Below, piece after piece: positions 1 to 64,000 of a stretch of 64,000 bases of DNA. The stretch lies in assembly GCF_016865485.1 (NCBI RefSeq), contig NZ_AP024452.1:2564501-2628500 (forward strand), in the 5' to 3' direction. Position numbers and translations under genes: made by a program. Every line of letters starts with the position of its first letter. The first letter of the stretch is position 1. Below the pieces are notes generated by a model. The model was given only the letters and a program-made list of their open reading frames with translations. It did no database searches and was not told the origin of the DNA. Origin of the DNA: Luteitalea sp. TBR-22. GTDB lineage: Bacteria > Acidobacteriota > Vicinamibacteria > Vicinamibacterales > Vicinamibacteraceae.

Positions 1-2
1 AC

Positions 3-752
3 GCCGGGCAGCTCACGCCGGCACAGGATTCGTTCTGGCGCGAGAAGGCGCCGGAGGAACTCTACGACCTCCGTGCCGATCCGGATGCCGTCCGCAACCT
101 CGCCGGCGACCCCGCCCACCGGGCGGCGCTGGAGCGATGCCGCGCCGCACTCCGCCGTCACCTGATCGCCTCGCGTGACCTCGGCCTGCTGCCCGAGGGC
201 GACATGCACCGCCGCCGGGGCACGCGCACGGCGTTCGACCTGGGACGCGATGGGACGGCGTTCCCGGTGGAACGCGTTCTCGAGCACGCCTGGATGGCGT
301 CGATGCGCGATGCCGGGGCCGCCGAGACGCTGCGCCGCGGGCTGGGCGACCGGGATGCCGCGGTGCGGTACTGGAGTGCCACCGGCCTGCGCCTGCTCGG
401 CGCGTCGGCTGTGGCGGCGCACGAGGCCGCGCTGCTGGCACTGCTGACCGACGACGTGGCACCGCGCGTCGCGGCGGCAGACGCCCTGGTGCGCCACGGT
501 TCGCCGCAGGCCCGCGCGCGGGCGTTCGAATCGCTGTCGGCGCTGCTGGACTACCGTGCCGTGGGACACCACGCCACCATGCTGGCGCTCGACACGCTGG
601 TGGCCCTCGGCGACCTCGCAGCACCGATCCGCCTCGCTGCGGCCGCCGCGCCCGCGCCGGGCAAGGACGTGCCGGCGCGCGAACAGGAGTACATCGCGCG
701 CCTGGCCCTGCGGTTGCGCGAGCAGGCTGCCGCGGTCACGCCGATGCGCTGA
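3..752 (+). CDS. Sulfatase C-terminus with HEAT-like tail (5' partial)
   Basis: The reading frame is open from the window edge, so the N-terminal catalytic part is missing. The first residues carry the typical sulfatase C-terminal signature 'PEELYDLRADPDAVRNLA', in which the protein ends its alkaline-phosphatase-like fold. After it come about 190 residues rich in alanine and leucine with HEAT-like pairs ('DRDAAVRYWSATGLRLLG', 'PRVAAADALVRHGSPQARARA'), a helical-repeat extension seen on some sulfatases of Acidobacteriota and Planctomycetota. Sulfatases of this kind usually remove sulfate esters from polysaccharides outside the cytoplasm. The active-site Cys/Ser lies outside the window, so substrate and type cannot be given. 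The stop overlaps the convergent next gene by 17 bases. Confidence 0.75.
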   Translation, partial: AGQLTPAQDSFWREKAPEELYDLRADPDAVRNLAGDPAHRAALERCRAALRRHLIASRDLGLLPEGDMHRRRGTRTAFDLGRDGTAFPVERVLEHAWMASMRDAGAAETLRRGLGDRDAAVRYWSATGLRLLGASAVAAHEAALLALLTDDVAPRVAAADALVRHGSPQARARAFESLSALLDYRAVGHHATMLALDTLVALGDLAAPIRLAAAAAPAPGKDVPAREQEYIARLALRLREQAAAVTPMR

Positions 753-1203
753 GGCGCTCGCGCGCCAGCTGGGGCAGGGCGGCGTTGCCCTGCTGCCAGG
801 CGGCGGCCAGCGTCATCGCGTCGATGCGCCACGTGCCATCGGCACGGGTGAACGTCCACTCGTACCGGCCTCCGACGACCCAGCAGTCGCCGTCCGGCGG
901 GGAAGGATCGGTCAGGAAGTGGTGTCCGATCACTGGCGCCAGGGCGCTCGCTCCGCCGCCGTCCACGCGTACCAAGACGGACCCGATCGTGTGCTGCGTG
1001 CGCGTGAACCCCGGGACGAGCCCTTGCCAACCCGCAACCAGGTCGTTGCGCGTCAGAGTGGCCGCCTCCCCGCCGAAGAGTGACGTGTAGTCCACCCGCA
1101 CCCGCGGTGCGAAGCAGTCGAGGACGTCGTCCCACCGCCGCATGTCGATGGCGAGGGCCAGGCTCGCGACCAGGTCGAGGAGCCGCGCACGGTCATCCAG
1201 CAT
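736..1203 (-). CDS. SnoaL/NTF2-like family protein
   Basis: A 155-residue protein with the sequence pattern of the NTF2-like/SnoaL superfamily: an N-terminal helix pair ('RARLLDLVASLALAIDMRRW') followed by 'DDVLDCFAPRVRVDYTS', a central 'HTIGSVLVRVDGGGASA' strand and a C-terminal 'YEWTFTRADGTWRIDAM'. Members are small alpha+beta barrels that act as polyketide cyclases, dehydratases or isomerases, or only bind ligands. The ATG at 1203 is chosen because it overlaps the 3' end of the upstream hydrolase gene by 11 bases, as expected for translational coupling; a longer open frame upstream is antisense-like in composition. The pairing with a hydrolase suggests a small catabolic unit, but the substrate is unknown. 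Confidence 0.7.
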   Translation of the reverse strand: MLDDRARLLDLVASLALAIDMRRWDDVLDCFAPRVRVDYTSLFGGEAATLTRNDLVAGWQGLVPGFTRTQHTIGSVLVRVDGGGASALAPVIGHHFLTDPSPPDGDCWVVGGRYEWTFTRADGTWRIDAMTLAAAWQQGNAALPQLARERLSASA

Positions 1204-2101
1204 GCGGCCCTCCGCGAAGCGTGTCGGCGAACCAGGGCAGCACGTGCGCCAGCGCGCGATCCACGTGCTCCGGGTCATCGTAGAAATCGGTCTGCTGCCC
1301 CTCGACCCAGGCGAGCTGCCGCGGACCCTGCAAGGCGTCGTGCACCTGCCGCACGTGAGCGGGCAGCACGCAGCCGTCGCCGTGCACCAACAGCGTGGGT
1401 GTCGAGACGCGCGCCGCCGCGCCGAGGCCATCGAACGTGAGCCAGTGCAGCCAGCTCATCTCGTCCATCTCGTTGCGCCACGTCGCGACCGCGCCGCGCT
1501 CCGGGCGCGCGTAGTAGTCCACGGGAAAGAACATGCCGGCACGATCGTCGCCGTCGGCATACGCCGGCACCAGGCGTGGAGACTCGCCGGCCGCCAGTGC
1601 CTGCGCGGCGGCCGCCGCCCGGGCGAGCCGGCTGGCCACGCCCTGGTCGCCGCCATAGAAGGCTTTCACGGTCTCAGCATCGTGGTACCAGCCTGCGACG
1701 CTGGCAAAGGCCCGGATGGGAGCGCCCGCGGCCAGCGCCGCCAGCGCGTACTGGGCGCTGGCGCAGATGGAGAGAAGGCCGAGCGGACGCGAGAGGCCCC
1801 ACTGCCGCAGCACGAAATCGGCGGCTCCCCGGATGTCGCCGATCTTGCGCGTCGGCATCTCGACCTGCCGGGGCGAGCCACCGCTGGCGCCGAAGCCGGC
1901 GAAGTCGAAGGTCAGCGCGGCATAGCCTGCCGTGGCGAGCCGCCGGGCGTAGACGGCCGGCATCTGCTCCTTCACGGTGAGCCACGACCCGGTGACGATG
2001 ACGAGCGGTGTGCCGGGGGCCAATCCCGCCTCGGGCGCGTGCAGGAGGCCGGCCAGAGGCACGCCCCCCGAATCGAACAGGACAGGAAACTGACCGGTCA
2101 T
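1193..2101 (-). CDS. Alpha/beta hydrolase
   Basis: A 302-residue alpha/beta-fold hydrolase. The oxyanion region 'VIVTGSWLTVKEQMPAVYAR' and the strand 'YAALTFDFAGFGASGG' are typical of the dienelactone-hydrolase/esterase group. The nucleophile elbow is unusual: the expected G-x-S-x-G reads 'SICASAQ', with the serine present but the flanking glycines replaced. A likely acid residue is in 'LLVHGDGCVLP' and a likely histidine in 'DDPEHVDRAL'. It begins with ATG, is the first gene of a two-gene unit with the SnoaL-like protein and has CACAGT six bases before the start. Function beyond a hydrolase-like fold is not assignable, and the altered elbow leaves catalysis in doubt. Confidence 0.75.
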   Translation of the reverse strand: MTGQFPVLFDSGGVPLAGLLHAPEAGLAPGTPLVIVTGSWLTVKEQMPAVYARRLATAGYAALTFDFAGFGASGGSPRQVEMPTRKIGDIRGAADFVLRQWGLSRPLGLLSICASAQYALAALAAGAPIRAFASVAGWYHDAETVKAFYGGDQGVASRLARAAAAAQALAAGESPRLVPAYADGDDRAGMFFPVDYYARPERGAVATWRNEMDEMSWLHWLTFDGLGAAARVSTPTLLVHGDGCVLPAHVRQVHDALQGPRQLAWVEGQQTDFYDDPEHVDRALAHVLPWFADTLRGGPHAG

Positions 2102-2129
2102 GTGCGTACTGTGACAGCACGCCCCACCG

Positions 2130-2960
2130 TCAGGTCTTGAACGAAATCGACCTGGGCGCCGGCCCTGTGTGCAGCCGGCGCCGATACGCGCCCGGTGGCA
2201 TCCCCATGACCCGACGGAAGACCCGGGTCAGGTGTGCCTGGTCGGCAAATCCCAGGGCCGTCGCCACATCGGCGACGAGCATGCCGCGCGAGAGCGCGAC
2301 CCGCGCGCGATCGACGCGGGCGAGCAGGTGGTACCGGTACGGGGGGATGCCATACGCGCGCCGGAAGGCCCGCACGAGCACGTCCTTGTGCAGGCCCGAG
2401 GCGCGGGCCAGGTCAGCCAGCGACACCGGCGCATCGAGTGTGCTGTGAAGGAAGGCGCGAATCCGCTCGAGACGCACGCGCGGCTCCACCGGATCGGGAT
2501 CACCACGCCCACCGAGGACCGTCGTCGCCAGGGCGACCAGGGCGGCCACGGCTTCGTCGCGGGCGAGCGGCGGCTGGTGCTGGTCCGACACCCGGCGCAT
2601 CAGTGCCAGCGCGGTCCGTCCGGCCTCCGGGCTCGCGAAGGCCATGCGGCGCGGCTGACGTGCCGGCAGGCGACTTGCGTCGATGTCGATGGAGACGAAC
2701 CCGCTCGGACCGGTGTCGTCGCACGCCCAGACCACGGAGGGGGCGCGCACGCACAATGCGTCGGCCGGGTAGTCGAGCACGCGTCCCTCGGCCTGGACGA
2801 CGTGGGCCGGGCCCATCTTCACGCACAGGCCGACCGTGCCGGTCAGGCGGGCGGGAAAGCGGCGTCGCGCCGGGGCCGCCCAGACGAGCTCCGTCACGTC
2901 ATCGGACGGACGCGACAACAGTCGCACGCGCTCGAGCGCATGGGCGCGCTCATCCTGCAC
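2130..2960 (-). CDS. AraC family transcriptional regulator
   Basis: The C-terminal 100 residues form an AraC-type double helix-turn-helix: 'VSLADLARASGLHKDVLVRA' for the first and 'VADVATALGFADQAHLTRVF' followed by 'MGMPPGAYRR' for the second. The N-terminal part is a cupin-like ligand-binding region ('VQAEGRVLDYPADALCVRAP'). The open frame extends upstream into the rhomboid gene, so the start must be internal; GTG at 2960 has a GGAG six bases ahead and gives 276 residues, a usual family length. It may regulate the neighbouring hydrolase pair, which it sits upstream of on the same strand, but no operator was identified. Confidence 0.75.
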   Translation of the reverse strand: MQDERAHALERVRLLSRPSDDVTELVWAAPARRRFPARLTGTVGLCVKMGPAHVVQAEGRVLDYPADALCVRAPSVVWACDDTGPSGFVSIDIDASRLPARQPRRMAFASPEAGRTALALMRRVSDQHQPPLARDEAVAALVALATTVLGGRGDPDPVEPRVRLERIRAFLHSTLDAPVSLADLARASGLHKDVLVRAFRRAYGIPPYRYHLLARVDRARVALSRGMLVADVATALGFADQAHLTRVFRRVMGMPPGAYRRRLHTGPAPRSISFKT

Positions 2961-3036
2961 CGTGGACTCCGTGCATCGCTCAGCCTCCGAGGGGCGTGCG
3001 ACAGGGCGCGGCCCTCCGTCGTCACGGCTTGCGGCT

Positions 3037-3702
3037 CTAGCCTGCCACCTGGTCCCACCACTCCACGCGCATCCGCTCGGGGCGCCGGAAGAGCAACACG
3101 AGCGACGCACCCGCGGCAAAGCCGCCAGCATGGGCCCAGAACGCCACGCCGCCCATGTCCTCGGGCCGCACTACCGCGAGTGCGCCGATCCCGCTCAGCA
3201 ACTGCGTGGCGAACCAGAGGCCGAGCAACAGCGACGCCGGCACCTCGAGGAACGTGACGAACACGAAGGTGAGCACGCGTGACTGCGGGAACATGATCAG
3301 GTAGGCGCCGAGCACCCCCGCGATCGCACCGCTGGCCCCGACCATGGGCACCGTCGATCCGCGCTCGATCCCCACCTGCAGCAGCGCGGCCGCCAGGCCG
3401 CACAAGCCGTAGAACACCAGGAACCGCAGGTGCCCCACCCGGTCCTCGACGTTGTCGCCGAAGATCCACAGGAACAGCATATTGCTGAAGAGGTGCCCGA
3501 ACCCGGCGTGCACGAACATCGCCGTCACGACGGCCGGCCACGTGAAGGCGGCCGGCGTCAGTCCCCACGCGCGCAGGAATGGCTCGTACTCAGGGGTGTC
3601 GCTCCCCGGCATCGCCAGGAAGACCGCCACGTTGATCGCGATGAGCGCCATCGTCACAAACGGCGTCGTTCGCGAGGGGATGACGTCGCGGATGGGCAGC
3701 AC
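3037..3702 (-). CDS. Rhomboid family intramembrane serine protease
   Basis: A six-helix membrane protein that cleaves transmembrane segments of other proteins inside the bilayer. The rhomboid landmarks are all present: 'GHLFSNMLFLWIFGD' (loop and helix 2), catalytic serine in 'GASGAIAG' and catalytic histidine in 'HAGGFAAG'. The start is set at GTG 3702 because the minus strand reads TACAAT, six bases, GTG there, the same arrangement found before several other genes in this window; an ATG at 3750 would add 16 residues but would overlap that promoter-like hexamer. The C-terminus is a short charged tail ('RRPERMRVEWWDQVAG'). Substrates are unknown. Confidence 0.85.
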   Translation of the reverse strand: MLPIRDVIPSRTTPFVTMALIAINVAVFLAMPGSDTPEYEPFLRAWGLTPAAFTWPAVVTAMFVHAGFGHLFSNMLFLWIFGDNVEDRVGHLRFLVFYGLCGLAAALLQVGIERGSTVPMVGASGAIAGVLGAYLIMFPQSRVLTFVFVTFLEVPASLLLGLWFATQLLSGIGALAVVRPEDMGGVAFWAHAGGFAAGASLVLLFRRPERMRVEWWDQVAG

Positions 3703-3785
3703 CGAGTCATTGTAGACTCGGAGTTCGGCGGTCCCGCGCGCCAGGCGCAAGGCCCTGTTGCCGGCCCCCCGTCGAGGGCCCGACC

Positions 3786-3837
3786 GCCGACTGCCGCCGA
3801 CGGCCCACTGCCCACTGCCGACTGCCGACTGCCGCTT
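3786..3837. repeat. Intergenic 7-base repeat array (GCCGACT type)
   Basis: Units of seven bases in phase: GCCGACT, GCCGCCG, then after a three-base slip GCCCACT twice, GCCGACT twice and GCCGCTT. The array ends two bases before the start codon of the next gene, so it occupies the place where a ribosome-binding site would be. Confidence 0.8.
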
Positions 3838-3839
3838 CC

Positions 3840-4139
3840 ATGCCCAAGACCTGTACGACCTGCGGGACCGAGATCGCCGACAAGGCGCTCATCTGCTATC
3901 GCTGTGGCCAGGCGACCTTCGTGCCCAGGCACGCTCCGGCGCGGCCGCCGGCTCGCGGGCGGCAATTGATGCTCGTGATCGGCCTGATCATCCTGATCCT
4001 GGCCGCGCTGTTCATGGGCCAGGTGCAGACGGGGACGGTGCCCGACTGGGTGCGCTACACCATCATGGTGCTGGCGCTCGTGGTGCTGGCCTGGCGGACG
4101 CTGGTGCGTCGGCGTCGCGGCCGGGGGATCCGCGGATGA
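3840..4139 (+). CDS. Zinc-ribbon membrane protein
   Basis: A 99-residue protein. The N-terminus is a small zinc ribbon, two CxxC knuckles 12-16 residues apart ('CTTCGTEIADKALICYRC'). After a Pro/Arg-rich linker come two hydrophobic helices ('LMLVIGLIILILAALFMG' and 'YTIMVLALVVLAW') and a basic C-terminus, so the ribbon probably faces the cytoplasm. No specific function is known for this arrangement. There is no recognisable Shine-Dalgarno sequence because a 7-base repeat array runs up to the ATG. The stop overlaps the next start by four bases (ATGA), so the two genes are coupled. Confidence 0.75.
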   Translation: MPKTCTTCGTEIADKALICYRCGQATFVPRHAPARPPARGRQLMLVIGLIILILAALFMGQVQTGTVPDWVRYTIMVLALVVLAWRTLVRRRRGRGIRG

Positions 4140-4456
4140 CGACGCGTCGCGCGCGGCGGCTGGCGTACGGGCTCTGCCTGTTCACGGCGTTCCTGGTGTG
4201 GAACGGCATCTTCGGACTGCTCGTGAGCCGGGGCGAGAAGCAGTACCTGCTCGATCAGGCGCGCCACGAATTGCGGCTCGGGCCGCCGGCGTCACTCCCC
4301 GACCGGATGCGCGGCACCATTCGCAACGGCATCAACGAGGCCACGCGCTGGGCCGTCGTCGTGTTCGTGCTGGGAGCGTTCTCGGTGTGGTTGGCGACGC
4401 GCCCGTCGACCGACGAGGAGTCGCCGGGGCGTCCGGGCGGCCTGCTCGACGACTGA
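4136..4456 (+). CDS. Small two-helix membrane protein, unrecognised
   Basis: A 106-residue protein that I do not recognise. It has a hydrophobic segment near the N-terminus ('LAYGLCLFTAFLVWNGIFG'), a polar middle of about 45 residues ('RGEKQYLLDQARHELRLG') and a second hydrophobic segment ('WAVVVFVLGAFSVWLA') before an acidic tail. The topology predicts a periplasmic middle loop. The start ATG overlaps the stop of the zinc-ribbon gene, making a two-gene unit of small membrane proteins. It ends ahead of a repeat-rich convergent intergenic region with gltA. Confidence 0.65.
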   Translation: MTTRRARRLAYGLCLFTAFLVWNGIFGLLVSRGEKQYLLDQARHELRLGPPASLPDRMRGTIRNGINEATRWAVVVFVLGAFSVWLATRPSTDEESPGRPGGLLDD

Positions 4457-4463
4457 CGCGGGT

Positions 4464-4602
4464 GATTTGAAATCTGGAACTTGAAATGCTCGGCGGCTTG
4501 GCCTTCGGCCTTCCCCGCGCGAACATTCCGACGCGCCGAAACACAACGAGGCGAGAGGCCGGCAGGCCCTCGCCCCGTGAATTTCAGAATTTCAGTTTCG
4601 AA
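4464..4602. repeat. Stop-flanking AATTTC-type arrays with bulged-A hairpin
   Basis: Between two convergent genes. The left edge has TTGAAATCTGGAACTTGAAA and the right edge AATTTCAGAATTTCAG followed by TTTCGAATTA, which supplies the gltA stop codon. Between them are GGCCTTCGGCC at 4500-4510 and a hairpin at 4550-4574 (GGCGAG-A-GGCC, loop GGCA, GGCCCTCGCC) with ten pairs and one bulged A. A closely similar element lies at 51541-51664. It may act as a bidirectional terminator or REP-like element. Confidence 0.75.
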
Positions 4603-5889
4603 TTACTGGCGCTTGTCCATCGCCACGTAGTCGCGCGTGCGGTGGCCCGTGTAGATCTGGCGAGGCCGGGCGATCTTCTGGTCGGCGTCGCGGTGCAGTT
4701 CGTCCCACTGCGCCACCCAGCCCGCCGTGCGGGGGATGGCGAAGAGCACCGTGAACATCTCGGGCGCGAAGCCGAGCGCCTCGTAGATGAGGCCCGAGTA
4801 GAAGTCGACGTTCGGATACAGCTTGCGCTTGACGAAGTACTCGTCCTCGAGCGCGATCCGCTCGAGTTCGAGGGCCAGGTCGAGCAGCGGGCTGGTGCCG
4901 GTGACGTCGAAGACCTCGTAGGCCGTCTTCTTGATGATCTTGGCCCGCGGGTCGTACGACTTGTACACGCGGTGGCCGAATCCCATCAGGCGTCCCTCGC
5001 CGGCCTTCACCTTCTTGATGAAGTCGGGGACGTTGGCCTTGTTGCCGATCTGCCGGAGCATCGTCAGCACGGCTTCGTTGGCGCCACCGTGCAGCGGGCC
5101 GTAGAGGGCCGCGGCGGCTCCCGCCATCGCCGAATAGGGGTCGACCTCGGAGCTGCCGATCGCCCGCATGGCGTTGGTGCCGCAGTTCTGCTCGTGATCG
5201 GCGTGCAGGATGAAGAGGATGTCGAGCGCACGCTCGAGGACCGGGTTCACCTCGTACTTGGCCTCGGTCATCTTGAACAGCATGTTCAGGAAGTTGCCGG
5301 CGAAGGAGAGGTTGTTGTCCGGGTAGACGTAGAAGCGCCCGGTGGAGTGACGGTACGCGTAAGCGGCGATGGTCGGCGTCTTGGCGATCAGCTTCTTGAT
5401 GTGGCTCAGGCGGATGGCCGGATCGTGGACCTTCTTGGCATCCGGGTAGAACGTCGACAGCGCTCCCACGGTGCTGAGGAACACGCCCATCGGGTGCGCG
5501 TCGTACCGGAATCCGCGCATCAGGTGCTTGATGTTCTCGTGCAGCAGCGTGTGCGTGGTGACCCCGTCGATCCACTCGGCCAGCTGCGCGGCGGTCGGCA
5601 GTTCGCCGAACACCAGCAGGTAGGCCACCTCGAGGTAGGTCGACTTCTCGGCCAGCTGCTCGATCGGGTAGCCGCGGTACTCGAGGATGCCCTTGTCGCC
5701 GTCGATGTAGGTGATCGCGCTGCGGCAGGACGCGGTGTTGGTGAAGGCCGGGTCGTACGTCATCAACCCGAAGTCATCATCGTCGACCTTGATCTGTCGC
5801 AGGTCGATGGCCTTGATCGTGCCGTCGGTGACGGGCACCTCGTACTGCTTGCCAGTGCGGTTGTCGGTGATTGTGAGCGTGTCAGCCAT
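4603..5889 (-). CDS. gltA: Citrate synthase
   Basis: A 428-residue type II citrate synthase, which condenses acetyl-CoA and oxaloacetate at the entry to the TCA cycle. The N-terminal 'LTITDNRTGKQYEVPVTDGT' strand region of bacterial hexameric enzymes is present. Catalytic residues are visible: His in 'ILHADHEQNCGTNAMR', His in 'LMGFGHRVYKSYDPRAK' and Asp in the C-terminal 'ALELERIALEDEYFV' to 'YPNVDFYSGL' region. The length is standard for the family. No strong Shine-Dalgarno or TANNNT hexamer is visible directly before the ATG. The stop codon lies at the edge of an AATTTC-type repeat array. Confidence 0.97.
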   Translation of the reverse strand: MADTLTITDNRTGKQYEVPVTDGTIKAIDLRQIKVDDDDFGLMTYDPAFTNTASCRSAITYIDGDKGILEYRGYPIEQLAEKSTYLEVAYLLVFGELPTAAQLAEWIDGVTTHTLLHENIKHLMRGFRYDAHPMGVFLSTVGALSTFYPDAKKVHDPAIRLSHIKKLIAKTPTIAAYAYRHSTGRFYVYPDNNLSFAGNFLNMLFKMTEAKYEVNPVLERALDILFILHADHEQNCGTNAMRAIGSSEVDPYSAMAGAAAALYGPLHGGANEAVLTMLRQIGNKANVPDFIKKVKAGEGRLMGFGHRVYKSYDPRAKIIKKTAYEVFDVTGTSPLLDLALELERIALEDEYFVKRKLYPNVDFYSGLIYEALGFAPEMFTVLFAIPRTAGWVAQWDELHRDADQKIARPRQIYTGHRTRDYVAMDKRQ

Positions 5890-5914
5890 CGCGTCGCTTC
5901 AGCGGGGGAGGCGC

Positions 5915-6106
5915 CTACAGGTCGGCCGCCTCGGGGTCGTCCGGCTCCATGTCTGGCGGCGCGCCATCCGCCGGACCCTCGACGCGGTAGTCGCCGTCGA
6001 GCCAGTGGGCGAGATCCAGCAAGTGGCACCGTTCACTGCAGAACGGCTGCCAGCGCGGGTCCACCGGCTGCTTGCGACAGTATACACAGAGGTCGGGCTC
6101 GGGCAC
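5915..6106 (-). CDS. yacG: DNA gyrase inhibitor YacG-like zinc protein
   Basis: A 63-residue zinc protein matching YacG: a CxxC ('CVYCRKQP') followed about 15 residues later by 'FCSERCHLLDLAHWLDGDY', giving four cysteine zinc ligands and the conserved D-L-x-x-W-x-x-G. The C-terminus is acidic. YacG of E. coli binds GyrB and inhibits its activity; that role is family knowledge and untested here. The start is GTG at 6106; the minus strand shows TACGAT, six bases, then GTG, which supports leaderless initiation at this codon. Confidence 0.85.
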   Translation of the reverse strand: MPEPDLCVYCRKQPVDPRWQPFCSERCHLLDLAHWLDGDYRVEGPADGAPPDMEPDDPEAADL

Positions 6107-6184
6107 GGGGCCATCGTAGCAGCCGCGGAGACGTTCCGCGCGCCATGATCCTGTGACGGGCGTCGGCCCTCAAACGTCCCCGCC

Positions 6185-6212
6185 GACTCCCGACTCCCGC
6201 TTGCCGACTCCG
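6185..6212. repeat. 7-base repeat array (GACTCCC type) between phoU and yacG
   Basis: Four in-phase heptads: GACTCCC twice, GCTTGCC, GACTCCG. The array lies 12 bases beyond the end of phoU in the short gap after the pst operon. Confidence 0.7.
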
Positions 6213-6223
6213 ACCGACGCCTG

Positions 6224-6907
6224 CTACGGTCCGTGATGCCGCACGTCGCGGGCCGACACCATGAAGATGACGTCCTCGGCGATGTTGGTCGCGTGGTCGG
6301 CGATGCGTTCGAGATGGCGAGCGACGAGGATCACGTCGAGGGCCGGGGCAATCAGGTCCGGGGCAGCCTGCATCACGGGCAGCAGGTCGGCCGACACCGC
6401 GTCCTTCAGGTCGTCGACGAGGTCGTCGGTGTCAAGCACGTGCTCGGCCAGGGGCACCGCCTGCCGCACGTAGGCGTCGAGGGCATCGCGCAACATGTGC
6501 TGGGCCAGCGCGGCCATGCGCGGGATGCGGTCGGCCAGTTCCACCGGGGGGTACTGGAGGTAGCGCTGGACGGCTTCGGCCACGTTGACCGCCAGATCGC
6601 CCACCCGCTCGAGATCGGTGTTGATCTTGACGGCGGCCAGGACGGCGCGCAGGTCGATCGCCACGGGCTGGTGCAGCGCCAGCACCCGGACGCAGCGCTG
6701 GTCGATCTCCTTGTGCAGGGCGTTGAGCGGCTCGTCGCTGGCCTGCACGCGCGCGGCAAGATCGACATCGCGCTCGACCAGCGCCGCCGTGACCAGCCGC
6801 ACCTGCTCCTCGGCCAGCCCGCCCATCACGAGCAGCCGCTCCTTCAGCGCTTCGAGGTGTTCCTGGACCTGCGGCACCAGCCGGGTGGTGGGTTCGTTCA
6901 CCATCAT
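6224..6907 (-). CDS. phoU: Phosphate transport system regulator PhoU
   Basis: A 227-residue PhoU with two repeated three-helix bundles. Each repeat carries the E/DxxxD metal-binding pattern: '[20 protein letters not shown]' in the first and '[20 protein letters not shown]' in the second. PhoU links the Pst transporter to the PhoR sensor kinase and represses the Pho response when phosphate is plentiful. It is the last gene of the pstSCAB-phoU operon; its ATG overlaps the pstB stop. A second ATG follows immediately, so the start could be 6904. It belongs with the PhoB/PhoR-like genes found at 19.8 and 34-36 kb. Confidence 0.95.
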
Positions 6908-7713
6908 CCGCACCGTCCGGTCACGTAGTCCTCGGTGAGCTTCTCGCGCGGCGCGGTGAAGACGTCCGCCGTGGTGCCGCACTCGACCACCTGTCCGCGC
7001 CAGAGGAAGGCCGTCACGTCCGACAGGCGCGCCGCCTGCTGCATGTTGTGGGTCACGATGACGATCGTGTAGGCCCGCTTGAGCGTGTGAATCAGTTCCT
7101 CGATGTGTTGCGTCGCGATGGGGTCCAGCGCCGAGGCGGGCTCGTCCATCAGCAACACGTCGGGCTGGACGGCCAGCGCCCGCGCGATGCACAGGCGCTG
7201 TTGCTGGCCGCCCGACAGCGACAAGGCCGAAGCGTGCAGGCGGTCGCGGACCTCACCCCAGAGCGCTGCGGCGCGCAGGCTCTCTTCCACCCGCTCGGCC
7301 ACCTCGCGGCGCTCCGTGACGCCGTTGACGCGCAGCCCGTAGGCGACGTTCTCGAACACCGAGCGGGGGAACGGGTTGGAGCGCTGGAACACCATCCCGA
7401 CGCGGCGACGCAGGGCCACCACGTCGGTGCCGGGGCCGTAGATCGACCCGCCATCGAGCAGCACCGTGCCCTCGACGCGGGTCTCCGGCACGATGTCGTT
7501 CATGCGGTTCAGCGACCGCAGCAGGGTCGTCTTGCCACAGCCGGAGGGACCGATCAACGCCGTGACCGTGCGGGGTTGCACGGCGAGCGCGACGCGGTCG
7601 AGGGCCCGGATCGCGCCGAAGCTGACGCTCAGGTCGCGGACCTCGATCTTGGGCGGCGCGCCAGCCTCGATGCGCGTCGCCGCCGACAGCCGCGACGGGT
7701 GCTGCGGACCCAT
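6904..7713 (-). CDS. pstB: Phosphate ABC transporter ATP-binding protein
   Basis: A 269-residue ABC ATPase that powers high-affinity phosphate import. Walker A is '[19 protein letters not shown]', the signature is '[15 protein letters not shown]', Walker B is '[13 protein letters not shown]', and the switch histidine is in '[16 protein letters not shown]'. '[20 protein letters not shown]' is the PstB-type Q-loop (family form NPFP). It overlaps pstA by one base (TGATG) and phoU by four. Length and motifs are standard for the family. Confidence 0.97.
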
Positions 7714-8561
7714 CAGGCCGTCCTCCGGCGGTTCGATCGGTCGCGCACCCAGATGGCCAGGCCGTTGAGCACGAGCAGCACGAACAGCAGCACGAGGATG
7801 GCGGCCGCAGCGTTGGTCCGGAATCCCGCGCCCGGCCTCGACACCCACGCGAAGATCTGCACCGGCAACGCCGTGAACGGCGAGCGGGGGCCGTCGGGCA
7901 CGAACGGCACGTAGCTCAACGCGCCGACGACGATGAGCGGCGCCGCCTCGCCGATGACCCGTGCGACCGCCAGGATCACGCCCGTCAGCACGCCCGGAAG
8001 CGCCGCCGGCAGCACCTGGTGCCAGATGGTCTGCCACTTGGTGGCGCCCAACGCCAGCGATCCCTCGCGCAGGTCGCGTGGCACCGCCCGCAGCGACTCG
8101 CGCGCCGTGATGATCACCAGCGGCAGCATGAGCAGCGCCAGGGTGGCCGCGCCCGACAGCACCGTTCGTTCCATGCCGAGCGCCCGCACGAACACGCCGA
8201 GGCCGAGCAGACCGTAGATGATCGACGGCACGCCGGCCAGCGTCGCCAGGTTGATCTCGATCAGCCGCCACCCGCGTCCCCGCCCGCCGTATTCCTCGAG
8301 CGCGATGGCGGCGCCGAGGCCGATGGGCACCGCCATCGCCGCGGCGAGCACCACGATCCACACGCTGCCGGCCAGCGCGGGCAGCAGGCCCGCCGACGCC
8401 GCCCGTCTCGAGGGAAACCCCGTCAGGAACGCCCACGACAGACGTCCCGCGCCGTCGCGGGCCACGTCCCAGAGCAGCAGGCCGAGCCCCAGCAACGCGA
8501 GAGCGAGGACGGCGAGGCCCAGCGCGTGGAAGCCGCGGTCGTGTCCCGCCGCGCCGGTCAT
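7713..8561 (-). CDS. pstA: Phosphate ABC transporter permease
   Basis: A 282-residue permease with about six transmembrane helices. The cytoplasmic coupling loop '[20 protein letters not shown]' has the EAA-type glycine (LGATKWQT) that contacts PstB. It forms the channel with PstC. The start ATG at 8561 overlaps the pstC stop by four bases; a longer frame upstream would run deep into pstC and is rejected. A conserved '[16 protein letters not shown]' helix is shared with PstC. Confidence 0.95.
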
Positions 8562-9448
8562 GGCGTCACTCCCGGCAGCCGACGCCGCAGCCAGTCGCTG
8601 CACAGGTTGAGCACGAACGTGCCGCAGAACAGCAGGGCGCCGACGGCGAAGATCGTCCGGAACTCCCGCGTGCCGGCCGGCACGTCACCGAGGCTGACCT
8701 GCACGATGAACGCCGTCATCGTCTCGACGGGCACCAGCGGATTGGCCGTCAGCCGCGGCTGCTGCCCTGCGGCGATCGCCACGATCATCGTCTCGCCGAT
8801 GGCCCGCGACACCGCGAGCACGACGGCCGATGCGACGCCGGACACCGCCGCCGGGAGCACGACGCCGACCGCCGCCTGCAGGCGGGTGGCCCCGAGCGCG
8901 AAGGCCGCCTCGCGCAATCCGCGCGGCACCGCGGAGAGCGCGTCCTCGCAGAGTGACGAGACGAGCGGCAGGATCATCAGGCCCATCACCAGCCCCGGCG
9001 CGAGCGCGTTGTACCCGGACATGCCCGGGAGCACCGTCCGCAGCATCGGCGTGACGAACAGCAGCGCGAAGTAGCCGTACACGACGGTCGGCACGCCCGC
9101 GAGCAGTTCGAGCACGGGCTTGGCGACGCGGCGCACGCGTCCCGGCGCGTACTCCGACAGGTACAGGGCGCTCACCAGGCCGGCCGGCACCGCCACCAGC
9201 AGCGCGATGGCGGTGACCAGCAGCGTCCCGGCCACCAACGGCAGCACCCCGTACTGAGGGTCGATGAACAGCGGCGTCCAGGTGCGGCCCGTCAGGAACG
9301 CGATTGGCGACACCTCGCGGAAGAACGCCGCCGCCTCCCACGCCAGCACGATGACGATGCCCGCCGTCACCGCGATCGACAGCACCGCGCAGGCGGCCAG
9401 AGCCCGTTCGACGAGCCCCTCGAGGATCACGCGCGTGCGCCCGGTCAT
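8558..9448 (-). CDS. pstC: Phosphate ABC transporter permease
   Basis: A 296-residue permease partner of PstA. It has the '[17 protein letters not shown]' helix and the coupling loop '[20 protein letters not shown]'. An N-terminal helix ('[20 protein letters not shown]') is followed by a periplasmic segment '[20 protein letters not shown]', as in other PstC proteins. The ATG overlaps the pstS stop by four bases, so translation is coupled. Confidence 0.96.
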
Positions 9449-10389
9449 GAGTGGACCCGCTCCCGCGCCAGACGCGCGCGGGCGTCGGCCTGCTCGGCGG
9501 GTGACAGCGGGACGTAGCCCACGTCCTCGGCAAGTTCCGGCCCATGCGTCATGCAGTAGTCGAGCAGGCGCCGCACCTCGTCGCGGCCCAGCGCGCGAAC
9601 GCTCGCGTAGAAGTACACGGGCCGGGCGAGTGGCCGGTAGACGCCGGTGCGAATCGACTCACGCGTCGGCGCCACCGCCTCGCCGTCGTCGCGCGCCCGG
9701 ATCGGCACGGCCCGCAGGTACTCCTTGTGGGCCTCGTAGTACGCGAACCCGAAGTAGCCGAGCGCGTCGGGGTCGGTCGCCACGCCCTGCACGAGCATGT
9801 TGTCGTCCTCGCTCGCCGTGTAGTCGCCCCGACTGTCGCGGGGGGCGCCAGTCACCACGCCGGTGAAGTAGTCGAAGGTGCCCGAGTCGACGCCCGCCCC
9901 GAAGAGGTGAATCTCGCGGTCCGGATATCCCGGCTTCCACTGTGCCCACCGCACCAGCCGACCCTGCGCTTCGTGGCGCCACAGCTGCCGCAGATCCGCG
10001 ATCGACAGGGCGTCGACCCACGTGTTGGACGGGTGCACCGCGATGACGATGCCGTCGTAGGCGATGGGGACCTCGATGAAGCGGACGCCGGCCGCTTCGC
10101 AGCTGGCGGCTTCCTGCCGGGTGATGGGCCTCGATGCGGTCGCGAGGTCGAGTTCGCCGCGACAGAAGCGACGCAGCCCGCCGCTGGTGCCGGCCACGCC
10201 GATGGTCACCCGCGTGCCTGGCTCGGCCCGCCGGAAGTCCTCGGCCATCGCCTCGGCGAGCGGGTAGACGGTGCTGGATCCGTCGATGGTGATCACCGCA
10301 TGTGCCGGTGCCGGGGCGGGCCGGCAGGCACCCGCTGCGATGGTCACGAGGACCAGGCAGCAGGCGAGGGCTCTCCGGCTCCGGTGCAT
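9445..10389 (-). CDS. pstS: Phosphate-binding lipoprotein
   Basis: A 314-residue periplasmic phosphate receptor. The N-terminus is a lipoprotein signal ending in 'TIAAGAC', so it is probably anchored through the cysteine. The phosphate site is recognisable: 'TIDGSSTVYPLAEAMAEDF' (Ser/Thr ligands), 'AGTSGGLRRFC', 'ATASRPITRQEA' and 'VDSGTFDYFTG'. It is the first gene of pstSCAB-phoU. The ATG lies six bases after a TAGTCT hexamer, and an 11-base direct repeat resembling a Pho box lies ten bases above that hexamer. This predicts phosphate-starvation induction from a leaderless transcript. Confidence 0.95.
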   Translation of the reverse strand: MHRSRRALACCLVLVTIAAGACRPAPAPAHAVITIDGSSTVYPLAEAMAEDFRRAEPGTRVTIGVAGTSGGLRRFCRGELDLATASRPITRQEAASCEAAGVRFIEVPIAYDGIVIAVHPSNTWVDALSIADLRQLWRHEAQGRLVRWAQWKPGYPDREIHLFGAGVDSGTFDYFTGVVTGAPRDSRGDYTASEDDNMLVQGVATDPDALGYFGFAYYEAHKEYLRAVPIRARDDGEAVAPTRESIRTGVYRPLARPVYFYASVRALGRDEVRRLLDYCMTHGPELAEDVGYVPLSPAEQADARARLARERVHS

Positions 10390-10395
10390 CGGGGC

Positions 10396-10429
10396 AGACT
10401 AGCGGACGCGCGTTTCACGGTTGTTTCAA
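10396..10429 (-). promoter_or_regulatory. Putative Pho box and -10 of pstS
   Basis: On the minus strand TTGAAAC and GTGAAAC are separated by AACC, an 11-base period as in the E. coli Pho box (7-base repeats with 4-base spacers; the bases differ from CTGTCAT). Ten bases further is TAGTCT, then six bases and the pstS ATG. The geometry is right and the sequence is divergent, so this is a proposal. Confidence 0.45.
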
Positions 10430-10482
10430 TCTCGTAAAATCGGCGATCTGGCCAGCGTGCGCGATGCTAGAGTGGTCGTTCG

Positions 10483-11418
10483 ATGGCCGACCCGCGCCGC
10501 CCTCGCCGCCTCGTGCCGCCGCGCGATCTGGCGGCGCTGATCGCGCGCCGCCACGCCGCCCTCCGGGCCCACGTGCGCGGCGCCCGGCGAGGGCAGGTCG
10601 AGGGCGTGCACCAGGCGCGGGTCGCGTCACGGCGGTTGCGCGAGGTGGCACCCGTGCTCGGCCGCGGCCTCGACGAGGTGCGGCTCAAGCCATTGCGTCG
10701 GCGACTGCGGGACCTCACGCGCGCCCTCGGACCGGTGCGGGAACTCGACGTCGCCGGTCAGATGCTGGCCGAGCGCGACTGGCAAGGCCGCGATGCCCAG
10801 CGCCTCCGGCGCGCCTGGCTCCGCGACCTGGCCCGTCGTCGGCGCGAGCCTGTGTCCGACCTGCGAGCCGCCCTGTCGCCGCATCAGGTGGCCGTGCTCG
10901 CGACAGAACTCGAGGCCTTCGAAGCGGTGCGGGCCGCATCCGGCGACCTCACGTGGCGCACGACCCTGGCGCGCCGGCTCGCCGACCGTGCGCGGGACCT
11001 GCGTGACCGCATCGTTCGCACCGGGGCTCTCTACCACCCCGAGCCCCTGCACGAGGTGCGTATCGCCACCAAGAAGTTGCGATATGCGCTCGAGATGACG
11101 GCCGAGGCAGGGCTGGTCCGGCTCACGCGCCCCCTCGCCCGATTGAAGGCCGCGCAGGACGTGCTCGGCCGGCTACACGACCTGGATGTCCTCCTCACGC
11201 TGCTGCACGACCTGCCCGAGGCGGCGCCGGGCGAGGACCTGCAGCACGAGGCGGCGCGCGTCGTCGCGGCCCTCGAGACCGAGTCGGCGCAACTGCACGC
11301 CGCGTACCTGCGATCGGCGTCAGCACTGACGCGGATTGCCGACGACACCCTCGACCGGATCGCCCCGCGTGTCCGCGGGCCGGTGCCCGGACGGATCAGG
11401 AGACCCGATGGACGCTGA
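10483..11418 (+). CDS. CHAD domain-containing protein
   Basis: A 311-residue CHAD (conserved histidine alpha-helical) domain protein. Two related halves each start with the family motif: 'EGVHQARVASRRLREV' and 'LHEVRIATKKLRYALEM'. The surface is rich in Arg and Lys. CHAD domains bind inorganic polyphosphate and some locate to polyphosphate granules. The next gene, sixA, overlaps by 11 bases, and the divergent neighbour is pstS, so the context is phosphate storage. TAGAGT lies nine bases before the ATG. Confidence 0.88.
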   Translation: MADPRRPRRLVPPRDLAALIARRHAALRAHVRGARRGQVEGVHQARVASRRLREVAPVLGRGLDEVRLKPLRRRLRDLTRALGPVRELDVAGQMLAERDWQGRDAQRLRRAWLRDLARRRREPVSDLRAALSPHQVAVLATELEAFEAVRAASGDLTWRTTLARRLADRARDLRDRIVRTGALYHPEPLHEVRIATKKLRYALEMTAEAGLVRLTRPLARLKAAQDVLGRLHDLDVLLTLLHDLPEAAPGEDLQHEAARVVAALETESAQLHAAYLRSASALTRIADDTLDRIAPRVRGPVPGRIRRPDGR

Positions 11419-11920
11419 AGTCCGTCTCGTGCTGGTGCGGCACGCCATTGCGGAGGAACAGGGCAGCGCGTGGCCCGACGATGAGCAGCGGCCGCTCAGC
11501 CGCGACGGCCTCCGCAAGTGGAAGGCGGCGGCCCGCGGACTGGCGGAAGTGATCGCCCCGGTCGATGCCCTGCTCACCAGTCCGCTGGTGCGGACCTGCC
11601 AGACCGCGGAGATCCTGGCCAAGGCCCTGACGCCGTCCCCGCGCTTGTCGTTGTTCGAGGCCTTGCGGCCGGACACGGGGCCGGCCACCGTCATCAGCGC
11701 GCTCCGCGCCCGCAGCCTGTCGGGCACGGTGGTCCTCGTCGGGCACGAGCCGATGCTGTCGGAACTGGCCGCCGCGCTGCTGCACCTGCAGGGACCGCTC
11801 GAGTTCCGCAAGGGCGCCGCGATGGCCATCGGGACGCAGGGCCTCGGGACGCGGGGCCCCGGGCGTCTCGAGTGGTTCCTGACGCCGAGGCAGTTGCGGC
11901 TGATCGGCGACCGCGCCTGA
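11408..11920 (+). CDS. sixA: Phosphohistidine phosphatase SixA
   Basis: A 170-residue histidine phosphatase of the SixA branch. The catalytic 'LVLVRHAIAEEQ' (RH motif), 'LSRDGLRKWKAAARGL', 'LLTSPLVRTCQTAEIL' with its second arginine, and the late 'VVLVGHEPMLSELAAALL' histidine are all present. SixA removes phosphate from histidine-phosphotransfer domains and, in E. coli, from the nitrogen phosphotransferase protein NPr. Here it is coupled to a CHAD protein by an 11-base overlap, a pairing that suggests a polyphosphate or phosphorelay role. It ends flush against the convergent winged-helix gene. Confidence 0.9.
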   Translation: MDAEVRLVLVRHAIAEEQGSAWPDDEQRPLSRDGLRKWKAAARGLAEVIAPVDALLTSPLVRTCQTAEILAKALTPSPRLSLFEALRPDTGPATVISALRARSLSGTVVLVGHEPMLSELAAALLHLQGPLEFRKGAAMAIGTQGLGTRGPGRLEWFLTPRQLRLIGDRA

Positions 11921-14146
11921 TCAGGGCAGGCCGACCACCCAGACGTTTCCCGAGAAGCTGGCGAACTCGTAGACGAGGCGGTCGCCGGTCGGCGCCCACT
12001 CCGGATTGCGCACGTAGTGGTGCTCGTCGCCGTAGTTGGTGAGCTGGCGCGGGTCTCGTCCGTCGCGGCCTACCGTCCAGACGTTCCATCGTCCGTCGCG
12101 CGCGCCGGCAAACGAGACGCGCTGCCCGTCGGGCGACCAGCTCCGGACCCACGCGTGCTCGACGTCCCTCGAGACCTGCGTCACCGCGCCGGTCGCCAGG
12201 TCGACCACGTGCGCCTGCGCGTGGCCGTCGCGCCACACGTCCACGGCCACCGCACGACCATCCGGTGACCACACCGGAAAGGCGACCCCGTCGCCCAGTC
12301 GCGCCACCCGCGTCGCGCGTCCCCGGGCAAGGTCGCGCGTCCAGACCTCGAGCTGGCCCTCGGCCGACCGGGTGTAGGCCAGCGTCGTCCCGTCGGGCGA
12401 GAGCCGCGGCCGCAACAGGACGTCGCCGCCGTCGGCCAGGCGCGTCACGATCCTGGACGTGCCATCGGCCACCCGCCAGGCCTGCAACGTGGCGTCGGCG
12501 CCGTCCCCGGTCTCGTGGTAGACGAACTGCCCGTCGGCACTCCACACCGGATCGCGTGCGGCGATGCCGGGACGGGTCAGTGGGCGGACCCGGCCCGCCG
12601 CGAGGTCGAGCAGCCAGAGGCCGGGCGGCTGTCCTGCGGCCTGGCGCTCGAAGGCGACCTGCCGCGCATCGGGACTGAACGAGGGGCGGCGGGCCGTGCG
12701 CACGGCGTCCTCGGCCAATCGCACCGACGGGCCGGCGGGCAGACCATCGCGCCGGAGGGGCAGCGTGCGCAGGCCGCTCACCGTCGACATGGCGACGTAG
12801 GCCATGGCCTTGCCTGCCGGGTGGACGGCGACGAAGCGCAGGTCCAGTTCGCCCGGGGGCAACAGTCGCTGCTCGGGGCCACCCGCCGTGCCCTCGGGCG
12901 TGAGCGGCAGCGTCCAGACCTCGCTGTGGTCCTCGAGGCGGACGTAGTAGACCGCCCGTCCGTCGGGGGCGAGCGTGGCGTCGAGGGCGCGGGTGCCGGC
13001 CTCGTGCACGCGCGTCAGCGCACCCGAGGCGAGGTCGACCGTCCAGAAGGAAGTCGCGTGGAGGCCCTGGCTGGCAAAGAAGAGGCGTCGCCCGTCGGGG
13101 AACCAGGTCGGCCGCGCATGGCTGCCCTCGGGGCGCCAGCCCTCGGTGACCCTGCGGGGAGTGCCCCCGGCGGCGTCCACGACCCACAGGCTCGACGGTC
13201 CGAAGGTCTCGAACGCGGAGGCGCCCGGCTCGGTGTAGGCGCCGCCCTGGAACGCGAGCCGCTTGCCGTCGGGCGACCACGACGGGCGCGAGCCGAAGGT
13301 CGACACCTGGCGCGGCGTGCCGCCGGTGCGCGAGACGATCCAGATGCCGCCGCGCCCCGACGAATGGTAGGCCACCGCTGACCCGTCGGGCGACCACGCC
13401 GGCTGGACGTTGTGCTGGCCGTCGGCGGTGAGCGCGAGTCGGTCGCCGCCGAGCGCGAGATCGCGGATCAGGATCTCGAACCTGCCGCTGCGGTCGCTGG
13501 CGTAGGCGAGCGACTGGCCGTCAGGCGACCAGGCCGGGTAGGCGTCGAGCGCCGCCGACGAGGTGACCTGTTGTCGCGAGGTGGCTTCGACGGCGCCGCG
13601 TCGGGCCGTCGTGGGGCCCTGGGAGCGCCATGCCAGCAGGACCGCGACGAGCGCGAGCAGCGCGAACCCGGCGGCCCACCACGGATGGCTGACCGGCGCC
13701 GATGGCCCGACCGGCTCGCGGGCCCGGCCGGGCGGCTCGGCGGGGCGGTCGGCCCATGCGGTGGTCGGCGGCGGCGCCACGGCCGGCTCGGGCGTGGCCT
13801 CGGGGAGGACCGGCGGCGCCACCTGCCGGGTGACGGGGGCGATGAAGCGGTAACCCCGCGTCGGCACCGTCTCGATGAACCGCGAATCACGGGCCGAGTC
13901 GCCCAGCGCCCGGCGGATCTGCGCCACCACGCGCGCCACGGCGTTATCGGTGACGTAGACCCCGGCCCACACCCGATCGAGCACCTCCTGCCGGGTCACC
14001 AGCTCACCCGCGCGCGAGACCAGCAGCACGAGCAGGTCGTAGGCCTTGGGCTCGAGCGGCACGGCTGTCCCGGCTCGCAGGACGCGTCCCGCGCGCATGT
14101 CGATGACGACGTCATCGCACTGATAGGAAACGACTTCGCTTGCCAT
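11921..14146 (-). CDS. Membrane-bound winged-helix regulator with PD40/TolB-like propeller
   Basis: A 741-residue protein. Residues 1-105 form an OmpR-type winged helix ('LLVLLVSRAGELVTRQEVLD', 'RVVAQIRRALGD', 'IETVPTRGYRFIAPV'). A Pro-rich linker leads to one transmembrane helix near residue 160-180 ('WWAAGFALLALVAVLLAW'). The rest is a set of WD40-like PD40 repeats with recurring 'W-SPDG' elements ('YPAWSPDGQSLAYASD', 'PVWSPDGRAVAVD', 'RSWSPDGQRVSFAGA') predicted to make a periplasmic beta-propeller. The layout is CadC-like: DNA binding inside, sensing outside. Such proteins are abundant in Acidobacteriota. ATG at 14146 follows an in-frame GTG at 14149. Target genes and ligand are unknown. 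Confidence 0.88.
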   Translation of the reverse strand: MASEVVSYQCDDVVIDMRAGRVLRAGTAVPLEPKAYDLLVLLVSRAGELVTRQEVLDRVWAGVYVTDNAVARVVAQIRRALGDSARDSRFIETVPTRGYRFIAPVTRQVAPPVLPEATPEPAVAPPPTTAWADRPAEPPGRAREPVGPSAPVSHPWWAAGFALLALVAVLLAWRSQGPTTARRGAVEATSRQQVTSSAALDAYPAWSPDGQSLAYASDRSGRFEILIRDLALGGDRLALTADGQHNVQPAWSPDGSAVAYHSSGRGGIWIVSRTGGTPRQVSTFGSRPSWSPDGKRLAFQGGAYTEPGASAFETFGPSSLWVVDAAGGTPRRVTEGWRPEGSHARPTWFPDGRRLFFASQGLHATSFWTVDLASGALTRVHEAGTRALDATLAPDGRAVYYVRLEDHSEVWTLPLTPEGTAGGPEQRLLPPGELDLRFVAVHPAGKAMAYVAMSTVSGLRTLPLRRDGLPAGPSVRLAEDAVRTARRPSFSPDARQVAFERQAAGQPPGLWLLDLAAGRVRPLTRPGIAARDPVWSADGQFVYHETGDGADATLQAWRVADGTSRIVTRLADGGDVLLRPRLSPDGTTLAYTRSAEGQLEVWTRDLARGRATRVARLGDGVAFPVWSPDGRAVAVDVWRDGHAQAHVVDLATGAVTQVSRDVEHAWVRSWSPDGQRVSFAGARDGRWNVWTVGRDGRDPRQLTNYGDEHHYVRNPEWAPTGDRLVYEFASFSGNVWVVGLP

Positions 14147-14219
14147 CACCGAAACATCACACCAATCCGATCAAGTCCGTCACTTCGCCTGCGGCCCGGA
14201 CATGCATAGTAGGGAACCC

Positions 14220-16499
14220 ATGGCCAGGTCCAACGTCACGCTTGCTGCGCCCCCGGCCCGTCGTCCGGGACTCTTCTCCGCGCCGCGCCAGGACGTCCTG
14301 GCGTCGCTGGTCGTGTTCCTCATCGCCATCCCGTTGTCGCTCGGCATCGCGCTGGCGTCGGGCGCTCCCATCATGGCCGGCCTCATCGCCGGCATCGTCG
14401 GTGGCCTGGTCACCGGCGTGGTCGCCGGCGCACCGCTGCAGGTGACCGGTCCTGCGGCCGGGCTCACCGCCATCGTGTTCGGCCTCGTCGAGCAGTTCGG
14501 CGACTGGCGGCTCGTCGGCGCGGCGATCGTGCTGGGCGGTCTCATCCAGATGGCCCTCGGCGCGGCGCGCATCGCCCGGCTCTGTCTCGCGGTCTCGCCG
14601 GCCGTGGTCCACGGCATGCTCGCAGGCATTGGTATCACGATTGCGCTGGCTCAGCTGCACGTCGTGCTCGGTGGCGCGCCGGAGAGCCACGCGCTGAAGA
14701 ACCTGCAGGAGTTGCCGGCGCAGTTGCGCGACCTGCACGCGCCGGCGGCGTTCCTCGGACTGGCGACGATCGCGCTGTTGCTGGCCTGGCAGTGGGTGCC
14801 CAGGCCGCTCTCGGCCGTGCCCGCCTCCCTGGTGGCGGTCATGACGGCCACTGGCGCGTCGCTACTGCTCGGTCTCGACGTCGAGCGCATCAACCTGCAG
14901 GGCGGCTTTTCCGCGGGGCTGCAATTGGCGGCGTGGCCCTCGGCCGCACACTGGACGGCGGTATTGATCGGTGGGGTCACGGTAGCGGCCGTAGCCAGCG
15001 TGGAATCCCTGCTGTGCGCCGTCGCGACCGACAAACTCCACGATGGCCCACGCGCCAACCTCGATCGGGAGCTCGTCGGCCAGGGGCTGGCCAACACGAT
15101 CTCCGGCCTGCTCGGCGGCTTGCCGGTGACGGGCGTCATCGTCAGGTCGTCGGCCAACATCAACGCCGGGGCCAAGTCGCAGCTGTCGGCCATCCTGCAC
15201 AGCGTCTGGATCCTGCTGTTCGTGCTGTTGCTCGGCTGGGGGATCGAGATGATCCCGCTCTGCGTGCTGGCCGGCCTGCTGGTGCACGTGGGGATGCGGC
15301 TCGTCGACGCCCACCACATCCGCACGTTGATGACCTTCCGGGAGTCGCTGATCTACCTCATCACCGTCACCGGCGTGGTCGTGCTCGGGCTCCTGCCGGG
15401 GATCGGCGTCGGGCTGGCCCTCGCCGTGGTGCTCCTGCTCAAGCGGCTGTCGGAGACCAACGTGCAGGTGGAGGAAGACCAGGGGCGCTACCACGTGCGG
15501 ATCGGCGGCTCGATGACCTTCGTGGGCATTCCGAGCCTGACGACGGCCCTCGAGCGGATTCCGGCCGGCAGCCACGTGGACGTGGACCTGACGGTGGACT
15601 TCATGGATCACGCCGCCTTCGAGGCGCTCCACGCCTGGCGCGTGTCGCACGAGCGCCTCGGCGGCACCGTGGACATCGACGAACTGCACGAGCACTGGTA
15701 CGCCAACGCGGCCAAGGGCACGCCGCACTTCGACAAGTCGCGCCTCGACGGCCTGCTCGGGGCGCTCCGGCGCCGGGCGCGCAAGGAGACGTCGATGGCG
15801 GCGACCGCGACCGACGGGACCGAGCCCCTGCTGCAGGGGGCGGCCGCCTTCAACGCGACGACCTCCCGCGACGTCAGGCCGCTGCTGAGCCACCTGGCCG
15901 ACGTCGGCCAGACCCCGCAGGCCCTCTTCATCACCTGCGCCGACTCGCGCATCGTGCCGGCCGACCTGGTCAACGCCGATCCGGGCGACATCTTCGTACT
16001 CCGCAACATCGGCAACATCGTGCCTTCGTGGACGCAGGCGCCCGGCGGAGACGACTCGGTGGGCTCGGCGATCGAGTTCGCCGTCGACGTGTTGAAGGTG
16101 CACAGCATCGTCGTGTGCGGGCACTCGGAGTGCGGCGCCATGAAGGCGCTGCTCGGCGGTCACGAGACGCTGGGCGGCTCGCTGTCGCGTTGGCTGTCGC
16201 ACGGCACCTCGTCGCTCACGCGGCACGCCACGATGGGGATGGGGAAGGCGCCGGTGCATCCGTCGGCCACCTCGCCTCACAACGACTTGGCGCGGACCAA
16301 CGTCATCGAGCAACTCGATCGCCTGCGCACCTACCCATCGGTGGCGCGGGGCCTCGAGGCCGGGACCTTGCGGTTGTACGGGTGGTACTTCGACCTGAAG
16401 CGGGCCAAGGTCACGGTGTGGGACCAGGCCGCCGAGCGGTTCGTGGACGCCGGCGCCGAGGTGCAGGCACTGGAGCCGCCGGTGCGCGCCACCGCCTGA
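14220..16499 (+). CDS. SulP anion transporter fused to beta-carbonic anhydrase
   Basis: A 759-residue fusion. Residues 20-430 are a SulP transporter with about 12-14 helices ('GAPLQVTGPAAGLTAIVFGL' is the SulP signature region). Residues 425-510 are a STAS-type domain ('DQGRYHVRIGGSMTFVGI'). Residues 530-759 are a beta-carbonic anhydrase with complete zinc site and Asp-Arg dyad: 'FITCADSRIVPAD' and 'VVCGHSECGAMKALL'. The likely job is bicarbonate uptake or export coupled to CO2/bicarbonate conversion. The ATG at 14220 has AGGGA five bases ahead and is preferred over an ATG 18 bases upstream. A strong hairpin terminator follows. Confidence 0.93.
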   Translation: MARSNVTLAAPPARRPGLFSAPRQDVLASLVVFLIAIPLSLGIALASGAPIMAGLIAGIVGGLVTGVVAGAPLQVTGPAAGLTAIVFGLVEQFGDWRLVGAAIVLGGLIQMALGAARIARLCLAVSPAVVHGMLAGIGITIALAQLHVVLGGAPESHALKNLQELPAQLRDLHAPAAFLGLATIALLLAWQWVPRPLSAVPASLVAVMTATGASLLLGLDVERINLQGGFSAGLQLAAWPSAAHWTAVLIGGVTVAAVASVESLLCAVATDKLHDGPRANLDRELVGQGLANTISGLLGGLPVTGVIVRSSANINAGAKSQLSAILHSVWILLFVLLLGWGIEMIPLCVLAGLLVHVGMRLVDAHHIRTLMTFRESLIYLITVTGVVVLGLLPGIGVGLALAVVLLLKRLSETNVQVEEDQGRYHVRIGGSMTFVGIPSLTTALERIPAGSHVDVDLTVDFMDHAAFEALHAWRVSHERLGGTVDIDELHEHWYANAAKGTPHFDKSRLDGLLGALRRRARKETSMAATATDGTEPLLQGAAAFNATTSRDVRPLLSHLADVGQTPQALFITCADSRIVPADLVNADPGDIFVLRNIGNIVPSWTQAPGGDDSVGSAIEFAVDVLKVHSIVVCGHSECGAMKALLGGHETLGGSLSRWLSHGTSSLTRHATMGMGKAPVHPSATSPHNDLARTNVIEQLDRLRTYPSVARGLEAGTLRLYGWYFDLKRAKVTVWDQAAERFVDAGAEVQALEPPVRATA

Positions 16500-16538
16500 C
16501 CAACTCTCCCCAGACGACGTTCCCGACCCTGGGAGCGC

Positions 16539-16573
16539 CGGCCTCGTGCCTCCCGGCACGAGGCCGTTCTTTT
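16539..16573. terminator. Bidirectional hairpin terminator
   Basis: A perfect 12-base stem (CGGCCTCGTGCC / GGCACGAGGCCG) with a four-base loop, followed on the plus strand by TTCTTTT. It lies between the convergent SulP-carbonic anhydrase and glgC genes. Confidence 0.9.
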
Positions 16574-16578
16574 GGCCG

Positions 16579-17844
16579 TCAGACGATCGTGCCCGGCGAG
16601 ATCGTCGCGCCCTTGGGCACGATGATGATGCCCTCGCGGATGAAGTAGCCGTTGCCGTCGGCCTCCTGGACGCCGGCGGCGTTGACCAGTCGCGCGCCGT
16701 CGCCGACGCGCGCGTTCTTGTCGACGATCACCCGGTCGAGCACCACGTCCTTGCCGATGCCGAGCGGCACGCCGGTGTCGTCCACTTCGCGGTTGTAGTA
16801 GTCGGCGCCGAGCAGCACGGTGTTGGTGATCTTCGCGCCGGCGCGCACCTGCGTGCGGATGCCCACCACGGCGCGGTCGATCTCGCACTGGTCGAGCACG
16901 CATCCCTCGGCGACGACGGCCCGGTTGACGCGCGCGCCCTGGAGGGTGGAGCCGGCGAGGAAGCGCGGATGCGTGTAGATCGGGCAGGTCGCGTCGTGGA
17001 ACGTGAAGGCCGGCCTGGGGTCGGTGAGCTTCAGGTTCGCCTCGAAGAACGACCCGATGGTCCCGACGTCCTCCCAGTAGCCCCGGTACAGGAAGGCGCG
17101 CACCCGGTGCGTGTTGATCACCGCCGGGATGATCTCCTTGCCGAAGTCGACCGCATCGGCGTACTGCTCGAGCGCGTCGAGCAGCACCTGCTTGGAGAAC
17201 ACGTAAATCCCCATCGACGCGATGAAGGGGCGTTGCGGCGAGATCCAGGAGGCGACGCGGCTGTCGCGGGGGACGCTCTGGCCGATCTGCCCGAGGCGCT
17301 CGAGGTTCGGCTTCTCCTCGAAGCCCGAGATCTGGCCGGCCCCGTCGAACAGGAAGATCCCCATCTGGGTGGAGGTCTCCGGATCGCACGGCTGCGCGGC
17401 GATCGTCACGTCGGCGTCCTGCTCGATGTGGTCGGTGATCAACTCGCCCAGGTTCATCCGGTACAGGTGGTCGCCGGCCAGGATCAGGATGTGGTCGGCC
17501 GGCATCGAGTGGAAGTGCCGCCACGCCTGCCGCACCGCATCGGCGGTCCCCTGGAACCACGAGGTGCTGTCGGGCGTCTGCTCGGCGGCGAGGATGTCGA
17601 CGAAGCCCTGCGAGAAGTGGTCGAGGCGGTAGCTCTGGGCCACGTGCCGGTTGAGCGACGCCGAGTTGAACTGCGTGAGCACGAAGATGCGGCGCAGGTT
17701 GGCGTGCAGGCAGTTGCTCACCGGCACGTCGATGAGGCGGTACTTGCCGCCGATCGGCACGGCCGGCTTGGAGCGGGTCCACGTGAGCGGGAAGAGCCGG
17801 TTCCCGCGGCCACCACCCAGGATGAGGGTCAGCACCGAATGCAT
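16579..17844 (-). CDS. glgC: Glucose-1-phosphate adenylyltransferase
   Basis: A 421-residue ADP-glucose pyrophosphorylase, which makes ADP-glucose for glycogen synthesis. The nucleotidyltransferase start is 'LTLILGGGRGNRLFPLT', followed by 'RSKPAVPIGGKYRLIDVPVS', 'FQGTADAVRQAW' and 'ILILAGDHLYRMNLGEL'. The C-terminal third is a left-handed beta-helix with hexapeptide character ('NRAVVAEGCVLDQCEIDRAV'), which carries allosteric control in this family. Length is standard. No other glycogen gene is adjacent. Confidence 0.95.
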   Translation of the reverse strand: MHSVLTLILGGGRGNRLFPLTWTRSKPAVPIGGKYRLIDVPVSNCLHANLRRIFVLTQFNSASLNRHVAQSYRLDHFSQGFVDILAAEQTPDSTSWFQGTADAVRQAWRHFHSMPADHILILAGDHLYRMNLGELITDHIEQDADVTIAAQPCDPETSTQMGIFLFDGAGQISGFEEKPNLERLGQIGQSVPRDSRVASWISPQRPFIASMGIYVFSKQVLLDALEQYADAVDFGKEIIPAVINTHRVRAFLYRGYWEDVGTIGSFFEANLKLTDPRPAFTFHDATCPIYTHPRFLAGSTLQGARVNRAVVAEGCVLDQCEIDRAVVGIRTQVRAGAKITNTVLLGADYYNREVDDTGVPLGIGKDVVLDRVIVDKNARVGDGARLVNAAGVQEADGNGYFIREGIIIVPKGATISPGTIV

Positions 17845-17936
17845 GGTGCCCTCACCTTAGTTCCCGTCGTGGCCAACTGGCAAGGTGCCCGCCCCGGCAG
17901 AGCGTACGTGCCACCAATGTGCCTCGCCCCGCCACT

Positions 17937-17983
17937 TGTTTACGCCGAATTTACAGGGAGGGCCCTTACCTCAGGGATATGAT
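17937..17983 (+). promoter_or_regulatory. Putative promoter of the DUF47-pit operon
   Basis: TTTAC occurs at 17939-17943 and again 11 bases later at 17950-17954 (TGTTTAC GCCG AATTTAC), a Pho-box-like spacing. A good -10 hexamer TATGAT lies at 17978-17983. The 23-base gap between box and -10 is about one repeat longer than in E. coli. The implied leader is about 120 bases. Confidence 0.4.
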
Positions 17984-18111
17984 GGCCTCGCCTTCGCGTG
18001 CCGCGGGGCCTGCGCGACGGTTCTCGTCCATGCGTGTGACGCTCCCGCCCACCTCGGTGCCTCGGTCGTGATCCCCTCGGACCAACCACGCGTGTTCGCC
18101 TAGGAGACGGT

Positions 18112-18732
18112 GTGGCTCGATTCAGCCTGATTCCCAAAGACGGCCGGTTCTTCGACGACTTCATCCAACTGGCCCAGGAGATCAAGAAGGCCTCGGCCGT
18201 GCTCGTCGACATGCTCTCCGGCGACATGCCGCGCTGGGACGCCGCCGACGAACTGAAGGCGCTCGAGCACCAGTGCGACCAGGTCGCCCACGATGCGCTC
18301 CATCGCCTCAACCAGACCTTCGTCACGCCGCTGGACCGCGAGGACATCCACACGCTGATCCTGTACCTGGACAACGTCATGGACATGATGGACGCCGCCG
18401 GTGGCTGCATCCGCCTCTATCGCGTGCAGTCGCTGCGGTACGGCGCCCGCGAACTGGCCGCCATCATCCAGAAGTGCGCCGACCAGATCCTGCTGGCCAC
18501 GCAGAAGCTCGAGAGCCGCCAGGGCATCGACCCCTTCGTGGTCGAGATCAACCGGCTCGAGAACGAGGCCGACCAGATCCATCGCGAGGCCATCGGCCGG
18601 CTGTTCTCCGAGGAGACCAACGCCATCGAGGTCATGAAGTGGAAGGAAATCCTCGACCTGCTCGAGCGGGCCACCGACGAATGCGAGGACGTCGCCAACG
18701 AGATTGAAGGCGTCGTCGTCAAGTACGCCTAG
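18112..18732 (+). CDS. DUF47 family PhoU-like protein
   Basis: A 206-residue all-helical protein of the DUF47 (TIGR00153) family, distantly related to PhoU. It begins 'MARFSLIPKDGRFFDDFIQL' and has the conserved 'TFVTPLDREDIHTLILYLDN' and 'LERATDECEDVANEIEGVVV' helices with acidic metal-binding clusters. These proteins are almost always encoded next to Pit-type permeases and are thought to regulate them. The start is GTG at 18112 with AGGAGA just ahead. The gene ends 15 bases before pit, so the two are one operon. Confidence 0.93.
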   Translation: MARFSLIPKDGRFFDDFIQLAQEIKKASAVLVDMLSGDMPRWDAADELKALEHQCDQVAHDALHRLNQTFVTPLDREDIHTLILYLDNVMDMMDAAGGCIRLYRVQSLRYGARELAAIIQKCADQILLATQKLESRQGIDPFVVEINRLENEADQIHREAIGRLFSEETNAIEVMKWKEILDLLERATDECEDVANEIEGVVVKYA

Positions 18733-18747
18733 GCCACGCCCGCTCTC

Positions 18748-19749
18748 ATGGACGCAGCCCTCCCCGTCGTCATCGTCCTGGTCATCCTGGCGCTGGCGTT
18801 CGACTACATCAACGGCTTCCACGACGCCGCCAACTCCATCGCCACGGTGGTGTCGACGCGCGTCCTGTCGCCCGGCCAGGCGGTCATCTGGGCCGCCTTC
18901 TTCAACTTCGTCGCCGCGTTCGCGTTCGGCACGGCGGTGGCCAAGACCGTCGGCTCCGGCATGGTCGATCTGAAGGTGGTGACCTTCGCCGTGATCGGCG
19001 CAGGGCTGACCGGCGCCATCGTCTGGAACCTGATCACCTGGTACTACGGCCTGCCCACCAGCTCGTCGCACGCCCTGTTCGGCGGCTACGCCGGGGCGGC
19101 CGTGGCCAAGGCCGGGCTGCCAGCCATCATCTGGTCGGGCTGGACCAAGACGCTCATCTTCATCGTCATCGCTCCGACGGTGGGCCTGATGGTCGGCCTC
19201 GGCACGATGACGGCCACCTTCTGGATCTTCCGCCGGACGGCGCCAGCCCGCGTCGACGCGCTGTTCCGCCGGCTGCAGCTGCTGTCGGCGGCCCTCTTCA
19301 GCCTCATGCACGGCGCCAACGACGCCCAGAAGACGATGGGCATCATCACCGGCGTGCTCTTCACCGCCGGCTACATCTCCACCTTCGACGTGCCGTTCTG
19401 GGTGGTCCTGTCGGCGCACCTGGCGATCGGGCTCGGCACGCTGTCGGGTGGCTGGCGCATCGTCAGGACGATGGGCACCAAGATCACCAAGCTGGCGCCG
19501 GTGGGCGGGTTCGCCGCCGAGACCGGAGCGGCCGTGGCCATCCTCATCGCGACGCTCATGGGCGTGGGCATCAGCACCACGCACACGATCACGGGCTCGA
19601 TCGTCGGCGTCGGCGCCACGCGGCGCCTCTCGGCCGTCCGCTGGGGCGTCGCCAGCCGGATCGTGTGGGCGTGGGTGCTCACCATTCCGGCGGCCGCGAC
19701 CGTCGGCGCGGTGACCTACGGCGTACTGAAGGTGGTCGGGGCCGACTGA
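18748..19749 (+). CDS. pit: Inorganic phosphate transporter, Pit family
   Basis: A 333-residue low-affinity phosphate permease. Both copies of the PiT signature are visible: 'FDYINGFHDAANSIATVVST' in the first half and 'LMHGANDAQKTMGIITGVL' in the second, with 'GLPTSSSHALFGGYAGA' and 'GVGISTTHTITGSIVG' as the paired membrane re-entrant motifs. It imports phosphate, or metal-phosphate, driven by a cation gradient. It is co-transcribed with the DUF47 gene and faces a PhoB-like regulator gene. Confidence 0.95.
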   Translation: MDAALPVVIVLVILALAFDYINGFHDAANSIATVVSTRVLSPGQAVIWAAFFNFVAAFAFGTAVAKTVGSGMVDLKVVTFAVIGAGLTGAIVWNLITWYYGLPTSSSHALFGGYAGAAVAKAGLPAIIWSGWTKTLIFIVIAPTVGLMVGLGTMTATFWIFRRTAPARVDALFRRLQLLSAALFSLMHGANDAQKTMGIITGVLFTAGYISTFDVPFWVVLSAHLAIGLGTLSGGWRIVRTMGTKITKLAPVGGFAAETGAAVAILIATLMGVGISTTHTITGSIVGVGATRRLSAVRWGVASRIVWAWVLTIPAAATVGAVTYGVLKVVGAD

Positions 19750-19809
19750 CCGGCCCCGGACGTGACGTGGGCGGTCCGGGCGACCGCGCCTGCACTCACG
19801 CCGCGCCGG

Positions 19810-20520
<711 letters not shown>

Positions 20521-20786
20521 GGCCGGCGACCTGGCGTCGTGGCCCGGCATGGGCGCAGGCGTCACGTCGGACTCCAGGAGCAGGAGGGCAAGCGCTGAGG
20601 AAGGTGCATGCGTGCCATCCACGCTACGGCCGGCCCGTTTCCCGGTCGTGACGGATGCGTAAATTCTGGGTTTCGGGCCTCCGCGTGTCGACATTGCGCA
20701 CTGACCGGGAGCGTCTGCCGCCCGGAGGAGCGTCGGGGCCCTCGTTCGCGTTGAGCAGGCTGGCCGGCTGAGTGTAGAGTCCGCCC

Positions 20787-21890
20787 ATGCACAGCCGTCG
20801 TCGTTTCGTCCGTGAGTGCTCGACCGCGCTTGCCGGCAGCCTGGCGGCCGCAAGGTTCGCCCCTGCGGCGGCTCAGGGGACAGCGCAGGGCGCCGGGTCG
20901 CTGACCGACGTCCCGGGCATTCGAGTGGGACACGCGACCGACCCGCGACGCCCCACCGGGTGCACCGCCATCCTCTTCGACGCGCCGGTGATCGCCGGGG
21001 TGGACTACGACGGATCCGCGCCCGGCGAGATGCTCGGCGTGATGCTGCAACCCGTCAGCCCACTGCAGCACATCCACGGACTGCTGCTCACCGGCGGCGG
21101 CCCGATGGGACTCGAGGCCGTGAGCGGCGTGGTGCGCTACCTCGAACAGCAGAAGGTCGGCTACGACTGGGGCATCCCCAACGTCCGCATCCCGATCGTG
21201 GTCGGGGCGGTGATCGATGACCTCGCGCTGGGCGATGGTCGCATCCGGCCGGATGCGGGCCTGGCCATCCGCGCCTGCGAGGCGGCGACCTCGGCCGCGG
21301 TGGCCGAGGGCAGTGTCGGGGTGGGGGCCGGGGCGACCGTCGGCAAGATGTTTCGCGGCCGCAAGATGGGCGGGATGAAGGGCGGCGTCGGGACGGTCGC
21401 GGTGCGGGCCGGCGACATCGTCGTCGCGGCGCTGAGCGTCGTCAACGCGGCGGGTGACATCCGGGACTGGAGGACGGGACGGATCGTGGCGGGCGCCCGC
21501 AACCTGGACGGCCGCACGTTCGTCGACAGCGCCGCGCAACTGCGACGCGATCTCGAGGCGGTCGGTCCGCGAGCGGAACGCCGCCTCGACGACGAGCCGT
21601 TCCGGGCCACGACGCTCACGGTCATCGCGACCAACGCGGCGCTGGACAAGACCAGCCTCACCAAGCTGGCGATGATGGCCAACACCGGCGCTGCGCGGGC
21701 CATCAACCCGTACCACACCAACGGCGACGGCGATCAGGTGATCACCATCTCGACGGGACGGGTGACGTCGTCGGCCTCGCTGACGGCCATCGGTGCCGTG
21801 GCGGCCGAGGCCGCATCGCACGCCATCCTGCGCGGCGTGGAACAGGCCACCGGCCTCGAGGGGTGGCCGGCCGTGCGCGACCTGCGGTAG
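20787..21890 (+). CDS. P1 family peptidase (DmpA/L-aminopeptidase type), Tat-exported
   Basis: A 367-residue DmpA-family hydrolase, a self-processing N-terminal-nucleophile enzyme that removes N-terminal residues from peptides or beta-peptides. A twin-arginine signal is present ('SRRRFVRECSTALAGSLAAA'). The family start 'DVPGIRVGHATDPRRPTGCT' and glycine-rich 'LLLTGGGPMGLEAVSGVVRY' are clear. The self-cleavage region is probably 'RATTLTVIATNAALDK', with threonine in place of the usual serine, followed by 'ANTGAARAINPYHTNGDGD'. TAGAGT lies exactly six bases before the ATG, so the mRNA is probably leaderless. Confidence 0.9.
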   Translation: MHSRRRFVRECSTALAGSLAAARFAPAAAQGTAQGAGSLTDVPGIRVGHATDPRRPTGCTAILFDAPVIAGVDYDGSAPGEMLGVMLQPVSPLQHIHGLLLTGGGPMGLEAVSGVVRYLEQQKVGYDWGIPNVRIPIVVGAVIDDLALGDGRIRPDAGLAIRACEAATSAAVAEGSVGVGAGATVGKMFRGRKMGGMKGGVGTVAVRAGDIVVAALSVVNAAGDIRDWRTGRIVAGARNLDGRTFVDSAAQLRRDLEAVGPRAERRLDDEPFRATTLTVIATNAALDKTSLTKLAMMANTGAARAINPYHTNGDGDQVITISTGRVTSSASLTAIGAVAAEAASHAILRGVEQATGLEGWPAVRDLR

Positions 21891-21971
21891 CGGCCGCGCC
21901 GGCTCGACGAGGCGTCACGCGTGACGTGTCGCGCGCAGGGGCAGCCCTGGTCGCGGCTATCATGGGGCGTC

Positions 21972-23153
21972 GTGCCCATCGCGTCAGACGTCCTCGGCCA
22001 GCCGCTGCCCTTTCGAGAGAACCGGTTCCGCCGCGCCTTCCTGCTGATCTTCGTGCTGGGGATCACGGTCGTGTTCCTCGGCATGATCCGCAGCTTCCTG
22101 CTGACGATCCTGCTGGCGGCGATCTTCGCGGGGCTTGCCTATCCGCTGTTCCAGCGGTTGGTCGGCGTCCTTCGCGGCCGACGTCCGCTGGCCGCCGCGG
22201 CAACGCTGCTCGTCGGCGTGATCGTCGTCGCGGCGCCGCTGGGGCTCGTGGCCTACATGGTGACCACGGAAGCCATCCGGCTCAGCGCCAGCGTCCGGCC
22301 GTGGATCGAGCGCGTCTCGTCGCAGCCGAGCATGCTCGGGCCGGTGCTGGAGCGCATGCCCTACGGGGAGTACTTCGAGCCCTACCGTGAGGAGATCCTG
22401 CAGAAGGCAGGGCAGTGGGCGGCCAGCGCGGGCGGGTTCGTGGTGTCGTCGCTCTCGGACACGACACTCGGCACGGTGTCGGCCCTGTTCAACTTCTTCA
22501 TCCTGCTCTACACCGTGTTCTTCCTCCTGCTTGACGGCCCGGACCTGCTCCAGGCGATGCGCCGGTTCCTGCCGTTGCGCGAGGGCGAGCGAGACCTTCT
22601 TCTCGACAAGTTCGTGTCGGTGACGCGCGCCACCCTCAAGGGCACGCTGGTGATCGGCCTGGTCCAGGGGACGACGGCCGGTATCGCCTTCTGGGTGGCT
22701 GGCGTCGAGCATGCGTCGTTCTGGGGCGCGATCATGGTCGTGCTGTCGGTGATCCCGATGCTGGGCGGCGCCCTCGTGTGGGTGCCGACCTGCCTGTACC
22801 TGGGGCTGACGGGCGACTGGGGACGCGCGGTGATGCTGGCGGCGTTCTGCGGCCTCGTGGTCGGATCGATCGACAACGTGCTCCGCCCGCGGCTGGTCGG
22901 TCGTGACACGGAGATGCACGACCTCATGATCCTGTTCTCGACGCTCGGCGGGATCATGATGTTCGGCGCCCTCGGGTTCATCATCGGCCCGATCATCGCG
23001 GCGCTGTTCCAGACGTCGTGGGAGCTGTTCGGCCTGGCCTTTGCCGACAATCTGCCGTCGGTGCCCGCCGAAGCCTCCGTCGCGCCCGTGATCGCCACGA
23101 CGGAAGGCGAGGTGCAGGTGCTCGACCCCGACGACGTGCACCTGTCGGAGTAG
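21972..23153 (+). CDS. AI-2E family transporter
   Basis: A 393-residue membrane protein of the AI-2E/PerM family with about eight helices: paired N-terminal helices ('AFLLIFVLGITVVFLGMI', 'LAAAATLLVGVIVVAAPLG'), a long soluble section around residues 90-170, and the conserved C-terminal 'ALGFIIGPIIAALFQT' helix. Family members export AI-2 or act as Na+/H+ antiporters; the substrate here is not known. The tail is acidic ('VQVLDPDDVHLSE'). Start at GTG 21972 is preferred because TATCAT lies eight bases ahead; an in-frame GTG at 21921 would add 17 unlikely residues. Confidence 0.85.
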   Translation: MPIASDVLGQPLPFRENRFRRAFLLIFVLGITVVFLGMIRSFLLTILLAAIFAGLAYPLFQRLVGVLRGRRPLAAAATLLVGVIVVAAPLGLVAYMVTTEAIRLSASVRPWIERVSSQPSMLGPVLERMPYGEYFEPYREEILQKAGQWAASAGGFVVSSLSDTTLGTVSALFNFFILLYTVFFLLLDGPDLLQAMRRFLPLREGERDLLLDKFVSVTRATLKGTLVIGLVQGTTAGIAFWVAGVEHASFWGAIMVVLSVIPMLGGALVWVPTCLYLGLTGDWGRAVMLAAFCGLVVGSIDNVLRPRLVGRDTEMHDLMILFSTLGGIMMFGALGFIIGPIIAALFQTSWELFGLAFADNLPSVPAEASVAPVIATTEGEVQVLDPDDVHLSE

Positions 23154-23163
23154 CCGACGGGAT

Positions 23164-24942
23164 CTAGCCGCGCACGGGCGAGCCGCATCCTGCGAGGCGT
23201 CGCAGCGCGTCGGCCCCCACCGGCGCGTCGGCATGCATCGCGACACAGGCCGTCCGTGGCGCATGCCGTTGGACCACTTCCTCGATCCAGGGCACCTCGC
23301 GGGCCGCTCGTTGGCGAAGCAGCGGGTCGTGCACGCCGGGCGTGACGGCGAGGCTCTGGTTCACCACCCACGCGAAGGGCGCGATGCCGGCGCGCGCCAG
23401 GTCGGCCTGCAGGTGCGCCGCCTCGTGCACCGGCGTCGCCTCGGGCAGCGTGACGAGCAGCACGCGGCTGAACTGCGGGTCGCGCAGTCGGGGCAGCAAC
23501 TGGCCAACGGCCTCTGGCAGCGTTCCGGTGCTGGCGCGCGCCACCTCGCGGTGGTAGGCCTCGGCGGCGTCGAGCAGGAGCAACGTGTGCCCGGTCGGCG
23601 CCGTGTCGAGCACGACGAAGCCCCTCGTCCCGGCGTCGACGGCGCGCGCGAAGGCGCGAAACACCGCGATCTCCTCGGTGCAGGGCGACCGCAGGTCCTC
23701 CTCGAGCAGGGCGCGTCCCTCGACATCGAGTCCGGCGCCGGCGGTGGCCAGCACCTCGGCGGTGTAGGCGCGCGTTTCTGCGACGGGATCGATCCGCGTC
23801 ACGTGCAGGCGCGGGACCGCTTCGCCGATCGTCGCGGCGACGTGTGCGGCGGGATCGGTCGTCGTCAGGTGCACCTCGTGCCCGCGATCGGCGAGGCGTA
23901 CGGCAATCGCCGCGGCAATCGTCGTCTTGCCCACCCCGCCCTTGCCCATCGTGAAGACCACGCCGCGTCCGGTGGCGGCAATCGACTCGACGAGTTCGTC
24001 CAGCGGGTCGGCGTCCACGTCGGGCGTCGCCGGGGCAACCGGGAGGCCCTGGGCCTGGCCGAAGGCGCGCAGGCCGTCGATGCCCATGGGCGCGATGCCG
24101 CTCAGCGCGATTTCGAGTCGCGGCAGCCCGCTGAGAGCGTCGGGCAGCCTCGCGATCGATGCCCGGCCGCGTTGCTCGAGTGCCACGGCGAGCGCATCGC
24201 TCGGGTCGGTGGCCCGGAACAGGCCGTTGACCACGAGCCTCTGCGCGCCGATGCCCAGGGCGCGCAACTCGGTGCTCGTGCGGGCGGCCTCGGCCACGGG
24301 TGAGGCGTCGGGGCGGGTGACCAGCACCATGGTGGTGGTCGCGGCGTCCTGCAAGGCGTCGAGGCTGCGCCGGTAGGCGTCGACGCGCCCCTGCAGGCCC
24401 GCGAGCGGACCGAGGCACGACGTGCCCGTGGTGTTGGTGTCGATGAACCCGGTCCACGCGGCCGGCAAGGCCAGCAGCCGGAGGGTGTGTCCGGTCGGAG
24501 CCGTGTCGAAGACCACGTGATCGGCAGTCGCTGCCGGCCCGCCACCGGCCAGCAGGGCCGTGAAGGCGTCGAACGCGGCAATCTCCAGCGTGCAGGCACC
24601 GGAGAGTTGCTCCTCGATCCGGGCCACCGCCGATGCCGGCAGCACCCCCCGATACGGACCCACGACACGCTCGCGATAGGCGTGCGCGGCGGCCTCCGGG
24701 TCGATGTTCAGGGCCTGCAGCCCGCGCACCCCCGCAACGTCGCGCGGCGTGCCGTCGAGGGCCGTGCCGAGCACCTCGTCGAGGTTCGACGCCGGGTCGG
24801 TGGATACGAGCAGCACCCGCTTGCCGGCGTCGGCGAGGCGCACCGCCGTGGCGCACGCCACCGACGTCTTGCCGACGCCTCCCTTGCCGGTGAAGAACAG
24901 GATGCGTGTCGCCCCGGTCGCCAGCGCGTCGAGCGGAGACAT
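23164..24942 (-). CDS. arsA: Arsenite-activated ATPase ArsA
   Basis: A 592-residue tandem ATPase with two homologous halves. Each has a deviant Walker A ('GKGGVGKTSVACATAVRLAD' and 'MGKGGVGKTTIAAAIAVRL') and the signal-transduction 'VFDTAPTGHTLRLL' / 'VLDTAPTGHTLLLL'. The three As(III)-binding cysteines of the E. coli enzyme have counterparts in 'LSGACTLEIAAFDAF', 'TTGTSCLGPLAGL' and 'LRSPCTEEIAVFRAF'. ArsA drives arsenite efflux through ArsB. The ATG overlaps the arsD stop by one base (TGATG). No ArsB or Acr3 pump gene is in the window. Confidence 0.95.
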   Translation of the reverse strand: MSPLDALATGATRILFFTGKGGVGKTSVACATAVRLADAGKRVLLVSTDPASNLDEVLGTALDGTPRDVAGVRGLQALNIDPEAAAHAYRERVVGPYRGVLPASAVARIEEQLSGACTLEIAAFDAFTALLAGGGPAATADHVVFDTAPTGHTLRLLALPAAWTGFIDTNTTGTSCLGPLAGLQGRVDAYRRSLDALQDAATTTMVLVTRPDASPVAEAARTSTELRALGIGAQRLVVNGLFRATDPSDALAVALEQRGRASIARLPDALSGLPRLEIALSGIAPMGIDGLRAFGQAQGLPVAPATPDVDADPLDELVESIAATGRGVVFTMGKGGVGKTTIAAAIAVRLADRGHEVHLTTTDPAAHVAATIGEAVPRLHVTRIDPVAETRAYTAEVLATAGAGLDVEGRALLEEDLRSPCTEEIAVFRAFARAVDAGTRGFVVLDTAPTGHTLLLLDAAEAYHREVARASTGTLPEAVGQLLPRLRDPQFSRVLLVTLPEATPVHEAAHLQADLARAGIAPFAWVVNQSLAVTPGVHDPLLRQRAAREVPWIEEVVQRHAPRTACVAMHADAPVGADALRRLAGCGSPVRG

Positions 24943-25325
24943 CAGCAGCAGCCCGAGCCCGGCGTGCAGCCGTTGCCGACCATCGACAGCTTGAGACGCG
25001 GCTTGGCGGTCGAGGCCGCCGGCGCGAGACCGGCAGCCCGGGCCAGCGCCTCCCGTCGCGGATAGGCGCCTCGCTGCAGCACCTCGCCGTTCACCAGGAC
25101 GACGGGCAGGCACGCCTCGCCTTCGAGCGAGAGCAGCTCCTTGACGACGGCCGTGCTGACGAAGTCCTGCGGCGCCTGCGCGAGGTTGTGACGTACCACC
25201 TCCACGCCCTGCTGGCCGAGCCACTGCACGTCGGCCGCGAACGCCGCGAGCAACGGGTCCACCGACGGCCCACAGACGCCGGACGAGCAGCAGAGAGGTG
25301 GGTCGAAGACGTCGATGCGGGTCAT
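24942..25325 (-). CDS. arsD: Arsenic metallochaperone ArsD
   Basis: A 127-residue ArsD, which hands arsenite to ArsA. The essential cysteine cluster matches Cys12-Cys13-Cys18 of the E. coli protein: 'FDPPLCCSSGVCGPSVDP'. A thioredoxin-like core follows ('VEVVRHNLAQAPQDFVSTAV', 'CLPVVLVNGEVLQRGAYP'). The C-terminus ends with another cysteine set ('NGCTPGSGCC'), as in long ArsD forms. The start overlaps arsC by four bases. Confidence 0.95.
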   Translation of the reverse strand: MTRIDVFDPPLCCSSGVCGPSVDPLLAAFAADVQWLGQQGVEVVRHNLAQAPQDFVSTAVVKELLSLEGEACLPVVLVNGEVLQRGAYPRREALARAAGLAPAASTAKPRLKLSMVGNGCTPGSGCC

Positions 25326-25753
25326 GCCTGCGCTCCTTCGGGGCGCGCCCAGCCCTTGCGGGCGAGCAGCGCCTGCACGCGACGCGCGATGTCGTCACGG
25401 ATGACGCGGACCTCCTCCATGGGACGGTCCTTGGGGTCCTGCAGCGGCCAGTCGTCGCGCTCGAGGCCGGGCACGTGGGGGCAGGCCTCGCCGCAGCCCA
25501 TCGTGATCAGCATCGCGGCGCCTGCCGCGAGGTCGTCGGTGAGCAACTGCGGCTGCGCGCCCGACAGGTCGACGCCGAGTTCGTGCATCGCATCGACCAC
25601 GACCGGATGGACGCGCGGCCCCGGCGCCGTGCCGGCGGAGACGCCCCTGGCCCGGGTCGGATCGGCCGCGAGGTTGAACATCGCCGCCGCCATCTGCGAA
25701 CGGCCGGCGTTGTGGATGCACGCAAAGATCACGCGCGCAGGGGCAGTGCTCAT
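25322..25753 (-). CDS. arsC: Arsenate reductase, thioredoxin-coupled type
   Basis: A 143-residue arsenate reductase built on the low-molecular-weight phosphatase fold. The P-loop is 'FACIHNAGRSQMAAAMFNL' with the catalytic cysteine first, and the disulfide-relay cysteines are in 'ITMGCGEACPHVPGLERDDW'. Spacing fits the B. subtilis/S. aureus type, which is regenerated by thioredoxin. It reduces As(V) to As(III) for methylation or efflux. It overlaps arsR and arsD by four bases each, so arsR-C-D-A is one operon. Confidence 0.95.
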   Translation of the reverse strand: MSTAPARVIFACIHNAGRSQMAAAMFNLAADPTRARGVSAGTAPGPRVHPVVVDAMHELGVDLSGAQPQLLTDDLAAGAAMLITMGCGEACPHVPGLERDDWPLQDPKDRPMEEVRVIRDDIARRVQALLARKGWARPEGAQA

Positions 25754-26205
25754 GGAGTCAGCCTCGGCGAGGAGGAGCGACGCGTGCGTGGCGTCGCGGT
25801 CGGTTCGGGGGGCGCGCAGCAGCCGGCGACGCGGGAGACCATCGTCGTCACGGGGCGGCCCGTGGTGCGTGCGAGTTGACGACCGTCAGCCACCGGTTCA
25901 GGGCAGTGGCCGACGGCGTGCAGCACGGCGTCGAGCGCGTGGCGCACCTGCGGCGCGAGGCTGTCGGCCACGCGGTAGTGCACCCACAGGCCGGCTCGCC
26001 GGGTCTGCACCAGCCCGGTGCGCCGCAGGTAGGCGAGGTGGCGCGACGCGGTGGGCTGTGGAATGTCGAGGCTTTCGTGGATGTGACACACGCAGATCTC
26101 GCCGTCGGCCAGGAGCGAGAGGATGCGCAGGCGCGTCGGGTCGGCCAACGCGGCGCAGACCTCGGCGATGTCGGTGACGGCGGTGGAACTTCGGGGCTGC
26201 GGCAT
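25750..26205 (-). CDS. arsR: Arsenical resistance repressor ArsR
   Basis: A 151-residue ArsR/SmtB winged-helix repressor that leaves its operator when As(III) binds. The helix-turn-helix is 'IPQPTASRHLAYLRRTGLVQ' and the metal site is 'GEICVCHIHESL', the ELCVCDL motif of classical ArsR with both cysteines kept. A C-terminal extension carries another Cys pair ('VAGCCAPPEP'). It is first in arsR-C-D-A and divergent from arsM. A palindromic operator lies between. Start ATG 26205. Confidence 0.93.
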   Translation of the reverse strand: MPQPRSSTAVTDIAEVCAALADPTRLRILSLLADGEICVCHIHESLDIPQPTASRHLAYLRRTGLVQTRRAGLWVHYRVADSLAPQVRHALDAVLHAVGHCPEPVADGRQLARTTGRPVTTMVSRVAGCCAPPEPTATPRTRRSSSPRLTP

Positions 26206-26225
26206 GCGTCGATGTCCTGCGAAGT

Positions 26226-26293
26226 GTATTCGCGTTGACAAATATACGTCCACGCGGATACAGTGTCCATAGTGTATTCGCATTGGCGAATAC
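26226..26293. promoter_or_regulatory. ars operators and divergent promoter region
   Basis: A perfect palindrome at 26274-26293, GTATTCGC-ATTG-GCGAATAC (8-base arms, 4-base centre). A degenerate copy lies 48 bases away at 26226-26245, GTATTCGC-GTTG-ACAAATAT, with the left arm identical. TTGACA at 26235-26240 is a good -35 for the plus strand (arsM side), with TACAGT 18 bases on. TACACT on the minus strand (26228-26223) could be the arsR -10. Both lie within or between the operator copies, as expected for ArsR repression in both directions. Confidence 0.75.
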
Positions 26294-26301
26294 GTCGACG
26301 C

Positions 26302-26322
26302 GAACGCCGAACGCCGAACGCC
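26302..26322. repeat. 7-base repeat array (GAACGCC x3)
   Basis: Three exact GAACGCC heptads, followed by the degenerate unit GGACGGT, in the arsR-arsM gap just after the operator. Confidence 0.75.
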
Positions 26323-26429
26323 GGACGGTCGGCGTGAAGGTCGACCGCCGCGTCGGGCAGCCAACCTCGCTCCCGCACTCGTGGCCGTCGACGTTCATGT
26401 CGACGGTCAGGGGCGTCGTCGGTGTCGCA

Positions 26430-26456
26430 TGACGCGTAACGCGTGACGCGTGACGG
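26430..26456. repeat. 7-base repeat array (TRACGCG type)
   Basis: TGACGCG, TAACGCG, TGACGCG and TGACGGC in phase, about 30 bases before arsM. Confidence 0.7.
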
Positions 26457-26485
26457 CGATCGCGGTAGCAAGGCCTGGAGGGGTC

Positions 26486-27298
26486 ATGACCGACATCAGG
26501 GCAGTGGTGCAGGAGAGATACGGGAAGTTCGCGGCGTCGGTGGAGCAGCCGGGGCCGACCTCCGGATGTTGCGGCACGACCGGGTGCTGCGACGACCCGA
26601 TCACGGGCGGGCTCTATTCGCCCGAGGAGATCGGCGCGATTCCCCCGGAGGCGCTGCAGGCGTCGCTGGGATGCGGCAACCCGACCGCCCTGATCGACCT
26701 GGCACCGGGCCAGGTGGTGCTCGACCTCGGGTCGGGCGGCGGGATCGACGTGCTGCTCTCCGCGCGCCGCGTCGGCCCGACGGGCAAGGCCTACGGGCTC
26801 GACATGACCGGCGACATGCTCGCCCTGGCCCGACGCAACCAGGCCCGTGCCGGGATCACCAACGCGGAGTTCCTCGAGGGCACCATCGAGGCCATCCCGC
26901 TGCCCGACGCGTCGGTCGACGTGATCATCTCCAATTGCGTCATCAACCTGTCGGCCGACAAGCCGCGCGTCCTGCACGAGGCCTTCCGCGTGCTGAAGCC
27001 GGGCGGCCGCTTCGCCGTCTCCGACGTGCTCGTGCGCGGCGACGTGCCTGCCGATGTCCGGCACAACATGGGCCTGTGGGTGGGCTGCATCGCCGGCGCC
27101 CTGACCGAGGACGAATACATCGGCGGACTGCGCGCCGCGGGCTTCGAGGAGGTCTCGGTCGAACCGTGGCGCGAGTACGCGGCCGCAGATGCCGAGGCCT
27201 ACTTCCGCGACGCCGGCCAGGCCGTGGGCGACCTCACCGCGGCCGACGGGCGCTTCTTCAGCGGGTTCGTGCGGGCCCGCAAGCCGCTGGCGCGATGA
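26486..27298 (+). CDS. arsM: Arsenite S-adenosylmethionine methyltransferase
   Basis: A 270-residue ArsM, which adds methyl groups to As(III) to make methylated and volatile arsenic species. The SAM site is 'VVLDLGSGGGIDVLLSARRV'. Conserved As(III)-binding cysteines are visible in 'ASLGCGNPTALIDL', 'IISNCVINLSADKPRVL' and 'GLWVGCIAGALTEDEY', with another cluster at the N-terminus ('SGCCGTTGCCDDP'). The start ATG 26486 has a strong GGAGGGG. It is the first gene on the right side of the divergent ars promoter and overlaps arsN2 by four bases. Confidence 0.95.
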   Translation: MTDIRAVVQERYGKFAASVEQPGPTSGCCGTTGCCDDPITGGLYSPEEIGAIPPEALQASLGCGNPTALIDLAPGQVVLDLGSGGGIDVLLSARRVGPTGKAYGLDMTGDMLALARRNQARAGITNAEFLEGTIEAIPLPDASVDVIISNCVINLSADKPRVLHEAFRVLKPGGRFAVSDVLVRGDVPADVRHNMGLWVGCIAGALTEDEYIGGLRAAGFEEVSVEPWREYAAADAEAYFRDAGQAVGDLTAADGRFFSGFVRARKPLAR

Positions 27299-27735
27299 GT
27301 GTGCGTGTGCGACGGGCTGCCCCGGGTGACTGGCCGGCAATCGAGGCCCTGCTCACGCGCCACGCACTGCCCACCGCCGGGGCCGCCGACCACCTCGCGC
27401 ACTTCGTGGTGGCCGAGCAGGGCGGCGCGATCACGGGCGTGGCAGGCCTCGAGGTGTACGGCGATGCCGCGCTGCTCCGCTCGGTGGCCGTGGCCGAGCC
27501 CGGCGAGGGGCTCGGTACCGTACTGGTGACGGCGGCGCTCGACCACGCCCGGTCGGCAGGTGTCCACGACGTGATCCTGTTGACGACGACGGCGGCGCGG
27601 TACTTCCCGCGCTTCGGCTTCGTGCCCATCGCGCGGGCCGACGTGCCAGAGGCACTCCACGCGTCGGCCGAGTTCCGTGGCGCCTGCCCGGCCAGTGCGG
27701 AGGCGATGTCGGTGCGCCTCGTCGCGGAGACGTGA
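27295..27735 (+). CDS. arsN2: GNAT acetyltransferase, probable ArsN2
   Basis: A 146-residue GNAT N-acetyltransferase: 'VRVRRAAPGDWPAIEALL' start, 'LLRSVAVAEPGEGLGTVLV' as the acetyl-CoA loop (motif A) and 'YFPRFGFVPIARADVPEAL' near the end. Small GNAT proteins in ars operons are called ArsN2; related ArsN enzymes acetylate arsenic-containing antimetabolites. The assignment rests on fold plus context: it overlaps arsM by four bases. The substrate is not shown by sequence. Confidence 0.8.
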   Translation: MSVRVRRAAPGDWPAIEALLTRHALPTAGAADHLAHFVVAEQGGAITGVAGLEVYGDAALLRSVAVAEPGEGLGTVLVTAALDHARSAGVHDVILLTTTAARYFPRFGFVPIARADVPEALHASAEFRGACPASAEAMSVRLVAET

Positions 27736-27858
27736 GCCGCGCGTCATCACGGCGACACGCGTTGGCGCGACAGTGGTACTGCGCTGCACCCGGGATATCT
27801 CCGGGGCGGCGCACTGGACGACCGAGGGCTCCGGCAGAACGGGGCCCTTTTTTTGTCC

Positions 27859-27879
27859 GAATGCCGAACGCCGAACGCG
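27859..27879. repeat. 7-base repeat array (GAATGCC/GAACGCC/GAACGCG)
   Basis: Three in-phase heptads differing by single bases, close to further ACGCC-rich sequence. Confidence 0.65.
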
Positions 27880-27904
27880 AACGCCCGCCGGACGCCGAAT
27901 GACA

Positions 27905-27940
27905 CGAAAGGCCTGCTGGAAGACTCCGGCAGGCCTTTCG
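27905..27940. terminator. Perfect 12-base hairpin
   Basis: CGAAAGGCCTGC and GCAGGCCTTTCG with a 12-base loop, centred between convergent genes. The stem itself supplies the T-tract; there is no long T-run after it. Confidence 0.65.
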
Positions 27941-27983
27941 TATGCGACGGGGTCCGCTCTCGCGCCAAGCCCGTCCCCGTCCC

Positions 27984-28039
27984 CGACTCCCGACTCCCGA
28001 CTCCCGACTCCCGACTCCCGACTCCCGACTCCCGACTCC
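27984..28039. repeat. Tandem array of eight exact CGACTCC units
   Basis: Eight uninterrupted identical 7-base units, 56 bases in all, ending seven bases from the TonB-receptor stop codon. This is the cleanest of the heptad arrays and should vary in copy number. Confidence 0.9.
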
Positions 28040-28045
28040 CGCCCC

Positions 28046-31000
28046 CTAGAAGGTGTACCGCACCGACAACTGCGCCTGCCGCTGCGTACCGAGGCCGATC
28101 GTGCGGTTGAGCGGGCCGAGCATGTAGCCGAACGTGGCGCCGGCCGTCGTGTCGTTGAAGGCGACGCCGGGGGCGCCGTTGGGGAGAGAGGCGGCGGGCT
28201 GCGCGTAATTCAACTCGTTGGTGATGTTGAACAGCTCGACACGGAACTGGAGCCCCTGGCGGCCGGCAAAGCGGAAGTCCTTGCTCGCCATCAGGTCCAC
28301 CTGCCAGAAGCCCGGCCCGCGGAGGTAGTTGCGCGGCAGGTTGCCGAAGGTGCCGGGCTGCGGCGTCGCGAACGCCGCCGGGTTGAGCCACCGCACGTCG
28401 CCGTCCTTGAGGTACGGGTCGACACCCGGCACCAGATCGGGACGCTGGGTGCCGCGCGAGTTGCCGCCCGGGATGTTGGCCACGGCGACGCCGTTGAGCG
28501 TGACGTTGTCGGGCCGCGCGATCGTCACGTTGATCGGCAGGCCGCTCCGGGCATTGAGGATGCCGCCGACGCGCCAGCCACCCGTCCAGAGGCCCTGGCC
28601 GGGGAACAGGTACACCAGGCTGGCGTTGGTGCTGTGCCTGATGTCGCTCGCGTTGGGGCCCTGCTCGGTCTCGAAGTCGAACGTGTTCTGCGCCGTCGAT
28701 GCCTCGTTGGATCCCTGCGTGGTGCCGGTGTTGTGCGCGTACTGGTACTGCAGGCCGCCGGTCAGGCCGCCACGGAACCGACGTGTCAGCCCGAGCTGCA
28801 GGGCGTCGTACTGGCTGTGCCCGCCGGACGTCTTGAAGTCGACCTGTCCGACCTCCGGACGTGGACGACGCAGCGTCACCGGGTCGATGAGGTTGGCCAC
28901 GCCACGCTGGAACAACTGGCGGCCCAGGCTGCCCGTATAGCCGATGCTCAGGTTGGTGGCCCACGGCAGCTCGCGCTGCACGCTGACGCCGTACTGCACG
29001 TTGTACTCGTCGGGGCGGTCGTGCGTGTAGCCGCGCACCGAGAGCGTGCTCCGGAACACGTCGTCGCTCACCGGGTACTGCAGCCCGTTGTTGGCCACGT
29101 CGGCGGCGCTGACCGAGGAACGGCTGATCGAGTTCTCGATCGGCTGGATGCGGTCCTCGAACTGGCCGGGGCCGTAGTACACGCCGAAGCCGCTGCGCAC
29201 CACCGTCTTCTCGTTCAGGAGGTAGGTGGCGGCCAGCCGCGGACCGAAATTGTTGTAGTCGGGGTTGTAGAAGTTGCGGGCATCGGTCGAGAAGTCGTTC
29301 TCCTCGATGAAGAACGGCATGGCCAGATCGTTCTTCTCGCGGACCACCGAATAGAACTCGTACCGCAGGCCCAGGTCGAGCGTCAGCTTCGCGGTAGGAC
29401 GCCACGAGTCCTGCACGTACCCGATGGCGTAGAACTGCTGGGCGGTGAACTGCGGCGAATCGAGCGCGCGCTGGACGCGGTTCGGCCGGTTGTCGATGAA
29501 GTCGGCGATGCTGTTGAACTCGTACGTGTCGCCGCCGAGGAACTGGAAGCCCGCGTTGATCGACCGGTACTCACCGCCGACCTTGAACGTGTGCGCGCCA
29601 CGCGTCATCGTCAGGGCGTCCGAGAAGGACACCGTCGTGGGCTCGAAGATCGAGCCGGCCCCCTGTGCGGCGCTCGAGGCGCGGATCTGCAGGCCCGACC
29701 GCGCGATGCCGGTCGCGCCGCGGCCGTCGATCGACGACGACCCCACGGCTCCCGAGAGCGACACCTGCTCGGCCGGATAGCCCGCCGGGCCGAAGGCCAC
29801 CGCGTCGGTGAACGGCCGGTTGATGCCCACCTTGAACTCGTTGATCACGGTCGGCCTGACGATCGACTGCCAGTTGGCGACGAAGTTCTGCGGTGTCTGG
29901 GTCGCCAAGACCCGTCGCGGCGTCACCGTCTGGTCCGGCGTGTCGATCTCGCCGTCGCTGTACAGGTAGCGCACGTAGAAGTTCTGGCTGTTGGACAGGC
30001 GCCAGTCCAGGCGCCCCGTGAAGGCATCTTCGCGCTGCGTGGCCACGCCGCCTGCCGCGGTGCGGCCGATCAGCGGGTTGCTCGAGCCGAGCGTCTCGGT
30101 GGGGAAGCCGGCCAGCAACGGCGCGATGGCGCGCGTGCGCTCCGGCGAGCGGCCGCCGCCCGCCGTCGTGGGGATGCCGGCGAGCACCTGTGCCCGGGCC
30201 AGATCGCTCGGCACCGACTCGATGAAGTTCAGGCCGGTCTCCTGACGCAGGCCTTCGTAACTGCCGAAGAAGAACACGCGGTTGGTCGCGATCGGCCCGC
30301 CCAGGGACCCGCCGAACTGGTCGAGGCGCAGGGGCTGCTTGATGTCGTCGTACGCGTTGGCGGCGTCGAGCGCGTCGTCCCGGAAGTATTCGAAGGCGGA
30401 GCCCGTGAAGCGGTTGCTGCCGCTCTTGGTCACCACGGTGATGTTGCCACCGGTGCCCAGGCCGCTCTCGGCCGGCGCCAGCCCGGCGTTGACCCGGAAC
30501 TCCGCGACCGACTCCATCGACGTCTGGAGGCGGAATTGCGAGCCCGTCGCGCTCAGGTAGCCGGGGCTCGCATCCCACACGTACGTCCCGTCCACGCCGT
30601 CGTAGTTCAGGTAGTTCTGCTGGTTCGACTTGCCGTTGAAGCGGATGCTGCTCCAGCCGCCGTTGCCATCGGTCGTCGCGCCGGGCGAGAGCGTCATCAG
30701 GTTGGCGAAGTTGCGCCCGTTCACCGGCAGGTTGTCGACTTCCTCCGGTGTCACGTTCACGCCGATCTTGGCCGACGAGGCGTCGATCACGCCAGAATCG
30801 GCGGTGACGTTGACCGTCTCGGCGACCGCGGCGACGCTCAGCGCGGCGTTGACGGTCTTGACGTCGCCGACGCCGAGCACCACCACGTGCTCCACGGGGC
30901 CGAAGCCGTCCAGTGCGGCGCGCACCACCCAGGTGCCTCGGCTCAGGTTGGTGATCGCATAGGCGCCGTCGGCGCCGGTCACGGCCTGCCGCTCGGCGCC

Positions 31001-31168
31001 GGTCTCCTTCGACACGGCGGTGACGGTCACCCCCGGAAGGAGCGACTGGCTCTGGTCGGCGACGACCCCGACGATGCGCGACTCGGTCTGTTGGGCACGG
31101 GCGACGCTCGGCGCCAGCGCCGCCAGGGCGAGCGCCAGGAACATCAGGATGCTTCGGAACGATCTCAT
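28046..31168 (-). CDS. TonB-dependent receptor with carboxypeptidase-regulatory-like domain
   Basis: A 1040-residue outer-membrane protein. The signal peptide is 'SILMFLALALAALAPSVARA'. Residues 28-110 form a carboxypeptidase-regulatory-like (CarboxypepD_reg) beta-sandwich ('IVGVVADQSQSLLPGVTVTA', 'GAYAITNLSRGTWVVRAALD'). A plug domain follows ('VDNLPVNGRNFANLMTLSPG') and then a beta-barrel ending in Phe ('QAQLSVRYTF'). This is the OAR/Oar-like group, very expanded in Acidobacteriota and thought to import oligosaccharides or other large ligands. No SusD-like partner is adjacent. The start was set at ATG 31168 because it begins the signal peptide. Confidence 0.93.
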   Translation of the reverse strand: MRSFRSILMFLALALAALAPSVARAQQTESRIVGVVADQSQSLLPGVTVTAVSKETGAERQAVTGADGAYAITNLSRGTWVVRAALDGFGPVEHVVVLGVGDVKTVNAALSVAAVAETVNVTADSGVIDASSAKIGVNVTPEEVDNLPVNGRNFANLMTLSPGATTDGNGGWSSIRFNGKSNQQNYLNYDGVDGTYVWDASPGYLSATGSQFRLQTSMESVAEFRVNAGLAPAESGLGTGGNITVVTKSGSNRFTGSAFEYFRDDALDAANAYDDIKQPLRLDQFGGSLGGPIATNRVFFFGSYEGLRQETGLNFIESVPSDLARAQVLAGIPTTAGGGRSPERTRAIAPLLAGFPTETLGSSNPLIGRTAAGGVATQREDAFTGRLDWRLSNSQNFYVRYLYSDGEIDTPDQTVTPRRVLATQTPQNFVANWQSIVRPTVINEFKVGINRPFTDAVAFGPAGYPAEQVSLSGAVGSSSIDGRGATGIARSGLQIRASSAAQGAGSIFEPTTVSFSDALTMTRGAHTFKVGGEYRSINAGFQFLGGDTYEFNSIADFIDNRPNRVQRALDSPQFTAQQFYAIGYVQDSWRPTAKLTLDLGLRYEFYSVVREKNDLAMPFFIEENDFSTDARNFYNPDYNNFGPRLAATYLLNEKTVVRSGFGVYYGPGQFEDRIQPIENSISRSSVSAADVANNGLQYPVSDDVFRSTLSVRGYTHDRPDEYNVQYGVSVQRELPWATNLSIGYTGSLGRQLFQRGVANLIDPVTLRRPRPEVGQVDFKTSGGHSQYDALQLGLTRRFRGGLTGGLQYQYAHNTGTTQGSNEASTAQNTFDFETEQGPNASDIRHSTNASLVYLFPGQGLWTGGWRVGGILNARSGLPINVTIARPDNVTLNGVAVANIPGGNSRGTQRPDLVPGVDPYLKDGDVRWLNPAAFATPQPGTFGNLPRNYLRGPGFWQVDLMASKDFRFAGRQGLQFRVELFNITNELNYAQPAASLPNGAPGVAFNDTTAGATFGYMLGPLNRTIGLGTQRQAQLSVRYTF

Positions 31169-31373
31169 GTAGGTCCTCGGTGATGGGGGCCTGTCCGCGA
31201 GCATGCCGGGCCGCGGAACGCCCCATGAAGGATCGCGGCGGGGCGTCACCGCACCACGACGGGTGGGTTACGTGCGCGTTAAATGCCTGATCCCTCGGTG
31301 TTACACGCGGCGTCGGTCCCCGGCAGGACGCGGGGGGCGGTCAGCGGACCCGTCTGCTACGATCGCCGGGCAC

Positions 31374-33263
31374 GTGTGCGGAATCGCGGGAATCCATCGC
31401 CAGGATGGCGGACCAGTGGAGCAGGCGTGGCTGGGCGCCATGGCGGACCGCCTCTGCCACAGGGGACCTGACGCCGACGGGTTCCTGGTCGAGCCGGGGC
31501 TCGGCTTCGCGCATCGACGCCTCAGCGTGATCGACGTCTCGGACGCCGGGCGCCAGCCCATCGGCTCGGAGGAGGGCCGGACCCAGGTCTGCTACAACGG
31601 CGAGATCTACAACTTCGCCGAGATCCGCGCCGACCTCCTCGCGCGCGGTCACGTGTTCGCCTCCCGCACCGACACGGAAGTCATCGCGCACGCGTGGGAG
31701 GAGTGGGGGCCGGCGGCGCTCGGCCGCTTCAACGGGATGTTCGCGTTCGCGGTGTGGGACCGTGGCGCGCGCCGGCTGTGGCTGGTGCGTGATCGCCTCG
31801 GCGTCAAGCCGCTCTACTACACGCATCAGGACGGGCGGCTCGTGTTCGGCTCGGAGATCAAGGCGCTCCTGGCCGTGCCCGGCGTGCAGCGCACGCTCGA
31901 CCCCGCGGCGCTCGACGCGTTCCTCGCGCTCAACTACGTGCCGGGCCCGCGCACCATCTGGCGCGAGATCGCGCAGGTGCCGCCGGGGCACCTGCTGACG
32001 GCCGACGCCTCGGGCGTGCACCTGGAGTCCTGGTGGGACGTCCGGTTCGGGCAGGACCAGCTCACCGATCGTGCGTCGGCCATCGAGGAGATCCGAGCGC
32101 TGTGCGACGACGCCGTGCGGCTGCGCCTGGTCTCGGACGTGCCGCTTGGTGCCTTCCTGAGCGGCGGACTCGACTCGTCGGCCGTCGTGCACTTCATGCG
32201 GCCACGCCACCGGGGACCGCTGCACACCTTCAGCGTGCGTTTCGAGGAGGCGTCCTTCGACGAGGGCCCGTTCGCCGCGCTGGTCGCCGGGCGCTACGAC
32301 CTGACGCATCACGAGGTGGTGTGCCGTGCGAGCGACGTCGAGAGCAGCCTCGATCGGCTCGTCTGGCATGCCGACTGCCCGGTGGCCGACATCTCGATGG
32401 TGCCGATGTTCCGCCTCGCCGAGCAGACCCGGCAGCACGTCACCGTCGTCCTGTCGGGTGACGGCGGCGACGAGGTGTTCGGCGGCTACGCCGTGTACCA
32501 CGCCGACCGGGCGGCCCGCGTGTGGCGGGCCCTCCCGCGCTGGTTCCGCCAGCGCATCGTCGCGCCGGTCGTCGATGCCCTGCCGGCCTCGACCGGCAAG
32601 ATGAGCCTTGACTACGCGCTGCGCCAGTTCGTGGCCGGGGCAGGCGAGGCGCCGGAGAAGGCGCACTATCACTGGCGCACCATCTGCACGCCAGCCGAGC
32701 GCGCCAGCCTGCTGCGTCCGGACGTCAAGGCGGCGGCCGATCGAGAGGGCGCCCCCGAGGCGCCGTTCCTGGCCGCCTATCTCGCTTCCGGCGCGCCGGA
32801 GGTGATGGACCGCCTGTTCCACGTGGACGTCAAGACGTTCCTGGCCGACTCGATCCTTCCGAAGGTGGACCGCACGACGATGGCGTTCGGGCTCGAGGCG
32901 CGCGAGCCGTGGCTGGACTACCGGCTGGTGGAACTCGGCGCCCGCATCCCGTGGACCTGGAAACTGCGCGGACGGGACACCAAGGTGATCTTCAAGGAGG
33001 CCATGCGCGGCCTGGTCCCCGACGAGATCGTCGACCGCACGAAGGCGGGATTCCACGCACCGCTGGCGACGTGGTTCCGCGGGCCGCTCCAGCCGATGCT
33101 GCGCGACAGCCTGTCTCCGGCCGCGCTCGCCGCCATTCCGGCGCTCGATCCGGCCCCCGTACAGGCGATGATGGAAGCGCACGTCGCCGGCCGCGCCAAC
33201 CACGCATTCAAGCTGTGGGGCCTGGTGACGCTCGTGCGCTGGGCCGCGGCCTGGCGCCCCTGA
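31374..33263 (+). CDS. asnB: Asparagine synthetase, glutamine-hydrolysing
   Basis: A 629-residue class II glutamine amidotransferase and asparagine synthetase. The start is fixed by biology: GTG at 31374 is followed directly by the cysteine of 'CGIAGIHRQ', which must be N-terminal after Met removal to act as nucleophile. Glutaminase motifs 'HRGPDADG', 'RLSVID' and 'CYNGEIYN' follow. The synthetase half has the PP-loop 'FLSGGLDSSAVVHF' and 'VLSGDGGDEVFGGY'. The size and the neighbouring GT2 gene resemble the asnB paralogues of surface-polysaccharide clusters, which amidate sugar acids. TACGAT lies ten bases before the start. Confidence 0.95.
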   Translation: MCGIAGIHRQDGGPVEQAWLGAMADRLCHRGPDADGFLVEPGLGFAHRRLSVIDVSDAGRQPIGSEEGRTQVCYNGEIYNFAEIRADLLARGHVFASRTDTEVIAHAWEEWGPAALGRFNGMFAFAVWDRGARRLWLVRDRLGVKPLYYTHQDGRLVFGSEIKALLAVPGVQRTLDPAALDAFLALNYVPGPRTIWREIAQVPPGHLLTADASGVHLESWWDVRFGQDQLTDRASAIEEIRALCDDAVRLRLVSDVPLGAFLSGGLDSSAVVHFMRPRHRGPLHTFSVRFEEASFDEGPFAALVAGRYDLTHHEVVCRASDVESSLDRLVWHADCPVADISMVPMFRLAEQTRQHVTVVLSGDGGDEVFGGYAVYHADRAARVWRALPRWFRQRIVAPVVDALPASTGKMSLDYALRQFVAGAGEAPEKAHYHWRTICTPAERASLLRPDVKAAADREGAPEAPFLAAYLASGAPEVMDRLFHVDVKTFLADSILPKVDRTTMAFGLEAREPWLDYRLVELGARIPWTWKLRGRDTKVIFKEAMRGLVPDEIVDRTKAGFHAPLATWFRGPLQPMLRDSLSPAALAAIPALDPAPVQAMMEAHVAGRANHAFKLWGLVTLVRWAAAWRP

Positions 33264-34129
33264 TGCCGATGCCCGAAGCCGTCTCGATCATCATCCCGGT
33301 CTACAACGAGGAAGGCGCCATCGCCTCGACGCTCGGCACCGTCGACGAGACGATGCGATCGACCGGGCGCGAGTACGAGGTCCTGGTCGTCGACGACGGC
33401 TCGGCCGACGGCACGGCGACGGCGCTGGCGGCAGCCGGCGCGCGCGTCGTGCGCCACCGCGCCAATCGCGGATACGGCGCCGCACTCAAGACCGGGATTC
33501 GCGCCACCTCGCACCCGCTCATCGCCATCCTCGACGCCGACGGTACCTATCCGATCGCCCGCCTTCCGGACCTGCTGCAGCGCGCCGAGGAGGCGGACAT
33601 GGTGGTGGGGGCGCGCACCGGCGGGAGCGTGCACGTGCCGGCACTGCGCCGGCCGGTCAAGTGGCTGCTGACCCGCGTGGCCAACGTACTGAGCGGCCAC
33701 CGCATCCCCGACCTCAACTCGGGCATGCGCGTGTTCCGTCGCGACCTCGCGGAGCGCTTCTTCGGCCTGTACCCTCAGGGCTTCTCGTTCACCTCGACGA
33801 TCACGCTCGCCTCGCACATCAACGGCTACCGCGTCGAGTACGTGCCGATCGACTACTACCGTCGTACCGGCGCCTCGTCGATCCGCCCGGTGCGCGACAC
33901 GCTGAACTTCTTCCTCCTGATCGTGCGGATGGTGGTCACCTTCCGGCCGCTGAACGTCTTCCTGCCGACGGCGGCTGCGCTGCTGGTGCTCGGCGCGATC
34001 AAGGCGGGGCTCGACTTCTCGCGCACGGGGGCGTTCGGCGTCGGCGCGGCGATCCTGATCCTCACCGCGATCCAGGTCGCGCTCATGGGCCTGCTCGCCG
34101 ACCTGGTCACGCGCCGGACAAGCTTGTGA
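33263..34129 (+). CDS. Glycosyltransferase family 2, polyprenol-phosphate type
   Basis: A 288-residue GT2 enzyme: 'SIIIPVYNEEGAIASTL' start, 'VLVVDDGSADGTA', 'HRANRGYGAALKTGI' and 'IAILDADGTYPI' (the DxD acidic site). Two C-terminal helices ('LNVFLPTAAALLVLGAIKAG' and 'ILILTAIQVALMGLLADLV') make it membrane-attached. The pattern fits DPM1-like enzymes that move a sugar from a nucleotide to polyprenyl phosphate. It overlaps asnB by one base (TGATG), so the two form an operon. Confidence 0.9.
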   Translation: MPMPEAVSIIIPVYNEEGAIASTLGTVDETMRSTGREYEVLVVDDGSADGTATALAAAGARVVRHRANRGYGAALKTGIRATSHPLIAILDADGTYPIARLPDLLQRAEEADMVVGARTGGSVHVPALRRPVKWLLTRVANVLSGHRIPDLNSGMRVFRRDLAERFFGLYPQGFSFTSTITLASHINGYRVEYVPIDYYRRTGASSIRPVRDTLNFFLLIVRMVVTFRPLNVFLPTAAALLVLGAIKAGLDFSRTGAFGVGAAILILTAIQVALMGLLADLVTRRTSL

Positions 34130-34130
34130 G

Positions 34131-34243
34131 AATTTCAGAATTTCAGAATTTCAGGATTTCAGGATTGCGGGATTGCGGGATTGCGGGTGTTCAGAGTGTT
34201 CCGAGCCGTTCGTGCAATGGTGAACGTCTGAAATTCTGAAATC
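34131..34243. repeat. Stop-abutting 8-base repeat array with inverted copy
   Basis: Eight in-phase octads start one base after the GT2 stop codon: AATTTCAG three times, GATTTCAG, GATTGCGG three times, GTGTTCAG. Inverted copies CTGAAATT and CTGAAATC follow at 34228-34243, just before the end of the convergent kinase gene. The two ends can pair to form a long stem. Confidence 0.85.
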
Positions 34244-34256
34244 GCGGAATGCCCAA

Positions 34257-35630
34257 TCAGACCCGCGGGAGCGTGATCGTGAACACGGCGCCGCCCTCGG
34301 GGCGGTTGCTGGCGCTGACCGTGCCGCCGTGCAGTCCGACGAGGTGCCGGACGATGGACAGCCCCAGGCCCGTGCCGCCCGAATCGCGCGACCGCGCCTT
34401 GTCGACGCGATAGAACCGCTCGAAGATGCGCGGCAGTTCCGCATCGGGGATGCCCTGGCCGGTGTCGGCGACCGTCAGCCGCACGTGCCGTGCGTCGGCG
34501 CGCGCGGAGAGCTCGATGCGGCTGCCCTCGGGCGTGTAGGCGCAGGCGTTCTCGACGAGGTTGCGCAACACGTCGTGCATCTTGGCCGGGTCGCAGCGCA
34601 GCGCGAGGTCGGCGGGCGACACGTCGATGGACACCTGCTGGCGTCGGCCGTCGGTGAGTGTCTGCAGGTCGCCCGTGACGGCGGTGAAGAGTCCCTCCAC
34701 CGACGCGTCGGCAAGGTCGAGCCGCTCTTGTCCGGCGTCGAGCCGCGCCAGCCGGAGCAGGTCCTTCACCAACCGCTCCATCCGCCATGAGTGCCTGGCG
34801 ATGATCTCGAGGAACCGCGTCGACTCGGCCGAGTGCTCCGGGCCGTCGAGCAGGGCCTCGACGTAGCCACGAATCGCCGTCAGCGGCGTGCGCAGCTCGT
34901 GCGACACGTTGGCCACGAAGTCGCGGCGGATGCGATCGGCGCGACGCAGGTCGCTGATGTCGTGCAGCACCAGCACGGCCCCCCGGCTGCCGGGCGTGAT
35001 GGCCGGCGAACACCGGGCGACGAACGTCTGGCCGTCGCGGCCAATCGACAGCTCGAGGCCACCGGGCCGCTCGCCCTGCAGGGCCTGGCCGATCTGGCGG
35101 GCGATGTCGGGGTGGCGGATCAGCTCGACGTACTTGCGGCCGATCGGGGAGGCGTCCAGCCGCAGCAACTGCCGCGCGGCCTCGTTGGCGATCTGCACCT
35201 GACCCTGCTCGTTGACCACCAGGACGCCCTCGACCATGCCCGACAGCACCGCTTCGAGTCGGGCGCGGTCGCGCGTGAGGTCGCCCAGCCGGATCTCGAG
35301 CGCGTTGGCCGCGGCATTGACGGCCCGCGCGACGCGACCCAGCGCATCGCCCCGGGTCTCGGGCAACGGGCGGTGCGGTTCCCCGGTCGCCAGGGCGCGG
35401 ATGGCGGTCACGACGTCGCCGATGCGGTCGTCAACCACCGTCGAGGCCATCCATCCGGTGATCACGGCGGACACGGCCGCCGTGACGATGCCGACCAGTG
35501 CCACCCGCAGCAGGAAGGCGGGTGTCGCCTCCAGGGGCTGGCCCGTCGTCCACGCGACGCCGAGCATGAACAGCGGCGTGAAGAGCGCCGTCTGCAGTGC
35601 CGTGAGGATGACGAAGGTGGGAATGCGCAC
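34257..35630 (-). CDS. PhoR-like sensor histidine kinase
   Basis: A 457-residue membrane kinase. Two N-terminal helices ('FVILTALQTALFTPLFMLGV', 'RVALVGIVTAAVSAVITG') flank a very short periplasmic loop. A HAMP-like region, a PAS domain ('LEAVLSGMVEGVLVVNEQGQ') and the dimerisation helix with phospho-His 'FVANVSHELRTPLTAIRGY' come next. The ATPase has N box 'NLVENACAYTPEG', G1 'VADTGQGIPDAE' and G2 'GGTGLGLSIVRHL'. The layout matches PhoR, which senses PstSCAB-PhoU rather than a ligand. GTG at 35630 lies four bases after the regulator stop. Confidence 0.9.
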   Translation of the reverse strand: MRIPTFVILTALQTALFTPLFMLGVAWTTGQPLEATPAFLLRVALVGIVTAAVSAVITGWMASTVVDDRIGDVVTAIRALATGEPHRPLPETRGDALGRVARAVNAAANALEIRLGDLTRDRARLEAVLSGMVEGVLVVNEQGQVQIANEAARQLLRLDASPIGRKYVELIRHPDIARQIGQALQGERPGGLELSIGRDGQTFVARCSPAITPGSRGAVLVLHDISDLRRADRIRRDFVANVSHELRTPLTAIRGYVEALLDGPEHSAESTRFLEIIARHSWRMERLVKDLLRLARLDAGQERLDLADASVEGLFTAVTGDLQTLTDGRRQQVSIDVSPADLALRCDPAKMHDVLRNLVENACAYTPEGSRIELSARADARHVRLTVADTGQGIPDAELPRIFERFYRVDKARSRDSGGTGLGLSIVRHLVGLHGGTVSASNRPEGGAVFTITLPRV

Positions 35631-35634
35631 GGGG

Positions 35635-36344
<710 letters not shown>

Positions 36345-36348
<4 letters not shown>

Positions 36349-37079
36349 GAGGGGAGGGGCTCCGGGCGTCCCTGCACCTGGCCTTGCAGCCACTCGACCG
36401 GTGCGGCGGCAACGGCCTCACGCAGTTCGGTGTCCGAGCCGTACGCGCGTCGGGCGATGCGCCGCGCCGGCACGCGCCAGGCGACCACGGCACCGTCGAA
36501 CGGGTCGGGCGTGAGCGTCAGCGTCGGCCCATCGGGCACGCCCTTGTAGTAATCGAGCTCGAACCTGTCCTGCCATCCGTGGCACAGCGCGAGCGAGATC
36601 AGGTCCGCCGATCGGAGCGACGCGTAGTCGCGCAGGAAGCCATCGAACGAACCGGCGCCGCCAGCGGCGAGCTCGGCGACGCGGCTGTCGCGTTCCCGGG
36701 TCATCGTGCGGAAGAACTCGTGCCACGCCGGGTCGCCGTCGTAGCGCGCGTAGGCGGTGAGGGCGTGGTGGGCGACCAGCGCGGCGACGTGCGGCGTGTC
36801 GGCGAGCAGGCGCAGCGCGCGCGCCCACACGGCCTGGCGCCGTTCCAGCGGCAGGTGGATGAAGTCCCACGGCGCGCCGGTCTCCGGATTGACCGTCGGG
36901 GCATCGTCCTCCTCGGCCCATCCGCAATCGTGGGCGCGCGTGGCGGCGAGCAGCACGTCGAGCGTCGGCCTCGCGGGCACGCCATCGGCCTGCCAGTGGC
37001 CCAGCAGGTCTGCGGCCATGGCAGCGTGGTCAGGTTGCCTGATGAGGAGCCAGCTGTCGCCGTCGGGTCGGACAATCAC
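36345..37079 (-). CDS. DUF3891 family protein
   Basis: A 244-residue DUF3891 protein of unknown function. The family start 'MIVRPDGDSWLLIRQPDHAAMAADL' (abridged: IVRPDG, RQPDHAAMA) and the histidine/aspartate motifs 'RAHDCGWAEEDD', 'AALVAHHALTAYAR' and 'ALCHGWQDRFE' resemble an HD-type metal-binding helical fold; that comparison is mine. The start is GTG at 37079, with TACTCT exactly six bases ahead, so it is probably a leaderless first gene. It is followed with four-base overlap by the PhoB/PhoR-like pair, which suggests a role in the same signalling unit. Confidence 0.85.
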
Positions 37080-37105
37080 GGAGGCAGAGTAGCCCAGATC
37101 ATTCC

Positions 37106-37217
37106 AATGCCGGAATGCCGCGATGCCGGAGTGCGGAGGGGAGAGCGAGGGCAGGCCGAAGGCCCAGGACCCACGGCCGAAGGGCTCGGGCCCGACACCA
37201 GAGGCATCGGGCCCGAG
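37106..37217. repeat. 8-base repeat array and GC hairpin
   Basis: Octads AATGCCGG, AATGCCGC, GATGCCGG, AGTGCGGA run in phase from 37106. A perfect 11-base hairpin follows (CTCGGGCCCGA at 37185-37195 and TCGGGCCCGAG at 37207-37217, 11-base loop), just after the end of the first W-x-FAEG gene and ahead of the DUF3891 promoter. It probably terminates that gene. Confidence 0.75.
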
Positions 37218-37225
37218 TCGTCATG

Positions 37226-39541
37226 TCACCGGCATTCCGGGAAGAGGAACGCGCCCGTGTTCGGGTTCACCGCATCGCGGTAGCGCGGGCTCTTGCACAT
37301 CTCGCCCAGCGTCCAGCGGCCGATGGTGCCGCCGTCGAAGGTCGCCTGCGTCTGGTCGAGCCAGAACGGCGCGCCACCGCTCCGGTTCGCCGGGTTGCAG
37401 TGGTTGGCGATGATGTCGACGATGAACACCTGCGTGCTGTTGCGCATGTCGGAGCCTTCAGGACCGTAGTAGTAGGTCACGATGTCCTCCGACAGGCCCT
37501 GGTTGCCGCGCTTGATGTTCAGGGCCCAGCGGTTGGTGCCCGTCCGGATGCGCAGCTCGGCGACCACGTCCTCCATGAACTTCTCGTTGCCGCCGAACGC
37601 CCGGCACGAGTTGGCGATGTCGAACGGCTGGCGCCGCGCCATGTCGGACACCACGTTCAGGAACGACGGCATGATCTGGCAGGGGCGACCGCCGCCCGTA
37701 CAGCCGAAGCCGGCGTTGGCGCGGAAGGTGTTGTATGGCGTGCCGGTGGCGGCCCAGGGGTTGAAGTACTCGAACGCCTGCGGGGCGACGATCGTCTGGC
37801 CGCGCGTCTCGACGGTGACGTCCACCTTGCCCTGCGCCCCCGGCGGCGTCACCGCCCGGATCAGGGTGTCGGTTTCCACCTCGAAGGACGTGGCCGGGAC
37901 TCCGCCGAACAGCACGCGCGTCCCGACGTCGTTGTGGCCGAAGCCGGTGCCCTCGATTTCGACCGTCGTGCCGCCGGTCGGGACGCCGCGGCCGGGCGTC
38001 ACGGTGAGCGTGGTGCCGGGCGCCGCGGGCGGCAGCGACGGCGCGGTCAGCGCGAAGCCGTCCGGCAGGGGAGTGCCGAGGGAGGCGTGGCCGGCCGTGA
38101 ACCCGTTGCCCCAGTACACGACGCGCTCGGCGACGATGGCCTGATCGGACGAGAAGAAGGTGGCGAACTTCCTGTTGGCGAGCTCGGGATAGAGCAGCGG
38201 CCAGATGGTGGCGCGCGAGCGGGCCGGCACCGTGATGGTCTTGGTGACCCCGGTATTGGCGCCCTCGGTGTAGAAGTACGCCGTGACGGTGGCCGCGCTG
38301 GCCCCGGGGTTGTAGATGGGGAAGAACGTGTTGAAGCGGCGCTTGTCGGTCTGGCTCGCGTCCTGGTACATCAGGAACCCGCCCTGCAGGCCCTCGGCGA
38401 AGCCCCACTTCCTGGCGGGCGCGGTCGCGCCTGCCGTCGCGTGGCCCTCGAGCAGACCGCGCCAGTAGACGGCGCGCTCGGCGACGATCGGCTGGGTCGC
38501 GGTGACCTCCATCGCGAAGGCCTGGCCGGCCAGCGCCGGGACCGTCGACGTCGGGACGTTGTCGCGGGCCAGCGCCGGGATCGTCCGGGTGACCGTCGCG
38601 AGCTCGGTGCCGCCGTCAGCGTAGAACTTCACGGTGACCGTGGTCGGCGTGGCGTTCTGGTTGAAGAGGAGGAGGTAGGTGTCGAAGTTCAGCGTGCTGC
38701 CCTGGATGCCCTCGGCGAACATCCACGTGGCTGACGGCTGCGTGACGCCCATGGCGGCATGACCACCACGGATGCCGAAGGGCGCGCCCGGGCCCCAGTA
38801 CATCTGGCGCTCGGCAACGATCACCTGCTTCGGACCGACGTTGGCGTCGTCGATCGCCTCGACGATCGTCGCAAAGCCCGCCTGTCCCGGCTGGAAGCGC
38901 GGGCTGAGGACGGCGGTGGGCCAGAAGGTGAAGCGCGCATTGGCGGCGATCACCTGCTCCTGCGTGACGGCCGCGCCGCGATCGTCGAGGTACCGCACGC
39001 GCACGCGCGTCGGCACGGCGTTGGGGTTGGCCACCGAGATGAAGGTGTTGAAGAACTTGCCCTCGCCCTCGGCGAAGTACCAGGTGTAGGAGCCCGCCTC
39101 CACGCCCTTCTCGTTGTGGCCGCCGCGCATGTCGCTGACCGGCGAGGCCCAGAGGCGACCGCCGCGGAACAGGCCGCCGCCCCAGTACATCGTGCGCTCT
39201 GCGATGATCGGCCCGGTCGCCGTGACGCGCAGCGCGATGCCGGCGCGATCACCGACCCCGGGCAGGGAACGCACGTTGACGCCGGTGCGACTGAGGGGCG
39301 GCAGCGTCAGGACGAACGGCGCAATCGGGTCGCCGTCCTGCGTGAAGGCCGCAATCGTGACCTGCACGTCCTGCGCATTGGGGTTGGCGAGGAGGAGTTC
39401 CTTCTCGAAGCCGAGCAGCCCGCTGGTCGAGCCCTCGGCGAACAGCCACGTGGTGAAATCCTGCGCACGCGCAGGTCCTGTCATCAGCAACGCGACGGCC
39501 GCGCACACGGCGGCCCTCGCGAATCGTTTCGCTCGGTACAT
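37226..39541 (-). CDS. Secreted W-x-FAEG repeat protein 1 (DUF5719-like) with IPT domain
   Basis: A 771-residue exported protein. Signal peptide 'AAVCAAVALLMTGPARAQ'. Four repeats of about 110-125 residues each start 'W-x-FAEG' ('TTWLFAEGST', 'YTWYFAEGEG', 'ATWMFAEGIQ', 'RKWGFAEGLQ') and close with 'ERxxYW...GHxxxG'. The pattern recalls DUF5719-type beta-sandwich repeats of actinobacterial surface proteins. An IPT/TIG domain follows ('VTPGRGVPTGGTTVEIEGTG'). The C-terminal 130 residues are the four-cysteine domain described under findings ('FDIANSCRAFGG', 'ANHCNPANR', 'GEMCKSPRYRD', ending 'FPECR'). One extra Cys pair precedes it. It is the last of four tandem paralogues. Function unknown; probably a cell-surface or matrix protein. 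Confidence 0.8.
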   Translation of the reverse strand: MYRAKRFARAAVCAAVALLMTGPARAQDFTTWLFAEGSTSGLLGFEKELLLANPNAQDVQVTIAAFTQDGDPIAPFVLTLPPLSRTGVNVRSLPGVGDRAGIALRVTATGPIIAERTMYWGGGLFRGGRLWASPVSDMRGGHNEKGVEAGSYTWYFAEGEGKFFNTFISVANPNAVPTRVRVRYLDDRGAAVTQEQVIAANARFTFWPTAVLSPRFQPGQAGFATIVEAIDDANVGPKQVIVAERQMYWGPGAPFGIRGGHAAMGVTQPSATWMFAEGIQGSTLNFDTYLLLFNQNATPTTVTVKFYADGGTELATVTRTIPALARDNVPTSTVPALAGQAFAMEVTATQPIVAERAVYWRGLLEGHATAGATAPARKWGFAEGLQGGFLMYQDASQTDKRRFNTFFPIYNPGASAATVTAYFYTEGANTGVTKTITVPARSRATIWPLLYPELANRKFATFFSSDQAIVAERVVYWGNGFTAGHASLGTPLPDGFALTAPSLPPAAPGTTLTVTPGRGVPTGGTTVEIEGTGFGHNDVGTRVLFGGVPATSFEVETDTLIRAVTPPGAQGKVDVTVETRGQTIVAPQAFEYFNPWAATGTPYNTFRANAGFGCTGGGRPCQIMPSFLNVVSDMARRQPFDIANSCRAFGGNEKFMEDVVAELRIRTGTNRWALNIKRGNQGLSEDIVTYYYGPEGSDMRNSTQVFIVDIIANHCNPANRSGGAPFWLDQTQATFDGGTIGRWTLGEMCKSPRYRDAVNPNTGAFLFPECR

Positions 39542-39864
39542 GCAACACCCTCGTCGATGAAACCCGCGCCGGCACACGGCGACTGGGATTCACCGCGCGG
39601 CGAGGGAGACTCCTACTGTATAGGCGACCAAGCTGGTCCGCAATCTCAGCTGTTCGTCGCCACGGCAGGGTTTAACGACGAAGTGTAATACACGAAATAA
39701 GTTTCACGCAAATCGTGTCGTTTTGGTATTTCACCGCGAATAATGTGTCGAATCGCCGACACATGAACGCCGAACGCCGAACGCCGAACGCCGAACCTCT
39801 GGCGTCGAACGCCGGACGCCGGGACGCGAACGGGCGCCCGGCATCCGGCATCACCGGCCTTGCG
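39542..39864. other. 323-base gap between W-x-FAEG genes 1 and 2
   Basis: Right part: a hairpin ATGTGTCG/CGACACAT (39743-39764) beside four exact GAACGCC heptads (39765-39792), likely ending gene 2. Left part: the promoter of gene 1, with TATACA/TACAGT-like -10 on the minus strand near 39615-39622 and an unusually AT-rich stretch 39670-39745. The gene 1 ribosome site (GAGG, seven bases, ATG) is at 39542-39556. Confidence 0.6.
39765..39797. repeat. 7-base repeat array (GAACGCC x4)
   Basis: Four exact GAACGCC units plus a partial fifth, between two W-x-FAEG genes. Confidence 0.85.
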
Positions 39865-42132
39865 CTACCGGCACTCAGGGAACATCCACTCGCCACTCGG
39901 GAACATCGCGTCGCGGTAGCGCGGGATGGCGCACATCGGCTCGGTGGTCCACCGCCCGACGGTCCCGCCAGCCAGCGTGGCGGCCGTCTGGTCGGCCCAG
40001 AACGGCGCCGGCCTCGCGCCGCAATGGCCCGAGACCGTGTCGTAGATCCGCACCGCTGTGCTGTTGCGCATGTTGCTGCCTTCCGGACCCGCGTAGTAGT
40101 TGACGATGTCCTGCGACAGGTCGCCGACGTTGCCGCGCTTCCAGTTCAGGCCCCAGCGTGTGCTGTTGAACCGCCGCCGTAACTCGGCGACGACCTCGAA
40201 CATGAACGTGTTGGTGCCGCCGCGTTCCTTGCAGGAGTTGGCCAGATCGAACGGGCGCGCCGCCGCCACCTCCGCCACCACGCCTTCGAGGCTGCCGAAG
40301 CTGAGGGGCGGCCCGGCCAGGAACGGATCGGCGAACCTGAACGCGCCGGGCAGTTCCAGCGCGACGCCGCGCGTGTTCACCAGCACGCTCGACAGGCCCA
40401 GGCCACTCGCCGGCGTGACGACCCGGATGGTGTCGCCGTTGAGCACCGTGATGTTCTCGCGCGGCACCGGCGTGACGCCGAACGCCATCGTCGTCTCTCC
40501 TCCCGGCCACGACAACAGGCCGAGGCCGTGCCCGTACAGGTACGCCACCGTGCCACCGCCGGGGCCGCCCCGGTTCGGGCTGATGGCCAGCAGCGTCGGG
40601 GCCGCCGTCGGCGTCGGCGCCGCGAACGACGGCGTGCCATCGGGCAGGATCGCGCCGGCGCTCGCATGGCCCCCCTGCAGCCCGATGCCCCAGTAGACGG
40701 CGCGCTCGACGATGACGGCATCGCTGGCCTCGAAGAAGGCAGCGAACTTCCGGTTGTGCAGCGACGGGTGCTCGGCCGGCGACAGCGTGCGGCGCGAGTA
40801 CGCCGGCACCTGTACGGTGGTCTCGGCGCCGGCCGCCACGGGTTCACCGGGCTGCGGCTCAACGTAGTACACCGCGCGCACCGTCACGGCCTGCGCGGTG
40901 GGATTGGCCACCAGGTAGTACGTCGCGAAGTGACGCGGGTCAGGATCGCCGCCGTCCTGGAACTGGCCGAATCCGCCCTGCTGCCCGTCGGCGAACCCCC
41001 ACTTGCGCGCCGGCGTCGTCACGCCGGCCGAGGCCGTGCCTTCACGCAGGCCTCGCCAGTACACGGCGCGCTCGGCGACGATGGGCTGGCCGTTGGCCGA
41101 GTGGGCGCGCACCGCGAAGGTGGTGTTGTCTCCGGACAGTTCGGGATACAGGCCCGCGTACACGTTGCGGCGGCCCTGCGCCGGCACGCGTTCGGTGACG
41201 CTTCTGACCACGCCCGACACCCCGAGGAAGTCCACCACCACGTCCACGTCTGCACTCGGGTTCGGGTTGTACAGAAGGACGTACGTGTCGAAGCTGGCCG
41301 GGCCGCCCTGCGCGCCCTCGGCGAAGTACCACGTCGGCGCCGCCTGGCTACCGAGCGCGGCGTGACCGCCCCGCAGCGACGGGCCCCAGTACATCGCCCG
41401 TTCCGCCACCACGGGCACGTTGTTGGCCGACTCGACGTCGATGGCGAACTCGAGACGCTCGCGTGGCCCGATCTGCCGCGCCACGACGTCGTTGATCCAG
41501 AACGTCTCGCGGCTGCCCGGCGCGATCCACGCGCCCTCGATCAGGTGCCCGCCCGTGCCGGGAAACAGGTTCACCCGCACGTAGGCCGGCTCGGTGGACG
41601 GGTTGCTGACCAGGACGTAGGTCTGGAACTGGTACGGACCGCCGATGGCACCTTCGGCGAACATCCAGCGGAGTTGCGGCGCGTTGGCGCCGAGCACGTT
41701 GTGGCCGCCGCGCATGTCGGTGACCGGTGAGCCGCCCGTGTAGGCCGGCCCGAAGTTGAACAGACCGCGTCCCCAGTACATGGAGCGCTCGACGACGACG
41801 TCGGCCGTCGAGATCACCTCGAGGGCGGCATCGCCGCGTGGCACGAACTGCCGCACGTTGATGCCCTGTCGGCTGTAGGGGGCGACGGTCGTGGTGCCGA
41901 TGATCGGCGCGCCCCCTCCGGCGGGGAGGAAGCGCAGCGTCACCGCCGCAGTGGTGCCGCCGGGGTTGCCGATGAGGATCTCCTCCTCGAAGGCGAAGCC
42001 GGGCACGGTGTTGGTGGAGCCTTCGGCGAAGTACCAGTGCCGGAGGTCGGATTGGGCGAGCGCCGGCGAGGGCGACACGAGTGCGGCGGCGACTGCGAGG
42101 CAGGCCGTCGCGACGAGACTGGCGTGGGGCAT
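39865..42132 (-). CDS. Secreted W-x-FAEG repeat protein 2 with IPT-like domain
   Basis: A 755-residue paralogue of the flanking genes. Signal peptide 'LVATACLAVAAALVSPSPA'. Repeats begin at 'RHWYFAEGST', 'LRWMFAEGAI', 'PTWYFAEGAQ' and 'RKWGFADGQQ' (Glu changed to Asp), each closing with 'VERSMYWG', 'AERAMYWG', 'AERAVYWR' or 'VERAVYWG'. The IPT-like segment is 'ISPNRGGPGGGTVAYLYGHG'. The C-terminal four-cysteine domain is well conserved ('FDLANSCKERGGTNTFMFE', 'RWGLNWKRGNVGDLSQDIV', 'SGHCGARP', 'EPMCAIPRYRD', 'FPECR'). Its repeats are the most diverged of the four. Ribosome site GAGG lies seven bases before ATG. Confidence 0.8.
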   Translation of the reverse strand: MPHASLVATACLAVAAALVSPSPALAQSDLRHWYFAEGSTNTVPGFAFEEEILIGNPGGTTAAVTLRFLPAGGGAPIIGTTTVAPYSRQGINVRQFVPRGDAALEVISTADVVVERSMYWGRGLFNFGPAYTGGSPVTDMRGGHNVLGANAPQLRWMFAEGAIGGPYQFQTYVLVSNPSTEPAYVRVNLFPGTGGHLIEGAWIAPGSRETFWINDVVARQIGPRERLEFAIDVESANNVPVVAERAMYWGPSLRGGHAALGSQAAPTWYFAEGAQGGPASFDTYVLLYNPNPSADVDVVVDFLGVSGVVRSVTERVPAQGRRNVYAGLYPELSGDNTTFAVRAHSANGQPIVAERAVYWRGLREGTASAGVTTPARKWGFADGQQGGFGQFQDGGDPDPRHFATYYLVANPTAQAVTVRAVYYVEPQPGEPVAAGAETTVQVPAYSRRTLSPAEHPSLHNRKFAAFFEASDAVIVERAVYWGIGLQGGHASAGAILPDGTPSFAAPTPTAAPTLLAISPNRGGPGGGTVAYLYGHGLGLLSWPGGETTMAFGVTPVPRENITVLNGDTIRVVTPASGLGLSSVLVNTRGVALELPGAFRFADPFLAGPPLSFGSLEGVVAEVAAARPFDLANSCKERGGTNTFMFEVVAELRRRFNSTRWGLNWKRGNVGDLSQDIVNYYAGPEGSNMRNSTAVRIYDTVSGHCGARPAPFWADQTAATLAGGTVGRWTTEPMCAIPRYRDAMFPSGEWMFPECR

Positions 42133-42450
42133 TGCGGGACCTCGGTGGAATCCGCGCCCAGATGATCGACGGCCGGGAGCCGTCAGGTGGGCGGGGCGTC
42201 TCGCACTATAGGCACCCCGGGACGCCGACTGCAATCACAGCCGCGACGCGAACTGGTCAGTAGATGCTGACCGATCTCGGCCATGGCAACGTCGACCGCC
42301 GCACGCAGAAGGGGCGCTCCCGAAACTCGAGAGCGCCCCTGTCGTCCTGCTGATCGGCCTTCGTCATCCGGCCGTCGGCCTTCGTACGTCAGCCGTTGTG
42401 CCCTCTGCCGTCCTGCCTTTCTTCGTCGGCAGCGCGGCATCGCGGCTGTG
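42133..42450. other. 318-base gap between W-x-FAEG genes 2 and 3
   Basis: A perfect 10-base hairpin (AGGGGCGCTC 42310-42319 / GAGCGCCCCT 42331-42340) likely terminates gene 3. The gene 2 promoter region has TATAGT (minus strand, 42210-42205) with TTGCAG 18 bases above it. No gene is visible. TCGGCCTTCGT occurs twice near 42353-42390. Confidence 0.6.
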
Positions 42451-44745
42451 CTATGGCCGGCACTCCGGGAACAGCCAGTCGCCGTTGGGGTACTTGGCGT
42501 CGCGGTAGCGCGAGTTCGTGCACATCGGGTCGGTCGTCCACTTGCCGACCGTGCCGCCGTCGATGGTCTTCTGCGTGACGTCCTCGCCGTTGGGCACGGG
42601 ACGGGTGCCGCAGTGCCCGCCGACGATGTCGTAGATGCGCACCGACGTGCTGTTGCGCATGCTCGTGCCCTCGGCGCCGGTGTAGTAGTTGACGATGTCC
42701 TGCGACATGTCGCCGACGTTGCCGCGCTTCCAGTTGAGGCCGAAGCGGTTGGTGTTGTACTTCAGGCGGAGGGCAGCCACCACCTCGAACATGAAGGTGT
42801 TGTTGCCGCCGGTCTCCTTGCACGAGTTGGCGAGGTCGAAGGGACGGGCGGCAGCGACCTCGCTCACGGTGCCGAGGATGTTGTACGACACGGCCGGGCC
42901 GGCCGCGTTCGGGTCGAAGAACGTGAAGCCGCCGGGCAGCGTCACGGTCTGTCCCCTGGTGATCACGGTCACGTCCACGGGGCCCTTGCCGCCGGGTGTC
43001 TTCGCCTTGATCAGGCTGTCGTTCTCGACCTCGAACTCCCTGGCCGCCACGCCGCCGAACAGGACCTGCGTGCCGAACTCGGTGTTGCCGAAGCCGGCGC
43101 CCTCGATCTTCACTTCCGTGCCGCCCGTCGGGGTGCCGCGGTTGGGCGTCACGGTGAGCGTTGCCGTCGGGATCGTGCGGGCGTTCGGGGCCGGCGAGAA
43201 CGTGAAGCCCTCGGGGAAGGGTGTGCCGAGTGCGGCGTGGCCGGCCTTGTTGCCGCGGCCCCAGTACATCGCGCGCTCGACCACGATCGGCTGATCCGAC
43301 GAGAAGAACGTCGCGAACTTGCCGTTGGCGAGCTCGTCGTAGAGCAGCGTCCACACCGTCTCGCGCGACTGGCCGGGCACCGTGATGGTCTTGGTCACAC
43401 CCTGGTTGCCGGTGTCGCCGTTCTCCGTGTAGAAGTGCACGGTCACCGTTGCCGGCGTCGTCCCCGGGTTGTAGATCGGGAAGAACGTGTTGAACCGGCG
43501 CTTGTCGGTGTCGTTGTCGTCCTGGTACATCAGGAAGCCGCCCTGCTGGCCTTCCGCGAAACCCCACTTGAGGGCGGGCGCCGAGGCGCCGCCCGTCGCC
43601 GAGCCTTCCGCGAAGCTGCCCCAGTAGACGGCGCGTTCGGCGATGAACTCCGCCGCCGAGGTGGTGCGAATCGAGAATGCGGCGTTGCGGAGCGGGTACA
43701 GGCCGGAGCCGACCGGGTACTCGACCTCGCGGGCCCAGACGTTGTCGCGCGCGTCGGCCGCCACCGTGCGCGTCACCTCGGCGAGCTTCGCGCCGCCCTG
43801 GCCGAAGAACTCCACCTTGATGTCGATCGGCGAGGCGTTCGGGTTGAACAGCAGGACGAACGTCTCGTACACGGGCGCACCGGGAGCAAGGCTGCCCTGG
43901 ATGCCCTCGGCGAACAGCCACGTGTCCTCGGGCTCGGTGATGCCCATCGCCACGGTGCCACCGCGGATGCCGGCGCCCCAGTACATCTGGCGCTCGGCCA
44001 CGATGTCCTGCGCCTCTCCGGTGAACGCGTCGTCGGTGGTGCTGTTGTCGGCGAGGGACTCGACGACGGTCGCAAAGCCGGCCTGGCCGTCCTTCAGCTT
44101 GTCGCCGATGGCCGCGGTCGGCCAGAAGGTGCGGCGGCCGAACGCCGGCACGATCTCGGTGTCGGTGTACTTGCGCCCCGCGTCGTCGCGATAGGTGGCG
44201 CGCACCTTGGTGGCCACCGCGTTCGGATTGGCCACCGAGATGAAGCTGTTGAAGTACCGCGCCTCGCCCTCGGCGAAGTACCACTTCTTGGCGCCGCTGG
44301 TCGCGCCGTGCTCGGCGTGGCCGCCGCGCATGTCGTTGACCTTCTGCGTCCAGACCTTGTCGCCACGGTACAGGCCGCCGCCCCAGTACATGGTGCGCTC
44401 GGCGACGATCGGCAGGCTGGACGTGAGCTTCAGGGCCACCCCTGCGCGATCACCGACCAGCGAACGGACGCTGAAGCCGGTGCGCGAGAGCGGCGCGACC
44501 GTGCGGACCACGGGCGCCAACTGCTCGCCGTCCTGCGTGAACAGGTTGAAGGTCAGCGTGACGACCGACGTGTTCGGGTTCCCGATCAGGATCTCCTGCT
44601 CGAAACCGAAACTCGCGTTCGTGGAGCCCTCGGCGAAGATCCAGGTGGTCAGGTCGGGTCCGGACGTGGCGGACGCCGCAACCGGGGAGAGGAGCGCGGT
44701 CAGGGCACACAGCCCCACCGACGCCAGCTTGACGGCTTTGAACAT
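42451..44745 (-). CDS. Secreted W-x-FAEG repeat protein 3 with IPT domain
   Basis: A 764-residue paralogue, closest to genes 1 and 4. Signal peptide 'VGLCALTALLSPVAASA'. Repeats start 'TTWIFAEGST', 'KKWYFAEGEA', 'DTWLFAEGIQ' and 'LKWGFAEGQQ'; the closing motif is 'AERTMYWGGG', 'AERQMYWGAG', 'AERAVYWGSF' and 'VERAMYWGRG', each followed by a G-H-x3-G turn. The IPT domain is 'VTPNRGTPTGGTEVKIEGAG'. The four-cysteine C-terminal domain is complete ('NSCKETGG', 'GGHCGTRP', 'DPMCTNSRYRD', 'FPECRP'). Start ATG 44745 with GAGG seven bases ahead; TATAGT about 70 bases upstream. Confidence 0.8.
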   Translation of the reverse strand: MFKAVKLASVGLCALTALLSPVAASATSGPDLTTWIFAEGSTNASFGFEQEILIGNPNTSVVTLTFNLFTQDGEQLAPVVRTVAPLSRTGFSVRSLVGDRAGVALKLTSSLPIVAERTMYWGGGLYRGDKVWTQKVNDMRGGHAEHGATSGAKKWYFAEGEARYFNSFISVANPNAVATKVRATYRDDAGRKYTDTEIVPAFGRRTFWPTAAIGDKLKDGQAGFATVVESLADNSTTDDAFTGEAQDIVAERQMYWGAGIRGGTVAMGITEPEDTWLFAEGIQGSLAPGAPVYETFVLLFNPNASPIDIKVEFFGQGGAKLAEVTRTVAADARDNVWAREVEYPVGSGLYPLRNAAFSIRTTSAAEFIAERAVYWGSFAEGSATGGASAPALKWGFAEGQQGGFLMYQDDNDTDKRRFNTFFPIYNPGTTPATVTVHFYTENGDTGNQGVTKTITVPGQSRETVWTLLYDELANGKFATFFSSDQPIVVERAMYWGRGNKAGHAALGTPFPEGFTFSPAPNARTIPTATLTVTPNRGTPTGGTEVKIEGAGFGNTEFGTQVLFGGVAAREFEVENDSLIKAKTPGGKGPVDVTVITRGQTVTLPGGFTFFDPNAAGPAVSYNILGTVSEVAAARPFDLANSCKETGGNNTFMFEVVAALRLKYNTNRFGLNWKRGNVGDMSQDIVNYYTGAEGTSMRNSTSVRIYDIVGGHCGTRPVPNGEDVTQKTIDGGTVGKWTTDPMCTNSRYRDAKYPNGDWLFPECRP

Positions 44746-45136
44746 GAAACGACCTCGTGGTGAACGCGCGTCAGCCACTCGGTGGCCGGGACACCGACAG
44801 ACGCGGGCGGCCTCTACTATAGAAGCCTTCCGAAACTGGTGAAACAAATAATCCGGAAAAAATCCCTGAGGTCACATCGGTGACGGCAGGTCGGCACCGT
44901 AGCGCCGCGGCTTCCGACCCATCAGATGCAATTGATGGGCCGGAGCCGGAAACGGCTGGATGGAGGCCGACGCGCGGCGACTGGCGGCAATCGTCCCTAT
45001 TCGCTGACGGTCGGCAGACGAGGGGTGTCCGGAATCCATCCGGAACGATTTACCCGTTCCATGGTCCGGAGCCCTCGTCCGTCCGAACGGACGCGTCTGC
45101 GTCGTTCACGTCAGGCCCTATCGAACGGCAGGTGGT
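44746..45136. other. 391-base gap between W-x-FAEG genes 3 and 4
   Basis: Left end: gene 3 leader with ribosome site, -10 TATAGT (44821-44816, minus) and an A-rich stretch at 44840-44870. Middle and right: small inverted repeats (CCCATCA/TGATGGG at 44918-44939, GTCCGT/ACGGAC near 45078-45093) that could end gene 4. No protein-coding gene is supported. Confidence 0.55.
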
Positions 45137-47224
45137 CTAGAAGTACTCGAACACCCCACGCGCGACGACCTGGCCGCGGGTGACCACCGTCACCTCGACC
45201 TTGCCAGCCGCGCCCGCCGGGGCGACGACGCGGATCTCGTTGCGCTCGACCTTCACCACGCGGGCCGCCGCCGTGCCGAAGAACACCTGGCTGCCGGGTT
45301 CGATGACCGTGCCCAGCACGTTCTCGACCTCCACGTTCACGATGGTCCCGCCGGCGGCCGGGCCCCATCGCGGCTCGATCTCGACCTTCGTGCCCGCCGC
45401 GGGTGAGCCTGCCTCCTCGTCGTCATCGTCGTCGCCCGACGCCCCCGGGGCGACGTAGGTGAAGGCCCCCGGCAGGACGACCGTCGTGCCACGGGTGATG
45501 AGCGTGATGTCGACCCGCCCGAGGGCGTGCGGCGGCGCAATGGCCTTCAGTTCACGGTCGTGCTCGACCTCCAGGCGCAGCGCCGGGACGCCGCCGAACA
45601 GGACCTGGGTGCCCAACTCGGTGTTGCCCAGGCCGGTGCCCTCGATCTCGACTTCGGTGCCGCCCGTCGTGGCGCCCTTCGAGGGCTCGACTTCGCGGAC
45701 CGTGACCTGCGGGGCGGGCGGCAGCTTGGTGGCGGCCGTGAGCGTCAGGCTGTCGGGCAGCGGGATGCCCAGCGACGCGTGCCCCGCCTTGTTCCCCTTG
45801 CCCCAGTACACGACGCGCTCGACGACGATCGGCTCGGTGGAGGAAATGAAGGTCGCGAAGCGGCGGTTGGCGAGCTCGTCGTAGAGCAGGGTCCATATCG
45901 TCTCGCGCGACTGGCCGGGCACGGTGATGGTCTTGCTCACGCCCGTGTCACCGTGTTCCGTGTAGAAGTGCACGGTCACCGTCGCCGCGGTCGTGCCGGG
46001 GTTGTAGATCGGGAAGAACGTGTTGAACCGGCGCTTGTCGTCGTCGTCATCGTCCTGGTAGCGGAGGAAGCCGCCCTGCAAGCCCTCGGCGAATCCCCAC
46101 TGCCGCGACGGCTCGGTGGCGCCGGCCGTCGCCGTGCCCTCCGACAACCCGCGCCAGTACACGGCGCGCTCGGCCACGAACGGCACGGTGGCCGTGGCTC
46201 GAATGGAGAACGCCTGGTTGGCAAGGGCGGGCAGTTCCTTCGCCCACACGCCCCCACGGGCGCCGGCCTCGACGGTGCGGACCACCTGCGCGAGCTTCAC
46301 GCCGGCCTGGCCGAAGAACTCGACGGTCACGTCGATGGGGCCGGTGGAGGGATTGAACAGCAGCACGAACGTGTCGAACGACGGATCGCCGCCCGGTGTC
46401 AGGCTGCCCTGGATGCCCTCGGCGAAGAGCCACGTCAGCGCAGGCGTCGACACCCCCATCGCGGCGTGGCCGCCGCGGATCCCCGAGGGCGCACCGTCGC
46501 CCCAGTACATCTGCCGCTCTGCGACGACATCGACGTCCGACGTGACGATGGTCGCGAATCCGGCACGGCCCGATTGCAGGCGCCGGCTCAGCACGGCGGT
46601 GGGCCAGAAGGTGCGGCGCGCGTGGGGAGGGACGACCTCGGCCTGCTTCACCTCGGTGCCGGTGTCGTCGCGATACGAGACCACGACGTTGGCCGGCGTG
46701 TCACCGGGGTTTGCCACCGAGATGAACGTGTTGAAGAACTTGCCCTCGCCCTCGGCGAAGTACCAGGTGCGGGCGCCCTCGTCGGTGCCGTGCTCGCTGT
46801 GGCCTCCGCGCATGTCGCTGACGCGGCCGCGATAGCCCTTGACCTCGGGCCGGAACAGGCCGCCGCCCCAGTACATCGTCCGCTCGGCGACGATCGGCAG
46901 GGCGGATGTGAGCTTCAGCGCGATGCCGGCACGGTCGCCGGCCAGCTGCCTGACGCTCTCGGTGAAGCGGGCCCGCGCAGGCACCGTGCGCGTGATCGGC
47001 GCGAGCGCCTGGCCGTCCTGCGTGAACAGCTCGAAGGTCACCACGACCGGCACCGCATTCGGGTTGCCGATGAGGATCTCCTCCTCGAAGCCGAATGCGC
47101 CGTTGGTGGAGCCCTCGGCGAAGAGCCAGGTGGTGAGTGACGGCGGCGCCGCCACGAGGGGCGCCGGGACGGAGAGCGCGATGGCGCTGGCGAGCACCAT
47201 GGCCGGAAATACGAGACGGGTCAT
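45137..47224 (-). CDS. Secreted W-x-FAEG repeat protein 4 with two IPT domains
   Basis: A 695-residue paralogue and the first gene of the tandem set. Signal peptide 'VLASAIALSVPAPLVAA'. Repeats start 'TTWLFAEGST', 'RTWYFAEGEG', 'LTWLFAEGIQ' and 'RQWGFAEGLQ'. It lacks the C-terminal four-cysteine domain of the other three. Instead it has a first IPT domain ('VEPSKGATTGGTEVEIEGTG'), an acidic linker ('GDDDDDEEAG') and a second IPT-like domain ('EPRWGPAAGGTIVNVEVENV'), ending 'ARGVFEYF'. A further acidic run, DDDDDDK, interrupts the fourth repeat. Ribosome site GAGG lies seven bases before ATG, as in the other three. Confidence 0.8.
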   Translation of the reverse strand: MTRLVFPAMVLASAIALSVPAPLVAAPPSLTTWLFAEGSTNGAFGFEEEILIGNPNAVPVVVTFELFTQDGQALAPITRTVPARARFTESVRQLAGDRAGIALKLTSALPIVAERTMYWGGGLFRPEVKGYRGRVSDMRGGHSEHGTDEGARTWYFAEGEGKFFNTFISVANPGDTPANVVVSYRDDTGTEVKQAEVVPPHARRTFWPTAVLSRRLQSGRAGFATIVTSDVDVVAERQMYWGDGAPSGIRGGHAAMGVSTPALTWLFAEGIQGSLTPGGDPSFDTFVLLFNPSTGPIDVTVEFFGQAGVKLAQVVRTVEAGARGGVWAKELPALANQAFSIRATATVPFVAERAVYWRGLSEGTATAGATEPSRQWGFAEGLQGGFLRYQDDDDDDKRRFNTFFPIYNPGTTAATVTVHFYTEHGDTGVSKTITVPGQSRETIWTLLYDELANRRFATFISSTEPIVVERVVYWGKGNKAGHASLGIPLPDSLTLTAATKLPPAPQVTVREVEPSKGATTGGTEVEIEGTGLGNTELGTQVLFGGVPALRLEVEHDRELKAIAPPHALGRVDITLITRGTTVVLPGAFTYVAPGASGDDDDDEEAGSPAAGTKVEIEPRWGPAAGGTIVNVEVENVLGTVIEPGSQVFFGTAAARVVKVERNEIRVVAPAGAAGKVEVTVVTRGQVVARGVFEYF

Positions 47225-47562
47225 GCACGAACCTCGCTGAAGTCACACCAGGGCTGGCGGCGACAGGCCGCCGGTCCGCCGACGTGACACTTCATAAGGG
47301 TGAGGACCGGGCGCGTTCGGTGGGCGAGCGCTCGGACCGGGTACCGCACGTTCGAACGACGGCCCTGCAAGTCGCGCGCCTGTCGGACACGGCCGGAAGA
47401 ACGCGTGCGCCGTGATGTCGGGAGCACTCGAGGCCCCGAGTCAGAGACGAAAGCGTAAGTGTTTCGTCGTGATTGGCGACGCGTGCAACCACGCGACCTT
47501 GCGAGGTGATCACGCGGTCCTGTCGAACGATATCGGGGAATGTCCCGGTGCGGCTCGGTGCG
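47225..47562. other. 338-base region upstream of W-x-FAEG gene 4
   Basis: Contains the leader of gene 4 (GAGG at 47232-47235, minus) and a possible -10 (TTATGA on the minus strand near 47291-47296). The rest, down to the end of the unrecognised membrane-protein gene at 47563, has no credible ORF or strong hairpin. Confidence 0.5.
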
Positions 47563-49980
47563 CTACTCCTGGCGGCGGATCGTCCATCCGCGGACGAGCA
47601 GGCCGAGCGTGCGCCCATCGGCCCCCGGTCGCAGGTCGGCAGGGCGACGCGTGCGCGTGGTGATCAGCGTGAAGGTGTTCGGGCCCGCATGCAGGTGGGT
47701 CGCCTCGACGGGCCACTCGTAGATCCCGCGGGTGGGCATGAGTGGGTGGGCGGCGAGCCCGACGCCGTTCACCGCAAGCGTGACGGTGTCGCCGGGCTCC
47801 GGGGCGCCCGGGCCCTGCGCGTCGAGGGCGAACACCAGCGATCCGGGTGAGCGGAACGCGAAGAGCAGGTCGGCGCGTCCACCCGCCATCCAGCGGAACT
47901 GCCCCATGCCGGGCTCGACCTCGGCGTCGTGCCAGCCGTACCCGAAATGTGCTTCGAGGCTCGGCGCGACGCGCATCTCGATGGGCTCGCGCGTCACCTC
48001 CAGGGGGTGGAGCATCGGCCACGCGGCACACACCCGGCTCGCCACGGTACTGGTCGCCCGCGCATCGGTCACCGCGCCCCGCAGCAGGAGTCCCATGGCG
48101 CCGGACGAAGGGAACGCGAGGGCGAACGAGCCGTGCTGGCCCGTCGACAGCGTCGGCCCGTCGGGCCTGGCCCGTGTGGCGAGGCGGACGTCGCCGGAGA
48201 TGCCGCTCGCGCGGGTCAACCGGACGTCGATCGTGCCCGGCCCGGACGTGACGAGGCCCAGTGCCCCGGCCTGCGCCAGGTGGCCGATGGCCGCGCCGCG
48301 ATCCGGAGCGATGTCGACGCACGGCAGCGAGGTGATCACCTGGCTGCGCGTCCGTGGGCCGCCGCCAAGGGCGGGGCCGTCGAGGCCTGACGGCAGCGGT
48401 CCACTGCGCCAGGCGAGGAAGTCCCCGCGCGTGCTGAAGAACAGCAGCGCGAGGCCGCGTTCGTCCTCGAGCACGGGCTGTCCTCGTAACCAGGCGCTGA
48501 CGCGACTGGACCCTGCCTCGAGGCGCAGGTCGACGGGCGCGCGTGCGCCGGTGCGGCCGAGCGGATCGCCCGGCTGCATATCGAGGCGCGCCGATCCGGC
48601 TTGCGCCACCTCCAGTCCTTCGACTCGCGTGCCGGTGAGACCGACCACGGCGTGCGCTCGCGGCTGACCCGCATCGGCGAGTCGGAGGCCGATCCGCGCG
48701 AGGGCGCGCCACTGCGGCGCCGACAAGCGCGCCGCGGCGTCCTGCGAGATGACGGCGACGGCCACGATGCCCCGCGGCAGCGCCTCGAGCACCGCCTCCA
48801 GCGGCGCCCCGAGGCCATCGCCGACCTCGTCGAGCGCGACGCCCTGCCAGCGCAGCCGGTCGCGGGTCGGCATGTCCACGAGGATCGGCCGTCGTCCAGC
48901 TCGCGCCGCCGCCGCGGTCGCCTCAGGCGCCACGGTCCGTGCGTCGGCCTCGGGGACGAGCGCGCGCGCGAGCAGGCCCTGCGCCGACGGCGCCACCACG
49001 AGGGGCGAGGCCGGCGACACGTGAGCGGCCACGCCCTCCGCCCATGTACGCACGAGGGCCGCCTGTTGCCGCTGATGGCCCCATGGCACCTGGGCGGAGT
49101 GCAGGGTCGCCCAGGCGATCAGTCCCGCCACCGCCCATCGACCCGCCCACCGGCCCCGCCAGGCGACGAGTTGGGCGATGCCGGCGCCGACCAGCCACCA
49201 TGCCCATGGCAGCAACACGGCCGCGCGCAGCGCGGGTGTCAGCGGTGTGGTGACCAGCGTGACCGCCACCAGGCCGAGCCATGCCCACCGGCGGGGCACC
49301 TGCGGGGCGGCAGGTCCCAGCCATGCCGGGAGCAGGGTGAGCCCGATCAGGCCGAGGTCTTCCCGCATCACCTGAAGGCTGGCGCCGAGCGACGACCCGT
49401 GGCGCCAGTGCGCGACGGCTTCCGCCACCGCCAGCAACGCCACCAGCGCGACGGGCACGCCGACGCCGGCCCGGAGCGATGACGAGGGGCGCGACACCAG
49501 CCACCACAGCGCGAGGGTGCTGGCCATCGTGAGCGGGCCAGCGCCCAGAGGCGACGACGCCTGCCAGGCCGACAGCGGCGCCGCGGCTGCGACGATCGCC
49601 AGCAAGCTCGCCAGCAGGGGCGACAGGCCCGATCGCAGGAGCGCGCGCGCCAGGATCGCCGTCGTCGCCGCGCCGAGCGCCGCCGCCACCAGGACGGCCC
49701 CGGCGATGGCGGCGCCGCTACCGACCGTCGCGCCGACCGCGATTTGCGCGGCGGCGAGTCCCCCCTGCACGCCGGTGAGTGCCGCGTTCCACGCGTCAGC
49801 CGTGGCAGGCCCCCGGGCGTACGGCAGCCAGGCGGTGGAGGGCACCGCCAGCGCAACGGTGATCATGACGAGGGCGCCCGCCAGGGCCGGCCCCGCGACG
49901 CCCGACGTGCGTACAATGCGCGAGGTCGGCGGGGCGCCCGTTCCGGGCCCGCCTGCCGGTCCTGCCGATCTCGTGCTCAC
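47563..49980 (-). CDS. Large membrane protein with C-terminal soluble domain, unrecognised
   Basis: An 805-residue protein that I do not recognise. The N-terminal 310 residues hold about nine hydrophobic helices ('ALAGALVMITVALAVPSTAW', 'VLVAAALGAATTAILARALL', 'LVALLAVAEAVAHW'). The rest is soluble and Arg/Ala-rich with beta-rich stretches ('GDTVTLAVNGVGLAAHPL', 'LHAGPNTFTLITTRTRR'). The layout resembles a GT-C glycosyltransferase or a polysaccharide-processing membrane protein, but no motif confirms it. GTG at 49980 is preceded by GAGGAG on the minus strand, nine bases ahead; ATG 50022 would overlap the divergent gene by 50 bases. Confidence 0.6.
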   Translation of the reverse strand: MSTRSAGPAGGPGTGAPPTSRIVRTSGVAGPALAGALVMITVALAVPSTAWLPYARGPATADAWNAALTGVQGGLAAAQIAVGATVGSGAAIAGAVLVAAALGAATTAILARALLRSGLSPLLASLLAIVAAAAPLSAWQASSPLGAGPLTMASTLALWWLVSRPSSSLRAGVGVPVALVALLAVAEAVAHWRHGSSLGASLQVMREDLGLIGLTLLPAWLGPAAPQVPRRWAWLGLVAVTLVTTPLTPALRAAVLLPWAWWLVGAGIAQLVAWRGRWAGRWAVAGLIAWATLHSAQVPWGHQRQQAALVRTWAEGVAAHVSPASPLVVAPSAQGLLARALVPEADARTVAPEATAAAARAGRRPILVDMPTRDRLRWQGVALDEVGDGLGAPLEAVLEALPRGIVAVAVISQDAAARLSAPQWRALARIGLRLADAGQPRAHAVVGLTGTRVEGLEVAQAGSARLDMQPGDPLGRTGARAPVDLRLEAGSSRVSAWLRGQPVLEDERGLALLFFSTRGDFLAWRSGPLPSGLDGPALGGGPRTRSQVITSLPCVDIAPDRGAAIGHLAQAGALGLVTSGPGTIDVRLTRASGISGDVRLATRARPDGPTLSTGQHGSFALAFPSSGAMGLLLRGAVTDARATSTVASRVCAAWPMLHPLEVTREPIEMRVAPSLEAHFGYGWHDAEVEPGMGQFRWMAGGRADLLFAFRSPGSLVFALDAQGPGAPEPGDTVTLAVNGVGLAAHPLMPTRGIYEWPVEATHLHAGPNTFTLITTRTRRPADLRPGADGRTLGLLVRGWTIRRQE

Positions 49981-51535
49981 GCCCGTCCGCTCCTCGTCAT
50001 CGCTGGCCTGCTGGCTGGCCATCCTCGCCGCGGCGGCGCTGATTGTCCTTCGTTCCTGGGTCTTTCTCCACTACGAACAGGCGGACTTCGACGCCGACCA
50101 GGCCATCGTCGGGTTGATGGCCCTGCACCTGTCGGAGGGCCGGGCCTGGCCGCTGTTCTTCTACGGCCAGCTGTACATGATGGGCGTGCAGGCCTGGATG
50201 GCGGCGCTCGTGTTCCTCGCGAGTGCGCCGACGGTCTTCGGGCTCAAGCTGCCGCTGCTGCTGATCAACGTCGCCACCGGCGCGTTGCTGATCCGCCTGC
50301 TCGTCCGTGACGCCGGGCTGCGCGCGTGGCAGGCCGGGGTGGCATCCCTGTGGTTCGTCGCCCTGCCCCCGGTGACGGCGAGCCGGATGGTGCAGGCGCA
50401 GGGCGGCACGATCGAGCCGCTGTTCTATGGCCTGCTGCTGTGGATGGTGCGGCGGCGGGCCGTCGCCTTCGGCCTGCTGTTCGCGTTCGGCTTCCTGCAG
50501 CGCGAGTTCACGCTGTTTGCAGCCGCGGCGATCGTCGTCCTCGAGGCGTGGACGGGCGAGCTGTTCACGCGGCGGCGCGTCGCTCACTGGCTGGTGGTCG
50601 CCCTGGTGTTCCTCGGGGCGCGCCAGACCGTGACGCTGCTGCGGCACACCGCCTCGATGTTCGGGCCCGAGGCGGCGCCGCCCCGGCTCGAGGACGGCGT
50701 CACCAACGTCGACCTGGTGGCCCGGAGCGTGTGCCTGGCGCCGGGCGTGATGGCCAGCAACCTCGCGTGGCTCGGTGGCCACAACGTGCCGACGTTCTTC
50801 GGCGTGCAGGCGCAACCCCCGGGCGCGCTCATCCTCTCGGCGCGGCCGACCGGCGTGCCCTGGGCCGCCGTGCCGCTCGCGCTTGCCGGGCTGGCGGCGC
50901 TCGTGGCCGTCGCCAGGCGTGGCCTGCGCTGGCTGCCGCCGGGGCGCGCGCCCGACGATCCGCGCGTGCTGTTGCCGCTGATGCTCCTGCTGACCGGCCT
51001 GTTCGGCCTCGGCGGCGTGGCCACCGGATGCAACGTGCAGAGCCTGTTCACCATCAGGTACCACCTGCTGCTGGCCTTCGCGCCCGTGGGCCTCACGGCG
51101 CTTGCTTTCGTGCGGCTGTCGCCAGCCGCTCCCGTCTCGCCGGACGTCGGTCACCCGGCGACCCGACGTACCCTTTCGTTCGCCATCGGCCTCGGGTGCG
51201 TCGCGTGGGCGGGGGCGATGGCCTGGAGTCACGTCCAACTGCTGCGTGAGTACCGCTCGACGCCGCCGCCGAGTGCCTACCGCGTCCTGGCCGACGACCT
51301 CGTGGCGCACGGCGACCGCTACGGGTGGGCATCGTACTGGGTGTCGTACCACGTGGACTTCCTGTCGCGCGAGCGCGTGCAGTTGTCGCCCTCGTCGGCG
51401 ATCCGGATCGGCGAGTACACGCGGCAGGCGCTGAAGGCCGGCCCTCACGCGACTGTGGTCGGCAGCGACCCGTGCGACCCGTCGGACCGCGTCGCACGCA
51501 AGGTCCTCCACTGGTGGGTGTGCCGCCACGACTGA
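49973..51535 (+). CDS. GT-C type membrane glycosyltransferase (family 39-like)
   Basis: A 520-residue protein with about ten helices. The first loop carries acidic residues in 'YEQADFDADQAIVGLMALHL', the position of the catalytic Asp/Glu in ArnT/PMT-type enzymes that use polyprenyl-phosphate sugars. Further landmarks are 'SEGRAWPLFFYGQLYMMGVQ' and 'RMVQAQGGTIEPLFYGLLLW'. The C-terminal 100 residues are soluble ('SYHVDFLSRERVQLSPS'). TACAAT at 49913-49918 is a candidate -10. The GTG start at 49973 overlaps the divergent gene by eight bases. The acceptor is unknown; the neighbouring surface proteins are an obvious guess only. Confidence 0.7.
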   Translation: MLTPVRSSSSLACWLAILAAAALIVLRSWVFLHYEQADFDADQAIVGLMALHLSEGRAWPLFFYGQLYMMGVQAWMAALVFLASAPTVFGLKLPLLLINVATGALLIRLLVRDAGLRAWQAGVASLWFVALPPVTASRMVQAQGGTIEPLFYGLLLWMVRRRAVAFGLLFAFGFLQREFTLFAAAAIVVLEAWTGELFTRRRVAHWLVVALVFLGARQTVTLLRHTASMFGPEAAPPRLEDGVTNVDLVARSVCLAPGVMASNLAWLGGHNVPTFFGVQAQPPGALILSARPTGVPWAAVPLALAGLAALVAVARRGLRWLPPGRAPDDPRVLLPLMLLLTGLFGLGGVATGCNVQSLFTIRYHLLLAFAPVGLTALAFVRLSPAAPVSPDVGHPATRRTLSFAIGLGCVAWAGAMAWSHVQLLREYRSTPPPSAYRVLADDLVAHGDRYGWASYWVSYHVDFLSRERVQLSPSSAIRIGEYTRQALKAGPHATVVGSDPCDPSDRVARKVLHWWVCRHD

Positions 51536-51540
51536 TGTGG

Positions 51541-51664
51541 CAATTTGATATTGGAAATTCGAAATTGATCGGCGGCCGGCCTGTCGGCCTTGCCGCTCGA
51601 GATGTTGCGAGGGCGACAGGCCGAAGGCCGTCGCCCGCGACAATTTCAGATTTCCAATTTCAAA
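51541..51664. repeat. Second stop-flanking AATTTC-type element with bulged-A hairpin
   Basis: Left arm GGAAATTCGAAATTG, right arm AATTTCAGATTTCCAATTTC, the latter running into the DUF423 stop codon. The hairpin at 51612-51635 is GGCGAC-A-GGCC, loop GAA, GGCCGTCGCC: the same stem and bulged A as at 4550-4574 but with the G-C pair next to the bulge swapped to C-G. GGCCGGCC and CGGCCTT repeats precede it. Confidence 0.8.
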
Positions 51665-52060
51665 TTACCAGCGCACGCGCAGCGCGAGGATCGTCCACGC
51701 GGCGATCCACGCCACGCCGCCGAGCGGGGTGATCGCGCCGAACGTCCTCACGCCGGTCAGGGCGAGCAGGTAGAGACTGCCGGAGAAGAGCAGGATGCCG
51801 ACCGCGAAGAGCAGTCCGGCGAGGCGCGCGGCGCGGCTCGCCCTACCATCTCCCGGCGTGTCGCCGATCAGCCAGGCGGCGATGAACAGCGCCAGTCCGT
51901 GCACCAGGTGATAGCGCACGCCGGTTTCGTAGACGGCGAGCAGGTCCGGCGTCAGGCGGTTGCGCAGGCCGTGGGCGCCGAACGCTCCCAGCGCGACACC
52001 GAAGGCCATGGCGATGGCGCCCAGCCGGATCAGGCGGCTGCGATCAGATGCGGACGACAC
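51665..52060 (-). CDS. DUF423 family membrane protein
   Basis: A 131-residue DUF423 (YgdD-like) protein with four helices. The family start 'LIRLGAIAMAFGVALGAFGA' followed by 'HGLRN' is clear, as are 'TGVRYHLVHGLALFIAAWL' and the C-terminal 'FGAITPLGGVAWIAAW'. Function is unknown. The start is GTG 52060, overlapping the MFS gene by 17 bases. Its stop codon comes from the edge of a repeat array. Confidence 0.9.
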   Translation of the reverse strand: MSSASDRSRLIRLGAIAMAFGVALGAFGAHGLRNRLTPDLLAVYETGVRYHLVHGLALFIAAWLIGDTPGDGRASRAARLAGLLFAVGILLFSGSLYLLALTGVRTFGAITPLGGVAWIAAWTILALRVRW

Positions 52061-53267
52061 CGTGCCTCCTCGTGAGGAACCAGGCGGCGGCCAGGCAGAG
52101 CAGGACGCCGTTGAGCGTGAGGGCGAGCGGCAGGCCGAGGCTCGTGACCAGCGCGCCGCTCGCGAGGCTGCCGAGCGGCATGCCGCCGCGGAAGGCCACC
52201 ATGTAGATGCTCATGACCCGGCCGCGCATCTCGTCGGGCGCCACCAGTTGCACCAGCGAGGTGACGAACGAGGTCGTGATGATGGTCGACACGCCGGCCA
52301 GAAAGAGCAGCAGGTAGGTGAGGGGCAGCAGCCGTGACCACGCGATGGCGATCATCAGCACGCTGAACACCACCTGCAGGCGGAGCAGCACCGTGCCCAT
52401 CCCGTCGAAGCGGCCGAGCCAGGCGACGCCGAGCGCGCCGACCACCGCGCCGGCGCCCGAGAACGACATCATGCGCGTGTAGGCGTCGACGCCCTGGCCG
52501 AACTCCTGCTGCGCCAGCACCGGCAGGAAGGTCTGCATCGGCAGGCCGAGGAACGTCTGCGCCGTGGCCACGACGATGAGCGAGACCAGCGTGGGGTTGC
52601 GCTTGACGTAGCCGAGGCCGCCGCGCATCTCGGTGAGCATCGGCCGGCTGGAGGCCGGTGGCACGTGCGGCACGCGCAACAGGAGCAGGGCGGCCACGAC
52701 GGCGAGGAACGACAGCGCGTTGAGGCCGAAGCAGGCGGCCAGCCCGAGCGCCCCGAGCGCGGCGCCGGCGAGGATCGGGCCGACCACGCGCGACAGGTTG
52801 AACTGGATCGAGTTGAGCGCGACCGCGTTGGGCAGGTCCTTCTTCGGCACCAGCGACGGGATGAGCGACTGGTACGCCGGGCCGCCGAAGGCCTGCGCCA
52901 GGCCGGTGAGGCACGAGAGCGTCAGCACGTGCCAGATGCGCACCATGTCGAACCAGATCAGCCCGGCCAGCAGGGCCGCGGCCGTGAGCTGGACGAACTG
53001 GGAACTGATGAGCAGCAACCGCCGGTTGTGTCGGTCGGCGATTACGCCCCCGACCAGCGTGAAGAGCAGGATGGGCAACTCGCCCAGGAAGGAGTCCAGC
53101 CCGAGGTACCAGGCCGACCCGGTCAGCGACAGCACCAGCCAGTTCTGCGCCACCTTCTGCATCCACGTGCCGACCGTGGAGATGAAGGCCCCGATCCAGA
53201 GCGTCCGGAAGTCGCGCGACAGCAGCGCCGCGCCGAGGCGCCTGAGCACCGCCTGCAGAGCCGTCAC
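52044..53267 (-). CDS. MFS exporter, EntS/DHA3-like
   Basis: A 407-residue major-facilitator protein with 12 helices. It begins 'LLSRDFRTLWIGAFISTVGT' (abridged: FRTLWIG, TWMQ) and has 'GGVIADRHNRRLLLISSQ', the loop-2/3 motif of MFS carriers, and 'APDEMRGRVMSIYMVAFRG', typical of the DHA3/EntS group that exports siderophores or drugs. The start is GTG at 53267; longer frames upstream run into a low-quality Pro/Arg-rich segment. It is coupled to DUF423. The substrate is not evident. Confidence 0.85.
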   Translation of the reverse strand: MTALQAVLRRLGAALLSRDFRTLWIGAFISTVGTWMQKVAQNWLVLSLTGSAWYLGLDSFLGELPILLFTLVGGVIADRHNRRLLLISSQFVQLTAAALLAGLIWFDMVRIWHVLTLSCLTGLAQAFGGPAYQSLIPSLVPKKDLPNAVALNSIQFNLSRVVGPILAGAALGALGLAACFGLNALSFLAVVAALLLLRVPHVPPASSRPMLTEMRGGLGYVKRNPTLVSLIVVATAQTFLGLPMQTFLPVLAQQEFGQGVDAYTRMMSFSGAGAVVGALGVAWLGRFDGMGTVLLRLQVVFSVLMIAIAWSRLLPLTYLLLFLAGVSTIITTSFVTSLVQLVAPDEMRGRVMSIYMVAFRGGMPLGSLASGALVTSLGLPLALTLNGVLLCLAAAWFLTRRHGVVRI

Positions 53268-53431
53268 GGGGGCGTCCGGGACGGCGGTTGGCGGTGGCGT
53301 GGCTGCGGGCGAAGACAATCCTGAAGAGGATACAATGCGCCTTCGCCAGGGCTCCGGCGCACCGGTGGCGCACGGCCCGGCGCACGGGCGCGGCCCCCAG
53401 CCCCGCCACGCCTCAGAGAGGACCGTCCGAC

Positions 53432-54748
53432 GTGACCCCATCGACCACCCGACGAGACTTCATCCGCACCGTGGGCGCGAGCGCCGTGGCTGCCGCCGGC
53501 ACCCTCGCGACCCCGGTCGGCGCCACCGCGCGTCCCGTGTCGACGCCGGCCAGGAGCCGGGTTCTCGGCGCCAACGACCGCATCAACGTCGGCTTCGTCG
53601 GCTGCGGCGGCCGCATGAACACGCACATCACCCACGTGATGAACCGCAACAAGGCCCGGGGCGACGTCCAGGCCGTGGCGGTCAACGACATCTGGGAGAA
53701 GCGCAAGCAGCTCGCCCGCGAGAAGAACGGCGTCGACGAGAAGGCCGTCTACCACGATTTCCGCGAGCTCGTGACGCGTCCCGACATCGATGCGGTGGTG
53801 ATTTCCTCGCCCGACCACTGGCACTTCGCGCACGCGATGGCGGCGCTCGAGGCCGGCAAGGACGTCTACCTCGAGAAGCCGATGACCTACACGGTCGACG
53901 AGGCGCGCAAGATCGCCGAGTACGTCAAGGCCAACGGGCGGATCCTGCAGGTGGGCAGCCAGTACACCTCCCTCGATCACTTCCACAAGGCGAAGAAGGC
54001 GATCGAGGACGGGCTGATCGGCGAGGTGGTGTGGGCGTCGGGCGGCTTCGGGCGCAACAGCACCAAGCGCGGCAACGAGTGGAACTACAGGATCGATCCG
54101 GACGCGAACCCGTCGAACCTCGACTGGAAGGCCTTCATCGGCAACGCCCCCAAGCGTGACTGGGACCCGGCGCGCTACTTCCGGTGGCGCAAGTACTGGG
54201 ACTACTCGGGCGGCATCGCGACCGACCTCTTCTACCACACGGTCTCGCCCATCCTGATGACCGTCGGCCCGGAGTTCCCCCTGCGCGTCACCGCCAGTGG
54301 CGGCATCTACGTGCAGAAGGACCGCGAGGTGCCCGACACGTTCTTCATGAACGTCGACTACAGCGACTGGACGATGCAGCTGGCCTGCTCGGTGACCAGC
54401 GGCAAGGGCGCGCCGCTGGTGTTCCACGGCTCGCAGGGCACCATCATGGTCGCCGAGGACAGCGAGTCCTTCCAGAACACCGAGATGGTCGTGATCCCCG
54501 ATCGCGACTACAAGGACGACTTCATGAAGAAGACCGGGGCCGAGGAACTGCGGATCCCGGTGCAGCCGTTCGTGCGTGGCGAGCACCCGCACATGGACGA
54601 CTTCCTCGAGGCGATGCGCACGCGGCAGAAGCCGAACCTCGACGCCGACCTGGGCTACAAGGCCATGGCGGCCATCGCCGGCGGCGTCACCGCCTATCGC
54701 AAGAACAAGGTCGTCGGCTTCGACGCCAAGTCCGAGAAGCTCACCTAG
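53432..54748 (+). CDS. Gfo/Idh/MocA family oxidoreductase, Tat-exported
   Basis: A 438-residue dehydrogenase. The Tat signal is 'STTRRDFIRTVGASAVAAAG'. The NAD(P)-binding fold starts 'RINVGFVGCGGRMNTHI' and the conserved 'VVISSPDHWHFAHAMAALEA' with 'DVYLEKPMTYTVDEARKI' (the E-K-P motif whose lysine is catalytic) follows. The C-terminal half has the family alpha/beta fold ('DYSGGIATDLFYHTVSPIL'). Such exported Gfo/Idh enzymes act on sugars or cofactors in the periplasm. GTG 53432 has AGAGAGGA ahead; TACAAT at 53331-53336 is a likely -10 with a leader of about 90 bases. Confidence 0.9.
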   Translation: MTPSTTRRDFIRTVGASAVAAAGTLATPVGATARPVSTPARSRVLGANDRINVGFVGCGGRMNTHITHVMNRNKARGDVQAVAVNDIWEKRKQLAREKNGVDEKAVYHDFRELVTRPDIDAVVISSPDHWHFAHAMAALEAGKDVYLEKPMTYTVDEARKIAEYVKANGRILQVGSQYTSLDHFHKAKKAIEDGLIGEVVWASGGFGRNSTKRGNEWNYRIDPDANPSNLDWKAFIGNAPKRDWDPARYFRWRKYWDYSGGIATDLFYHTVSPILMTVGPEFPLRVTASGGIYVQKDREVPDTFFMNVDYSDWTMQLACSVTSGKGAPLVFHGSQGTIMVAEDSESFQNTEMVVIPDRDYKDDFMKKTGAEELRIPVQPFVRGEHPHMDDFLEAMRTRQKPNLDADLGYKAMAAIAGGVTAYRKNKVVGFDAKSEKLT

Positions 54749-54777
54749 GCTGACGCCCCGACGGGAAATCCAGCAAT

Positions 54778-54803
54778 TTGAAATTTGAACGTTCAAATTT
54801 CAA
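54778..54803. repeat. Perfect 26-base palindrome
   Basis: TTGAAATTTGAAC directly followed by its reverse complement GTTCAAATTTCAA, with no spacer. It lies 30 bases after the oxidoreductase stop and ends ten bases before the next start codon. The AT-rich bases and AATTTC units match the other stop-proximal arrays. Confidence 0.9.
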
Positions 54804-54813
54804 GAAACCATCT

Positions 54814-55788
54814 ATGTCCGGACCCATCTCGCAGTTCATCGATCGTCACTACCGGCACTTCAACGCGGCCGCCCTGAAGGACGCCGCCGATGCCTACTCG
54901 GCGCACCTGGCCTCGGGCGGGTCCATGCTCGTCACCCTCGCCGGCGCCATGAGCACCGCGGAACTCGGCTGCTCGCTGGCCGAGATGATCCGCCAGGGCA
55001 AGGTGACCGGCATCTCGTGCACCGGCGCCAACCTCGAGGAGGACGTGTTCAACCTCGTGGCGCACGACTTCTACGAGCGCGTGCCGCACTACCGCGACCT
55101 CACCCCGGCCGACGAGCAGGCGTTGCTCGATCGCCACATGAACCGCGTGACCGACACGTGCATCCCCGAGCACGAGGCGATGCGGCGCATCGAGTCGGCC
55201 GTGCTCGAGCGCTGGGTGGCGCACGACCAGGCCGGCACGCGCCTGTTCCCGCACCAGTTCATGTACGAGATCCTCCTCAGCGGCGTGCTGAAGGAGAGCT
55301 ACCAGATCGACCCGAAGGACTCGTGGATGATGGCGGCGGCGGAGCGCAACCTGCCGATGTTCGTCCCGGGCTGGGAGGACTCGACGCTCGGCAACATGTA
55401 CTCGGGCCACTGCATCTCGGGCGACGTGAAGAACGTCCACACGGTGCGCACCGGCATCGAGTACATGATGAGCCTGGCCGACTGGTACCAGGACCTCGCG
55501 CCGCGGTCCTCGATCGGCTTCTTCCAGATCGGCGGCGGCATCGCCGGCGACTTCCCGATCTGCGTCGTGCCGATGCTGCACCAGGACCTGCAGCGTCCCG
55601 AGGTGCCGCTCTGGGGCTACTTCTGCCAGATCAGCGACTCCACCACGAGTTACGGCTCGTACTCGGGGGCGGTGCCCAACGAGAAGATCACCTGGGGCAA
55701 GCTCGGCATCGACACGCCGAAGTTCATCATCGAGTCGGATGCGACGATCGTCGCGCCGCTGATGTTCGCGCGCATCCTGGGATGGTAG
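54814..55788 (+). CDS. Deoxyhypusine synthase-like protein
   Basis: A 324-residue member of the deoxyhypusine synthase family. It has the NAD-site segments 'MLVTLAGAMSTAELGCSLAE' (abridged: GAMSTAELG), 'VTGISCTGANLEEDVFNLV', 'YSGHCISGDVKNVHTV' and 'FFQIGGGIAGDFPICVV'. The lysine that carries the aminobutyl group is kept near residue 296 in 'NEKITWGKLGIDTPKF', matching the WGK of the human enzyme. In archaea and eukaryotes the target is eIF5A, which bacteria lack; bacterial homologues are proposed to make homospermidine or modify other amines. It sits between a Gfo/Idh gene and a spermidine-synthase-like gene, whose ATG overlaps its end by seven bases. Confidence 0.9.
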   Translation: MSGPISQFIDRHYRHFNAAALKDAADAYSAHLASGGSMLVTLAGAMSTAELGCSLAEMIRQGKVTGISCTGANLEEDVFNLVAHDFYERVPHYRDLTPADEQALLDRHMNRVTDTCIPEHEAMRRIESAVLERWVAHDQAGTRLFPHQFMYEILLSGVLKESYQIDPKDSWMMAAAERNLPMFVPGWEDSTLGNMYSGHCISGDVKNVHTVRTGIEYMMSLADWYQDLAPRSSIGFFQIGGGIAGDFPICVVPMLHQDLQRPEVPLWGYFCQISDSTTSYGSYSGAVPNEKITWGKLGIDTPKFIIESDATIVAPLMFARILGW

Positions 55789-57839
55789 CGGGCGACAAGC
55801 GAGGGGCCGCCTGGCCCCTCTTCCTCATCTCCTTCCTCGTCCTGTTCCTCGAGGTCGCGCTCATCCGGTGGATGCCGGCCTACATCCGCCTGCTCGCGTA
55901 CTTCTCGAACTTCATCCTGCTGGCCAGCTTCCTGGGCATCGGGGTCGGCTGCCTGCTGGCGCCACTGCGCACCAACCTGATGCGCTGGTTCCCGCTCCTG
56001 CAGGCTGTCCTGGTGATCGTCGTCGCCGTGGGGCGCATCGACATCGCGGTTCCGCAGACCTCCGAGAGCATCTACTTCTCGAGCGGCACGACCGACGCCG
56101 TGGTGCCGGTCGAGGGCACGTGGTTCCTGCCGCTGCTGTGCATCGGCGTCGCCGCGCTGTTCGTCACGCTGGCGCAGCGCCTCGGACGCGAGATGAACGC
56201 GCACCCGCCGCTGCGCGCCTACCTGATCAACCTGGCCGGCAGCCTGGCCGGCGTCATCGCATTCGGCACGGTGTCGGCGCTCCAGCTCCCGCCGGTCGCC
56301 TGGTTCGGGCTCGGGTTCCTCGCGGCCGTGCCCTTCCTGCTCGAGCAGCCGGCGCGCTGGGCCTGGTCGGGCATCGTCCTGCTCGGCGTGCCGCTCGGCG
56401 TGGCGCACCAGCTGTCGGGCGACACGCTGTGGTCGCCGTACTACAAGATCACGGCGCACACCCAGGGCAAGGAGACGGTGGTGGAGGTGAACAACATCTT
56501 CCACCAGTCGATGGCCCCGGTCCGCGAGAAGGAATACTTCTACCAGTGGCCGTACACGGTCTTCGGCGACACGTTCGAGGACGTGCTGGTGCTCGGCGCG
56601 GGCTCGGGCACCGACGTCGCGTCGGCGCTGCAGCACGGCGCGAAGCGTGTCGACGCCGTCGAGATCGACCCGGTCATCGTGCGGCTCGGCCGGCAGTACC
56701 ACCCCGAGGGCCCGTACAAGGACCCGCGCGTCACGGTGGTCAACGACGATGCCCGGCACTACCTGCGGACGGCGGAGAAACGATACGACCTGATCGTGTT
56801 CGCGCTGATCGACTCGCTGACGCTGCAGTCGTCGTTCTCGGCGGTGCGGCTCGAGAGCTTCATGTTCACCGAGGAGGCCTTCCGGGCCGCGCGTGAGCGC
56901 CTGAAGCCGGGCGGGGTACTGGTCGTCTACAACTACTTCCGCGAGAAGTGGCTCGTCGACCGCCTGGCCAACTCGGCGCGCAACGTCTTCGGCGAGGAGC
57001 CGAAGGTGCACATCCACAAGGAACACGGCTACCTGGGCGTGATGATCGCCGGGCCCGGCACGCACCGCATCGCGCAGTGGCCGACGCCGCCCGAGAAGGT
57101 GGCCGCCTACAACCATCCCGACGTCGTGAGTCCCGGCCTGCCGCTCGACCGCGACGCGTCCATCCGCCCGGCCACCGACGACTGGCCGTTCCTCTACATG
57201 CGCGAGCCGCACCTGCCGACGCACTACGCGTGGGCGCTGCTCGGCGTGCTGGTCGTGTCGGTGCTCGCGGTGGGGGCCACCCTGCGCGCGGTCGGCGCGC
57301 TGGCCGGCGGCGTCGCGGTGCGTCCGCTGGTGCCGTTCTTCGTGCTCGGCGCCGGCTTCATGATTCTCGAAACCAAGGCGATCACGCAGTTTGCGCTGAT
57401 CTGGGGTTCCACGTGGGTGGTGGCCTCGGCGACGATTGCGTCCGTCCTGGTCATGGCGGGCCTTGGCGCGTGGCTGGCCGGCCGGCTGCCCCGGATCAAC
57501 CCGTGGGCGGTGGGCGTGCCGCTGCTGGCGCTGCTGGCGCTCGCGTACGCGCTGCCGATCGGCAGCATCGGCTTCGGGTCGCTGGCCGCCGAGACGGCCT
57601 TCTACTCGCTGCTGACGTTCAGCCCGGTGCTGCTCGCGGGGCTCCTGTTCAGCGGCAGCCTGAAGCAGGCCGACAACGTGGCGTTCGCCTACGGGGCCAA
57701 CCTGCTCGGGGCGATGCTCGGCGGGGTGGGGGAGTACCTGGCCCTGATCACCGGTTACCGACTGCTGCTCGTCGCGATTGCGCTCTGCTACCTGACGGCG
57801 ATCGTCCTGTACCCGCGGGAACGGCGCAGTCAGGCGTAG
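55782..57839 (+). CDS. Membrane protein with spermidine-synthase-like domain
   Basis: A 685-residue protein: about seven N-terminal helices (residues 10-230), a class I SAM-type domain (residues 260-400) and about six to eight C-terminal helices (residues 480-685). The soluble part follows spermidine synthases ('VLVLGAGSGTDVASAL', 'VDAVEIDPVIVRLGRQYHP', 'RVTVVNDDARHYL', 'RYDLIVFALIDSLTLQ'), but the usual catalytic DSxDP after YDxI is not present. It may therefore not be an aminopropyltransferase. It is the third gene of the Gfo/Idh - DHS-like unit. A twin-hairpin REP-like element follows. Confidence 0.8.
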   Translation: MVAGDKRGAAWPLFLISFLVLFLEVALIRWMPAYIRLLAYFSNFILLASFLGIGVGCLLAPLRTNLMRWFPLLQAVLVIVVAVGRIDIAVPQTSESIYFSSGTTDAVVPVEGTWFLPLLCIGVAALFVTLAQRLGREMNAHPPLRAYLINLAGSLAGVIAFGTVSALQLPPVAWFGLGFLAAVPFLLEQPARWAWSGIVLLGVPLGVAHQLSGDTLWSPYYKITAHTQGKETVVEVNNIFHQSMAPVREKEYFYQWPYTVFGDTFEDVLVLGAGSGTDVASALQHGAKRVDAVEIDPVIVRLGRQYHPEGPYKDPRVTVVNDDARHYLRTAEKRYDLIVFALIDSLTLQSSFSAVRLESFMFTEEAFRAARERLKPGGVLVVYNYFREKWLVDRLANSARNVFGEEPKVHIHKEHGYLGVMIAGPGTHRIAQWPTPPEKVAAYNHPDVVSPGLPLDRDASIRPATDDWPFLYMREPHLPTHYAWALLGVLVVSVLAVGATLRAVGALAGGVAVRPLVPFFVLGAGFMILETKAITQFALIWGSTWVVASATIASVLVMAGLGAWLAGRLPRINPWAVGVPLLALLALAYALPIGSIGFGSLAAETAFYSLLTFSPVLLAGLLFSGSLKQADNVAFAYGANLLGAMLGGVGEYLALITGYRLLLVAIALCYLTAIVLYPRERRSQA

Positions 57840-57855
57840 GCGTCGCGCTACACAG

Positions 57856-57918
57856 GTAGGGCCGGGTGTCCCACCCGGCCGCAATCAACAGGGCGCGGTC
57901 GGCGACCGCGCCCTACCC
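57856..57918. repeat. Nested twin-hairpin REP-like element
   Basis: Outer arms GGTAGGGC (57856-57863) and GCCCTACC (57911-57918). Inside: GGCCGGGTG/CACCCGGCC with a three-base loop (57860-57880) and AGGGCGCGGTC/GACCGCGCCCT with loop GGC (57890-57914). It lies between convergent genes and may be both a terminator and a dispersed REP element. Confidence 0.8.
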
Positions 57919-57923
57919 GGACG

Positions 57924-58580
57924 CTACGACAACAACACGGCGCGCGCCGGCGTGCCGTCGGCACCTTCCACCTTCAGCGGCAGCACCACGAACAGGTACT
58001 CGCCTGGCGCCGCCTTCGTCAGGTCGAGCCCCTCGACGATGAACACGTCGTTGCCGAGCAGGGCGCGGTGCGTCACCGGCTCCGGGGCGTGGAAGCCCTC
58101 CACGGAAAGGTAGTCCACGCCGACCGTCCGGACCCCGCACTCCACCAGGTACTGCGCCGCATCCTCGGCGATGTAGACGAACTCGGTGTTGAAGGGCGCG
58201 CCGCTCTCGAGCGTGCCGGAGTTGGTCGTCTTGCACAGCACGGCCTTCGCCCCCTCGATCTTCCCGACGAGGTCGGCCTTGGAGATGGCCGTCTGCACGT
58301 GCGTCAGGTCGAGCAGGCGCGCCGGGATGATCATCTGGTCGAGCGGAATCGACTCGACGGTCTGCGGGCTCATGCCGAAATGCCACGGCGCGTCGACGTG
58401 CGTGCCGGCGTGGCAGGACACGCGGTACATCGACACGTTGCAGACGTCGCCCTTGTCCATCCGCAGCAGCGGCGTGAACTCCCACACCTCCTGGCCGGGC
58501 CAGGGCGCCAGCCGCGGGCTCAGGGTGACCGTGACGTCGAGGGCCTTGCCCGATTGCACGTAGTCGTCGATCCAGGACAT
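57924..58580 (-). CDS. Cyclase family / kynurenine-formamidase-like hydrolase
   Basis: A 218-residue member of the cyclase (KynB-like) family. The metal-binding motif is complete: 'SCHAGTHVDAPWHFGMSPQT' gives H-x-G-T-H-x-D-x-P-x-H-F. A further 'VGVDYLSVEGF' and 'LLGNDVFIVEGLDL' follow. KynB hydrolyses N-formylkynurenine; relatives hydrolyse other amides and lactones. With sugar-type genes next door and no other kynurenine gene, a lactonase/hydrolase role is more likely. TATATT stands exactly six bases before the ATG, so a leaderless start is likely. Confidence 0.88.
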   Translation of the reverse strand: MSWIDDYVQSGKALDVTVTLSPRLAPWPGQEVWEFTPLLRMDKGDVCNVSMYRVSCHAGTHVDAPWHFGMSPQTVESIPLDQMIIPARLLDLTHVQTAISKADLVGKIEGAKAVLCKTTNSGTLESGAPFNTEFVYIAEDAAQYLVECGVRTVGVDYLSVEGFHAPEPVTHRALLGNDVFIVEGLDLTKAAPGEYLFVVLPLKVEGADGTPARAVLLS

Positions 58581-58590
58581 GGGGGGAATA

Positions 58591-58695
58591 TAACGCTTAA
58601 CGTTTAACGTTTAACGTTTAACGTTTGACGTTTGACGTTTGACGTTTGACGTTTGACGTTTGACGTTTGACGTTTGACGTTCGACGCCGAACGCC
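58591..58695. repeat. 15-unit heptad array (TAACGYT / TGACGTT / GAACGCC)
   Basis: In exact 7-base phase: TAACGCT, TAACGTT x4, TGACGTT x8, CGACGCC, GAACGCC. It connects the TGACGTT and GAACGCC types seen elsewhere in one unbroken register. Confidence 0.92.
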
Positions 58696-58741
58696 GAAGG
58701 GGCAGGGGCCGAAGCGCTGAAGGGCGCGAGGGCGACATGTG

Positions 58742-58769
58742 GACTGCCGACCGCCCACTGCCGACTGCC
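58742..58769. repeat. 7-base repeat array (GACTGCC type)
   Basis: GACTGCC, GACCGCC, CACTGCC, GACTGCC in phase. Confidence 0.75.
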
Positions 58770-58915
58770 GTCAACGACCTGTCCGCCGAAGCCGCGGCGG
58801 AGGCGGAAGCCGTTGTATGCTTTGCCCCGAAATCGGACAATCACCGGCCGGCGGCGCGGGCGACCCGTGCGCGGCCATGAGGGTTGGTCACACGCAAGGG
58901 GCCTCGCGCATCGCC

Positions 58916-60097
58916 ATGAACCAACGTCGTCTCTTCATCGCCAGCTGTGTCGCGCTCATCGCCACGGCCATGTCGTTTGCCATCCGTGGCGACATCCTGG
59001 GCCAGGTGCAGCAGGACCTGTCGCTCACCGACGTGCAGACCGGGTGGGTCGCCACGGCGGCGTTCTGGGGCTTCGGCCTGTCGATCCTGTTCGGCGGCCC
59101 GCTGTGCGACCTGCTCGGCATGGGCACGATCATGCGCCTGGCCGCGGCGGGCCACATCGTCGGCGCGTTGCTGACCGTGTTCTCGACCAACTTCACCACC
59201 TTCTTCCTCTCGACGGTGGTCGTGGGGGTCGCCAACGGCTTCGTCGAGGCCGCCATCAACCCGCTCATCGCGACGATCTACCCGCAGAACAAGACCGCCA
59301 AGCTCACGACGCTGCACGCCTGGTTCCCGGGCGGCATCGTCATCGGCGGGGTGCTGGCGTTCGCGATGACGCAGGCCGGGTTCGGCTGGAAGGCCAAGAC
59401 GCTCACGCTGCTGATTCCGTCGGTGATCTACCTGGCGATGTTCATGGGACAGAAGTTCCCCGCGACCGAGCGCGAGGCGGCCGGTGTGCCGTTCGGCGAC
59501 ATGTTCAAGGACCTGGCGCGGCCCCTGTTCATCCTGGTGTGGTTCTGCATGATCCTCACCGCGGGCACCGAGCTGGGCGCCGGCAGCTGGATTCCCACCA
59601 TCTTCAACCGCGTCACGCAGAGCGCCACGCAGGCCGGGATCCTGCAGGTGGTGTGGATCAACATGGTGATGTACCTGATGCGCCAGTTCGGTCACAACGT
59701 GTCGCACAAGATCGCGCCGACCGGGCTGATCGCGATGACGTCGATCGTGGCCGCCTTCGGGCTCTACATGTTCAGCCACGCGGCGACGGTCACGGCCGCC
59801 TTCCTGTGGGCCGGCGTGTTCGCCGTCGGCATCGCGTTCTGGTGGCCGACGATGATCGGCATCACGTCGGAGCGGTTCCCGCGCTCGGGCGCCCTCGGCA
59901 TGGCGGTGATCGGCGCGACGGGGAGCTTCGCCACCGCCCTGTCCGGCCCCGTCATGGGCTGGCTGAGCGAGACCTACGGCACCGAGCAGGTGCTGCCCAT
60001 CTGGTCGGCGCTGCCCATCCTGCTGGTCGCCATCTTCGGCGCCATCTACATGGTCGACAAGGGCAAGGGCGGATACAAGGCAGAGAAGATTTCCTGA
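58916..60097 (+). CDS. MFS permease, sugar type
   Basis: A 393-residue major-facilitator permease with 12 helices. 'FWGFGLSILFGGPLCDLLGM' is the loop-2/3 region and 'ANGFVEAAINPLIATIYPQ' recalls FHS (fucose-type) symporters, which often carry 'NxxxNP' helices. The C-terminal half has 'AFWWPTMIGITSERFPRSGA'. It probably imports the substrate of the catabolic genes that follow. Start ATG 58916 begins 'MNQRRLFIASCVALIATAM' (abridged); an in-frame ATG at 58877 would add 13 residues. The stop codon lies inside a repeat unit. Confidence 0.85.
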   Translation: MNQRRLFIASCVALIATAMSFAIRGDILGQVQQDLSLTDVQTGWVATAAFWGFGLSILFGGPLCDLLGMGTIMRLAAAGHIVGALLTVFSTNFTTFFLSTVVVGVANGFVEAAINPLIATIYPQNKTAKLTTLHAWFPGGIVIGGVLAFAMTQAGFGWKAKTLTLLIPSVIYLAMFMGQKFPATEREAAGVPFGDMFKDLARPLFILVWFCMILTAGTELGAGSWIPTIFNRVTQSATQAGILQVVWINMVMYLMRQFGHNVSHKIAPTGLIAMTSIVAAFGLYMFSHAATVTAAFLWAGVFAVGIAFWWPTMIGITSERFPRSGALGMAVIGATGSFATALSGPVMGWLSETYGTEQVLPIWSALPILLVAIFGAIYMVDKGKGGYKAEKIS

Positions 60098-60185
60098 AAT
60101 GCCCGGAATGCCGGCAATGCCGGCAATGTGGAGGCCCTCGGGGGCCCCGACATTGTCGGCCGTTCTCGGCCTCGCAGCATTTCAG
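60094..60185. repeat. Stop-overlapping repeat element with inverted ends
   Basis: Inverted ends CTGAAATGC (60094-60102, containing the MFS stop codon) and GCATTTCAG (60177-60185). Inside are tandem AATGCCGGC units, a CAATGT/ACATTG pairing and GGCCC/GGGCC. It ends just before the -10 of the next gene. Confidence 0.75.
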
Positions 60186-60197
60186 TAGAATGCCAGC

Positions 60198-60935
<738 letters not shown>

Positions 60936-62006
60936 ATGGGCGCGCTCCAACCCGCCGTCGTGCAGTTCGGCCTCGATCAACCGCTGCAGGTGGCGCTGCG
61001 GGAGGTGCCGATTCCCGAGATCGGGCCGACCGACGTCCTGCTCGCCGTCGGCGCCGCGTCGGTCTGCGGCTCCGACGTCCACCAGGCCTACCTGACGCAC
61101 AGCTGGCCGGTGAACGCGCCGGTGACGCTCGGCCACGAGTTCGGCGGCGTCATCGCGCAGGTCGGCAGCGCCGTCAAGGCCTTCAAGGAAGGCGATCGCG
61201 TCGTCAGCGAGACGGCCGCCTACATCTGCGGCGAGTGCATGATGTGCCGCACCGGTCGCTACAATCTGTGCCCGACCCGCAAGGGGTTCGGCTACGGCAT
61301 CGACGGCGCGATGGCCCAGTACGTCCGGGTGCCCGCCCGCTGCCTCCACCACATCCCCGACAGTCTGCCCTTCGACCTGGCGTGCCTGTCGGAGCCGCAC
61401 GCGGTGGCGTACCAGTCGATGTGCGTCAACGCCGACATCAAGCCGGGCCAGCTGGTGGTGGTCCTCGGCCCCGGGCCGATCGGCCTGCTGTGCGCGAAGA
61501 TGGCGGCGCTGAGCGGCGCGTACCCGCTCGTGGTCGCGGGCCGCGCGGCCGACCGGCAGCGCCTGCAGGTGGCGATGGAACTCGGCGCCACGCACGTGGT
61601 CGACGTCGACAACCAGTCGCTCGAGGAGGTCGTGCGCGGACTCGACCCGCTCGGCGCCGACGTGGTGTGCGACGCGTCGGGGGCCAGCCGGCCGCTCGAT
61701 GCCGCCCTCCAGATGTGCAAGCCGGACGGGACGGTCGTGAAGGTGGGCTGGTCCCCGGACCTGGTGCCCATCAACCTCAATCCTCTGGTGCAGAAGGCCG
61801 TCAAGCTGCACGGCTCGTTCAGCCACAACTACCCGGTGTGGGAGCGCGTCATCGCGTTGTTGGCCGGCGGCCGGACCGGCGCCGACAAGGTGGTCGGCCT
61901 GCGCACCGGCCTCGAGCACTGGCATGAGGCGTTCGAGGGCATGCACAGCGGGCAGGTCATCAAGTCGGTGCTCCTGCCGCACGGTCCCGACGGCCCGCGA
62001 CGGTAA
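60936..62006 (+). CDS. Zinc-dependent alcohol dehydrogenase
   Basis: A 356-residue medium-chain dehydrogenase. Catalytic zinc ligands are in 'SVCGSDVHQAYL' and 'TLGHEFGGVIAQVG'; the structural zinc has four cysteines in 'CGECMMCRTGRYNLC'. The NAD site is 'VVVLGPGPIGLLCAKMAAL'. It resembles sorbitol and threonine dehydrogenases. It directly abuts the HUMPS gene and probably oxidises a sugar or sugar-acid hydroxyl in that pathway. Confidence 0.93.
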   Translation: MGALQPAVVQFGLDQPLQVALREVPIPEIGPTDVLLAVGAASVCGSDVHQAYLTHSWPVNAPVTLGHEFGGVIAQVGSAVKAFKEGDRVVSETAAYICGECMMCRTGRYNLCPTRKGFGYGIDGAMAQYVRVPARCLHHIPDSLPFDLACLSEPHAVAYQSMCVNADIKPGQLVVVLGPGPIGLLCAKMAALSGAYPLVVAGRAADRQRLQVAMELGATHVVDVDNQSLEEVVRGLDPLGADVVCDASGASRPLDAALQMCKPDGTVVKVGWSPDLVPINLNPLVQKAVKLHGSFSHNYPVWERVIALLAGGRTGADKVVGLRTGLEHWHEAFEGMHSGQVIKSVLLPHGPDGPRR

Positions 62007-62061
62007 TCCTCGGCAGCACTCCGGGGGGCGGCCTCGCGCCGCCCCGTGTCACACTCCCCTC

Positions 62062-62661
62062 ATGCGTGTCCGCCTTGCGAGTCTCGGGCTGGTCGCGGTG
62101 CTCGGCATCGCGCACCTCGGCGCGCAGCCGCCGGCCAGTCTCGCCGGCACGTGGCGCTACAACGCCGAGGCGAGTGACGTCGGCGGCACGGGCGACGGCG
62201 CGGACGACTCGGGGCCGATGACGCTCGGCGGCTTCGGGACGGCCGGACGTGCCCCGCTCGGGGGGTACGGCTCCACGGGCGTGATGACGCCCATGACGCC
62301 GGAGGCGCGCAAGCAGCGCGCCGACCTGGTGCGCGAACTGGTGCAGCCGTCGCGTCGCCTGACGATCACGCAGGACGCGGCCAGCATCTCGTTCACCTTC
62401 GACGATGGTCGCACGGTGAAGTACCGGACCGACGGCAAGCCGGAGAAGCACCAGGCCGTCAACGGCGTCGTCGAGACCGAGACGCGCTGGAAGAAGGGAC
62501 GCCTCGTGCGCGAGACTCACCTGGACGACGGCCTGTCGATCGAGGAGACGTTCACGCTCGTGTCGCCGCGCGGCCTGGTCATCGAAACCGAGGTACTCGG
62601 CGGCATTGGCCGACGCAAGCCGGTCCGCCGCGTCTACGACCCTGTCGAGGACACACCCTGA
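62062..62661 (+). CDS. Small secreted protein, unrecognised
   Basis: A 199-residue exported protein that I do not recognise. The signal peptide is 'LASLGLVAVLGIAHLGAQ'. The mature part starts 'SLAGTWRYNAEASD', a lipocalin-like opening common in Acidobacteriota, then a Gly-rich stretch ('LGGFGTAGRAPLGGYGSTG') and charged beta-like strands ('ISFTFDDGRTVKYRTDGKP', 'SIEETFTLVSPRGLVIETEV'). CACACT lies six bases before the ATG, a weak match to the local leaderless pattern. It sits six bases before the SDR start. Confidence 0.65.
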   Translation: MRVRLASLGLVAVLGIAHLGAQPPASLAGTWRYNAEASDVGGTGDGADDSGPMTLGGFGTAGRAPLGGYGSTGVMTPMTPEARKQRADLVRELVQPSRRLTITQDAASISFTFDDGRTVKYRTDGKPEKHQAVNGVVETETRWKKGRLVRETHLDDGLSIEETFTLVSPRGLVIETEVLGGIGRRKPVRRVYDPVEDTP

Positions 62662-62666
62662 ACGTC

Positions 62667-63479
62667 ATGAGCGATCCGACCCGTCCGAACCTTCCGCACG
62701 CCTTCGACCTGACTGGCCGCGTCGCCCTGGTGACCGGCTCCACCTCCGGCATCGGCAAGGGCATCGCGTTCCAGCTGGCAGCGCTGGGCGCCTCGGTGAT
62801 GGTGACCGGGCGATCCCGGGAGGCAGGGCAGGGCGTGCTCGCGGCCATCGGCGCCGCCGGCGGCCGCGCCGACTTCGAGCCGTGCGATCTGGTGGACGAG
62901 GCGTCCTGCCGCCGGCTGGTCGAGGCGACGGTCGCCCGGTTCGGCCACCTGGACATCCTGGTCAACAACGCCGCGGACACGTCGCGCGGCGACGTCCGCA
63001 GCACGCGGATGGAGGACTGGGACCGCATCTTCGCCATCAACGTGCGGGCGCCGTTCGTCCTGATGCAGGCCGCGGTGCCGCACCTCGAGGCGCGCGGCGG
63101 CGGCGCCATCCTGAACGTCGGCTCGGTCAACGCCTACATCGGCGAGCCGAAGCTGACGGCCTACTCCGCGTCGAAGGGCGCGCTGCAGACGCTGACCAAG
63201 AACGCGGCGGCGCAGCTGAACGCGGTACGCATCCGCGTCAACCAGATCAACGCCGGCTGGACGCTGACCGAGGGCGAGCGCAAGGTGAAGCGCGAGCAGG
63301 AGGGCAAGGGCGACGAGTGGGTCGCCGAGGCGGTCGCGACGCGCCCGTTCGGCCGGCTGCTCGAGCCAGCCGACATCGCCTACGCGGTCGCTTACTATGT
63401 GTCGGATGCGGCCGCCTGCGTGACTGGCTCGGTGATGGACCTCGAGCAGTACCCTGTCGGCGCGCCGCCGGCGTGGTAG
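62667..63479 (+). CDS. SDR family oxidoreductase
   Basis: A 270-residue short-chain dehydrogenase. The NAD(P) site is 'VALVTGSTSGIGKGIAFQLA'; 'LDILVNNAADTSRGD' is the NNA motif; the catalytic Ser-Tyr-Lys are in 'LNVGSVNAYIGEPKLTAYSA' (Ser, Tyr) followed by 'SKGAL'. A conserved 'VNQINAGWTLTEGE' follows. It likely reduces or oxidises a sugar intermediate in the local cluster. It starts five bases after the preceding stop. Confidence 0.93.
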   Translation: MSDPTRPNLPHAFDLTGRVALVTGSTSGIGKGIAFQLAALGASVMVTGRSREAGQGVLAAIGAAGGRADFEPCDLVDEASCRRLVEATVARFGHLDILVNNAADTSRGDVRSTRMEDWDRIFAINVRAPFVLMQAAVPHLEARGGGAILNVGSVNAYIGEPKLTAYSASKGALQTLTKNAAAQLNAVRIRVNQINAGWTLTEGERKVKREQEGKGDEWVAEAVATRPFGRLLEPADIAYAVAYYVSDAAACVTGSVMDLEQYPVGAPPAW

Positions 63480-63500
63480 TCGGCTGGCGCCGACTCCCAC

Positions 63501-63524
63501 GAATTTCGAATTTCAAATTTCAAA
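63501..63524. repeat. Short AATTTC-type array after the SDR stop
   Basis: GAATTTCG followed by AATTTCAAATTTCAAA, starting 22 bases after the SDR stop codon and ending eight bases before the next start. Confidence 0.7.
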
Positions 63525-63531
63525 GTCTCTG

Positions 63532-64000
63532 ATGCCTCCCCGTATCTCCGTCTTCCCCAAGTGCTACTTCGACGAGTTGTGTGCCGGCCGGATGGACTAT
63601 CTCCAGTGGCTGCGCGATGCGAAGGCCCTCGGTGGCGAGGGCATCGAGCACTACGACGGGTTCCTCGCGCCGCTCGGTCCCGACGCGGCCAGGCGCGTGC
63701 GTGACGTGCTCGAGGAGACCGGGCAGGTGTCGTCGCTCCTGTGCTTCTCGCCCGACTTCACGCATCCCGATGCCGAGGAACGCAAGCGCCAGGTGCAGCG
63801 GCAGAAGGACGCCATCGACATGTCGGTGGCGCTCGGCGTGCGGTACTGCCGCACGTTGAGCGGACAGCGGCTCCCGGGGATGTCGCGTGCCGAGGGCGTG
63901 CAGCGCACCGTGGACGGCATCCGCGCGTCGCTCGACTACGCGGCCGAACGCGACGTCGTGCTCTGCATGGAGAACCACTACAAGGACGGCAACTGGACGT
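63532..64000 (+). CDS. Sugar phosphate isomerase/epimerase (3' partial)
   Basis: The ATG at 63532 opens a frame that runs off the window after 156 residues. 'RISVFPKCYFDELCAGR' is a TIM-barrel start of the xylose-isomerase-like superfamily. 'GGEGIEHYDGF' gives an early metal or substrate strand, and 'VALGVRYCRTLSGQRLPG' with 'DVVLCMENHYKDGNW' supplies the metal-binding glutamate. These enzymes isomerise or epimerise sugars and inositols. It continues the catabolic cluster. The remaining half lies outside the window. Confidence 0.8.
   Translation, partial: MPPRISVFPKCYFDELCAGRMDYLQWLRDAKALGGEGIEHYDGFLAPLGPDAARRVRDVLEETGQVSSLLCFSPDFTHPDAEERKRQVQRQKDAIDMSVALGVRYCRTLSGQRLPGMSRAEGVQRTVDGIRASLDYAAERDVVLCMENHYKDGNWT

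Follow-up and report, generated by a model that had tools for sequence, protein, structure and literature searches.

Four consecutive minus-strand ORFs of Luteitalea sp. TBR-22 encode proteins (P0001–P0004) that each carry the same repeat four times, which raises the question of what this repeat is, what its number means and what the proteins do. TBR-22 has been cultured and belongs to an abundant, rarely characterised phylum (PMC8852301), and one report (PMC8225144) describes that it attaches to duckweed, with network structures visible by SEM. The ORFs lie in a window of 64,000 nucleotides, i.e., the whole stretch of DNA that was analysed, in which the positions of Table 1 are counted.

The four-gene array

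The original prediction described four same-strand genes of 771, 755, 764 and 695 residues, and exactly these lengths were recovered from the ORFs. The W-x-FAEG starts (once FADG) and ER-x-x-YW ends that it had read in their repeats were all seen again: W-x-FA[E/D]G opens 16 of 16 window repeats, four per protein, with FADG once, in repeat 4 of P0002, and the ER-x-x-YW repeat ends are present in all four proteins. The paralogy extends beyond the W-x-FAEG motif, as P0001, P0002 and P0004 are 59, 47 and 60% identical, respectively, to P0003 as the reference. P0001–P0004 are probably exported, judging from signal peptides that were assigned by eye rather than with a predictor.

A TATAAT-like hexamer, matching at 4 or 5 of 6 positions, was found 72–81 nt upstream of each start; none of 2000 Markov resamples was as good, with the motif and search range having been set after the sequences were inspected. 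Each of the four genes is followed by a hairpin (z −3.5 to −6.1, for folded stretches picked by eye). A generic region scan gave one promoter vs. 0.4 expected and three terminators vs. 4.5 expected, none of the latter behind the four genes. The suggestion that each gene is its own unit gained support from the hexamer upstream and the hairpin downstream of each; alternative expression of the genes, also proposed there, is a conjecture. No Rfam family was found within 37000–47700. A link to an exosortase/EPS locus, raised by an asparagine-synthase-like gene at 31203–33263, was rejected (TIGR03108 score 598.6 vs. a cut-off of 816.9); exosortase/EPS models gave no match at E ≤ 1e-5 in the nine other window ORFs scanned.

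Table 1. Features of the array, with positions in the window (r, repeat)
Feature	Positions	Strand	Details
P0001	37226..39541	-	771 aa; signal peptide assigned by eye, then four ASRAH repeats, one IPT and the C-terminal domain
Tetrad of P0001	38063..39454	-	r1 39095-39454, r2 38732-39085, r3 38414-38728, r4 38063-38413
IPT/TIG of P0001	37766..38005	-	residues 513-592
C-terminal domain of P0001	37229..37678	-	
-10-like hexamer of P0001	39617..39622	-	TATACA (4 of 6)
Hairpin after P0001	37185..37217	-	15 bp
P0002	39865..42132	-	755 aa; layout as in P0001
Tetrad of P0002	40642..42042	-	residues 31-497
IPT/TIG of P0002	40366..40599	-	residues 512-589; below Pfam cut-off (18.6 bits)
C-terminal domain of P0002	39868..40311	-	
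-10-like hexamer of P0002	42205..42210	-	TATAGT (5 of 6)
P0003	42451..44745	-	764 aa; layout as in P0001
Tetrad of P0003	43213..44649	-	r1 44296-44649, r2 43930-44289, r3 43573-43923, r4 43213-43569
IPT/TIG of P0003	42919..43155	-	residues 531-609; sequence and structure match
C-terminal domain of P0003	42454..42900	-	modelled alone, mean pLDDT 93.7
-10-like hexamer of P0003	44816..44821	-	TATAGT (5 of 6)
Hairpin after P0003	42310..42340	-	14 bp
P0004	45137..47224	-	695 aa; tetrad, two IPT, without C-terminal domain
Tetrad of P0004	45755..47134	-	residues 31-490
Best-scoring IPT/TIG of P0004	45455..45700	-	residues 509-590
Weak -10-like hexamer of P0004	47291..47296	-	TATGAA (4 of 6)

Domain assignments by profile

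The repeats had been described as DUF5719-type, and the DUF5719 profile (PF18986) indeed scored above the Pfam cut-off of 26.2 bits in P0001 (37.0), P0003 (43.7) and P0004 (46.3), and just below it in P0002 (25.8); it was matched by 47 of 67 single repeats at E ≤ 0.1. With 319 positions, this model exceeds a single repeat in length but falls short of the tetrad, and DUF5719 has no assigned function and no paper that we found in the literature. The IPT/TIG domains predicted after the repeats were recovered above the TIG (PF01833) cut-off of 20.9 bits in P0001 (52.3), P0003 (39.9) and P0004 (71.8), and below it in P0002 (18.6). A second TIG stretch of P0004, counted in the Pfam scan, lies by eye after the first and reaches up to the stop. 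In the P0003 model, the IPT fold match reached Z 12.1.

The repeat is an ASRAH domain

The W-x-FAEG repeat belongs to the Anabaena sensory rhodopsin transducer superfamily, i.e., it is an ASRAH domain (PMC2739507). A 67-repeat profile searched against the PDB with hmmsearch matched ASRT (two distinct sequences, E 2.5e-6 and 2.6e-6) and TM1070 (E 8.6e-6), the sole further match being a weak one to the streptococcal R4 surface protein (E 0.007); the repeat alignment includes 59 of 60 repeats of 15 loci, one short L113 repeat being left out. This sequence link to ASRT surfaced only with the single-repeat profile. Full-length P0003 gave four PDB matches up to E 1 (best 0.052), in the IPT part or at its end and none on the repeats, and a seven-row full-length profile led with IPT domains, followed by some antibody chains at E ≥ 0.0035.

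The original prediction had named structure prediction of one repeat as a check, and repeat 4 of the P0003 model turned out to be a TM1070-like beta-sandwich. Foldseek matched the predicted structure to 1nc7 with probability 1.00 and a TM of 0.74–0.75 on the target. In VIA, residues 361–485 (repeat 4) aligned with TM1070 at Z 7.9 (rmsd 2.9, 112 aligned), where by VIA's own note a Z just under 8 can reflect a common arrangement; TM1070 is one of 50 VIA matches listed for this model, the others spanning the IPT region.

Two published marks of ASRAH domains are a Trp that opens strand 1 after a polar residue and a nearly invariant Asn that closes strand 2 (PMC2739507). The Trp is kept in 458 of 544 repeats, with a further 44 gapped at that position, and the Asn in 538 of 544 and in all 16 of the window (four distinct matches in each of 136 ORFs make up the 544 repeats, L060 being left out). 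The repeats have both the fold and the Trp/Asn landmarks in common with ASRT (2II7) and TM1070 (1NC7) of PF07100. However, ASRT and TM1070 are intracellular single domains that form homotetramers with a His/Cys cleft, whereas the domains here are fused, apparently secreted and changed in their cleft residues. At the position of the TM1070-cleft His, 350 of 538 repeats have Glu or Asp, and at that of the Cys, 383 of 538 have Leu; the ASRT-like SHEshChhN cleft signature is absent, with no His or Cys at those positions in 16 of 16 window repeats. P0002 and P0003 are not alike in their cleft residues. PF07100 itself gave no match at E ≤ 1 in P0001–P0004, and ten matches at E ≤ 0.1 (best 0.0044) against the 67 single repeats.

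A fixed number of four

Four repeats were counted in 138 of 142 ORFs from related loci and the window (the window's four included), where the related loci are the best 80 of 208 and are not all independent, with L052 and L060 on the same contig and some loci overlapping. The ORFs of L082 and L133 were counted as five copies, both with partial matches. Because the selection of the best 80 favours full tetrads, the repeats were also counted in the genome itself with a single-repeat model. The 125 repeat matches fall into 31 groups of exactly four and one stray partial match, i.e., this one acidobacterial genome encodes 31 tetrad proteins, and the count of four is fixed in it. ASRAH domains occur as tetramers, dyads or tetrads, with tetrameric solo members (PMC2739507). 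Given the fixed count and the homotetramers of ASRT and TM1070, the four repeats most likely form one single-chain tetramer rather than an open-ended stalk.

Secreted ASRAH tetrads joined to N-acetylmuramoyl-L-alanine amidases were described in Roseiflexus, Chloroflexus and Herpetosiphon (De Souza et al. 2009, PMC2739507). P0001–P0004 resemble these proteins in being apparently secreted with four ASRAH domains per chain, and differ from them in having no amidase, and instead IPT, a different C-terminal domain and tandem paralogues. Roseiflexus loci (L113, L116, L134) are among the best 80 of the 208 related loci, and two Chloroflexi relatives contain amidase-like stretches (by eye); the relatives' alignment includes 34 of the 36 loci screened from the 80, two with stops being dropped. 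Elsewhere in the same genome (2687607–2697147), three proteins in a row carry an N-terminal tetrad and then IPT, with counterparts in a relative of 7,480,314 bases. The last domain of two of these three is a GDSL hydrolase (above the Pfam cut-off), which takes the place of the C-terminal domain of this array. The GDSL and amidase partners parallel the tetrad–hydrolase pairing of the 2009 paper (PMC2739507). What is new here is the large expansion, the fixed number of four and the swapped tails.

These data bear on a structural reading, according to which the proteins build a surface layer, matrix or adhesive coat, as the original prediction had suggested, with the repeats as stiff spacers. Export (by eye), the repeats and the IPT domains agree with it, and weak hints come from the streptococcal R4 match, from one of 67 repeats that matches the S-layer protein Slr4 (E 0.0057) and from a Rib domain in P0004 (E 0.11). 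However, spacer repeats usually vary in number, whereas the count here is four; the nearest solved fold is a cleft-bearing tetramer, and related proteins contain hydrolases. We consider a coat possible but unlikely, even with the attachment and network structures described in PMC8225144.

The C-terminal domain

P0001–P0003 end in an unnamed domain of ~150 aa, which the original prediction does not mention, just as it does not mention the relationship of the repeats to ASRT. Its sequence gave no PDB match up to E 1 with 10 aligned rows and a best E of 0.46 with 33 rows; with Pfam, 10 members gave none up to E 1, and among 33 members six families were matched, each by only one or two of them (best E 0.0067). 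Lys58, Asp68 and Asp91 are invariant, occurring in all 33 aligned sequences. Foldseek found no PDB match for the domain model at E ≤ 0.001, which does not show a new fold. In a second-look structure alignment, the top nine rows were LapG, NTAQ1 and SseI, at weak Z values of 2.9–4.1 (best 4.1, LapG); these proteins are papain-like or transglutaminase-like, and one row, a chain from an entry for a LapD complex, is assumed to be LapG. The invariant residues, the confident single-domain model and these rows would fit secreted enzymes or effectors whose activity resides in the C-terminal domain, with the tetrad as a scaffold only. Such an assignment is nevertheless improbable, since the Z values are low, the long helix does not begin with a conserved Cys (by eye) and P0004 lacks the domain entirely.

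Relatives of the domain also occur in 33 viral contigs, many as short lipoprotein-like ORFs (by eye), of which 29 loci entered the alignment and four near-identical ones were left out. With regard to a possible papain-like Cys-His-Asp centre, many phage members lack the cysteines of ANSC and GHC. Because the domain is found in phage lipoprotein-like and other phage proteins, the array might be a phage-facing surface set, i.e., a receptor, decoy or phage-derived module. Two uncharacterised Caudovirales proteins matched the domain model (E 4e-9 and 4e-3), and two of the five neighbouring viral ORFs scanned matched tail families. However, neither of two queries matched any of 50,697 named phage records, and PHROGs gave no family for P0001–P0003 and two weak ones for P0004 (best E 0.0056); for five viral relatives of the domain, it likewise gave none. 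A common domain does not show interaction, and we judge a phage-facing role very improbable.

Paralogue history and probable tail exchange

In an alignment by position, repeat 1 was 43–68% identical to repeat 1 of the other paralogues and 28–40% identical to the other repeats of its own protein, indicating that the tetrad is older than these duplications. Homogenisation of repeats within a protein was ruled out by the same position-wise identities, least clearly for repeat 2 of P0002. The tree of tetrads conflicts with the tree of tails, in a test whose groups were named after the identities had been seen, suggesting that tails were swapped between paralogues. The earlier proposal that the genes may recombine is strengthened by this conflict.

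Proposed function

We regard as somewhat probable a joint explanation that combines a single-chain ASRT/TM1070-like tetramer, glycan targeting and exchangeable tails. Four ASRAH beta-sandwiches fused in one chain would fold together into an assembly equivalent to the ASRT/TM1070 homotetramer, in which ligand clefts are expected between neighbouring units. Outside the cell, the tetrad would most likely bind a glycan, candidates being polysaccharide of the cell itself, peptidoglycan, and glycans of plants or neighbours. Once bound, it would target or hold the rest of the chain, which consists of the IPT spacer, joined in P0001–P0003 by the C-terminal domain. Tandem duplication and tail exchange may then have produced a small set of combinations of binding part and tail, each with its own promoter-like site.

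That the tetrads may bind sugar follows by analogy from the published prediction that the superfamily binds sugars or related small molecules (PMC2739507), and we found no demonstrated ligand of any secreted ASRAH protein in the literature consulted. PMC8660804 concerns DNA looping by ASRT, so the ASRT fold need not mean sugar. A more specific version is doubtful: a combinatorial toolkit of single-chain ASRT-like lectin tetrads with exchangeable tails, in which the main tail would be a new papain-like domain with a Lys-Asp-Asp centre, common to bacterial surface proteins and phage lipoproteins, and neighbouring genes would recombine specificity and end effect.

If the single-chain tetramer is true, these domains, homotetrameric elsewhere and fused here in a fixed number of four, would be a clear example of a protein complex that has become a single chain. 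Bacterial surface proteins and phages are linked by the C-terminal domain, for which the searches gave no convincing match by sequence in Pfam or the PDB. The ASRAH assignment places a large acidobacterial class of apparently exported proteins that has no name in a superfamily whose structures have been solved and whose ligand class is predicted, which makes the function of this class directly testable in a strain that attaches to duckweed.

Array layout and gene context

The TBR-22 genome, from a member of the class Vicinamibacteria whose source is given as duckweed fronds (PMC8852301), consists of one contig of 6,468,984 bases, and the window covers bases 2,564,501-2,628,500. The four array genes, transcribed in the order P0004, P0003, P0002 and P0001, each encode a protein in which four W-x-FA[E/D]G repeats are accompanied by an IPT/TIG domain (that of P0002 falls below the Pfam cut-off), behind an N-terminus that by eye resembles a signal peptide; the gene lengths and the repeat number were found just as originally predicted. 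P0001-P0003 share a C-terminal domain of about 150 residues (the tail), in place of which P0004 carries a second TIG.

The flanks of the array are syntenic in a related locus, L049. The region at window 31203-36393 encodes an asparagine-synthase-like amidotransferase near TIGR03108 and under its cut-off and a glycosyltransferase 2, followed, near the array, by a histidine kinase paired with a response regulator. The ORF upstream of the array shares 47% identity with the syntenic ORF of L049, and Pfam gave no match for it at E 0.01. Elsewhere in the window, one ORF combines a SulP-type transporter part with a carbonic-anhydrase-like C-terminal part, all matches being under NCBIfam cut-offs, and the C-terminal ~130 residues of another score above the cut-off for the arsenic resistance N-acetyltransferase ArsN2.

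Table. Coordinates of the array genes and of other features in the window and the TBR-22 genome (G000)
Feature	Positions	Strand	Length
P0001	window 37226-39541	minus	771 aa
P0002	window 39865-42132	minus	755 aa
P0003	window 42451-44745	minus	764 aa
P0004	window 45137-47224	minus	695 aa
ORF upstream of array	window 47566-50022		819 aa
Amidotransferase, glycosyltransferase and regulator pair	window 31203-36393		
SulP/carbonic-anhydrase-like ORF	window 14202-16499		765 aa
ORF with ArsN2-like C-terminus	window 26443-27735		430 aa
Second tandem tetrad array (L028)	G000 2687607-2700499		
Lipoprotein-like gene pair ending in the tail (L029)	G000 3028207-3030519		
Stray partial repeat	G000 1024702-1024902		

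The repeats as ASRAH domains

Family searches with the full-length proteins returned DUF5719 and TIG, as the original prediction had suggested for the repeats and the domains that follow them. A single-repeat profile of 67 repeats (8 from the window and 59 from 15 loci) matched, among PDB sequences, the Anabaena sensory rhodopsin transducer ASRT (2ii7, E 2.5e-6; 2iia, E 2.6e-6) and TM1070 (1nc7, E 8.6e-6), with just one further match up to E 1, at E 0.007. The ASRT family PF07100 was matched under its cut-off by some relatives and by 10 of the 67 single repeats. P0003 was modelled with AlphaFold2 (mean pLDDT 82.9, for the most part >85 in the repeats). The model matched 1nc7 in Foldseek with probability 1.00 and a TM of 0.74-0.75 on the target, and in VIA with Z 7.9 and rmsd 2.9 over 112 aligned residues (model residues 361-485, i.e., repeat 4); the remaining 49 VIA rows among those listed cover the IPT region. 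A VIA Z below 8 could by itself reflect a common arrangement, and the assignment of the TM1070 fold carries weight because the structure match agrees with the sequence match.

Both solved proteins belong to the ASRAH superfamily defined by De Souza, Iyer and Aravind, who describe as its marks a Trp opening strand 1 and an almost invariant Asn closing strand 2 (PMC2739507). Of 544 repeats, 538 have this Asn and 458 the Trp. According to the same paper, the solo ASRAH protein forms a tetramer whose cleft is made in part by the dimer interface, the remaining families occur as dyads or tetrads, and a sugar is considered the most likely ligand. In 538 repeats, the position of the TM1070 cleft His holds Glu or Asp 350 times and that of the cleft Cys holds Leu 383 times. 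P0001, P0003 and P0004 have a common His/Cys-position pattern over r1-r4 (E/L, N/S, D or E/L, N/P), from which P0002 deviates (E/L, Q/L, D/L, A/L); the pattern of P0002 would fit a ligand other than that of the other three.

A fixed number of four

A single-repeat model gave 125 matches in the TBR-22 genome. All but one fall into groups, 31 in total, of exactly four repeats each; the exception is an isolated partial match (E 5.7e-6) that belongs to no tetrad. Four repeats were likewise counted in 138 of 142 repeat-bearing ORFs from the fetched loci and the window, a count skewed to tetrads by the way in which loci were ranked; of the four exceptions, two lie at locus edges and have 1 and 2 repeats, and the other two (L082, L133) were scored as having five. 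A constant four is what would be expected of a fused tetramer, whereas variable numbers would be expected of a spacer array, and the four repeats presumably close into one unit. In the window, r1 is 43-68% identical to r1 of the paralogues vs. 28-40% to r2-r4 of its own protein, and r2-r4 mostly follow this pattern; it is least clear for r2 of P0002 (32-44% to other r2 vs. 35-39% to its own other repeats). The repeats thus mostly lie nearer to the same position in paralogues, indicating from identities that the tetrad is older than the duplications that gave P0001-P0004.

Distribution and partner domains

P0003 found matches at E <= 0.001 in 18 of 40 genomes (its own and related ones), including 7/7 of its own family. 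At the same threshold, the repeat profile matched 33 genomes out of 199 sampled from the phylum, only five of them strongly (best E <1e-20; G000, G001, G011, G128 and G176), while the weak matches in the other 28 (best E 1e-7) may include chance ones. The record titles of the best 80 of 208 loci, nearly all from metagenome bins, include Actinomycetota, Chloroflexi/Chloroflexota (Roseiflexus among them), Acidobacteria, Proteobacteria, Ignavibacteriae and a PVC-group bacterium.

The tetrad is C-terminal in 23 of 31 TBR-22 proteins and N-terminal or internal in 8. Pfam partners in 16 further TBR-22 proteins include GDSL hydrolase, FG-GAP, BACON, DUF11, cadherin-like, carboxypeptidase-regulatory, many TIG, fn3 and, under the cut-off, matrixin-like domains. 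By eye, two Chloroflexi relatives (L064 and L113) contain an amidase-like stretch, and amidase partners are likewise described for ASRAH tetrads in the 2009 paper (PMC2739507). A second tandem tetrad array in TBR-22, with counterparts in L050, encodes three N-terminal tetrad proteins, two of them with a GDSL hydrolase domain above the Pfam cut-off, and has a divergent gene combining a matrixin-like match under the cut-off with a C-terminal tetrad.

The C-terminal domain

With 10 members, the tail matched nothing in Pfam up to E 1; with 33 members, Pfam matches were scattered and weak (best E 0.0067). A PDB sequence search gave nothing convincing. Of 297 genomes from the phylum, 11 have the tail at E <= 0.001, and 10 of these belong to the same order. 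It also ends paired proteins that look lipoprotein-like by eye, in TBR-22, L051 (same genus) and L057, L058 and L059 (same order). Relatives occur in 33 viral contigs (L140-L172), often as short Asn/Thr-rich ORFs that look lipoprotein-like by eye, otherwise close to the N-terminus of a different protein; of five adjoining ORFs scanned, two match phage-tail families. Lys58, Asp68 and Asp91 are identical in 33/33 aligned sequences.

The tail model, a confident one (mean pLDDT 93.7, pTM 0.90), reached no match at E 0.001 among PDB structures. The top nine rows of a second-look alignment were LapG, NTAQ1 and SseI at a weak Z of 2.9-4.1, one row being a chain from a LapD-complex entry and presumed to be LapG, and an RNA polymerase chain came next at Z 2.8. 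LapG, NTAQ1 and SseI are papain-like or transglutaminase-like. In a viral library, the model matched two uncharacterised Caudovirales proteins (E 4e-9 and 4e-3), and searches with two viral relatives of the tail against 50,697 named phage records came back empty.

Probable exchange between neighbours and likely expression units

The locus is syntenic with that of a relative, which we take to be Luteitalea pratensis, where the flanking genes are the same and the array has two genes instead of four. In MAG Ga0077522, an incomplete gene (63% to P0003) is followed on its contig by P0002- and P0001-like genes, an order that agrees with that of the array; the P0004-like gene of this MAG lies on a separate contig. 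The P0003 tetrad is of the P0004/P0001 type (58-83% to P0004 vs. 34-50% to P0002) and its tail of the P0002 type (69% vs. 54% to P0001), while G002 joins a P0002-type tetrad to a P0001-type tail and a gene of the presumed L. pratensis joins a P0003/P0004-like tetrad (support only 80/82) to a P0001-type tail (83%). Forcing each tetrad or tail pairing together in the other tree was rejected (p-AU 4.5e-4, 1e-65 and 1e-19), with groups picked after the identities were seen. The tetrad and tail trees therefore conflict, and exchange between neighbouring genes has most likely occurred; the recombination envisaged in the original prediction, on different grounds, gains support.

The same prediction had each gene as its own unit, on the basis of hairpins and promoter-like hexamers, and both are present. 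The genes are separated by gaps of about 320-390 bases, and a TATAAT-like hexamer (4 or 5 of 6) lies 72-81 nt upstream of each of the four starts; none of 2000 resamples gave as good a set, the motif and range having been chosen after looking. Both array genes of the presumed L. pratensis have TATAGT at 74-76 nt upstream. Stable hairpins lie 3' of P0001, P0002, P0003 and P0004 (z -4.5, -3.5, -6.1 and -3.9; 1/200 shuffles folds as well as that of P0004), in stretches selected by inspection; no clear T run could be seen in them. A standard scan found no terminator behind the array genes and promoters hardly above chance. Separate expression units are likely.

Proposed role

The superfamily, and even secreted tetrads, have been known since 2009 (PMC2739507), and no later literature on a secreted ASRAH/DUF5719 tetrad class was found in a search that covered few subscription papers. 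As far as we have seen, the acidobacterial expansion, the architecture with IPT and tail, the strict four and the tail exchange are new. P0001-P0004 are most likely glycan-binding chains: the fused ASRAH tetramer of the secreted chain would bind a glycan outside the cell, and the bound tetrad would hold the IPT spacer and the tail there. TBR-22 attaches to duckweed fronds and roots, and network structures on the fronds are thought by the authors of PMC8225144 to be EPS; P0001-P0004 might conceivably be linked to this attachment or to these structures.
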